39,746 nt of DNA from a virus. The DNA is taken from the IMG/VR virus record IMGVR_UViG_3300025789_000080, positions 1 to 39,746 of that record; one strand, 5' to 3'. The notes beneath the pieces were generated by a model. It saw only the letters and a program-made list of their open reading frames with translations, was not told the origin of the DNA and made no database searches. Positions 1 to 39,746 of this stretch are shown here, in pieces (position 1 is the stretch's first letter; the number at the start of each line of letters is the position of its first letter). The translations under genes were made by a program, and so were the position numbers.

Positions 1-1221
1 CCTTTCATTGCCTGCTATATCAAGGGTTTAGAATACGATCAAACAAGACTACAAGATCCTACATTTGTTAGCAAGTTACAAATACGAGATAGGGCGGTAG
101 ATCCTGTTACGGGCCAGCTATTAAATACACAAGGCAGTGGATACACAGTCGAACGCATTATGCCCTGTCCCTACAAACTAACACTGGCAGCAGATATATG
201 GGCAACAAACACCGAACAAAAACTGCAAATCCTTGAACAGATTACTGTATTGTTTAATCCTAGTCTTGAAATACAAACCACAGATAACTATGTTGATTGG
301 ACTAGTTTAACTGTTTTACAACTACAGCAATCAGTTTGGTCTAACAGACAAATACCTCAGGGTACAAATCAAGATATCGATATTGCCAACTTGACTTTTG
401 TCACTCCTATATGGATCACTCCTCCTGCCAAGGTTAAAAAACTAGGTATCATTACCAAGATTATCAGTAACATATTTGCCGATGCCCCGGGCACTATTGC
501 AGATAACTACAACAATCTAGATGCTGTATACCCTACACTGGGCAATCAAGTAGGCACAGTAGTTACCACACCGGGTAACTTTGAACTTTTGGTATTAGAT
601 GGCGTTGCAACATTGTTAGTTAATGAAGAATCTATAGCAGCATCAGGTGGTAATGTGGGTCGTGGTGCTAGTTGGTATTCTTTACTCGACTTGTATCCTG
701 GGCAGTTTACCGCTAATCTAAGTCAAATAAGACTAACAACACCTGCTGGCAATCAAATCGTGGCCTATATAAGTCTGAATCCCAACGACGATACACAAAT
801 GATACTGTCTTATGACATGGATACTAAGCCTAGCAATACCACTATTACCACCGCAGTAGATAGTAGAGGTACAATAGATGCTATCATTAATCCAGAAACT
901 TATGTACCGACGTATCCTGCACGAGGTGTTCGTTATTTGATATTAGAAGGAATCAACGAAGTTCCTGAGTTTGGTACCATGGGCTATACAGGGCCTAAGG
1001 CTTGGAAAAATGCCGATCACAGTGATTTCCAAGCCGCTGCTAACGATATTATTCAATGGGACGGAAGCCGTTGGAATGTTATTTTCAATAGTCAAACTAC
1101 CACAGCCGTTTATTATATAACTAATTCATATACAGGAATACAGTACATATGGGAGAACGGAGAATGGAGCAAGAGTTTCGAAGGAATTTACAGACCTCAG
1201 GACTGGAGCCTAGTGCTGTAA
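1..1221 (+). CDS. 15: gp15-like tail sheath stabiliser/completion protein (5' truncated by window edge)
   Basis: The frame is open from base 1 to a TAA at 1219-1221, so the true start lies outside the window; about 406 residues are visible. The segment PYKLTLAADIWA, then QILEQI...LFNP and later FVTPIWITPP, matches in order the T4 gp15 core as I remember it (IKMIYELSIFTR, QIVEQILPYFQP, EVNGWMYPP). T4 gp15 caps the tail tube and sheath and makes the head-joining end. The missing N-terminus probably amounts to roughly 100 residues. After the conserved core comes a C-terminal extension of more than 200 residues that T4 gp15 (272 aa) lacks. It ends in a W-rich stretch (WDGSRWNVIF, IWENGEWSKS). The last codons overlap the Nudix gene in another frame. 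The gene runs on the plus strand, opposite to the head and fibre genes. The family call comes from remembered similarity, not a search. Confidence 0.72.
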   Translation, partial: PFIACYIKGLEYDQTRLQDPTFVSKLQIRDRAVDPVTGQLLNTQGSGYTVERIMPCPYKLTLAADIWATNTEQKLQILEQITVLFNPSLEIQTTDNYVDWTSLTVLQLQQSVWSNRQIPQGTNQDIDIANLTFVTPIWITPPAKVKKLGIITKIISNIFADAPGTIADNYNNLDAVYPTLGNQVGTVVTTPGNFELLVLDGVATLLVNEESIAASGGNVGRGASWYSLLDLYPGQFTANLSQIRLTTPAGNQIVAYISLNPNDDTQMILSYDMDTKPSNTTITTAVDSRGTIDAIINPETYVPTYPARGVRYLILEGINEVPEFGTMGYTGPKAWKNADHSDFQAAANDIIQWDGSRWNVIFNSQTTTAVYYITNSYTGIQYIWENGEWSKSFEGIYRPQDWSLVL

Positions 1222-1646
1222 ATCAAATCGTATGTAGTGGCGGTTTGTTTTTAGCCAAAGATACTCGACGATTTTTATTCCTACTACGCACACAAGGCAA
1301 GACTGCTGGCACTTGGGGATTAGTGGGCGGTAAGAAAGAACCCACAGATGCTACACCCTACGAAGCATTGAATAGAGAAATTCAAGAAGAAATAGGAAAG
1401 TCTCCTACAATCAAAAAGACTATTCCTTTAGAACTGTTTACCAGTAATGATCAAAACTTTCAATACAACACCTATGTGTTGATTGTAGATCGAGAGTTTA
1501 TTCCTACCTTAAACGAAGAACATTCAGGATACGCTTGGTGTAGTTTTGATAACTGGCCAAAGCCACTACACCAAGGTGTTAAAAATAGTTTCAGTAATCG
1601 AGCAGTTCGTGCCAAGTTAGAACTGCTGCTAGATTTACTGGATTAG
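1164..1646 (+). CDS. Nudix hydrolase
   Basis: This is a compact 160-residue protein that probably hydrolyses a nucleoside diphosphate linked to another group; the substrate cannot be read from sequence. The Nudix box lies at about residues 55-79, with GGKKEP, then EALNREIQEEIG. The REIQEEIG metal-binding core is intact. The loop between the GG and the RE is one residue longer than the classic GX5EX7REUXEEXGU pattern, D replaces the usual second E, and the last hydrophobic position is K. I chose ATG 1164 because GGGAGA lies 7 bases upstream. An in-frame ATG at 1149 is possible and would add five residues, with AGGA 11 bases ahead. Either start overlaps the end of the gp15-like gene (58 or 73 bases) in a different frame. 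The 3' end overlaps the convergent glycosyltransferase by 12 bases. Phage Nudix enzymes are often thought to clean the nucleotide pool or act on RNA caps; which applies here is unknown. Confidence 0.88.
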   Translation: MEQEFRRNLQTSGLEPSAVNQIVCSGGLFLAKDTRRFLFLLRTQGKTAGTWGLVGGKKEPTDATPYEALNREIQEEIGKSPTIKKTIPLELFTSNDQNFQYNTYVLIVDREFIPTLNEEHSGYAWCSFDNWPKPLHQGVKNSFSNRAVRAKLELLLDLLD

Positions 1647-2288
1647 TTCAGGACCAAATGCCCATGTGCCTAAGTGGCGCATTTCCATACTGAGTTGTGT
1701 ATCTACTTTAACAGTATATCCTGCCTGTGCCATTTTTTGGCAAAAGATCATGTCCTCACCTAGGTGATCATTGCTTTCAGGCGTCCAACCAAACTCAAAC
1801 CAAGGTTGAGCAATCTTGGAAAGAATAGCAGTTTTGACTAACATACATCCCATACCAATACCCTCGACAGACGCTAGTTCATCTTGAGGTTCAAATGGTA
1901 AGGGATTTTGCCAATCGCCGATAGTTTCATAGGCAACACCTTTAGCGGGCAGTTGTCTACGGATATAGTTAGCGGCTACAACTGGTTCATTATGTGCCAT
2001 TAATCTCAAGGCGGTGGTAGCAGGAAATACCATGTCGCTGTCTAACCATAACATATATTCAGCGCCAACTTTTTGTGCTTCAAGTCCTAGTCGTTCACGC
2101 TGTGTTAATAGTACTGTACTGGCATCCATGATAACATGAGTATCAATACCACTAGAAGTATTAAGTTTGACAAGCTCTGTTAAAGACTTAGCAAAGGCTG
2201 CATGAAGCATGTCACGGCATGGAACCAATACAGCCAACTTGCCTTTCTTCAGGCTCCATTTGCTAGATTCGAAAATGCTTTTTTTCAT
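1635..2288 (-). CDS. GT-A fold glycosyltransferase (family 2-like)
   Basis: This 217-residue protein has the hallmarks of a small nucleotide-sugar glycosyltransferase. There is an N-terminal beta strand (KLAVLVPCRDM, residues 18-28) and the DxD metal/sugar-nucleotide motif in YMLWLDSDMVFP (D83, D85). An acidic catalytic-type motif GEDMIFCQK lies near residue 175, with a downstream histidine in MEMRHLG near residue 206. No signal peptide or membrane segment is seen, so it should act in the host cytoplasm. Its ATG is fused to the stop of the upstream gene in an ATGA overlap, so translation is probably coupled and it shares the promoter near 2774-2802. It sits just downstream of the fibre block. 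It could decorate fibre or capsid proteins, phage DNA or a host glycan; the sequence does not decide. Its 3' end overlaps the convergent Nudix gene. Confidence 0.82.
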   Translation of the reverse strand: MKKSIFESSKWSLKKGKLAVLVPCRDMLHAAFAKSLTELVKLNTSSGIDTHVIMDASTVLLTQRERLGLEAQKVGAEYMLWLDSDMVFPATTALRLMAHNEPVVAANYIRRQLPAKGVAYETIGDWQNPLPFEPQDELASVEGIGMGCMLVKTAILSKIAQPWFEFGWTPESNDHLGEDMIFCQKMAQAGYTVKVDTQLSMEMRHLGTWAFGPELIQ

Positions 2289-2749
2289 GCGCCTGCAACA
2301 TCATTACTCAATGTTTCGCCTTGGATTACCAACTCGTGAATACTGTTGATAATGTCCTGGGTTCGTTTAGATGCTAGAATGAAGTCGCTGGGACTTAACT
2401 TGCACATGATGTTCATGGTTTCAAATGAAACTCGATCCTTGGTAAGAACTTCTAAAGCACTTTGACGGGCAATATTTTCAATGAACATTTGTTGAGCCAT
2501 GTCATCGCTGTTACTCAACAGTTCTTCACACTCTTTTTGATCCAAATCATTGGCCAAATCTTCTAGGATTTTTAACTCCGCAGAGTCCGCATCGCTGATG
2601 CGTAGCAGTTGAATGCGTGATAAGAATGCCTTTAGCGTTTCTGGGTTTGATGTTCTATCACTGTATGTGATATTATCCAACTCCCATCGACTAGGACCTG
2701 TGGCTAAATCTAATAGTTTAGCAATGTTTAGTTTTGTTTTCTTTGTCAT
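2285..2749 (-). CDS. Hypothetical protein, mostly helical
   Basis: I do not recognise this 154-residue protein. It is rich in Leu, Asp, Glu and Ser with little aromatic content, as expected for a soluble helical protein, and it shows no membrane segment, cysteine cluster or catalytic motif. The frame can be extended to a GTG at 2770. I prefer ATG 2749, which begins MTKKTKLNIAKLL, because AAAGGCAGG lies just upstream and because the inferred transcription start (about 2767) would fall inside the longer form. It is the first gene of a two-gene unit and its stop overlaps the glycosyltransferase ATG. That pairing hints at a related role, but no function can be assigned. Confidence 0.75.
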   Translation of the reverse strand: MTKKTKLNIAKLLDLATGPSRWELDNITYSDRTSNPETLKAFLSRIQLLRISDADSAELKILEDLANDLDQKECEELLSNSDDMAQQMFIENIARQSALEVLTKDRVSFETMNIMCKLSPSDFILASKRTQDIINSIHELVIQGETLSNDVAGA

Positions 2750-2766
2750 AGTGAACCTGCCTTTAT

Positions 2767-2808
2767 ACACTATATGCTAACATAGTGTTAAGATCGTGTC
2801 AACACTTT
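2767..2808. promoter_or_regulatory. Nested inverted repeats over the promoter (possible operator or attenuator)
   Basis: Three related arms lie across the promoter. On the plus strand ACACTAT (2767-2773) pairs with ATAGTGT (2782-2788), 7 of 7, with the -10 box exactly in the 8-base loop. The second arm also overlaps AGTGTT (2784-2789), which pairs with AACACT (2801-2806) across 11 bases. The two hairpins share an arm and so exclude each other. This could be a repressor site with three half-sites, or a chance feature of AT-rich DNA. Confidence 0.35.
2774..2802 (-). promoter_or_regulatory. Sigma70-like promoter for the hypothetical-glycosyltransferase pair
   Basis: On the minus strand a perfect TTGACA box (2797-2802) is followed by a 17-base spacer and TAGCAT (2774-2779, 4 of 6 matches to TATAAT). 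This is the only strong host-type promoter I found; the other candidates look like T4 late boxes. The predicted start near 2767 leaves a short leader carrying the ribosome site for ATG 2749. The call is from pattern alone. Confidence 0.5.
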
Positions 2809-2809
2809 T

Positions 2810-3025
2810 TTAGATATTTCCGTAATATGTATACGGAGTAGTTTTACCACCAAAGGTAGCAGAGAATGAAATTTGAGTACCAGTTGCTTTGCCGCCGTAG
2901 CTATTACCTAATGTACCACTAAGTTTGATATTATCGCCGGCCAAGGTAGATGTAGTAGCATTTGAATACGCTACATATACACCTCCCATTGTTATCGCTG
3001 ATCCGGTTGCTGGTAAAATTGACAC
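2810..3025 (-). CDS. Small putative virion protein following the S74 fibre
   Basis: This 71-residue protein begins at GTG 3025. The start is well supported by GGGAG six bases upstream, placed in the 14-base gap after the S74 fibre stop. The protein is rich in Gly, Thr and Ser, starts SILPATGSAITMGGVYVAYS, and ends TTPYTYYGNI. The opening resembles short marine-phage proteins I recall with the pattern LPxSGxIxMxxV, found beside tail-fibre genes, but their function is not established. The composition suggests an extracellular beta-rich virion part or a fibre accessory. It has no catalytic motif. It ends near 2810, just before the promoter of the next unit. Confidence 0.62.
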   Translation of the reverse strand: MSILPATGSAITMGGVYVAYSNATTSTLAGDNIKLSGTLGNSYGGKATGTQISFSATFGGKTTPYTYYGNI

Positions 3026-3039
3026 AGTCTACTCCCGGT

Positions 3040-6000
3040 TTATTTATTAACCAAAGAGTTCACCAACGCCTTAAGTTGAGCGATTTGTTCTTGTTGTTCT
3101 TTAATGGCTTCTACTAGCAATGGTACGACCTTTTCATATTGGACTGTTTTATAATTTTCTCCGGATTTGCTCAAACCATTCTCATCTGTATCAAATGGGG
3201 CAAGTTTAACCGCTTCTGGCAATACCGCTTCAACTTCGTCGGCAAATAATCCAACTATGTTTGAGTTTTTATCTTGTCCAAAAGTTACTGCTAAATCGTT
3301 TGGATTATAAAGTATACCATTTAACTTTAACACCTTACCTAATGCATTGTCAATAATTTTGATATTTTCCTTTAATCTACGATCTGAGAAAAATGCTGTA
3401 ACTTCGCCTGTTACATTTAATGCACTAGCACTGGTCAAACTCATTCCTGTAGTCATAGTTACAGCACTACCGACTGCTACAGTTTGACTTGCACCTACAT
3501 ACCAGTTGTGTGTATTACCGGAAATAGTATAAGCGCCGCGGCTATTTGCCGCACTTGCAGCACTAAAGAAAGCACCTGCTGCTGCTGTACTTGGATAAAC
3601 AGCATAACCCATTACAGGCCCACCACTGCTATATTCAGTTCCCCAGTTAGATATAGAACCACCACTTCCGTAATAGCCTTGTAAAATAATGCTTCCGTTG
3701 GTACTACTTCCAGATCCTGCTACAATACTACCGTTAACATTTAATCTGTTGGTAAAGCCAGTGTTCAACTGTGCTGATATGTTGTTTACATACAATGTAC
3801 CACTAGCATCTACTAATAATCTTAAAGTACCACCACTGTAAAAACCGTGTTCTCCCGCCGCAGTTTGACCTGCATTGTGCTTGAACATACTGTCGCCGCC
3901 GGCTACAGCAGCTTGTTTTTCAATGGTATAGTAGTTTGCTGCGTTGGCATTTAACTGTATCTTTAAACCTGTAGTATCTGTAAACGATAGTGGAGCACCT
4001 GGTGTACCAGTTCCAATCATTACATTACCGCTGGCAACATGTAATGTTGAGTTAGGAGTTGTTGTTCCAATACCCACTGAACCGCTAATAGGATTCAATA
4101 AAATGTTATTACCTTGGTTGTTTATTTGTAAAGGTTTACTATTCCAAGTTTGAACGTATGTATAACTAGAATCGCTACCTACAGTAAAATCACTAGCATT
4201 TGCATTACCTATGCTGAATACGTAAGTGGCATTATTAGATACTGTGGCATTTGTACCACCAAGCACAGCTAATCTTGTAGCATAACTTGATGCATTTGTT
4301 AAACCAATGCCTACAACACCATTTTGATCAATACGAACTTTTTCTGTTGCAGCAGCATCTTGACTTGAAGTATAAAGCACCAAACCCATTTGTCTACCAT
4401 AGACAGACGGACTAGCATCAAGATCGATACCGTAAATACCAGCTGTACTTATACCACCAGATGACGAATAATCGACTGTGCGATTATTAAATGTAATACC
4501 TGTTCGAGCACCAGTTGCAACGTTAGCACCATTCGACAATGCCTGCAATAAAATATGATTAAGTTGAGTACTGGTTGTTAATGTAGGGAAACGAATATCA
4601 AGTTGTGCATTTGAAGCTGTTGTTACACCAATACCGACAAAACCAGTACTGGCATTGAAGGTAAACGGTACACTAGTTGCTACTGTAGGAGTTTGATTAG
4701 ATCCAGCAGCAGCAACACCTACTATATATTCAATTGCATTAGTGTTAGCAGTAGCATTGATCAATGTGCTTGGACCAGTAGTTCCTTGTGCGCCAGTTGA
4801 TCCAGTAGTACCTTGAGCACCTGTAGTTCCCTGTGTTCCTGTGGTACCTTGTGATCCAGTAGTACCTGTAGTACCTTGTGATCCAGTAGTACCTGTAGTA
4901 CCCTGTGTTCCTGTAGTTCCCTGTGTTCCTGTAGTTCCCTGTGAGCCTGTAGTACCTTGCGACCCTGTTGGTCCAGTAGTTGGCGGTTGGAACTGCAATG
5001 TGTTGGAAGTACCACTCATTGCCAGTGTCCAAGTTGCTGTTGTAGCATTGACGCTTGGGAATGTTAACGATACTGGATGGTTTAGAGTTATACCGCTTGC
5101 TAATGTTAATGTTGCTTGACTTGCAGGTTGGGTGATTGCTACATTATTAAAACTTGTTGCCGTGGTAATACCATTAATGTACGCACCACCGTTGACACTG
5201 AATTTTTCACCCACTTGTCCGGATGTATAACCAACTCCAACAAATGCGTTGGTGGTATCAGCATAGAAAGTACTGGTTGACCCTCTGCTCAACTGTATGC
5301 TAGAGTGAAAACCGGTTTGATTGACAACTCTAAATCTTGCCCAGCCAGATGCTAGTGTATTAGCGCGACCTACATCAAGTAATATTTGACTGTCGCCGTT
5401 TGACACGCTGGCCAACAAGCCTGCTTCTGCATAACTGTAACCAGTACTGTTGTTTGGACCAACAACTACCTGTGTTCCAAAGAATTGTAATGTGCCGCCG
5501 TCGCTGTTTGTGGTCTGACGAATCTGTGCGTTTGGTGCTAGACCAATACTGCCGTTAACCTGTAACAGTCCGTTTGCTTGTGCTGTGGACAGTCCAACTA
5601 AGATGTTACCACTGGCGTCAATACGCAGTTTTTCAGGGCCGCCGGCGCCTTGGTTGAATGTAAAAGCAGCACCTGAACTCCAAGCAATAGATGCTGTTGT
5701 GGTACTGCGAAGATACATTCCTGTAGCACTAGATGGAGTATTAGTATCGCCGACAACTAACGCTGTGGCACTCGCACCAGTGTGACTGACAACAAGTGTA
5801 CCAAAAGTACCAGGTGAAGCTGTGTTAATACCAACACTACTGCCAGTATAAACAAATGTGCTTGTGCCGCTGAGTAAACCGCCAGTGCCAGCGTAAACAA
5901 TTTGGTTAGCAGATAAATTTGTAGCATAGTGATTAGCAGCCTTAATACCAGATCCAGCGCTTCCGCCTACTACCCAGTTAGCAATACCATCATACGACAA

Positions 6001-6594
6001 ACTAATGTAAGCAGTACTTGATGTAGCACCAATATAAAGTCCACTGTTTGTGGCCAATACAGCAGTAGTAGACCCTGTGCTCAATACCAATGCGTTATCG
6101 CCGCTACTGATAACATTCTTATTAACAATGAACTGCGTGCCGTCAACATACAAATCGCCAGCGATGTAAGTAGTACCACCAATATTCAACTGACCAGTTG
6201 CTGGATTTACATAAAAACTACTAGTGGTATATTCTGTTTGAGCGCCGACGGCATTACTAGATGCTAGTACTGGATAGTAACTGGCGTTGGCTGTGGCTTG
6301 ACTTAGACTTACTTGAGCACTAGAGCCACTGATACTGCCGGCAGTTAAAGTACCACTAACAACCAAGTTGGTAGCAGTTAGTGTACCATTAACATAAGCC
6401 CCGCCGTTAACACTGAATTTAGAACCACTGTAAGCACTGGTAACATTAACGTCTAACGCACCGGTGCTGTCTAATCTAAAATATTCTGTACCGTTAGCAC
6501 TGAAAGTTATTGGCAGTGCGATAACGTTAAACGTACCGGTTGTTATGGCTCCTGCGGAGTTTTCTATAAACGTTAAATTACTAGCAATAGACAT
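3040..6594 (-). CDS. Tail fibre with collagen-like segment and C-terminal S74 intramolecular chaperone
   Basis: This 1184-residue tail fibre or spike probably binds the host surface. The N-terminal half is Ser/Thr/Gly/Ala-rich beta repeats, including a module with [13 protein letters not shown] (about residues 138-209) that also occurs in two other fibres here. Residues 541-608 are about 22 collagen-like Gly-x-y triplets, mostly [12 protein letters not shown] and GTTGAQ. Three short VGIGxTT motifs follow (IGVTTA, IGLTNA, IGTTTP), typical of S74-type fibres. The end (about 1066-1184) is a peptidase S74 domain: [11 protein letters not shown] carries the Ser and Lys expected for self-cleavage, followed by [15 protein letters not shown] and a C-terminal coiled coil with [13 protein letters not shown]. 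In endosialidase and related proteins this domain trimerises the fibre and is then cut off. AGGA sits 7 bases before the ATG, and an AATAAATA box lies further upstream. Confidence 0.9.
4771..4974 (-). repeat. Collagen-like Gly-x-y coding repeat
   Basis: These 204 bases encode 68 residues of strict glycine-every-third pattern, beginning [12 protein letters not shown] and ending GAQGTTGP. At the DNA level the unit is a degenerate 9-18 base repeat around GGTACTACAGG. The repeat is open in other frames on both strands as well, which explains spurious overlapping ORFs here. Such segments form trimeric rods in phage fibres and change length easily by slippage. Confidence 0.9.
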
Positions 6595-6616
6595 CAGTGA
6601 ATCCTAAATAGTAGTG

Positions 6617-6624
6617 TATTTATT
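6617..6624 (-). promoter_or_regulatory. Putative T4-like late promoter (AATAAATA)
   Basis: On the minus strand AATAAATA lies 22 bases before the S74 fibre ATG. It matches 7 of 8 bases of the T4 late box TATAAATA and fits the NATAAATA form I recall for T4-like cyanophages. The predicted start would leave a leader that still includes the AGGA ribosome site. Confidence 0.45.
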
Positions 6625-6631
6625 AGAATAC

Positions 6632-9600
6632 TTAGGCTTGCGGCTCACCCCAACGTAGCGTTAAGTTGGCATAAATTGGATTACCAGAAGTCAAATATAC
6701 GTTAATGAACAAGCAATCTGGTCCGTTTGGATAACAATTTCTTGCACCGATAGGTGTATTAGTTAACTCTTTCAACAAACTCAGATCAAGTACGTCTCGC
6801 TCCTGTGGGCTACTAACGAATGAGAAAATAGTTTCTCCAGGTTGTGCAAACCCATTACGAGTAAATGCAATATTAGTACTACTAGCGATACTTTGTAGTG
6901 TATAGTTACTGATTGTAACTTGATTAGTTTGTGGATTAATATATGTAACCACAGTGCCGCCAGTGATAGTAGCACCGTTATCTGTATTTTTACCACCAGC
7001 ACTACTCAAATATACAGCATCACCCGGATTGATACCCACTGTGCTATTCAATGTTATAATGTTGCTGTTAACAGGAGTAGTTCCGCTAGTTTGAAACACA
7101 TTGGTTGCGGTATTATCGAATACAATACTTTGTCCTTGTGCCACTTGTGAAAAACTTGGTTGACCAGTTTGAAGGCCAGTGTTACCTAAACTTTGCCAGT
7201 TAATATTAGCAAAGTTGCTAGGGTAATTCTGCGGATTTAAAATACCAGCAACGACCATGGCACAGTTAGTATTTGTAGAGCCGCCCGCTGTCACTTCCAA
7301 CGCTTGCAATCTCATCTGCGCACGATTAATAAGATCTCGCACCCCTAAGTCGCCTGGAATAGCGTTACTGACACTGGGCGCTAGTCTAATGGCAAATGTA
7401 GTAACTGGCACAGTACTAACTTGGATGTTTGGAATAACATAGTTAAAAATATAGCCGCGGTCATCGTCAAATCCGCCGTCAGCTAGATATGCTGAACCCC
7501 AATGACTTAACTGCGGACTTGCAGTTTGACCAACTAAAATAACACCATTACCTGCACTGTGAACGGTAGCAGTACTACCAGTAAACTGGCGATTCTGACC
7601 AGCGGTAAACTGATTTAGTGTGTATGCACGAGTCAACCCGTTTAATGTATTGGTTGCTGTGGTTATACTGGTATAGTTAATGATTTCTTGGTCAACCATA
7701 ACATTACCTGCGTTAGGGAAAAAGGTAGTATCGCCGATAACCATACTAGTATCACTGGCTAACATAGCATTAGTTAATGTACTGTGGGCACCTTCGTTTA
7801 ATACTTGATAACGCACAGGCATATTACCAGTACGTTGATAAGCTTCTGTATTAACGTTACTGTTTTTCATACGATGTACAATAATATAGTTGCCATCTGG
7901 ACCACGAAGCATCCAATCAATAAAACCAGCACCATACCATGTCCATTGCAGGCCAATCATCTGCATCTTATTCACTTGCAAATTATATCCGCTGGGATTA
8001 TAGATACCATTACTACCATCGCAACGATCCATATTCCATTGATTTTGTGGTATTATTTTATCTAATATTTTAACAATCTTGGCACCACTGGTACTTGTGG
8101 ATCCACGGAATGGCGGATTAACAATAATTTGTGTATCACTTTGTACACCTGTAACTACGTGTGTCATACCTTTAAGTACAATACGATCACCTGCTAAAAG
8201 CTGTTGAGTATAACGACTATTACCGCCTGTAATCACGTGACTACCTACTGTGGCAGTTACTAATCCGATCAAATTAGCAGTACTAGTTCTCTGACCAATA
8301 GCCATTTGAATACCATCATATTGCCAAAATACACCGTTTTGATCGTCAAATGTACCAGCGCGAACTGTGGCTCCATACCAGTTTTGAATACTTAAAGTAC
8401 CTGGCGCACCAATACTTGGATTGGTACTACCTAGTGTATTTGTTGCCAAAAACGACAATGAACGTTCGTCTACGATTGCAGTAACAGTATAAGTTCCGTT
8501 ATATCCAGATGTAAGAATATTACTTAATACAACAACTGCACCTATTTGAGCACCGTGGTCATTATCATCTAATACCACAGTAACAGTACTTCCTGGTGCA
8601 GTACCTGTAGCACTAATACTTCTAACATTATAGTTAGGAGCAAACAAGGCGCCTGTGTTATAGTTAATGGCTTTACCAGATTGGTAACGTAGATATTTCT
8701 TACTTTGACGAATAGCATCCATTCCTGGTGCAGGACCGCCTGTACCTAACTGAACACCGCCGTCAAATGGTCTATGATAATAATAACTATCAGTTCTTGG
8801 ATAAATGTAACCAGTAATGGTACCAGTGATATTACCTACGTTACGAGCAGGATAGGTAAATGTGGTTGCACTGGGAACACTACTGATGTAAAATGGTCCT
8901 TGAGCAAGTTTGTTTAAGTTAGTTCCGTTATCACTAGTGACTAGAGTAATAATAGGATCTCCTGGCATAAAACCGTGAGGATCGGTAGAAGTAACTGTGA
9001 TTGTGGCAGTAGTGGATGCGCCGCCGCCTGCAAACGAAAATGTCACATTGGTTAAACTTGATCCAGTATAGAAACCACCTTTACGTATAACTGTGGATTG
9101 TTGACTAATCACTGTACCACTACTTGCACCAACTTGACCTTTGGCATAATAACTAAATTGAGTCGAACTTGTTACACTATCAACAATAAATGAACCACCT
9201 GCACGATCATAACTAGCCACTGTTTGCAACAATGCATTAACTGTGATAGCGCTACCTGTAGTTAATCCATGAGGATAGTTTGTGTTAACTGTGATATAAC
9301 TTTGAACACCTGCTTGTCCACCGCTGGCATAACTAGCATCTGATGTGACACTGGCAATACTTAAATCAGTACCTGGTACTTCATAGATACCGGGATATCC
9401 GCGTAGTTGACTCAATGACTGCCATTTAGTAGGTTGTTGTCCGTATTCAAAGTCAGCATCGATCATACTTTGTGGTTGACTTACACGAGTACGTTCCCAA
9501 CCATCAGTACCCATAGCCCACGGACGGGTAATAATTGCACCTTGTTGATTTTCTGTATAAATCTGCAATACATCACTACTACTCATACCAGTAGTGCTAT

Positions 9601-9850
9601 AGGCTAATGTAATAGTTGTTACACCATCACTACGCATTGCTTCTGTAGGAAATGCTGTAGTATTACCTCGGCTAAAACTAGTGGTTGTACCAGTATATCC
9701 GTTAGAGGCAAAATTATAAATTACGGTATTGCGAGTAACATTTGTAATAACCAGTAACTGATCTAATCTTACATTACCGGGAATTTGAATAGTGCCTGCC
9801 CCAGCTCCGCCTGGTGTAAAAATATATTGTCTTACTAGCTGTTTTGCCAT
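6632..9850 (-). CDS. Large virion structural protein with repeated HG-containing beta modules
   Basis: This 1072-residue protein resembles the roughly 1,000-residue structural proteins of marine T4-like phages, as I remember them. A marker segment LQWTWYGAGFIDWMLRGP lies near residue 640. The N-terminus (MAKQLVRQYIFTPGGAGAGT) gives way to at least three beta modules with a shared outline: a TITVxxxxPHGxxxGDxI strand pair, then FYISSVPSATTFTYPAR, FIVDSVTSSTQFSYYAK or a related ending. A similar module occurs in the 566-residue fibre upstream. The end is LTLRWGEPQA. No enzyme motif is seen, so a tail, baseplate or fibre-attachment part is most likely. AAAAGGA precedes the ATG, and only 15 bases separate it from the 2502-residue fibre stop, so it is probably cotranscribed with that gene. 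Confidence 0.8.
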   Translation of the reverse strand: MAKQLVRQYIFTPGGAGAGTIQIPGNVRLDQLLVITNVTRNTVIYNFASNGYTGTTTSFSRGNTTAFPTEAMRSDGVTTITLAYSTTGMSSSDVLQIYTENQQGAIITRPWAMGTDGWERTRVSQPQSMIDADFEYGQQPTKWQSLSQLRGYPGIYEVPGTDLSIASVTSDASYASGGQAGVQSYITVNTNYPHGLTTGSAITVNALLQTVASYDRAGGSFIVDSVTSSTQFSYYAKGQVGASSGTVISQQSTVIRKGGFYTGSSLTNVTFSFAGGGASTTATITVTSTDPHGFMPGDPIITLVTSDNGTNLNKLAQGPFYISSVPSATTFTYPARNVGNITGTITGYIYPRTDSYYYHRPFDGGVQLGTGGPAPGMDAIRQSKKYLRYQSGKAINYNTGALFAPNYNVRSISATGTAPGSTVTVVLDDNDHGAQIGAVVVLSNILTSGYNGTYTVTAIVDERSLSFLATNTLGSTNPSIGAPGTLSIQNWYGATVRAGTFDDQNGVFWQYDGIQMAIGQRTSTANLIGLVTATVGSHVITGGNSRYTQQLLAGDRIVLKGMTHVVTGVQSDTQIIVNPPFRGSTSTSGAKIVKILDKIIPQNQWNMDRCDGSNGIYNPSGYNLQVNKMQMIGLQWTWYGAGFIDWMLRGPDGNYIIVHRMKNSNVNTEAYQRTGNMPVRYQVLNEGAHSTLTNAMLASDTSMVIGDTTFFPNAGNVMVDQEIINYTSITTATNTLNGLTRAYTLNQFTAGQNRQFTGSTATVHSAGNGVILVGQTASPQLSHWGSAYLADGGFDDDRGYIFNYVIPNIQVSTVPVTTFAIRLAPSVSNAIPGDLGVRDLINRAQMRLQALEVTAGGSTNTNCAMVVAGILNPQNYPSNFANINWQSLGNTGLQTGQPSFSQVAQGQSIVFDNTATNVFQTSGTTPVNSNIITLNSTVGINPGDAVYLSSAGGKNTDNGATITGGTVVTYINPQTNQVTISNYTLQSIASSTNIAFTRNGFAQPGETIFSFVSSPQERDVLDLSLLKELTNTPIGARNCYPNGPDCLFINVYLTSGNPIYANLTLRWGEPQA

Positions 9851-9865
9851 TTTTATTTTTTCCTT

Positions 9866-12800
9866 TTATATTCCCATTGCCACAGCCATTGCTGTAGCAA
9901 ATGCTGTAATATCTTGTCCATTTTGTTGTAAACTGCCTGCTACATTCAAGTTACCCTGAATTGTACCACCACTACTACTTATCGCATTGGCAATGCTTAC
10001 AGAATTAAAGCTGATTACCCCAATCACTGTGCCATTGCTTGGTATACTACTGAATACAATGCTTGTACCATTGTTGGCAGTATAGGTAGTTGGATACTGT
10101 AGTACACCGTTTTGGTAAACTTGTACTGTTGCTGTATTGTAGTTTGTGGCAAATGTTGTAGTTGTACCATTACTTGTATACTGGTTAAAGATGTAGGCTT
10201 GTTGTCCGCTTGGGTTAAATGACTGCTGACTAATAACTTGAACAACATCACCAGCATTTCTAGGTGTAGCCAATACAACTGTACTGCCATTGCTGGCTGT
10301 AAAGTCACCTGCTACAGAACTCAAACTAATACCGTTAACAAATACCTGTATTTGTCCAACTACATAACCGCCACTGATAGCAAATGTTGTGGTATTTGCC
10401 GCTGCGGTAAATGTTTGTATGCTGTTTGGTAATAGTTGTGTGCCACCTGCATAAACACTACCAGCATACAATGCTCCACCGACTCCGACACCACCTGCTA
10501 CAGTTAGTGCGCCAGTAGTAGTTGAAACAGAAGCAGTAGTTGCAGACAACACCACAGGCACGCTAAATGTTGCGGTATTGTCGTCCATTACCAACGAATA
10601 CACCCAGTTTACAGTACTAGTATTGGCAGGTGCTGTTCTAAATTCATGGCGGCCGTTGCCAAGATGTTGAATGTATAATAAACTCTTTTGTAGGTTAGTG
10701 TCTTGGGCCCATGGACCACCATAAACCGCATTAGTGGAAAGATTTAAACCATTGCCATCTGACCCAACTCTAGCTGTCGAAGTAGTTGTAGCGTTTACAA
10801 ATCTTAGTTTTTCCCATATAGCAGAGTTAATAACATTAGCGGCTGTTGTAGTTGCAGTACTACCAACAGTAATCGATCCGGTGCTCGGATTGATACTGAA
10901 AGTACTGGTTGTGTATTCTGGTAAAGCCTGTGCTGTTGCAGTGTTTACACTGACAAAGACTGGATAATATGTAGCATTAGTTGCAGTAGCTTGTACCGTC
11001 ACTCCAGATGCATTACCAGTACCTGTGCTGACCGCATAACCGTTAACATAGAAGTTTGTAGCAGTTACAACACCATTAAAGTAGCCGCTGCCGTTTACTG
11101 CAAGTTTTTCACCAGCAATTGAAGTTGTTGATGCATATCCAATACCAGTATAACCCAAGAAGGAGTTTGCTGCCAATGCGTCTGCCTGACTAATACCCCA
11201 ACGGTTAGTGATGCTACCATATGTACTGACTGTTGGTGCCCCAAGATACATGCCCCAACTGTTAACTACTGTTACAGTGCTAGCAGACCCGATAGTACCG
11301 CCACCACTGCTATAAAAAGCATAACTGTTGGTGATAACCGACGAAGTGTTGGAAGTCAAGTTGGCAGCAACACCAGTAGCATTTCCGCCAGCCAAAAATT
11401 GGTATAGAGCACCAGCACTGCCTTGATTGACGATGGCCTGACTATACATACCAACGATAGCACTGGTATATGCTGAAGATGATGTGAGGGATTGATTGCC
11501 AGATTGACTGTATATGCCATAGATCGCATTAGCAGGTCCTACATCATTTATATTATCTCTAAGTGATTGGTTGATAATACCATACCATGAAACATTTGAT
11601 GTTGCAGTACTTGAAAGTATTACCGGCTGATTCCAGAAACTATAGATAGTTGAATTTCCATTGACATTAAACTGTGGAGCATTCAACAATCCTGCTGTGA
11701 CTTGCCCAGCAGCAGTGGTATAAGGTGTAGAATTTTGTAATAGATTAAAAATTTGGCTGGTAGTAGTAATCGCCCCAGTGATATTAACATAAGGTAATGT
11801 ACTCGGGCCACCATTACTGACAAACTGACTAGAAGTTGTAATACCACCAACAAATAATCCGCCACCAATACCCACACCGCCAGCAACTGTTAAAGCACCG
11901 GTATTAGTTGATGTCGAAGCAGCAACGCCATTAATAGCTGTGGAAGTATTAACTGTTATTGCAGTTCCATTCCACGACATAACAGCTGAACTTGTTGTTC
12001 TTGTATTCAAGAATGTAATGTTTGGACTGCCTACAACAGTATCATCACCTTGTACAATCAAGTTACCGTTACTACCTGCAACTCTTTGTAGCGTTAAACT
12101 GTATGCTGTATTTGATGTTGTTGACCCAGTACCAACATTAGAACCTGCACTGCCAGCAAAATATCCAGAACCAGTGAATGTTACAGCCCCATTACCTGGA
12201 TTGATTGTAAAACTACTTGTTGTATATTCAGCTTGACCAGCCGTTGTCGATGTGTTTAATGTATTGACAAAAGTTGGATAATAAAGGGCATTGTTAGTGG
12301 TTGCTAATGTAACTACTGTAGATGCAGTGCTAACAATAGTACTCAATGTACCAATAAATGTACCGTAGAATGTTGTAGCTGTAACAACACCAGTGACATT
12401 TATGTTTGCCCCGGACAAGTTGTTTAGTTTTAAGTTAGCATACGCACCCTGCCAAGCAAAGCCGCTGGTACCAACTGTGGCTACACCTAATCTTAATGTA
12501 GTATCAGCAGCATTAGTGTCAGGACCAAATGCCCACCAGTTACCACTTGCCCAGTTACCGGTGTATTGTGGGACACCTGCTGCGGTTGAATACTTGCCAT
12601 TAGCAAATGCATAGGGGTTATTGGCTGATCCTAACTGGCTAGCTGCACTACCTATCTGTAAAACACTGCCGCCAGTTACGGCTGCTATTGGACTAGTGAT
12701 ACCACCTAATAAGAAGTTGCCGTTGGTGTCAATCGCAGCACCTAATGTTGTGCTGTTGATGTTAAAGTTTAATGCACCTGAGCTACCAAATGTTGTAGCA

Positions 12801-15800
12801 GTTACAACGCCACCTACAAATAGTCCGCCACCAATACCAACACCCCCAGTTACTTGTAAAGCACCGCTTGTGGCTGAGTTTGATGATTGTGTTGATAGAA
12901 TTCTTACATTACCCACGCCGTTGGTTAAAATAACACTACCTGTAGATTGGTTATTAATTCTTACATCAGTATTTGATGTAGTCGAAGCGTTATTAATCCA
13001 TAGGTTGCCATCACTGATTGAATGAATATGGAAATTGCCATCATCAAATATTTGTCCATGTGTGCCAATATATACGCCACCAGGATTTCCACTTGCAACT
13101 TGTAATGATCCGCCGACGTTTATAGCACCAGTGGCCGCGTTGATGTAAAAACTGCTGGTTGTGTATTCACTCTGATAACCAGCAGTGGCGTTATTTGAAC
13201 TAACAAATACTGGATAGTAACTTGCATTACCAGTTTGTGCTACTGTCAATACATTATTAGCGTTTGTAGCAGTACCGGCACTTAACCCACTGACTGCTGT
13301 CCAAGTTGCTGTTGTTGCACCTGCGGTCAACACATAACCTGCGTTACCTAATGGAATAAATGCGGTTGTACCGGCTGCTGATTGAATTGGAATACTACCA
13401 GTAGCACCACTAGCAATGTTTGTAGCAGTAGTAGCAGTGCCTGTTAAGTTACCAGTAACATTACCAGTAACATTAGCAATCACAGTGGTAGCAGTTACAA
13501 TACCGTTAACATATACACCACCATTAACGCTGAATATTTCACCTTTTTGTGTACTAGTATAAGAACCAACACTGCTATAACTTGTAGCAAAATGGTTAGC
13601 AGATTTAAGACCAGTTGCAGCAGTTCCACCTACTACCCAGTTAGCTACACCATCAAAGTAAAACGATGCATACGCAGTACTTGAACTAGCGCCTATATAA
13701 AGACCACTGTTGATTGCTAATAGTGCAGTTGTACTGCCGGTGCTCAATATAATGGCACTGTCACCGCTACTAATAACATTTTTGTTGACAACAAACTGTG
13801 TACCATCAACATACAAATCGCCAGCAATGTAAGCAGTACCGCCTACATTTAATCCACCGCCAATACCAACCCCACCACTGACTACTAAAGCACCTGAGCT
13901 GGTACTGTTGGTAGCTGAAGTTGAATAAACTGTTAGGTTACCGCTGGTATCTAACTGCATTCTAGTAACACCAGGAGTAAACCAACGGAACGCACCGCTA
14001 TAGTTGTCTATTTCCCAGTTTTGTGCAGTATTGCCATTAAAGAAACCGGCTCTGGGACTTGGTGTTCCCGAACCTGATATACCAATAAACACACCTGGTT
14101 GAGTTGTGCTTTCGTTAAATGCACCAGCAAACTGTCCGTAACCAGCAGTGATAATGTTGCCGCCTAGACCAATACCACCCGATACAACCAATGCACCAGT
14201 TGTAGTTGTTGTAGATAATGCTGTAGAAGTTATTAATGTTGGTACAGAAATAGTGCTACTTGTTGTATTCAACACCATTAATGAAGTAAATCCGCTAGTG
14301 GCTCGGAATATAAACTGTCCGCCTTGGGCAGCATTGACAGACGAATCAAAGTACATGATACTGCTAACAGTGGACAAATCACGAATTGCCATGTTAGCAG
14401 GACCAGAACTAGCTTGCATACCTAAAGCAATGTTGTTATAAGCACCATTGCCTGCTAGGAATGCTGTACCACCAGTACCGTTGACTGCACCTGTTACAGT
14501 GCCGCCAATACTGATATTACCGGTAGCCGCATTAATACTAAAACTACTTGTTGTATATTCGCTTTGATAAGCAGCAGTGGCATTGTTGGCACTGACAAAT
14601 GTTGGATAATAAGTTGTATTAGCAGGCTGTGCGGCTGTTAGAATGTTATTGGCATTTGTAGCAGTACCGGCACTTAAACCGCTAACTGCGGTCCATGTAG
14701 CAGTAGTTGCACCTGCTGTTAACACATAACCTGCATTACCTAACGGAATGTATGCAGTTGTACCAGCAGCCGATTGGATTGGAATACTGCCAGTAGCACC
14801 GCCAGAAATATTATTTGCCGTTACAGCCAATGCCATTAATGTTGCTGTATTCAATGTCAATGTGACATTGGTACTTCCATTGAACGAACTACCTAGAATA
14901 CCTGTACCTGTTGACAGTGTACCTATCGTTGAATAAGCAGTAGCAGCATTAGTAGCAGTAGATGCAGTTACAGCATTAGCGACTAGAGTTGCTGTGTTAA
15001 ATGCTAGGGCATAGGTAGCAGTTGTGGCCCAAGTAGAAGTAAATGCAGTTACCGCATTGGCAACCAATGTTGCTGTGTTAAAACTTTGTGCAAATGTAGC
15101 AGTAGTTGCCAAACCAACCATAATGGTTGCTGTGTTTGAAGCATAAACATTACCATAGAAGTTTGTAGCAGTTACCGTTCCACCAACAAATACACCACCA
15201 GCAATGCCAACACCACCTGCTACTTGTAAAGCACCAGTGTTAGTTGAACTAGCAGCGGTAGTTCCATTAATAATATGATTTGTACTAGTTAATGATCCAG
15301 TAACAGTTAATCCACCGTTAATACTAACAATGCCTGTGCTTGGGTTAATACTAAAACTACTAGTTGTATATTCGCTTTGATAAGCAGCAGTGGCATTGTT
15401 TGTGCTAACTAAAGTTGGATAATAGTCGGCGTTGGCTGTTTGTGCCGCTGTTAAAATGTTATTAGCATTGGTTGCAGTACCAGCAGTTAAACTACCCAAT
15501 GCTTGCCATGTAGCAGTGGTTGAACCAGCAGTTAATACATATCCACTAGAACCTAATGGGATATATGCAGTTGTACCAGCCGCTGACTGAATTGGAATGC
15601 TACCTTGAGCACCACCAGTAATATTGTTTGCGTTTGTAGCTGTTACGGCATTGACAGCATTGGCAACTAAAGTTGCTGTATTAAATGCCTGTGCGTAAGT
15701 AGCAGTTGTAGCCCATGTAGCAGTAAATGCAGTCACAGCATTAGCAACTAGTGTTGCTGTATTAAATGCTAGAGCATAGGTAGCAGTTGTAGCCCAAGTA

Positions 15801-17374
15801 GCGGTATAAGCATTAACAGCGTTGGCAACTAAAGTTGCTGTGTTAAAACTTTGTGCGTAGGTAGCAGTTACAGCCAATGCCATTAATGTTGCTGTATTCA
15901 ATGTCAATGTGACATTGGTACTTCCATTAAATGAACTACCTAAAATACCTGTACCAGTCGAAAGCGTACCTATGGTTGAATAGGCAGTAGCAGCGTTAGT
16001 AGCAGTAGATGCAGTTACAGCATTGGCAACTAGTGTTGCTGTATTGAAACTCTGTGCGTAGGTAGCTGTTGTAGCCAAACCAACCATAATGGTTGCAGTG
16101 TTAGTTGCAAAAACATTACCGTAGAAGTTTGTAGCAGTTACATTACCACCAATATAAGCATTACCAGAAATACCAACGCCACCATACACTACCATTGTAC
16201 CAGTAGCAGTAGATGTAGCTGGTGTATTTGGTGTATTCATTACCACAGCGATTGCTGCATTGGTTACTGTAGAAGTTGTTCCATTGGCCAGTACAAATCG
16301 CATCTGTGTACCGCTGGTCAATGTACCAAATACCAAGTCACCTAAACCTGCTGTGGCATTTTGACCAACCATTAAATAACCGTCGTTTGGTCCTATTGTT
16401 GTTCCTAAACTATATAACTGTGTGCCATCAAAGGTACTGCTGGCAATACCCATGTCAATGTAAGCAGAACTCAACGAAACGTTATCTGCAGATGCAACAA
16501 TATCAGTTGATGCTTTTGCACCTGGGTTAATGTTTTGTACATTAACTTCCATGTAGTTGTTTAGGTTACCGGATGCTTGGAACATGGTTTGAGCAAATGG
16601 GGTAAAGTTTGTTATACCCGCGTACAATGCTCCACTGCCTGTCGCATCACCGTAGAATGTACCACTATTAGCAACCAGCGTATTCAACAAAACATTGGTT
16701 CCTGTAATAATACCTGTAACATATAAGTTACCAGTTAAGTAACCGTCCCCGTTAATATTAAAACCGTTGTTACCACCGATGCCACCAGCAACATATAAGG
16801 CATTGGAACTATAAGAACTTGTACTACTTTGAGTGCTGGTTACGATTAATGTTGCTACTTGATTAGTAAAACTTGGGCCGCTTGTTCCATTGCTAACCAA
16901 CAATGTTCCAGCAGTACCTGGTCCGGTGAAGGCAGTTGAACCAACAGCAGATTGATAAGGTACTTGACCAGCGGTACCGCCTGCTAGATTAGTAGCAGTT
17001 GTAGCACTGCCTGCACTTAAACCACTGATAGCAGTCCAAGTGGCTGTATTTGACCCAGCAGTTAGCACATATCCGTTAGTGCCTAGAGGAATAAATGCAG
17101 TTGTGCCAGCAGCACTTTGAATAGGGATGCTACCAGTAGCACCACTAGCAATGTTTGTAGCAGTAGTAGCAGTACCGGTTAAGTTACCAACATGCAGGGT
17201 AGCAGTAACAGTGCCACCGACAAATAGTCCTCCTGCAATACCTGCTCCGCCCGCAACTTGTAAGGCGCCTGAATTAGTACTAGTTGTTGCTAATGTAGAT
17301 AATATTGTAGCCGTATTTTCGACCACAATACCTTTTCTGACTCTGAAGTCAGCGGTTTGTGCTGTTATTGCCAT
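9866..17374 (-). CDS. Giant repeat-built tail fibre protein (2502 aa)
   Basis: This is one of the largest proteins in the window, nearly all Ala, Thr, Ser, Gly, Val and Asn. It holds about nine copies of the GALQVAGGVGIAGGLFVGG module and four copies of SIPIQSAAGTTA-IPLG followed by GYVLTAG and TATW. There are six copies of FNTATLVANAV and repeated EYTTSSFxINPxTG segments. One copy of the [13 protein letters not shown] module lies near residues 1175-1248. The C-terminus holds two related binding-type beta modules (IQVFVNGISLSS and VQVYQNGVLQYP), then a short helical end MAVAMGI. No S74 domain is present. The likely role is a long tail fibre with a repetitive shaft. An exact TATAAATA box lies about 45 bases upstream, and AGGGAAG precedes ATG 17374. 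There are no in-frame stops, so it appears intact. The receptor is unknown. Confidence 0.85.
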   Translation of the reverse strand: MAITAQTADFRVRKGIVVENTATILSTLATTSTNSGALQVAGGAGIAGGLFVGGTVTATLHVGNLTGTATTATNIASGATGSIPIQSAAGTTAFIPLGTNGYVLTAGSNTATWTAISGLSAGSATTATNLAGGTAGQVPYQSAVGSTAFTGPGTAGTLLVSNGTSGPSFTNQVATLIVTSTQSSTSSYSSNALYVAGGIGGNNGFNINGDGYLTGNLYVTGIITGTNVLLNTLVANSGTFYGDATGSGALYAGITNFTPFAQTMFQASGNLNNYMEVNVQNINPGAKASTDIVASADNVSLSSAYIDMGIASSTFDGTQLYSLGTTIGPNDGYLMVGQNATAGLGDLVFGTLTSGTQMRFVLANGTTSTVTNAAIAVVMNTPNTPATSTATGTMVVYGGVGISGNAYIGGNVTATNFYGNVFATNTATIMVGLATTATYAQSFNTATLVANAVTASTATNAATAYSTIGTLSTGTGILGSSFNGSTNVTLTLNTATLMALAVTATYAQSFNTATLVANAVNAYTATWATTATYALAFNTATLVANAVTAFTATWATTATYAQAFNTATLVANAVNAVTATNANNITGGAQGSIPIQSAAGTTAYIPLGSSGYVLTAGSTTATWQALGSLTAGTATNANNILTAAQTANADYYPTLVSTNNATAAYQSEYTTSSFSINPSTGIVSINGGLTVTGSLTSTNHIINGTTAASSTNTGALQVAGGVGIAGGVFVGGTVTATNFYGNVYASNTATIMVGLATTATFAQSFNTATLVANAVTAFTSTWATTATYALAFNTATLVANAVTASTATNAATAYSTIGTLSTGTGILGSSFNGSTNVTLTLNTATLMALAVTANNISGGATGSIPIQSAAGTTAYIPLGNAGYVLTAGATTATWTAVSGLSAGTATNANNILTAAQPANTTYYPTFVSANNATAAYQSEYTTSSFSINAATGNISIGGTVTGAVNGTGGTAFLAGNGAYNNIALGMQASSGPANMAIRDLSTVSSIMYFDSSVNAAQGGQFIFRATSGFTSLMVLNTTSSTISVPTLITSTALSTTTTTGALVVSGGIGLGGNIITAGYGQFAGAFNESTTQPGVFIGISGSGTPSPRAGFFNGNTAQNWEIDNYSGAFRWFTPGVTRMQLDTSGNLTVYSTSATNSTSSGALVVSGGVGIGGGLNVGGTAYIAGDLYVDGTQFVVNKNVISSGDSAIILSTGSTTALLAINSGLYIGASSSTAYASFYFDGVANWVVGGTAATGLKSANHFATSYSSVGSYTSTQKGEIFSVNGGVYVNGIVTATTVIANVTGNVTGNLTGTATTATNIASGATGSIPIQSAAGTTAFIPLGNAGYVLTAGATTATWTAVSGLSAGTATNANNVLTVAQTGNASYYPVFVSSNNATAGYQSEYTTSSFYINAATGAINVGGSLQVASGNPGGVYIGTHGQIFDDGNFHIHSISDGNLWINNASTTSNTDVRINNQSTGSVILTNGVGNVRILSTQSSNSATSGALQVTGGVGIGGGLFVGGVVTATTFGSSGALNFNINSTTLGAAIDTNGNFLLGGITSPIAAVTGGSVLQIGSAASQLGSANNPYAFANGKYSTAAGVPQYTGNWASGNWWAFGPDTNAADTTLRLGVATVGTSGFAWQGAYANLKLNNLSGANINVTGVVTATTFYGTFIGTLSTIVSTASTVVTLATTNNALYYPTFVNTLNTSTTAGQAEYTTSSFTINPGNGAVTFTGSGYFAGSAGSNVGTGSTTSNTAYSLTLQRVAGSNGNLIVQGDDTVVGSPNITFLNTRTTSSAVMSWNGTAITVNTSTAINGVAASTSTNTGALTVAGGVGIGGGLFVGGITTSSQFVSNGGPSTLPYVNITGAITTTSQIFNLLQNSTPYTTAAGQVTAGLLNAPQFNVNGNSTIYSFWNQPVILSSTATSNVSWYGIINQSLRDNINDVGPANAIYGIYSQSGNQSLTSSSAYTSAIVGMYSQAIVNQGSAGALYQFLAGGNATGVAANLTSNTSSVITNSYAFYSSGGGTIGSASTVTVVNSWGMYLGAPTVSTYGSITNRWGISQADALAANSFLGYTGIGYASTTSIAGEKLAVNGSGYFNGVVTATNFYVNGYAVSTGTGNASGVTVQATATNATYYPVFVSVNTATAQALPEYTTSTFSINPSTGSITVGSTATTTAANVINSAIWEKLRFVNATTTSTARVGSDGNGLNLSTNAVYGGPWAQDTNLQKSLLYIQHLGNGRHEFRTAPANTSTVNWVYSLVMDDNTATFSVPVVLSATTASVSTTTGALTVAGGVGVGGALYAGSVYAGGTQLLPNSIQTFTAAANTTTFAISGGYVVGQIQVFVNGISLSSVAGDFTASNGSTVVLATPRNAGDVVQVISQQSFNPSGQQAYIFNQYTSNGTTTTFATNYNTATVQVYQNGVLQYPTTYTANNGTSIVFSSIPSNGTVIGVISFNSVSIANAISSSGGTIQGNLNVAGSLQQNGQDITAFATAMAVAMGI
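14826..15010. repeat. Internal duplication inside the giant fibre, copy 1
   Basis: This stretch and 15876-16060 match almost base for base by eye. Both encode a block with STIGTLSTGTGILGSSFNG and NVTLTLNTATLMALAV. The copies lie 1,050 bases apart on the same strand. Differences are scattered and mostly silent, so the duplication is recent on the scale of the protein but not brand new. Confidence 0.85.
15876..16060. repeat. Internal duplication inside the giant fibre, copy 2
   Basis: Partner of the copy at 14826-15010. Near 15650-16070 and 14975-15115 the flanks are built of shorter units of about 25 residues (TWATTATYA, FNTATLVANAV), six in all, so the duplication sits in a larger repeat field prone to unequal exchange. 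Confidence 0.85.
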
Positions 17375-17418
17375 TTATTCGCTTCCCTTTCCACGTGTAA
17401 CGGCGGTTACTGATATGT

Positions 17419-17426
17419 TATTTATA
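17419..17426 (-). promoter_or_regulatory. T4-like late promoter (exact TATAAATA)
   Basis: On the minus strand TATAAATA, the exact T4 late -10 box recognised by gp55, lies about 45 bases before the ATG of the 2502-residue fibre in a non-coding gap. No -35 box is expected for this promoter class. Position, strand and an exact match make this the best late promoter in the window. Confidence 0.7.
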
Positions 17427-17458
17427 TGTTTTGGAAATTAAGGGTTAGGTACTGCTAT

Positions 17459-17774
17459 TTAGGCCGTAGTTGATGTAGTAAAACTGATTATACCTGTGCC
17501 AGAAGTAAACACATAAATGTAGTTTCCAGATGTATTTGTAAATGAATAGTTTAGTGTTCCTGGTATAGACATAACAGCATATGTATTGGGATAACTTACT
17601 ATAACCACACCTGATCCGCCATTGCCGCCGTTAGTAGCTCCCTGGCTTTGATTCTCGCCGCCGCCAGCAACTACTAAAATCTGTACTGTATTAGTAGTTA
17701 AAAAATATGTAGTTACAGGTATATGTGATTAATGTCACTGCTCCATTAAACGATAACCCGCCACTAATATTCAT
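17459..17774 (-). pseudogene. Frameshifted glycine-rich tail-fibre gene remnant
   Basis: This fills most of the 402-base gap between two fibre genes. ATG 17774 opens a frame beginning MNISGGLSFNGAVTLITYT that stops at 17691-17693 after 27 codons. In the +1 frame the reading continues with VQILVVAGGGENQSQGATNG, NGGSGVVIVSYPNTYAV, then YSFTNTSGNYIYVFTSGTG and ISFTTSTTA, to a TAA at 17459. That pattern (LVVAGGG, Gly-rich loop, GSGVVIVSY, then a beta end) is familiar from bacterial and phage glycine-rich surface proteins. Removing one T from a T6 run (17700-17705 on the plus strand) would restore a 105-codon gene; a 2-base loss in the upstream TATA run is another explanation. The downstream frame has no ATG of its own. 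The ATG lies 2 bases after the previous stop, as in a compact operon. A homopolymer assembly error or productive slippage cannot be excluded. Confidence 0.7.
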
Positions 17775-17776
17775 TA

Positions 17777-20700
17777 TTAAATCGCAATCGCAGTACGCTG
17801 TAGTTTAATAACCATTGAACTTGGGCTAGTTGGTGTAAACTTCAATACGACATTTGTACCAGAATAAGCTGCATCAAATGTTCCTAGTTCACCGTTATTA
17901 GTCATAACCGCATATTCTGTCATGTAAACATTAGTGCCACCATCTTGGAACAACATGATTTTCTCAACATGGATATTTGGCAAATCGGTGATTTGAACTG
18001 TGTACTCTGCACTTCTGTAACTGCTTGTACTAAATGTATCCAAATATTGAGTTACGCCAGATTGTCCGCTTGATATTGTTGCGCTTACATAACTAGATTC
18101 TAAGTAAGCATTACCAGCAAATGCAGATACAGTTGTACCAACAGTACCAGTATTACCACCGTAAACTACACCGCCAACGACGACATTACCACCGACTCCA
18201 ACACCACCGGTAACTTGTAGTGCGCCTGTTGTAGGACTTGTACTATTTGTAGTAGAAGTCATGTAAACAGTATTAGTAAATGTACTAATACCATTGACTG
18301 TTAGGTTACTGGTAATAGTTGCTGTTGTAGCAGTAAAGTTACCAGCACTAGCATTACCTAAATTGATTGGGCTATTTAATGTTAATGTGCCGTCAATAGT
18401 TGTAGGACCGTGTACTGTTAAACTTGTAGCAGTCACTACAGTAGCAGTAACACCTTGTAGGAAAGATTCACCATTGACCGTTAAGTTGCTGACAATAGTT
18501 GCTGTTGTAGCAGTAAAGTTTGTAGCAGTAGTTGAACCTAGTGTTGTTTGACCTGTAACAGATAAAGTAGTTGCTGTAACAAGTCCGGCTGTAACACCTT
18601 GTAAAATACTTTCTCCGCCAACTGTTAAGTTATTAACAACTGTTGCGGTGGTAGCGGTAAAGTTTGTAGCAGTTGCAGAACCAAGTATTGTTTGTCCAGT
18701 AACTGTTAAGTTACCATTTACTGTTTCATTGCCATTTACTGTTACACTTGTTGCTGTAAATGCAGTAGCAGTAACCCCTGCTAATGTACTTTGACCAACA
18801 ACATTTAATGTGGTATTAATAACAGCGGAAGTAGCTGTTAATATTGTAGCAGTAACACCTGCTAATGTACTTTGACCACTAACATTTAATGTAGTAGATG
18901 TTAAGTTAGTGGCAGTTACTGCACCACCAACAAACAATCCGCCACTAATACCAACACCACCAGCTACTGTTAATGCGCCTGTATTGGTACTAGATACACT
19001 GGTATTTGCAGCATAGAAACTAGCAACAATGTTGCTGGCCAATGTGCCGCCAGTATGGATATAAACATATTTGTTAGCAGCATCTGTACCTAGTGTTAAG
19101 TTACCGCCATCAACATACAAGTAACCGTCATTGGCACCGCTAATGGTCCAAGTAGCAGTGGAGAATCCACTGTTATTGATACCCATGTCAATGTAGTTAG
19201 ACGAGTCAGTACCGTTATTTGCAGTTGCAATAAAATCACTACTTGCTTGATTACCAGTACTGGTGTTTTGAATCTGTATTTGTGTATAGCCATTGACATT
19301 ATTTGTCAATACCATTAATGGATTAGCTAGGCCAATAGTACTTTGTGTAGGTCCGCCGTAGAATACGCCGCCTACATACATATTTTGAGCAACACCAACA
19401 CCACCAGCTACTTGTAAAGCGCCAGTATTAGTTGAGCTTGCACCAGCTGTTCCAATAACACTGATGTTTGTAGCGGTCAAGGTCTGACCAATAATCGCAC
19501 TATTAGTTACATTTAGAGCTGTATTAGTGCCGGTTATTGCTACGTTAACAAATGTACCAGTAGTACCACTGATTGTATCTAAACCAACACCTTTTAAGAA
19601 AATGCTGCCGTTAACATTAACGTTACCACCAACCCACAAGTCTTGGCTAATACCGGCACCACCAGTTACCATCAAGGAACCACTTGCGCCAGTTGCCGCA
19701 GTAGCATTGTTGCCGCCACCTATAGCAATGTTAGTTGTAGTGAATAAACCTTGTGTACCACCATATCCGGTTGGATTGAATTCTAAACTGGTACTAAATG
19801 CGGTTTGACCTGGTGCAGATTGGTATGGAATCTCATAAGCCAACCCTGCTTGAATATTTGTAGCAGTAGTTGCATTACCTGCTGTCAATCCAGAAATAGA
19901 TGTCCAGGTCGGTATGCCACCAGCCATTTCCAAAATAGTGCCATTGGTGCCAGTTGCAATAAATCCAGTTTGACTTGCACCTGTTTGATATACTAGCTGG
20001 CCGACTGCACCCCCGTAGATATTACCAGGAGCACCTGCTTGTCCTAAAATAGCATTAATGTTTGTTGCGGTAATGGCGCCGGCAGCATATACACCACCTG
20101 CAACACCTAGACCACCTGCAACTTGTAAAGCACCTGTATTAGTTGAACTTACACTTGCAGTAGAGTTAACTTTAACACCACCACTAGATACCCAGTTTGC
20201 AACTCCATCATAAGTTAAACTAATATAAGCAGTTGACGAACTTTGACCAATATATAAACCAGCACCGTTGGCTAATATGGCACTTGTGCTACCTGTACTT
20301 AAAACAAGAGCATTATCGCCTGAGCTAATGGTATTTTTGTTAACAACAAACTGTGTACCATCAACATACAAATCACCAGCAACATAGGCTGTGCCGCCAA
20401 CATATAATGCACCACTAATGCCAGCGCCGCCAGTAACTTGTAAAGCACCAGAACCATTGGCAGCACCAGTTGCCGCACTATTAGAGTTAGCAATCAAATT
20501 GCCAGATACTGTAGCAGCACCAGATACTGTTAATGTTGTAGCTGTTACAGATGTAGCAGTAACACCTTGTAATGTACTTTGACCTGTAACAACAAGGCTT
20601 GTTGCTGTCACTAAACCAGCGGTAACACCTTGTAAAATACTTTCGCCAGTTGCATAAAAAGTTGTAACAGTAGTGATTGCAGCATTTAATGCACCTAGTG

Positions 20701-21058
20701 TACTTTGACCTGTTACATTTAATGTGCTTTGTAGTGTTGCCGGACCAGTAACTGTTAAGTTAGTTGTAGTAAAGTTTGTAGCAGTAGCACTAACAAATGT
20801 AGATAATCCTGTTACATTTAAAGTATTAGTAAAGTTAACAGCATTGGTAGCAGTTAATGTACCATATACAGTCGTAGCGCCGTAAAATGTGGAAGTAGTA
20901 CCGACTATTAAGTTTTTATTGATTGCGGCGCCGCCAGCAACTTGAAACGTGCCAGCTTGCGATCCTTGCGTGTACGTAGCAGTAGTAACTGGGGAGGTAC
21001 CTTCTACGGATAACCCTGCTCGGGTGATAAAATCTTTAGTTAGTGATGTTAGTGCCAT
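17777..21058 (-). CDS. Repeat-built tail fibre protein (1093 aa)
   Basis: This fibre is built of two repeat kinds. One is a run of 25-30 residue units of the form TLNVTGQSTLAGVTAT, more than a dozen copies in two fields. The other is seven copies of the GALQVAGGVGI module. The [13 protein letters not shown] module shared with two other fibres lies at about residues 221-292. The last 100 residues are not repetitive (SYRSAEYTVQITD, EKIMLFQDGG, VYMTEYAVM, MVIKLQRTAIAI). They match the end of the neighbouring 405-residue protein, which suggests a common C-terminal tip or attachment domain. I recall this ending in fibres of marine T4-like phages. GAAGGG lies 12 bases before the ATG, a rather long spacing. 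There are no catalytic motifs. Confidence 0.82.
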   Translation of the reverse strand: MALTSLTKDFITRAGLSVEGTSPVTTATYTQGSQAGTFQVAGGAAINKNLIVGTTSTFYGATTVYGTLTATNAVNFTNTLNVTGLSTFVSATATNFTTTNLTVTGPATLQSTLNVTGQSTLGALNAAITTVTTFYATGESILQGVTAGLVTATSLVVTGQSTLQGVTATSVTATTLTVSGAATVSGNLIANSNSAATGAANGSGALQVTGGAGISGALYVGGTAYVAGDLYVDGTQFVVNKNTISSGDNALVLSTGSTSAILANGAGLYIGQSSSTAYISLTYDGVANWVSSGGVKVNSTASVSSTNTGALQVAGGLGVAGGVYAAGAITATNINAILGQAGAPGNIYGGAVGQLVYQTGASQTGFIATGTNGTILEMAGGIPTWTSISGLTAGNATTATNIQAGLAYEIPYQSAPGQTAFSTSLEFNPTGYGGTQGLFTTTNIAIGGGNNATAATGASGSLMVTGGAGISQDLWVGGNVNVNGSIFLKGVGLDTISGTTGTFVNVAITGTNTALNVTNSAIIGQTLTATNISVIGTAGASSTNTGALQVAGGVGVAQNMYVGGVFYGGPTQSTIGLANPLMVLTNNVNGYTQIQIQNTSTGNQASSDFIATANNGTDSSNYIDMGINNSGFSTATWTISGANDGYLYVDGGNLTLGTDAANKYVYIHTGGTLASNIVASFYAANTSVSSTNTGALTVAGGVGISGGLFVGGAVTATNLTSTTLNVSGQSTLAGVTATILTATSAVINTTLNVVGQSTLAGVTATAFTATSVTVNGNETVNGNLTVTGQTILGSATATNFTATTATVVNNLTVGGESILQGVTAGLVTATTLSVTGQTTLGSTTATNFTATTATIVSNLTVNGESFLQGVTATVVTATSLTVHGPTTIDGTLTLNSPINLGNASAGNFTATTATITSNLTVNGISTFTNTVYMTSTTNSTSPTTGALQVTGGVGVGGNVVVGGVVYGGNTGTVGTTVSAFAGNAYLESSYVSATISSGQSGVTQYLDTFSTSSYRSAEYTVQITDLPNIHVEKIMLFQDGGTNVYMTEYAVMTNNGELGTFDAAYSGTNVVLKFTPTSPSSMVIKLQRTAIAI

Positions 21059-21077
21059 ATTAGTGTATTACCCTTCG

Positions 21078-22295
21078 TTAGAACGCTACCGTTGTCCTTA
21101 TCAATTTTATTGTCATTGTTGTTCCTGATATGTAAGGTGTAAAATACAATCTTACATTATTATCAAGTTCAACATCTGCTGAAAACTCGCCTAATACTGT
21201 GGGTCCCACTCTGCTATACTCTGTAGAATACACATTCTGCAAGTTATCAACCAATAACAAAATCTCAACTGCTTCAAATAATGCCCCGTAACCTGCTCCT
21301 GATTCTATTTGAACTACATATTTTGCAGTTCTATAGTAGGTTACTGGATACACATCTATCACAGTTGTCGCTGTTGTATTTATTACAGTCTGCGCAGAAG
21401 TGATATCTGCGGCTAAAAGTTGTATGGCACCGCCTATAGTGATGTTGCCGCCTACCCCAATACCGTTTTTAACTACTAGTGCTCCGGTAGTAGTGCTTGT
21501 AGAGTCTGTGGCATTGGTTAAAGTTATTACTTGATCTGATATAGCACCGCGTGTTGTTACAGATTCTAATGTACTAATATCGCTAAAATACAAAGTATTA
21601 GAAGTAGCAGTAATTAAAATATCAGGCCCAGATTGTACAACATTGAAAAAACTAGCGGTTGTGAGTACTTGATGGGCTTGCAAATAAAGGTTCCCGCCTA
21701 CCCATAAATCTCGGCCAATGCCAACACCGCCTTGTACAACTAATGCTCCTGTTGTAGTAGACGTTGCATTTGTATTATTAGCAATATTTTCAGTACCAGT
21801 TAATGTTAAGTTTCCAGTGAGGTTAGTGGTTCCACCAACAGTTAAGTTACCTCGAATACCAACCCCTCCAGCTACAGTTAGTGCGCCTGTAGTAGTCGAG
21901 GTCGATGCTGTTATATTTGTAAGACAAATAGTTTGATCAGTTGTATTTCCACGAAGTGTTACTGATTCTAATGTGCTAGTATTCCATATAGTTGCGGTAA
22001 ATCCCACTGTGGCAATAGCAGTATCAGTGCCAGCTAACAATGTCATAACACCTTGTGAACTGGTGTTAGATTGTGTAATATATTGATAGATAGTAGCACT
22101 GGTAATAACCACTGCGCCGCCTACGGTAGCTGTATTACCGGTTACCACAAAATTGTAGGTAGTAACTGTAGACACATTTTGTGGTGCTACCGTTTGTATT
22201 GACCAAACTGAACCGTTCCAAATGTATGTTTGGCCGCTGGCTGTGGTATATTTTTGTCCGATTGTTGGGTTACTTGGAAATCCTAATGTTGCCAT
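21078..22295 (-). CDS. Short tail fibre-like protein (405 aa), C-terminal paralogue of the next fibre
   Basis: The N-terminus (GFPSNPTIGQKYTTASGQTY then IWNGSVWSIQ) is the PxxPxxGQ...W-G-W motif common at the start of phage tail-surface proteins. The middle holds three GALxVxGGVGI modules and two copies of a segment with ATIWNTSTLESVTLRG or LYFSDISTLESVTTRG, followed by TDQ or SDQ and V-T-LTN. The end (about residues 305-405: YYRTAKYVVQIES, ILLLVDNLQNVYSTEYSRV, MTIKLIRTTVAF) is clearly related to the C-terminus of the 1093-residue fibre downstream. AAAGAG lies 9 bases before the ATG. The gap to each neighbour is under 20 bases, so it sits in one transcription unit with them. Confidence 0.8.
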   Translation of the reverse strand: MATLGFPSNPTIGQKYTTASGQTYIWNGSVWSIQTVAPQNVSTVTTYNFVVTGNTATVGGAVVITSATIYQYITQSNTSSQGVMTLLAGTDTAIATVGFTATIWNTSTLESVTLRGNTTDQTICLTNITASTSTTTGALTVAGGVGIRGNLTVGGTTNLTGNLTLTGTENIANNTNATSTTTGALVVQGGVGIGRDLWVGGNLYLQAHQVLTTASFFNVVQSGPDILITATSNTLYFSDISTLESVTTRGAISDQVITLTNATDSTSTTTGALVVKNGIGVGGNITIGGAIQLLAADITSAQTVINTTATTVIDVYPVTYYRTAKYVVQIESGAGYGALFEAVEILLLVDNLQNVYSTEYSRVGPTVLGEFSADVELDNNVRLYFTPYISGTTMTIKLIRTTVAF

Positions 22296-22307
22296 ATTTT
22301 TTACTCT

Positions 22308-24008
22308 TTATAGTTGTGCTATTTGTACCCAGAAGTAGTTTGTACCGTCAAGGATATATTGATATTCTGCCAATGTATCCGAGTTAATCCAAAAATCTCC
22401 TATGTTAGGTAATAGCGGAACTGTTGTACTTACCGTTACTTGTGGACTATATAGTTTATAGTTTTCTTGTGGATTACCGTCTGCACTATAGATACTACCT
22501 TGTACACCCACACCTCCGGCAACAGTGACTGCTCCAGATGTTTGATTTGTAGAAGGTGTAGTATCTGTTACACTAATATTAGTAGCAGTGGTTGACAACA
22601 GATTGGCATTCTTTGGAGTAGATGCTCCAATGACTATATTATCAATGTGGCCAGTAACAGAAGGATTAACAACTACAGTGCCAATAGGACTTAACGTTAC
22701 TGTTCCTGTACCTGTAGCATTTAAATTAGCGCCTACAAATAAACTGCCGCTTAGTCCGGCGCCGCCGTAGACATTAAATGCACCAGTTGTAGTTGAAGTA
22801 GAATCATCTCCTAGTCCAACACCTACATCTGCATTTAATTCTAAATACCCCGAACCGTTGTAATAAAATACCGAACCTATATTGATTTGATTATCTAATC
22901 CGTCTACTAAGTTTGAACCTGCTATGGAAATATTGTTATTACCCTTGGTCATATTATAGGCCACTGTTGGTCCTATAAAGACATTGTAACTACCTGTTGT
23001 AAACCCAGATGCAGCGCCATGTCCAACAAATATATTTTGATCTCCGTCATATATACTATTGCCTGCATTAGTTCCAAGAGCAATATTATCAATATTAGAA
23101 ATAACACGGAATACTGTTCCGCTGTTTACATATGTTGAACCCTGTGTACTAACAGGAGTTCCGGTGCAGTTAACATCTCCTTGTGAAAATAAAGAAAATG
23201 TATCTGTAGTCAAAGATTTAGCACGGAAATAGTTTCCGTTAAGTGTACCATTAACCGTTCCAACTGTTCCGTAGATTGCTATTTCTGTACCTGTACTCAG
23301 CCCGTGATTGGGGACTGTAACAACAGTTGTAGATCCTACGGCCAATGAAGTAATGTTTCCAATAAGAACTTGAGGAATAGTACCAGCTGTGTATAAACTG
23401 CTATCACCAATCGCTATAGTATTTGTTAAGTAAGTACCGGTACTTAGTGCATAGCGCCCAATAGCAATAGAGTTTACAGCACCGCTTGCGCCACCAGTAT
23501 ATAATTCTTGTAATGCACCCCATCCGATAGAAATACTATTTTCACCATCTGCTTTACCGTCAGTAAAATTTACTTTACTAAAAGGATCTCCGGTGATAAC
23601 AATGTTATTTTGATTAGGATTTCTTCCTTGTCCTACACGCAGACCATTTATATAGATATCTTCACCTGTGTGTAATCCATTAGCAATACCGACGCCACCG
23701 TGAACAACTAAAGCACCTGTACTGGTTCCAGTATTAACAACATTACCTGTAATGTATACAATACCTGTTGTTCCAGTACCTAGTAATGTAACATTACCAT
23801 CAGGTAGTAGACTATAAACTTTTCCGTTTGTAAATTCTAAGTTACCTAAACTTGATACAAATGTAACTTGCGAACCAGAGTTAGCAACAAGTGTATAACC
23901 TGTGCTAGTGGTAGGTGTAGGCCCCAGTTGATACTGTACATTGGTTAAGTTAGCATACCCTAATGGTCCGCTACTGTTTAATCTTGATCCACTTAGTAAT
24001 CCCGGCAT
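22308..24008 (-). CDS. Fibre-like protein with YadA-type head repeats (566 aa)
   Basis: After an N-terminal domain and one GALVVHGGVGI module, residues of about 155-390 carry seven spaced motifs of the form S/N-I-x-I-G-x-x-A-L: SISIGWGAL, SIAIGRYAL, TIAIGDSSL, NIALGTNAG, NIFVGHGAA, NVFIGPTVA and NISIAGSNL. That is the pattern of the YadA/Hia trimeric autotransporter head, a left-handed beta roll. An HG-type module (VTVPNHGLSTGTEIAIYG) is inserted between the third and fourth motifs, related to those in the 1072-residue protein. Two more GGxG modules follow, and the end is NIGDFWINSDTLAEYQYIL. No membrane anchor is present, so it is a virion protein and not an autotransporter. AGGA precedes the ATG, and the gaps on both sides are 12 bases. 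Confidence 0.8.
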   Translation of the reverse strand: MPGLLSGSRLNSSGPLGYANLTNVQYQLGPTPTTSTGYTLVANSGSQVTFVSSLGNLEFTNGKVYSLLPDGNVTLLGTGTTGIVYITGNVVNTGTSTGALVVHGGVGIANGLHTGEDIYINGLRVGQGRNPNQNNIVITGDPFSKVNFTDGKADGENSISIGWGALQELYTGGASGAVNSIAIGRYALSTGTYLTNTIAIGDSSLYTAGTIPQVLIGNITSLAVGSTTVVTVPNHGLSTGTEIAIYGTVGTVNGTLNGNYFRAKSLTTDTFSLFSQGDVNCTGTPVSTQGSTYVNSGTVFRVISNIDNIALGTNAGNSIYDGDQNIFVGHGAASGFTTGSYNVFIGPTVAYNMTKGNNNISIAGSNLVDGLDNQINIGSVFYYNGSGYLELNADVGVGLGDDSTSTTTGAFNVYGGAGLSGSLFVGANLNATGTGTVTLSPIGTVVVNPSVTGHIDNIVIGASTPKNANLLSTTATNISVTDTTPSTNQTSGAVTVAGGVGVQGSIYSADGNPQENYKLYSPQVTVSTTVPLLPNIGDFWINSDTLAEYQYILDGTNYFWVQIAQL

Positions 24009-24020
24009 TTTTATATCCTA

Positions 24021-24404
24021 TTATGAGTTAGCAGTTTCAAGTACACTTAAAACTAACTGTAATGTTCCTGGTGTGTCTGCATATGCATAAACTTTATCTA
24101 GTTGTTCAAGAATTAGTTTGCCGCTTAATGGACTACCAGCATCGTTTGGAGGGATTCCGTAGTTTACTACCAAAGGACTGATGGTATTTCCAGGTTGACC
24201 ACCATTGCCCTGTGCATCTGCTAGTACAGGTCGGTTTCTGTAATGAGCAAAACTTACAGAATGAGTTTGTGTGGTTAGGTTTGCAACCTGGGCCATCAGA
24301 ATGATCGATGTAATACCAATAGGTGCTGTATAAACCGATGTCCAGTTTGTAGAAGTCAACACCGCTGTTTTTGTTTTAAATGTGTTTAATGGTAGTTGTG
24401 CCAT
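24021..24404 (-). CDS. Small conserved virion protein (127 aa)
   Basis: This protein runs from SD-preceded ATG 24404 (AAGGAT upstream) to 24021, 12 bases from each neighbour. Its outline, an early WTSVYTAPIGITSIILMAQV, then LSGKLILEQLDKVYAYAD and the ending LQLVLSVLETANS, matches small beta-sandwich proteins I recall beside fibre genes in marine T4-like phages. I know of no established function. It could cap, connect or decorate the fibres. Confidence 0.72.
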   Translation of the reverse strand: MAQLPLNTFKTKTAVLTSTNWTSVYTAPIGITSIILMAQVANLTTQTHSVSFAHYRNRPVLADAQGNGGQPGNTISPLVVNYGIPPNDAGSPLSGKLILEQLDKVYAYADTPGTLQLVLSVLETANS

Positions 24405-24416
24405 TTTATCTTATCC

Positions 24417-27400
24417 TTATAATGCTTCGATTGCTAGAATGAACGGTGTCATATTAGCAAATAATGATTGTACAAATGTTCTACCACTAATAACACCAGT
24501 GGCCTGACTAATAACCAAACTAGGACCGATACGGAAATCGCCGTTTTGGTCAGTCGAAGTAAAGAATACTTTACCACCGCCTAGTTGAACTGTTTCTCGT
24601 GCCTGTATAGGGTCTGCTTGTCCTACTTGAGGCAATGCTCCGTAGTTAGTTCCAGCACCAACGTATTCAAATACATATCCAGAAGCAGATATGTAACTGC
24701 GTTGATAGAAGTTAACAGTTGCACCGTCCGGGAATAGTGTAGGATCTGTTACTGCCTGTTCCATTTCTACAATGTGATATGTGCCTGGACGACTCCAGTA
24801 ACTCAAACCAGCATAGACCATATTGTAGTTGCCGCCTGTTTCTAAATCATATATTAACTGTTGTAGGATTAATGCAACATCTCGTACACATTTTTGTGCT
24901 TGTCCGTGACTCATTGTTGCACCGTTGTATACACTAGCATAGAAATGGTTAACATATGCAACAACTTCAGCGGTCATGAAGCTCAAGTTGGCATTGATTA
25001 AATCAATAGCACTACCTGCTCCATTTGGTATTGTTCCTGTTTTTGTAATCAAACTGCTTGGGACAACACTCAATGCAGCATTTAAGTTAGTTGCAGTAAC
25101 AATAGTTTCCAAATAACCAAAACGCAAATCAATAAATGGCTGAGATGCGCTACCACCTGAAAAACTACTATTAGTTACCTGCGTTACAGTATTTTGATAT
25201 GTAGGACTATAAACTGTATTGTTAATAACATAATCGGTTAATGTGTTTAGATAACGAATAGCAGCAGCATGTGCATCTATTTGGCTAACTGTGGGACCAT
25301 TAAACAATGGATTTGTATTAGCCGACAAGATATTTGTTCCTGTAACATACGGTTGATTAGCAACATTACTAGTCAACACATCATAGTAAGCATTTCCTGA
25401 GAAATAAATCGTAAAGTAACTACTATTGTCAGGGAAACTTGCACCACTAGTCAATGCTTGACTTAGAGTAATACTGTTATAGTTAATGTCTACAACAGTT
25501 GTACCGGTAGCACAATAAAGAACACCATAGTTTGTATTCACTACGGGAGGAGGATTTTGAGTTAAGAATCCAGGGGCTCCTGTATTTTGAATAGCAAGTA
25601 CCGTACCAGTACTGCTAATATAATTTCCAAATTCATCATGTTTATATGGGAATTTATCATAAGGGAAACCAAACTGGTCAATAACATAGACATTGTTTCC
25701 AATATGTACATCAGTAGTATCAACACCAGACAATGAAATTGTACCAGTTATTAAAGTACTGGTTGTAGGTTGTGCATTTAAGAACCCTTGGATAACAACA
25801 CCATTAGCAGCTAGTTCCGGACTGTTATATGCACTGCTATATGAAGACGGTGGAACAACTTCCATAACCAAACTAATGTGTGGTCGATTGTCTATATCTG
25901 GAACAAAGACTTCAATATTACCTTTACTATCTGGGAAATACCCTTCTGGATAATATTGGTCTAAAGAGTTGGCACCGTATACTTCTTGTGGACTAAATGG
26001 ATATGCTCTATTGATAGGATTATAAACGGTACCACTGAATGCACGACTACCGTAACCCTTAGCAACCAAGCAAAGGTCACCAAAGTTAGCATTACTATTA
26101 ACAATACTAGCAATACCACCGTTGTCAACTTGAACACCTACGCTGGCAAAAATTGTAAACACAGAAACTAACTGTGCATAGCCATTGTTAGTAACTTTAA
26201 CACCAACGCCGCCTTGAGTTAACTGTGTAAACGCATCATAAACAAAAGACTGGATAGGACTGCGATCACTAACTACTGAGCCATCAACTAAACTTCCGCC
26301 CATAGCACCTATCGAATCAACTTTACGACTATCCCATGTGCTTGTGCTACCTGTTTGTGTTAAAGAAAGTGCATCAACTTCTGAGTTTTGTAATGGGAAT
26401 ACACGAGTATTGCCAAAATATAATGTAGCATTATTTCCTGCTCCGATGGTAGCAGTACTTAGACCAAGAATGTAGGTTCCAGTAGCCACAGGTGTTATCG
26501 ATGTTATAGTAGGTGAGCTCTTTACATCTAAACCATTAGTTCCTGTTAATGCAAATATACCTCCCCCTGCATAGACTGGTGGAGCAAAATCTGGACCTTG
26601 ATTAATAATAGTACTAATAATGCCAAAGTTTCTAGCAATAGCCTGTTGTGGCATATAGTTACCACCATATTGGAAGAATGGATTGATAACTTGTTTAGCC
26701 ACAGTACCAGTTATTACAGCAACAGGTTGATTATTGGCAATTTGTTGTGCAATAGAACTAATGTAACTGATTGCTTGAGTAGTTGTTGTAAGCTCGTTAG
26801 CAATATAGTTATAGCCTTGATTCCAATAACTTAATCCTGCTTCGACACTGCGTTGATTTCCGCCTAATAATACATCTTGGCTAACAGCATCAACCATTAA
26901 ACCAATGTCACGATAGCAATATCCTTGATCGTAGGCAAATGGGGTAATGCTGGCTGTTTTTGCAAGATAGGCAAGGACTTCTGCTATGATAAAACTACGG
27001 TTAGCATGTAATAGTGCCCATGCATTTTGTGCGTTAGCATCATATGATGGTGTCAAACTCTGCGGAGTTTTAGGTCCAGCAGCACTTGGTCCGTTAACAA
27101 TAATTTTTGTGATCTCGGCAATCTTTTGTTTTAACTGTTGTGCTTCTATTACAGTTGCCGGAGTATAGCCCACAACAACTTGTGGGACTACTGATTGATA
27201 AGGATTAGCAATGGTATTACCGGTTACAATATTTTGTACAATGTTTCCAATAAAGTTATAAGCTGAAATTGTTTCAGGAACTTCTGCCGGAAGCTGTGTA
27301 TTGTTGTTGTAACCCCAATAGTATACACCGGATTTAATACTTTGAATATTTCCGCCATGTAATAAGTCAAAGGATACAGCATCAATCATATAGCCAACAT

Positions 27401-30400
27401 CTCTAAAACATGTTGCAGTTGTATAAGATAATGTCGGATAGTTGATATACAAGTAACTCATCACACTATTTTGGAATGATGTTCGATGTGCTTGTATTGC
27501 ATTATAGGCAGCAACATAGGTTGCAGTTGTGGTAGCAGTTGTTCCAAACTTAACTTGATCAGTAATACCGACTACACCATTAGAAATAATGTTTGTTATA
27601 GTACTAAACAATCCAGTAACTAATGTACCAATAGCAGGGCTACCAAATGTAGTAGCAGTATTAGCTACCAAAGAACTCAAGAAGTTAGTAGCAGAAACAA
27701 TGGCAGAAACTTCTGATCCTACATTGCCTGTGTAACTACCTTGGCTCCAATATTGTAAACCAGCAAATGTACTATCGCTTAGGCTTGCATACAACATGTC
27801 CATACCAATAGCATCGACAATCAATCCAGTGTCTCTACTGCATGTTGCTGTATTGAATACAAATGTCGAAGTAGAGTTATATGTGTAATCGATCCATGCT
27901 AGAGTTTCAGCAACTAAGAACGAACGGTTTGCTTCGATGATATTATAGGCATTTACAAAATCCTGAGAAGGATTTACAGTTAAACTAACTGGAGTAAACT
28001 CGTAGCCCGTAGGTCCATTGGTAATAATGTTTGTCAGAGTACTGACAATAGTAGTTACGGTATTGGCCACAGTAACATCAGCAAGTGGCAAACTTGTTAC
28101 AGGCAGTACCTTAGTTTGATAAGGATTATATCCCGAAGGATTAGTAATCAATGTTCCGATTACAGAACCCAAGAAACTAAATGCTTGAGAAGTTGCAAAT
28201 GTTTCTTGAGGGATAACTGTAGATCCATTTTGTGAATAATAGCTCAATCCACTTTGTATTGCTTGACGATTTCCGCCGTATAACAAGTCAAACGATATTG
28301 AGTTAATAATGTAGCCAATATCTCGAACACATGTAGATGTATTAAAACTTGTTGATGGATAATTCAATCCAGCAGGACTTTCAATATAAGCAAGAACTTC
28401 GGCCTGCATATATGGAATATTAGCTTGTAGCAATGCATAGGTATTTTGTACACTACTTAATGTACTAGCTGTACCGCCATTAGAAACAATTAAATCTGTC
28501 CAACCTGAAACATTACCTCTTAGAATACTTAGAATGGTTGCAAACTCAGTATTAACAGTTGCAACTTCTGCGGCAGTACCTGGCTGAATGTTAGTGATTT
28601 GAGTAGCATTACTATAACGAGTAATACCCAATAACAAATCATCAGTAGCAGTTGTGTTTGTAATGACTTTGTTTGCTATAGTTTGTAGATATGCTATTGC
28701 CGCAGTGGTTGTGGTAATTTCATTAGGGATATTACCTGTATAACTACCTTGATTGTAATATTGTAAACCGGCAAAAGTTGTTTGACTATATTTTGCTGTT
28801 GGGAATAATAAATCTGTAGCAATGCTATCAACTATCAATCCGGCATCGCGTTGGCACTTAACCTTGTTATAAGGCAAATAACTAGGACCAGTAGGTTGTA
28901 CTAGATTCCAGTTAATGTAGTTGAGTGTATTCTCTTGAATAAACTTTCTGTTGGCCTGTAACAATATTTCAGCACTTACATAGGCTGCATCTGGACCAGT
29001 ACTTGTATAACTTGCAGGAGCAGCCTGAGGACCTTGTACAATAATATCTGTTACAATATTAAACAATGAACTAATAGCTGTACCAGCAACACCACCGTCT
29101 ACTAAAACGGTATTGATAACCTGCGGAACATTTGGAATGTTAACTACAGGAGGAAGAACTGTACAAGTGTTATTAACGATAACATCTTGAATCAAATCAT
29201 TTAAGTAGTTGATTGCAGCCACACATTGTGGAATAGAGTTAGCAATGTAACTAACTGGGCCGTTCCAATATGCATTTCCAGATTCTACTGCTTTCTGATT
29301 ACCACCATAGGCAGCATCATAGGCAATATTTTCAACTAAAATACCTGCGTCTCTATACGATAACTGTATTGTAGAAGTATCGTAGCTAACTGTTTGCATA
29401 GTTGCAGCAATAAATGCAATAACTTCTGCTTGAATAAACGCACGATTTGCATGTAATAAAGTCCAAGCATTAACTGCGTTAGTATCGTTGGTTAGTGTTA
29501 AGTTTTGTGGAGTCTTAGGACCAGAAGCCACAGGACCATTAACAATAATATCTGTGATAACATTGATATTATTTTGTAGAATGTTAGCTTCAGCGATAGT
29601 TCCTGGTGTTCCAGATATTACCTGTGTACTATTACTATATTTTTTAGGAACAGATTGACCTGTTACAATGTAAGGAATGATACTTTGAATGAATGTATAT
29701 GCCGCGGTTACTTGTGTTATTTCGCTAGGCACTTGTGTGGATGTTGTATAACCGTAATAGTAAACACCCGATTTCAAACTTTGTAGATTTCCGCCATGCA
29801 ACATGTCAAAGCAAACAGAGTCAATAATGTAACCAACATCTCTATAGCAAGTTGCTGTTGTAAAGTTTGAAGCAGAGTAGTTTAATCCAGAAGGAGAAAC
29901 AACATAGTTGTAGACTTCTTGTTGTAAAGTAGTTCTAGCTGACTGAACAGCATTATAAGCAGCATTAATAAACACATTAGATGTAGACAAACTTTCTGGA
30001 ACAACTTGATTTGTTATGTCAGTTGGAGTGCCAGCACCTAATATAGTGGTAATAGTATTAAACAATCCGTTTGTAATCGATGTAGCAGTTGTTCCGCCAA
30101 TACTAAAGTTAGTAATAGTATTTGCAACTAATGATTTTAAGTAGTTAATAGCCGCAGTAGTTGTTGTTAACTCTCTTGCTATTTGTCCTGTATAGCCGCC
30201 TTGACTCCAGTATTGTAGGCCAGCAAATGTACTATCGCTAGTGCTGTTGTACAACATGTCCATGCTGATTGCATCAACTATTAGTCCTACATCTCTACTA
30301 CAAGTAGCAGAGTTATATGAGAATGTACCATTAGCAAAGGTGTTAACAAGATAAGATGCAACTTGTGCTTGTAAGAAAGGTTTATTAGCCAACATCAATG

Positions 30401-32192
30401 TACGAGCATTGAAAAATCCTGGATTTTGTTGACCAACTGTGGCATTCATACCAATGGCTAGATTTTCAGCAGCGGTATAAACCCATACTGCGCCTGTATC
30501 TGTAGCAGTATATGCATCGTACAATCTAGGATTAGATTTTGAACTCAGCAAGTTAGCGGTGGCCACTGTACCTGTAAAGTTAAGTGTAGATTGTAAACTT
30601 CCTGTATATTGTGTAGCAGCTGATCCAGCAGGGCCTGCATTAATAAAACCATTGATTGGCATATTTTCAATATAAACAGTGATGCTAGTTGTGTTAGCGG
30701 CCCATGTACCTGTACCCACGGCAACAGGAACTTGTACAGTTTGGTCAGGAGTAAACAATGTACCGTCAACTAACCATGGTCCAGAAAGATTAGTACAGTT
30801 CTGAATATACGGCGAATGGAATAAATCGATTTGTTTTCCTGGAGGGAACGCTGTACAATATGCACCTCGGTTTGTTCCGTTTATATAACCAGTACCTGGT
30901 AACAATCCGCTACGCCCATTTAAGAACTGCATGAATGCTAGATAGCAACCAGAGTTCATGTGGAACAAGTCTTGTGTCTTGTTGATAGGTTCGATACCTG
31001 TAGTACGAATATCTGAACCCATAACGCTAGTATATGGTTTCAGTTGAATAGGGTTATCTTCTAAATAATGCCCCGGAGCAACACGAATTTGTGTGCCTGG
31101 TTGATAATAAGGACTTTTAACAGCACCACTAACTGTACGGCAAGCACGGCTTGGATCCATAGCACGACCGTCATTAGTGTCGTCACCGTCCATGGTTACA
31201 TACAATACATTAGTAACAACCGGTGCAGTACCAACAGGGTTATTACCGCGAACACGGATGTCACCAAATACATCCATAACGCCGCCACCGACGACATTAC
31301 CGTTTTGATTCTTAGGAAGATTAATGCCGTTATTAGGACTTACAGAAATATTACCTGAGTTATTTCCTAAAAATTTTGTATAGATATTTTCTAAGTATGC
31401 TGTTGCCCAAGCAGTTCCAGTATCACCAATAGAACTAGGTGCTACAGTTGCAGTAGAACCAGGCAATACATTGCCGCCGATATAAATGTCTTGACCAATA
31501 CCAACACCACCGGTGACTGTAAATGCACCAGTAATAGTGCTTACTGAGTTAATAGTAGCAGCAATATGAGCTTGATCTGTTGTTAATAAACCAGCAGCAG
31601 GGTTATAAGTTAAACCAAGGCTTGAAGGATAAATGCTGGCATTGTCGCCGTATAGTTGGGCTCCAGGTACAGTTAATCCTGTGGCGTCTGTAAAGGTAGG
31701 ATAATAAATTTGATTATTATCAACAGGTTTAACAGTGATAAAAGAACTAGTAGAAGCTGTATTAGCATAGGCAACACGACCGTAAATATAGCCGCCGACT
31801 GCTAAATCTTGTTCGATGCCGACGCCGCCTTCAAAATATGCCTGAGCTTGTTGGCGTTCTCCAGTACTGCTATATAATGTAGGAACTCCGTTTAAATCAA
31901 GAGTCCCAGTTACTGCACCTACCGATAATCCATACCCGTCAATTTTTTTATTATTTACAGGGTTAATACCATTTGCATAAGGGGCGCCGCCTGGATTATC
32001 AATTGCATTACCTGGGTTATTATCGTTACTTTGAATGTAAGCATTACTTGCTTGCAAAGTTGGAGTTAAATTATTACTTACTAAAAAGTTTCCAGTTGCC
32101 TGAACATAAGAGGTTTCTAATGTGATAGCGGTAGAAGTAATAGCGTTATTACTACTTGGAGCCACCATTCTTGAACCGATTATTTTTGCCAT
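24417..32192 (-). CDS. Giant virion protein (2591 aa): beta-helix start and tandem 160-residue repeats
   Basis: The N-terminus has two GGVGI-type modules. Near residues 325-460 comes a conserved region with LYVTMDGDDTNDGRAMD, IRVAPGHYLEDNPIQL and QDLFHMNSGCYLAFMQFLNG, like the start of a right-handed beta-helix (pectate-lyase-like fold). Residues of about 630-1800 are eight tandem units of 145-175 residues, each opening near C-x-RDxGxIVDxIxxD and followed by a YGG- or FAGLQY-containing segment. A ninth copy lies near residue 2435. The C-terminus ends GGGKVFFTSTDQNGDFRIG and SLFANMTPFILAIEAL, which I remember from cyanophage tail proteins. The sequence is unusual in having conserved Cys and Trp in a fibre otherwise poor in them. 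The repeats look helical, unlike the beta modules elsewhere. AAAGGA precedes the ATG, with an AATAAATA box 18 bases upstream. A tail-fibre or tail-surface role is inferred from context. Confidence 0.85.
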   Translation of the reverse strand: MAKIIGSRMVAPSSNNAITSTAITLETSYVQATGNFLVSNNLTPTLQASNAYIQSNDNNPGNAIDNPGGAPYANGINPVNNKKIDGYGLSVGAVTGTLDLNGVPTLYSSTGERQQAQAYFEGGVGIEQDLAVGGYIYGRVAYANTASTSSFITVKPVDNNQIYYPTFTDATGLTVPGAQLYGDNASIYPSSLGLTYNPAAGLLTTDQAHIAATINSVSTITGAFTVTGGVGIGQDIYIGGNVLPGSTATVAPSSIGDTGTAWATAYLENIYTKFLGNNSGNISVSPNNGINLPKNQNGNVVGGGVMDVFGDIRVRGNNPVGTAPVVTNVLYVTMDGDDTNDGRAMDPSRACRTVSGAVKSPYYQPGTQIRVAPGHYLEDNPIQLKPYTSVMGSDIRTTGIEPINKTQDLFHMNSGCYLAFMQFLNGRSGLLPGTGYINGTNRGAYCTAFPPGKQIDLFHSPYIQNCTNLSGPWLVDGTLFTPDQTVQVPVAVGTGTWAANTTSITVYIENMPINGFINAGPAGSAATQYTGSLQSTLNFTGTVATANLLSSKSNPRLYDAYTATDTGAVWVYTAAENLAIGMNATVGQQNPGFFNARTLMLANKPFLQAQVASYLVNTFANGTFSYNSATCSRDVGLIVDAISMDMLYNSTSDSTFAGLQYWSQGGYTGQIARELTTTTAAINYLKSLVANTITNFSIGGTTATSITNGLFNTITTILGAGTPTDITNQVVPESLSTSNVFINAAYNAVQSARTTLQQEVYNYVVSPSGLNYSASNFTTATCYRDVGYIIDSVCFDMLHGGNLQSLKSGVYYYGYTTSTQVPSEITQVTAAYTFIQSIIPYIVTGQSVPKKYSNSTQVISGTPGTIAEANILQNNINVITDIIVNGPVASGPKTPQNLTLTNDTNAVNAWTLLHANRAFIQAEVIAFIAATMQTVSYDTSTIQLSYRDAGILVENIAYDAAYGGNQKAVESGNAYWNGPVSYIANSIPQCVAAINYLNDLIQDVIVNNTCTVLPPVVNIPNVPQVINTVLVDGGVAGTAISSLFNIVTDIIVQGPQAAPASYTSTGPDAAYVSAEILLQANRKFIQENTLNYINWNLVQPTGPSYLPYNKVKCQRDAGLIVDSIATDLLFPTAKYSQTTFAGLQYYNQGSYTGNIPNEITTTTAAIAYLQTIANKVITNTTATDDLLLGITRYSNATQITNIQPGTAAEVATVNTEFATILSILRGNVSGWTDLIVSNGGTASTLSSVQNTYALLQANIPYMQAEVLAYIESPAGLNYPSTSFNTSTCVRDIGYIINSISFDLLYGGNRQAIQSGLSYYSQNGSTVIPQETFATSQAFSFLGSVIGTLITNPSGYNPYQTKVLPVTSLPLADVTVANTVTTIVSTLTNIITNGPTGYEFTPVSLTVNPSQDFVNAYNIIEANRSFLVAETLAWIDYTYNSTSTFVFNTATCSRDTGLIVDAIGMDMLYASLSDSTFAGLQYWSQGSYTGNVGSEVSAIVSATNFLSSLVANTATTFGSPAIGTLVTGLFSTITNIISNGVVGITDQVKFGTTATTTATYVAAYNAIQAHRTSFQNSVMSYLYINYPTLSYTTATCFRDVGYMIDAVSFDLLHGGNIQSIKSGVYYWGYNNNTQLPAEVPETISAYNFIGNIVQNIVTGNTIANPYQSVVPQVVVGYTPATVIEAQQLKQKIAEITKIIVNGPSAAGPKTPQSLTPSYDANAQNAWALLHANRSFIIAEVLAYLAKTASITPFAYDQGYCYRDIGLMVDAVSQDVLLGGNQRSVEAGLSYWNQGYNYIANELTTTTQAISYISSIAQQIANNQPVAVITGTVAKQVINPFFQYGGNYMPQQAIARNFGIISTIINQGPDFAPPVYAGGGIFALTGTNGLDVKSSPTITSITPVATGTYILGLSTATIGAGNNATLYFGNTRVFPLQNSEVDALSLTQTGSTSTWDSRKVDSIGAMGGSLVDGSVVSDRSPIQSFVYDAFTQLTQGGVGVKVTNNGYAQLVSVFTIFASVGVQVDNGGIASIVNSNANFGDLCLVAKGYGSRAFSGTVYNPINRAYPFSPQEVYGANSLDQYYPEGYFPDSKGNIEVFVPDIDNRPHISLVMEVVPPSSYSSAYNSPELAANGVVIQGFLNAQPTTSTLITGTISLSGVDTTDVHIGNNVYVIDQFGFPYDKFPYKHDEFGNYISSTGTVLAIQNTGAPGFLTQNPPPVVNTNYGVLYCATGTTVVDINYNSITLSQALTSGASFPDNSSYFTIYFSGNAYYDVLTSNVANQPYVTGTNILSANTNPLFNGPTVSQIDAHAAAIRYLNTLTDYVINNTVYSPTYQNTVTQVTNSSFSGGSASQPFIDLRFGYLETIVTATNLNAALSVVPSSLITKTGTIPNGAGSAIDLINANLSFMTAEVVAYVNHFYASVYNGATMSHGQAQKCVRDVALILQQLIYDLETGGNYNMVYAGLSYWSRPGTYHIVEMEQAVTDPTLFPDGATVNFYQRSYISASGYVFEYVGAGTNYGALPQVGQADPIQARETVQLGGGKVFFTSTDQNGDFRIGPSLVISQATGVISGRTFVQSLFANMTPFILAIEAL
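26860..30330 (-). repeat. Eight-unit tandem coding repeat in the 2591-aa protein
   Basis: Unit starts (the C-x-RD motif) fall near 30301, 29849, 29358, 28855, 28329, 27840, 27410 and 26915, spacing 430-526 bases. By sequence they class as A (STFAGLQY), B (GYxIDxVxFDxLHGGN) and C (YRDxG, GGNQ), in the order A B C A B A B C. Units 1-3 and 6-8 pair off at a constant offset of about 2.45 kb. A lone ninth copy lies near 24888. Confidence 0.8.
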
Positions 32193-32209
32193 TTCTTATT
32201 CCTTTAGAG

Positions 32210-32217
32210 TATTTATT
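32210..32217 (-). promoter_or_regulatory. Putative T4-like late promoter (AATAAATA)
   Basis: AATAAATA on the minus strand lies 18 bases before the ATG of the 2591-residue protein, in a 28-base gap. It fits the NATAAATA form. The transcript would begin close to the AAAGGA ribosome site, giving a very short leader. Confidence 0.42.
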
Positions 32218-32220
32218 ACA

Positions 32221-32757
32221 TTAGCTGATTTGAAGTGAAACAGCGTAGAGCACTGGAAATGTTTTATGAGGCCATGCAGGATGGCTTTTATATCTTAATG
32301 TTATACCGAAACTTGGATCTTGTATCATATCAGAAGTTAGGTTGGTAACTTTCCATTTGGTAAGATCTCCCGAGTAAGTAGTTATTGGATATAACAAACT
32401 TTCATTTTGACTCACTGTTGTAATAAACGCTGGTTGTGCTTGATTTTCCCCGATTAACTCACCTTGATAGCAAAGTTGAATTGTATCATCTGCTATCCTA
32501 CCACCACGATTCATTTCTACTGTAAGACTTATATCCGATATAGTGTCAGGAATAGAATCAAAATTAAATCCTGTCAACTGTACATACCAAGTATTATAAA
32601 TTAAATCATATTTAGGACTTCTTGCTATATGCAATAAAGGTTTTACTGTAGATATACTTGTTTTTCCTCTTGTAGTTAACAATGGAAGATTATTATCCCA
32701 AGCAATATCAACTTCTGAGTTGTCTGCATATTGTGTTACTACGGTTGGAGTGGTCAT
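32221..32757 (-). CDS. Putative virion protein (178 aa)
   Basis: I choose ATG 32757 (MTTPTVVTQYADNSEVDIAW). The frame can be extended to a TTG at 32796, but that reaches into the terminator hairpin. The protein looks beta-rich: WYVQLTGFNF, IPDTISDISLTVEMNRGGRI, DDTIQLCYQGELIG, FGITLRYKSHPAWPHK. It resembles small hypothetical virion proteins of marine T4-like phages as I recall them, with the conserved middle IQDPSFG. There is no catalytic motif. It sits between the 309-residue capsid-adjacent gene and the giant 2591-residue gene, and the terminator just upstream implies its own promoter, which I could not find with confidence. Confidence 0.72.
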   Translation of the reverse strand: MTTPTVVTQYADNSEVDIAWDNNLPLLTTRGKTSISTVKPLLHIARSPKYDLIYNTWYVQLTGFNFDSIPDTISDISLTVEMNRGGRIADDTIQLCYQGELIGENQAQPAFITTVSQNESLLYPITTYSGDLTKWKVTNLTSDMIQDPSFGITLRYKSHPAWPHKTFPVLYAVSLQIS

Positions 32758-32794
32758 CCTGTATTTACCTGATTTGAATCTATGCGTAGTAAAC

Positions 32795-32821
32795 AAAAAA
32801 GGACTCCGAAGAGTCCTTTTT
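32795..32821 (-). terminator. Rho-independent terminator with UUCG loop
   Basis: On the minus strand GGACTC-TTCG-GAGTCC is followed by T6. Counting the A and T flanks, the stem extends to 11 bp. It lies 16 bases after the stop of the 309-residue gene. The loop is the extra-stable UUCG tetraloop. The A-T flanks make it usable in both directions, but only minus-strand genes are near. Confidence 0.9.
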
Positions 32822-32837
32822 ATAAACTAATAAAATA

Positions 32838-33767
32838 TTAGTAAGTTTGGATACCAACGCAAGCGCCGGCTTGAGTAGATACTGTACCACTAGCATTACC
32901 CCAACCTGCAACCCAACGCACTTCTGTTCCATTTGCAAATACAAAAGAACCATTTACAGTTTGACGAATAACACGAGCTTTACGGCTTGTTAACTTTGTA
33001 ACAACATAAGTGCTACCATTAGCATCTTTAGCAATAATGTTCATTTGACCTGCAACTAAAGAAGCTGCTGCCGCTGTAGAAGTTGTTAACTTGCAGATAG
33101 CACGACCTTGATCGTTTTCAACTAGATAACGATGGCTACCTTCTTGTTTTAGAATTGCCGCAGTTGTAGCTGATCCTCCTGGAATAAATGCTGTACAAGC
33201 AATATTACCTGTGTCATCTTCTTGAGCTGTTAGGCTAGCGGTAATAACTGCACCAGAACCGTTATCGCTAAATGTTAAGTTAGAAGAATTATTCCAAGTA
33301 CCGTTGTTGTTTACTGTACTAGTAATGATGTTACCGTTAATAGCAGTAACATAACCGTTAATACCAGTTATTGCACCAGAAATTAACATACCAATGCTGA
33401 TACCAGCTGTGGTTGATACAGTGAATGTGTTAGTAGCAGTTACACCAGAGTTAACTGTACTTGTGACTGTTGCTGGTTTAACAATAGTAATAGTAGCTGT
33501 ACTGTAACCGGCGCCGACATTAGTAGCATTAATGCCTGTAATGCCACCTGCTGGGCTACCTGTTGGACTATTAATAGTCAATGCAAATGTTGCTTGTACT
33601 CCATCAGCAAGGCCTTCAGTCGGTGCTGAAACAGATACAGTAGTACCTTGTGAATAGTGTGTACCGTTCGAAGTAAGTGCTACAGCAACACCTTTATATT
33701 TTACTGCTACGCTGGCATCGGCAGCGCCTTGTTTTACAAAATATCTCTTTTTAATTGGACGTCCCAT
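32838..33767 (-). CDS. Capsid-adjacent virion structural protein (309 aa)
   Basis: The protein begins MGRPIKKRYFVKQGAADAS, matching the MGRPxxKxYF opening I recall from structural proteins encoded near gp23 in marine T4-like phages. The body is beta-rich with modules GTTVSVSAPTEGLADGVQAT, VGAGYSTATITIV and GNIITSTV. The C-terminal part (RYLVENDQGRAICKL, VRWVAGWGNASG) is more distinctive. It has an ideal AAAGGAGA site before ATG 33767, and a terminator on each side. That suggests a separate, strongly expressed transcript, as for an abundant head decoration or virion protein. The location on the particle is inferred. Confidence 0.78.
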   Translation of the reverse strand: MGRPIKKRYFVKQGAADASVAVKYKGVAVALTSNGTHYSQGTTVSVSAPTEGLADGVQATFALTINSPTGSPAGGITGINATNVGAGYSTATITIVKPATVTSTVNSGVTATNTFTVSTTAGISIGMLISGAITGINGYVTAINGNIITSTVNNNGTWNNSSNLTFSDNGSGAVITASLTAQEDDTGNIACTAFIPGGSATTAAILKQEGSHRYLVENDQGRAICKLTTSTAAAASLVAGQMNIIAKDANGSTYVVTKLTSRKARVIRQTVNGSFVFANGTEVRWVAGWGNASGTVSTQAGACVGIQTY

Positions 33768-33782
33768 TTTGTTTCTCCTTTA

Positions 33783-33790
33783 TGTTTATA
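33783..33790 (-). promoter_or_regulatory. Putative late promoter (TATAAACA) for the 309-aa gene
   Basis: TATAAACA on the minus strand matches 7 of 8 bases of the T4 late box. It lies 15 bases before ATG 33767 and downstream of the gp23 terminator, where a promoter is needed. The rest of the gap (33791-33861) has only a short GCGG/CCGC inverted repeat. Confidence 0.42.
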
Positions 33791-33861
33791 TGACAGTTCT
33801 ATTGCCTACGCGGTTGGGGTTCCGCATAAACTCTCCGTTAAGAGCGAACAGTATATTTAAT

Positions 33862-33886
33862 AAAAAACGCCCCGAAGGGCGTTTTT
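33862..33886 (-). terminator. Rho-independent terminator after gp23, UUCG loop
   Basis: On the minus strand CGCCC-TTCG-GGGCG is followed by T6 with A-rich 5' flank. It starts about 25 bases after the gp23 stop. The stem is GC-rich and the loop is again UUCG. It would end the gp20-gp23 transcript. Confidence 0.92.
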
Positions 33887-33911
33887 AGTGAGGTTAAAAA
33901 CCAATAAAATA

Positions 33912-35090
33912 TTATTGGAAGCTAACTGTAGAGCTGTTGATAGCAACTTTGCTCAAGTAGTCAGCAGCATTGCCTAAGCTAGATGCTGTGTTGTTCAACT
34001 CGACATAGCCGTAGCGTGTCAAGAAGCCAACTACTGGTTCGAATGTTGCTGGATCTAGAACAACACCAGAGCTCATTAGAGGAATATAAGGGCAATAGAA
34101 CGCAGCAGCATCTGCTTCGCTAGAACCTTTATAACCAATCATAACTTGGTTGCTGTCAGCGCCTGTGTCGCTCAAGTAAGCGTCAACATAAATCTTCATA
34201 GCGCCATTCAATGTACCAACAAACTTGGTGTTTGTAGGAGCTTCGAAAGTGCCTTCTGTTGTACGAGCAAAAGCGCTTGTAGTAGCAGATTGAAGAATTG
34301 TCAATGCTTGGTTAGAAACAACAGCCCAGTTACCTGCGCCGCGACGTGTACGTTGGGCGATCAAGTTGCTTGCGCGGTTGATCATAATAGCTAGAGCAGC
34401 GTGTTCGTCACCAACGAAAGTTGCTGTACCGCTAACCAAAGATTGGTCATATGTATAGTCAACTGTAGCCAAGCCACGTAGGCTAGCTAGGATTTCTTGG
34501 TCGATTTCAGCTGTGATTTCTTGTGCTAGAGCAGCCATGATTTCTGCTTCGATGTCAATACCTTGTTGGGCTTGTGCATCTTGAGCAGCTTCAAAAGTCC
34601 AGCGAGCGCTTAGTTTACGAGACTTAGCTTCAACTGGAGCTTTCAAGATTTGAATGCTCATGCGGTTACCTGGTGTACCTTCAAGTGCGCTTGTTGCGGC
34701 TGCACCTGGATAGGTAGCATTGTTGTTACCAGAATAGGCTTGAGCGATTTTGAATGGGCTCAATGCTTCTTCACCAGCTACAACTTCGTTAGAGCTATCA
34801 GCATAACGAACACGTAGTGTGTGGATTTGACCAACTGGACCAGTCATTGGTTGAACGCCGATGATTTCGTTGGCAATAACTGTAGGCATAACACGACGGA
34901 TAACAGGTAGAATAACACGGTTAAGTGTTGCTACGTTACCAGCACTAGTTGCACCAGCAGTTGCGCTTTCAGCCAAATACTTACGGGTGTTTTCTAAGCA
35001 AACTTGCATAGAAGAACGACGAGTACCTGATAGGCCTTCAAGCAGAGCTTCTTTGGTCTCTGACCATCTTTCATTTAATAGTTGTGACAT
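33912..35090 (-). CDS. 23: Major capsid protein gp23
   Basis: This is the main shell protein of a T4-like head. Family hallmarks as I know them are present: IGVQPMTGPVGQIHTLRVRY near residue 77, AEIMAALAQEITAEIDQEIL mid-protein, RTRRGAGNWAVVSNQA, KIYVDAY, MIGYKG, FYCPYIPLM and the ending GFLTRYGYVEL. A likely gp21 cleavage site is LAE|S after E41 (KYLAESATAG), in the same place as the T4-type (L/I)xE maturation site, giving a mature protein of about 351 residues. At 392 residues it is short; T4 gp23 is 521, so the insertion domain is probably reduced. AAGGAG precedes ATG 35090. It follows gp22 by 25 bases and ends before a strong terminator. Confidence 0.96.
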   Translation of the reverse strand: MSQLLNERWSETKEALLEGLSGTRRSSMQVCLENTRKYLAESATAGATSAGNVATLNRVILPVIRRVMPTVIANEIIGVQPMTGPVGQIHTLRVRYADSSNEVVAGEEALSPFKIAQAYSGNNNATYPGAAATSALEGTPGNRMSIQILKAPVEAKSRKLSARWTFEAAQDAQAQQGIDIEAEIMAALAQEITAEIDQEILASLRGLATVDYTYDQSLVSGTATFVGDEHAALAIMINRASNLIAQRTRRGAGNWAVVSNQALTILQSATTSAFARTTEGTFEAPTNTKFVGTLNGAMKIYVDAYLSDTGADSNQVMIGYKGSSEADAAAFYCPYIPLMSSGVVLDPATFEPVVGFLTRYGYVELNNTASSLGNAADYLSKVAINSSTVSFQ

Positions 35091-35115
35091 TTTATTTGTC
35101 TCCTTGAATTATAAA

Positions 35116-36213
35116 TTATTTGGATAGACCCGCTAACTTGCGGATGTCCAAAATGTTATCTAAGCCTACCTCGGCTTTCATTTCACGATTTCCAGTAACA
35201 GGTGTAGCACTTTCACTTAAAACTGCTTTCTTAGGAGCGGCTTTACGTGTCTGTCCTTCCATTACTGCTGGTAGGTATTTGTCAAAAGATTCATTTAGTT
35301 TTTGTGTTGGAACGGATTCCAACAATTCTTTCATGATCTCTCTCTTATCGGCACCCAACGGGGCCAACAACTCGCCTAAAGCAGCTTTGCGTTCCATCAA
35401 ATCTTTTGTAACGCGAAGATCGCGTTGTACGGATTCGACCAAACTTGCTTTTTCTGCAACGGCTTGTTTTGCTTCAGCTAGTTCTTGTTCTTTCTTCTTG
35501 ATGATCGTTAACAATTTACTTGTTTCAGATTTCTCATTTAGAAAGGAACCAGCAAACTCTTGTGCAAATGCTTCATAGATCTTACGACCAAAGTCATTGT
35601 TACGAGCACTGTCAATATCTTCTTTCAATTGTTTGATTTCAGATGTTAACTTTGTAGTAACAGTGGCTTCAACAACCTTACTAGCTTGTTGAATGAAACG
35701 TTGCTTGATTTCTCCAAACTTGCTTTTTGCTTCACGAACTAGCTTAACTTTAGTTTCAGCTAGATCTCGCTTGTCAGCAGCAAACTCGTTGATTTCTTTA
35801 GCTAGAGCGTGAACTACGAATTGCTCTAACTTGTTGAAATTCTCAGAAACTTTTTTACGGTCTCCTTGGAACTCAACCAATTCTTTTCCTAGTTGATTGA
35901 TGATAAAACTTTCTAACTTTTTAGCATCTTCAGCAATACGTTGTTTGTATTGTGCTTTTGCTTCAGCTAGGGCCTTTTTATCTTCATGCAATTCGGACAT
36001 CTCAGCGGTTAGGCGATCACTTAACATCTTGTCGATTGCTTCTACCATAACTTGTTTGTCATGTGTATACTTTTGTGCAAACTCTTCACGAAGTTCAGCA
36101 GTCACTTGGTCGCGTGTTTCTTGTAGTTTAGTCGCAAGAGCAGTTTCGACAACTTGTTGTGTCTCTACTGTCATTACACCTGACTCTACTAATTGTTTGA
36201 ATGCGTCCAACAT
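35116..36213 (-). CDS. 22: Prohead core scaffolding protein gp22
   Basis: This 365-residue, highly charged, almost wholly helical protein carries long coiled-coil stretches (EDKKALAEAKAQYKQRIAED, KKKEQELAEAKQAVAEKASL). It lies between gp21 and gp23 as the T4 scaffold gp22 does. The scaffold fills the prohead and is then degraded by gp21. An LSE|S site (KAVLSESATP, near residue 334) fits gp21 cleavage. It is longer than T4 gp22 (269 aa). GAGGAG precedes ATG 36213, and the ATG follows the gp21 stop by 16 bases. The protein has no cysteine. The call rests on order, composition and the site, since sequence similarity in this family is low. Confidence 0.88.
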   Translation of the reverse strand: MLDAFKQLVESGVMTVETQQVVETALATKLQETRDQVTAELREEFAQKYTHDKQVMVEAIDKMLSDRLTAEMSELHEDKKALAEAKAQYKQRIAEDAKKLESFIINQLGKELVEFQGDRKKVSENFNKLEQFVVHALAKEINEFAADKRDLAETKVKLVREAKSKFGEIKQRFIQQASKVVEATVTTKLTSEIKQLKEDIDSARNNDFGRKIYEAFAQEFAGSFLNEKSETSKLLTIIKKKEQELAEAKQAVAEKASLVESVQRDLRVTKDLMERKAALGELLAPLGADKREIMKELLESVPTQKLNESFDKYLPAVMEGQTRKAAPKKAVLSESATPVTGNREMKAEVGLDNILDIRKLAGLSK

Positions 36214-36229
36214 TTATTTCTCCTCGGGC

Positions 36230-36862
36230 TTATTTTAGACCTTTAATAATATTCAAGAGACTCTCTTGAAGATATTTCTGGGCCTTTGGATCTTCTTTTA
36301 CTTCTTGTGCAACACGGAACGCTCTATTCCCGCCACGAGCATTCATTATATGCTCGTAAACTGGAGTAGGATACGCACCTGGAGCACTGGGTTGAGCAAC
36401 TACATCTACGGTGATAATTTCGAAGTCGGATACATGGCCGTTCATGTCGTTGACATTGCCACTACCACGAGAACTCACGCCAAGTTTTACACCTGCTTCG
36501 AGCATCGTACGAACTAGTTGTCCCATTGGCGTAGGTAAAATTTTCATCTTACCATAGCCATTTGGACCTTCCATCCACATCTGAGTAATCATATGGGATA
36601 CACGGTCTAAATTTACTTTTAAGTCATCAGGATGGTCAACTTCACCTAACACACTATAACCGTTTTTAATTTGGTCGTTTAATGCGTTAACTGCACGTTC
36701 AATTTCATCTACTGGGTAGACACGTTGATTTGCATTACGGATACCACCTTGGATAGCAATGCCTTTTAGGTAAAGACTTTTGCCATCCTTGTCGTCAGAC
36801 TCCATAACAATAGAAGCCTGATCGAAACTTAGGTGTTCACGTAGATAAGAATATTTGCTCAT
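36230..36862 (-). CDS. 21: Prohead core protease gp21
   Basis: This is the maturation protease that cuts head proteins during T4-type assembly (MEROPS S77 family). The 210 residues match T4 gp21 (about 212 aa). The catalytic region is clear: VLGEVDHPDD holds the expected His (H77), and KLGVSSRGSG the expected Ser (S130 or S131). The later FEIITVDVVAQPSAPGA motif is shared with prohead proteases. The C-terminus (LQESLLNIIKGLK) carries a possible self-cleavage site. The ribosome site is weak (GAGAAACAGG just before ATG 36862). It lies 13 bases after the acidic core gene, so it is probably cotranscribed and perhaps coupled. Confidence 0.95.
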   Translation of the reverse strand: MSKYSYLREHLSFDQASIVMESDDKDGKSLYLKGIAIQGGIRNANQRVYPVDEIERAVNALNDQIKNGYSVLGEVDHPDDLKVNLDRVSHMITQMWMEGPNGYGKMKILPTPMGQLVRTMLEAGVKLGVSSRGSGNVNDMNGHVSDFEIITVDVVAQPSAPGAYPTPVYEHIMNARGGNRAFRVAQEVKEDPKAQKYLQESLLNIIKGLK

Positions 36863-36875
36863 CCTGTTTCTCTAA

Positions 36876-37892
36876 TTAAGCGTTGCGGTTAGGGGCGCCG
36901 TTGATAGGGCTCTTAACTTGGCCAACACTAGTTTGACCTGCTTTGTCACCTGTTCCAGAACCAACTGGTCCGGCTGCTTTGTTGTTACCTGGGTAACCGG
37001 CACCTTGTTTGCTTAGTGTTTTAACGCCAGACTTAACGCCATCAACGTTGTGCATACCCTTAGCAAACTTTTCACCCTTTTCTGGGTTGATACCTTTGTG
37101 TACTTTAGCAGGACTTGTGCCAGTATTGCTTTCGCCTTCTGTGTAATCTTGTGCTAGATTAGCAGCGGTTGCACCACTTTCTGGTTTACCTTTACCAGAA
37201 CTTACTGCACTTTTGCCTTCGACTGGAGCACTTTGTTTTTCACCAGTGCCAGCACCTAGGTATTGACCTTGAGATTTTTGTGTGTTTCCACTGTAATCGT
37301 GGCCAACTTTCTCAACATACTCACGTGTCATACGACGACCTTCCATGAAGCCCATTCCTTCGTCTTCATCTTCTTCGTCGCCAAATTCTTCTTCACCTTC
37401 TTCGTCACCCATTTCGGCTTCTTCTTCACCTTGGGCTTGTTCTAGTTCAGCAAAAGCGGCTTCAAGTTCAGCAATAGCGTTCTTGATGTCCATGATTGCG
37501 GAATCTTCTTGACCTTCATGACCGTGTTCGTCGTCAGCTGGAGCATCAAAGTTGTCGCCATCAGTGGAGATTTCACCACCAAAGTCGTCTGTTTCGTCAC
37601 CAGTTTCGTCACTGTCCATCATGTAAGAATCTTCTAATTCTTCATCACCTTCGTCCATTTCTTCTTCTTTGGACTCGTCCATTTCTTCTTCATCGTCCGC
37701 AGCACCTTCTTCTACAGATTCATCTGCTTCTTCGTCGGCTGCTTCGTCCATTTCTTCATCTTCTTCTTCAGCGATAAGGTTTTCATAGATATCGCGTGAC
37801 TTCTCGACAACGATTTCGTGGAATAGAGCGTTAGCACCTTCCATGTCTTCGTTTACAAGTAAGTCTAGTAATTGTTCAAATTTTGTAGACAT
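36876..37892 (-). CDS. Acidic prohead core protein, gp67/gp68-like
   Basis: The first 45 residues (FEQLLDLLVNEDMEGANALF and the following EIVVEK) match in outline the start of T4 gp67 (a short helical unit followed by an acidic tail) and gp68. Next comes a very acidic region, about residues 42-180, with runs of E and D. A basic-to-neutral, Gly/Lys/Ser-rich tail (about 190-338) then contains repeated short motifs such as GTGEKQSAP and GSGTGDKAGQ. T4 has two genes here, gp67 (80 aa) and gp68 (141 aa); this window has one protein of 338 residues, which could be a fusion or an extended gp67. In T4 these proteins sit in the prohead core and are digested by gp21. AGGAG precedes ATG 37892. Confidence 0.75.
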   Translation of the reverse strand: MSTKFEQLLDLLVNEDMEGANALFHEIVVEKSRDIYENLIAEEEDEEMDEAADEEADESVEEGAADDEEEMDESKEEEMDEGDEELEDSYMMDSDETGDETDDFGGEISTDGDNFDAPADDEHGHEGQEDSAIMDIKNAIAELEAAFAELEQAQGEEEAEMGDEEGEEEFGDEEDEDEGMGFMEGRRMTREYVEKVGHDYSGNTQKSQGQYLGAGTGEKQSAPVEGKSAVSSGKGKPESGATAANLAQDYTEGESNTGTSPAKVHKGINPEKGEKFAKGMHNVDGVKSGVKTLSKQGAGYPGNNKAAGPVGSGTGDKAGQTSVGQVKSPINGAPNRNA

Positions 37893-37935
37893 GTTATTAA
37901 TTTCTCCTATTAGGGTAGCGGCAAGGCTGTAGCAA

Positions 37936-37943
37936 TATTTACA
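37936..37943 (-). promoter_or_regulatory. Weak late promoter candidate (TGTAAATA) upstream of gp67-like gene
   Basis: TGTAAATA matches 7 of 8 of the T4 late box, about 44 bases before ATG 37892. It lies in the loop of a CTGTAG/CTACAG inverted repeat (37927-37949). The remaining intergenic bases (37950-38076) hold an AAAACGA/TCGTTTT palindrome at 37976-37990 and nothing else I can name. Confidence 0.3.
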
Positions 37944-38076
37944 CTACAGTAATATTACGTGCTGGAAATAGGCTGAAAACGAATCGTTTTGGCCTTAAAG
38001 TGACAGAGTTAGACTCTTTTTTGACTATTTTTTGTTAAAAATATTTAGTTTCTGTATCTAAGAGTTATATAGAGCG

Positions 38077-38325
38077 TTAAGTAGTACCAGCTTCTGGTGG
38101 AGGAGCGGCATACATTTTACGCACTAAACCCATTTCTTCTCTATGTTCGCGAGTGTGTGCTTCGCTGGCTTTTCTAATGTCATTGATCATTTTTAAAGTC
38201 AAACGAGTCTTACGATAGTCGGTTCTTTTAAGGATGTTGTCAGTGTCGTTTTGGCTGACATAACGATCATCCTCTTTAGGACCGGCTTGGTCGCGATCAA
38301 AATAAATGAATTCTCTTAAAAACAT
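38077..38325 (-). CDS. Small conserved T4-like protein between portal and core genes
   Basis: This 82-residue protein starts MFLREFIYFDRDQAGPKEDD, continues DNILKRTDYRKTRLTLKMIN and ends MYAAPPPEAGTT. I recall close matches in marine T4-like phages at this position, next to gp20, with no assigned function. It is charged and mostly helical (RKASEAHTREHREEM). The ATG lies 8 bases after the portal stop with no ribosome site, so translation may be coupled. An exact TATAAATA box overlaps the portal stop just upstream. Confidence 0.78.
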   Translation of the reverse strand: MFLREFIYFDRDQAGPKEDDRYVSQNDTDNILKRTDYRKTRLTLKMINDIRKASEAHTREHREEMGLVRKMYAAPPPEAGTT

Positions 38326-38330
38326 AGTGT

Positions 38331-38338
38331 TATTTATA
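38331..38338 (-). promoter_or_regulatory. TATAAATA box overlapping the gp20 stop codon
   Basis: An exact late box on the minus strand, but it contains the gp20 stop TAA and ends only 5 bases before ATG 38325. T4 late transcripts start about 5 bases after the box, so the transcript would begin at the ATG itself (leaderless). It may be real or a chance result of a stop followed by AATA. Confidence 0.3.
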
Positions 38339-39746
38339 CAGCAGGAGCTGCTTCCCCGGCTCCGCTACCTGCGGTTGGAACAGGAGCGCCGCCTTCTGCT
38401 GGTTCTTCTCCCATGGCTTCTGGGCTAGGTTCTGGAGCAGATAATGAACTAATATCCCCGCCAATACCGTTTGCAGTAATACCTGCACTACGCATTTCGC
38501 TACTAGCACTCAAGAATTGATCTTCATCAACATTTTCTTCTTTCCATAAGGTAGCATTTTGTGCAACTTCTTCTTTGGTTAGTCCCAAGAAACGTTCTAG
38601 AGCAAATCGTTTACTAATGAAAGGAATAGCAACCATGGCGTTAAATGTATTAACACGGGCAGTATCCATTTCAGCTTGACGATAGGAGGCAAAGTTTTGT
38701 GGAGGATTAAATTTAATGTCAAAAATATTGCTATCTACATTGATACCTTGGGTATGTAAGTATACCTTAAACTCTGTATCAAATGGCTCATTCATCAATG
38801 ATTGTAGTCGCTCGCAATACTTGTTAAATCTTAGTTCTTGAATATAGGCTGTCCCAACTCGTCCATCATTAAAGCTGCTACCTCCGTCATCGCTACTAGT
38901 TGGTAAGTAAGAACTTGGAATACGCAAAGCGCGAAATAGTTTATTAGTAAAGTACTTAAGGTCATCAATTTCTCCTAAGTTTTGACCGCCTTGTAAGATT
39001 TCAACCTTACTACCACGACCTTCAGCAGTTGTTGGGAAGAAGTAATCTTCATTAATGCTTAAAGGATTATAACTTGCATCAATTACACTTTGGCCACCAC
39101 CACCTGCACTAGGAATACGGCGTTGGTTAATTTCATTTTTAACACGTTCAACGAATGCCATGGCCAAGTGACTAGGCATATTACCTACGTCAATGTGGAA
39201 CACACGACGTTCCGGAGCACGTTGTATACGATAGATTAAGATAGCATCTTCTAGTAGTTCTTTTTGTTTGAACACTTTAAAGATACTTTCCATTAAACTA
39301 TTACCAAATGGGAAGTTGTTGTCTAACCCTTCACTCATGCTAATATGGATTACATGACGAGCATCAATAGCATATTGATTTTGATTTTCACTAAAACGAC
39401 TGCTATTGGCAGTTGTAGGGAATGATCCAGTCATGCCCCTTGCCCCGCCTGCAGCGCCGCCGCCGCTTCCATAACTACCACCAAACTGGCTTCCGCCACC
39501 ATTTTGATTGCTAGGTTGAATAGCAGTTGTACTTAGAGCTTCGAAGTTTGGATTAAAATCACGAATGTGATATTGTTCAGGCTTCTTGCCTTCGCTTTCA
39601 TTTACAATAATCTTGTCTACTTTAGCTGGATCAACATACATCCATGCCTGTGTTTCTGGGTCACGAACAAAGAAACTATCACCAAATTTAAATGCATTTC
39701 GTACGATTTTAAACATACGAACAGGAAACTTGTTTAACTTACACCA
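38334..39746 (-). CDS. 20: Portal vertex protein gp20 (5' truncated by window edge)
   Basis: The reading frame is open through ATG 39716 to the window edge, adding ten upstream codons (WCKLNKFPVR), so ATG 39716 is probably internal. About 470 residues are visible against 524 in T4 gp20. Hallmarks are HVIHISMSEGLDNNFPFGNS, the strongly conserved KQKELLEDAILIYRIQRAPE with RRVFHIDVGNMP, YFTNKLFRALRIPSSYLP, and DGRVGTAYIQELRFNKYCER. Twelve copies form the ring through which DNA enters the head and on which the prohead starts. The C-terminal tail of about 40 residues is Pro, Ala, Gly and Glu rich and is probably disordered. Confidence 0.96.
   Translation of the reverse strand, partial: WCKLNKFPVRMFKIVRNAFKFGDSFFVRDPETQAWMYVDPAKVDKIIVNESEGKKPEQYHIRDFNPNFEALSTTAIQPSNQNGGGSQFGGSYGSGGGAAGGARGMTGSFPTTANSSRFSENQNQYAIDARHVIHISMSEGLDNNFPFGNSLMESIFKVFKQKELLEDAILIYRIQRAPERRVFHIDVGNMPSHLAMAFVERVKNEINQRRIPSAGGGGQSVIDASYNPLSINEDYFFPTTAEGRGSKVEILQGGQNLGEIDDLKYFTNKLFRALRIPSSYLPTSSDDGGSSFNDGRVGTAYIQELRFNKYCERLQSLMNEPFDTEFKVYLHTQGINVDSNIFDIKFNPPQNFASYRQAEMDTARVNTFNAMVAIPFISKRFALERFLGLTKEEVAQNATLWKEENVDEDQFLSASSEMRSAGITANGIGGDISSLSAPEPSPEAMGEEPAEGGAPVPTAGSGAGEAAPAV

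What the first reader, a model, noticed from the sequence alone, without database searches (positions are those of the whole stretch)
17459..17774. Broken glycine-rich fibre gene with a +1 shift at a T6 run
Two frames read together give one familiar glycine-rich surface domain (LVVAGGG ... GSGVVIVSY). A single base removed from the T6 run at 17700-17705 restores 105 codons. It may be a decaying gene, a phase-variable on/off switch, a productive slippage site or an assembly error. Phase variation of a fibre by homopolymer slippage would be a notable control.
Basis: seen in the sequence. Interest (0 to 1): 0.72.

Follow-up and report, generated by a model that had tools for sequence, protein, structure and literature searches.

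The report
Decayed glycine-rich tail gene remnant
Between two tail genes of a T4-like environmental phage lies a leftover piece of a glycine-rich tail-tip gene that has lost most of its middle, its reading frame and its ribosome site, so it is most likely an ordinary dead gene rather than an on/off switch.

Summary
On the minus strand a 27-codon ORF (17774-17691) and an open +1 frame (17728-17459) together encode the two ends of one glycine-rich (Gly_rich_2-type) phage protein. A second contig of the same virus is identical here, T6 included. The headline mechanism is not supported. (1) The frame change is not pinned to T6: it may lie anywhere in about 38 nt, and a family profile scores an upstream join as well as the T6 join (29.0 vs 28.4 bits). 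(2) The gene is broken in more than one way: 18 residues separate VVAGGG from GGSGVV, against 191-248 in 29 relatives, so about 190 are missing and a one-base change would not restore the domain. (3) The start lacks the Shine-Dalgarno match that most neighbouring genes have. (4) T6/A6 runs are no commoner than chance. (5) In 18 relatives the two flanking tail genes are only 49-129 bp apart; one relative carries an intact glycine-rich gene in that slot. Best reading: decaying remnant of an accessory glycine-rich tail-tip gene at a cargo slot. Ordinary. Phase variation and productive slippage are unlikely, but not formally excluded without reads or peptides.

The parts
17691..17774 (-). 5' piece of the remnant: ATG and 27 codons plus stop, MNISGGLSFNGAVTLI...; resembles the N-terminus of glycine-rich phage proteins (MKITGGFNFAGGFTV, MNIGPGIRFGKGISI)
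   Evidence: translation; relatives; profile alignment
17459..17728 (-). 3' piece of the remnant in the +1 frame: ...TVQILVVAGGG-ENQSQGATNGGNGG-SGVVIVSYPNTY...TTA*, no start codon of its own before VVAGGG
   Evidence: phrog_2295 E 6.8e-6
17691..17728 (-). stretch open in both frames, within which the frame change can lie (includes the T6 run)
   Evidence: profile scores of two joins nearly equal
17700..17705 (-).
   Evidence: identical in the second contig
17618..17662 (-). place of the missing glycine-rich core (18 residues between motifs instead of 191-248)
17777..21058 (-). upstream gene, 1093 aa tail-fibre-like protein (C-terminus like cyanophage tail fibre / baseplate proteins)
9866..17374 (-). 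downstream gene, 2502 aa repeat-rich tail protein, N-terminus conserved (DF[RK]V[KR]xG[LI]VV)
17419..17426 (-). TATAAATA, T4-late-promoter-like, upstream of the downstream gene; TATAAATA or a close variant in most relatives
17383..17394 (-). GTGGAAAGGGAA leader / ribosome site of the downstream gene, conserved in relatives

Best explanation
The stretch is a decaying remnant of an accessory glycine-rich (Gly_rich_2-type) tail-tip gene that once sat in the slot between two conserved tail genes of a T4-like environmental phage. Shown: both ends of the gene remain in order, in two different frames; the core of the domain is missing; the start lacks a Shine-Dalgarno match; most relatives have no gene in the slot, and one has an intact glycine-rich gene there. 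Inferred: the gene was acquired as cargo, lost most of its core by deletion (perhaps between GGC-rich Gly codons) and then suffered a 1-nt (or equivalent) frame change somewhere in 17728-17691; the order of these events is unknown, and no working protein is made.
For: Homology of both pieces. Core of 18 residues against 191-248 in 29 relatives; Pfam Gly_rich_2 spans the intact relatives and gives no match to the remnant. Flanking genes 49-129 bp apart in 18 relatives, 402 bp here. Intact 398-aa glycine-rich gene (fn3 plus sub-threshold Gly_rich_2) in the same slot in L066. Start codon duplex energy with the 16S tail +0.3 kcal/mol, against -2.4 to -8.4 for the structural genes around it. Same sequence in a second contig.
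Against: The internal deletion is in frame, which by chance would happen one time in three and could mean that a shortened gene worked for a time. The tail after SGVVIVSY is well preserved, so decay is recent. The ATG lies 2 nt after the stop of the upstream gene, so translation by coupling cannot be excluded.
Confidence: 0.88

Rival explanations
1. Phase-variable tail gene: slippage of the T6 run during replication switches a 105-codon protein on and off.
For: A homopolymer lies in the stretch where the two frames overlap.
Against: T6 is short and at chance frequency, and A/T runs of 6-7 lie inside or at the ends of 8 intact genes of the window. The 'on' product would still lack about 190 residues of its domain. 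No Shine-Dalgarno match. The other contig shows the same length. An upstream join fits the family equally well.
Confidence: 0.03
2. Productive ribosomal +1 frameshifting in the overlap gives one fusion protein.
For: The +1 frame is open and conserved in sequence; a stop codon ends frame 0 in the overlap.
Against: Relatives encode the protein in one uninterrupted frame. No stimulator with conservation could be shown, and the start is poor. TTTTTTA reads as a -1 heptamer only in the frame that has no start.
Confidence: 0.03
3. Assembly artefact: a wrong homopolymer length, or collapse of a glycine-codon repeat, makes an intact gene look broken.
For: Glycine-rich cores are repetitive; reads are not available.
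Against: A second contig (3300003814_000018) is identical over 19,021 bp apart from 3 N, although it may come from related samples and similar software. A collapse would have to drop about 570 bp and change the frame as well.
Confidence: 0.06

Closest known systems
Gly_rich_2 (PF21722) / phrog_2295 glycine-rich phage proteins
   Same: N-terminal M[NEK]I..G..F..G motif, LVVAGGG, GGSGVVIVSYP and the Y.FT.G.G.I.F end, all in the same order
   Different: About 190 residues of core are missing and the ends are in two frames; the remnant itself does not match the Pfam model
Glycine-rich tail-fibre adhesins of T-even phages (gp38 of S16, T2, PP01; polyglycine II sandwich)
   Same: Glycine-rich protein associated with tail genes of T4-like phages; a likely analogue in role
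   Different: No sequence link tested or found; the analogy is from the literature (PMC6630733, PMC12892980)
Accessory genes inserted between tail genes (cargo slots) in T4-like phages
   Same: Extra gene in some relatives, plain short spacer in most
   Different: Here the extra gene is decayed

Membership tests
Gly_rich_2 / phrog_2295 protein (as an origin of the remnant) | Sequence match to the family | tested here: met
   phrog_2295 E 6.8e-6, positions 822-890; profile of four intact relatives aligns to both pieces
Gly_rich_2 / phrog_2295 protein (as a working member) | Complete glycine-rich domain (about 226 model positions) | tested here: not met
   No PF21722 match up to E 1; intact relatives match nearly the whole model; 18 residues against 191-248
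Gly_rich_2 / phrog_2295 protein (as a working member) | One uninterrupted reading frame | tested here: not met
   Two frames here; one frame in relatives
Homopolymer phase-variable gene | Population mixture of run lengths | not testable with these tools
   No reads; two contigs agree on six
Homopolymer phase-variable gene | Unusually long or enriched homopolymer | tested here: not met
   Runs of 6 or more: 15 seen, 20.0 +/- 4.6 expected
Homopolymer phase-variable gene | Intact product in the 'on' state | tested here: not met
   Core still missing after any join
Programmed frameshift gene | Same two-frame layout kept in relatives | tested here: not met
   Relatives use one frame; no other phage with this two-frame layout was found in IMG/VR scans

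The most novel reading that the evidence does not exclude
A shortened glycine-rich tail-tip protein whose expression depends on +1 slippage (replicative or ribosomal) in the 38-nt overlap.
Probability: 0.04. Interest if true: 0.6.

Novelty: new member of a known kind. Interest (0 to 1): 0.12.

Why it matters
It matters little by itself. It documents gain and decay of a glycine-rich tail-tip gene at a slot between two tail genes in T4-like environmental phages, which fits rapid turnover of host-recognition genes. It is also a caution that a homopolymer near a frame change is not evidence of phase variation.

Tried and rejected
tblastn of the joined protein and of its C-terminal part, and blastn of the 361-bp stretch, against 50,697 phage records: no match (low-complexity filtering may hide some). 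Pfam scan of the pieces: only a chance PsbT match at E 0.66. Close-relative scans of IMG/VR with the +1 frame and with the end of the upstream gene returned only the second contig of the same virus. Terminator and sigma-70 scans of the spacer: nothing. A -1 slippery heptamer (T TTT TTA) was considered and rejected, since it is in phase only in the +1 frame, which has no start. The literature search for homopolymer phase variation of phage tail fibres gave papers mainly about host-side phase variation, judged from titles and abstracts.

Full report
What is there. The window is a 39.7-kb virus record with T4-like structural genes: major head protein (phrog_138, E 3.9e-98), tail sheath and long-tail-fibre-like genes. 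The finding lies on the minus strand in the 402-bp spacer 17375-17776 between a 1093-aa tail-fibre-like gene (17777-21058) and a 2502-aa tail gene (9866-17374). A 27-codon ORF starts 2 nt after the stop of the first gene (17774-17691). The +1 frame is open from 17728 to 17459.

Is it one gene? Yes, by origin. The +1 frame matches phrog_2295 (E 6.8e-6). A pattern scan for its N-terminal motif found an intact 546-aa relative, L146 (MKITGGFNFAGGFTVESPLSVLVEYLVVAGGG...GGSGVVIVRYADTY...YKFTGNGTIKFN), and L037 carries three more complete genes of the kind in tandem (MNIGPGI..., MEIGQGI..., MNIGPGIRF...). A profile of these four aligns first to MNISGG...VVAGGG and then to GGENQSQG...SFTTST of the window. 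The E-values of that small test are not meaningful in absolute terms, but the order and the borders are.

It is broken more than once. The profile alignment jumps from position 36 to 227. Among 29 relatives found by a DNA motif scan, VVAGGG and GGSG[VI]V lie 191-248 residues apart; here 18. Several of the 29 are near-duplicates, but none is short. PF21722 covers nearly the whole of the intact relatives and does not match the remnant up to E 1. The start has no Shine-Dalgarno match (duplex +0.3 kcal/mol), whereas the structural genes around it give -2.4 to -8.4; three other listed starts in the window are also weak (2770, 38325, 39716).

Is T6 the site? The sequence does not say. Both frames are open across 38 nt (17728-17691). 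For a search only, two joins of the pieces were scored: one at T6 and one upstream; 28.4 and 29.0 bits, no difference. The upstream reading gives a proline-bearing linker, as relatives have, a weak hint. A/T runs of 6 or more number 15 in the window against 20.0 +/- 4.6 simulated, and 8 lie inside or at the ends of intact genes.

Second contig. IMGVR_UViG_3300003814_000018 overlaps window 1-19021 and is identical except for 3 N at 18179-18182. It shows the same T6. Its independence from the window's reads is unknown.

The slot. Relatives of the upstream gene and of the downstream gene were fetched and the spacer compared. In 18 contigs (L065, L067-L072, L074, L075, L078, L150, L155-L157, L159, L165, L167, L174; some near-duplicates) the two genes are 49-129 bp apart. 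In those read in full the spacer often holds a terminator-like hairpin, and in most cases a TATAAATA-like late promoter and a GTGGAAAGGGAAACTAA leader. The window keeps the promoter (17419-17426) and the leader (17383-17394) but has no hairpin. L066 carries in the slot an intact 398-aa fn3 plus glycine-rich gene and a 142-aa gene. L077 carries a 580-aa collagen and glycine-rich gene directly after the upstream gene; its next gene was not of the downstream kind. So the window's extra 300 bp are what is left of a cargo gene.

How it works. Most likely it does not. The inferred history is gain of a glycine-rich tail-tip gene, deletion of the core, a frame change, and loss or absence of a ribosome site. 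Glycine-rich tail-tip adhesins of T-even phages (gp38, polyglycine II sandwich) decide host specificity (PMC6630733, PMC12892980), so turnover of such a gene is expected; that this family plays the same role is inference.

Noticed in passing
window 17383-17426 and L065-L078, L150-L174 upstream of the downstream tail gene: A leader (about CCAGCCAATTGGTGGAAAGGGAAACTAA) with a late-promoter-like TATAAATA is conserved before this one tail gene across many environmental T4-like contigs, with a short CCAATTGG palindrome; its exact 12-base core occurs once in the window.
   Followed up: partly
window 17691-17776: The terminator-like hairpin that relatives have after the upstream tail gene is absent here, so the two tail genes may be co-transcribed.
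   Followed up: partly
L037 8420-11651: At least four glycine-rich genes in tandem, with N-termini of the same type (MNIGPGI / MEIGQGI / MEIGPGI), in one phage contig.
   Followed up: no
L144, L145, L147: The same N-terminal motif (MEITGGMTFSGGM) heads repeat proteins of another kind (TDKAIFGYG...TNLVSNTGVV repeats), which suggests a shared N-terminal attachment module with exchangeable bodies.
   Followed up: no
window 9866-32192: Several large tail genes share the repeat STxTGALQVAGGVGIxGxLxVGG.
   Followed up: no
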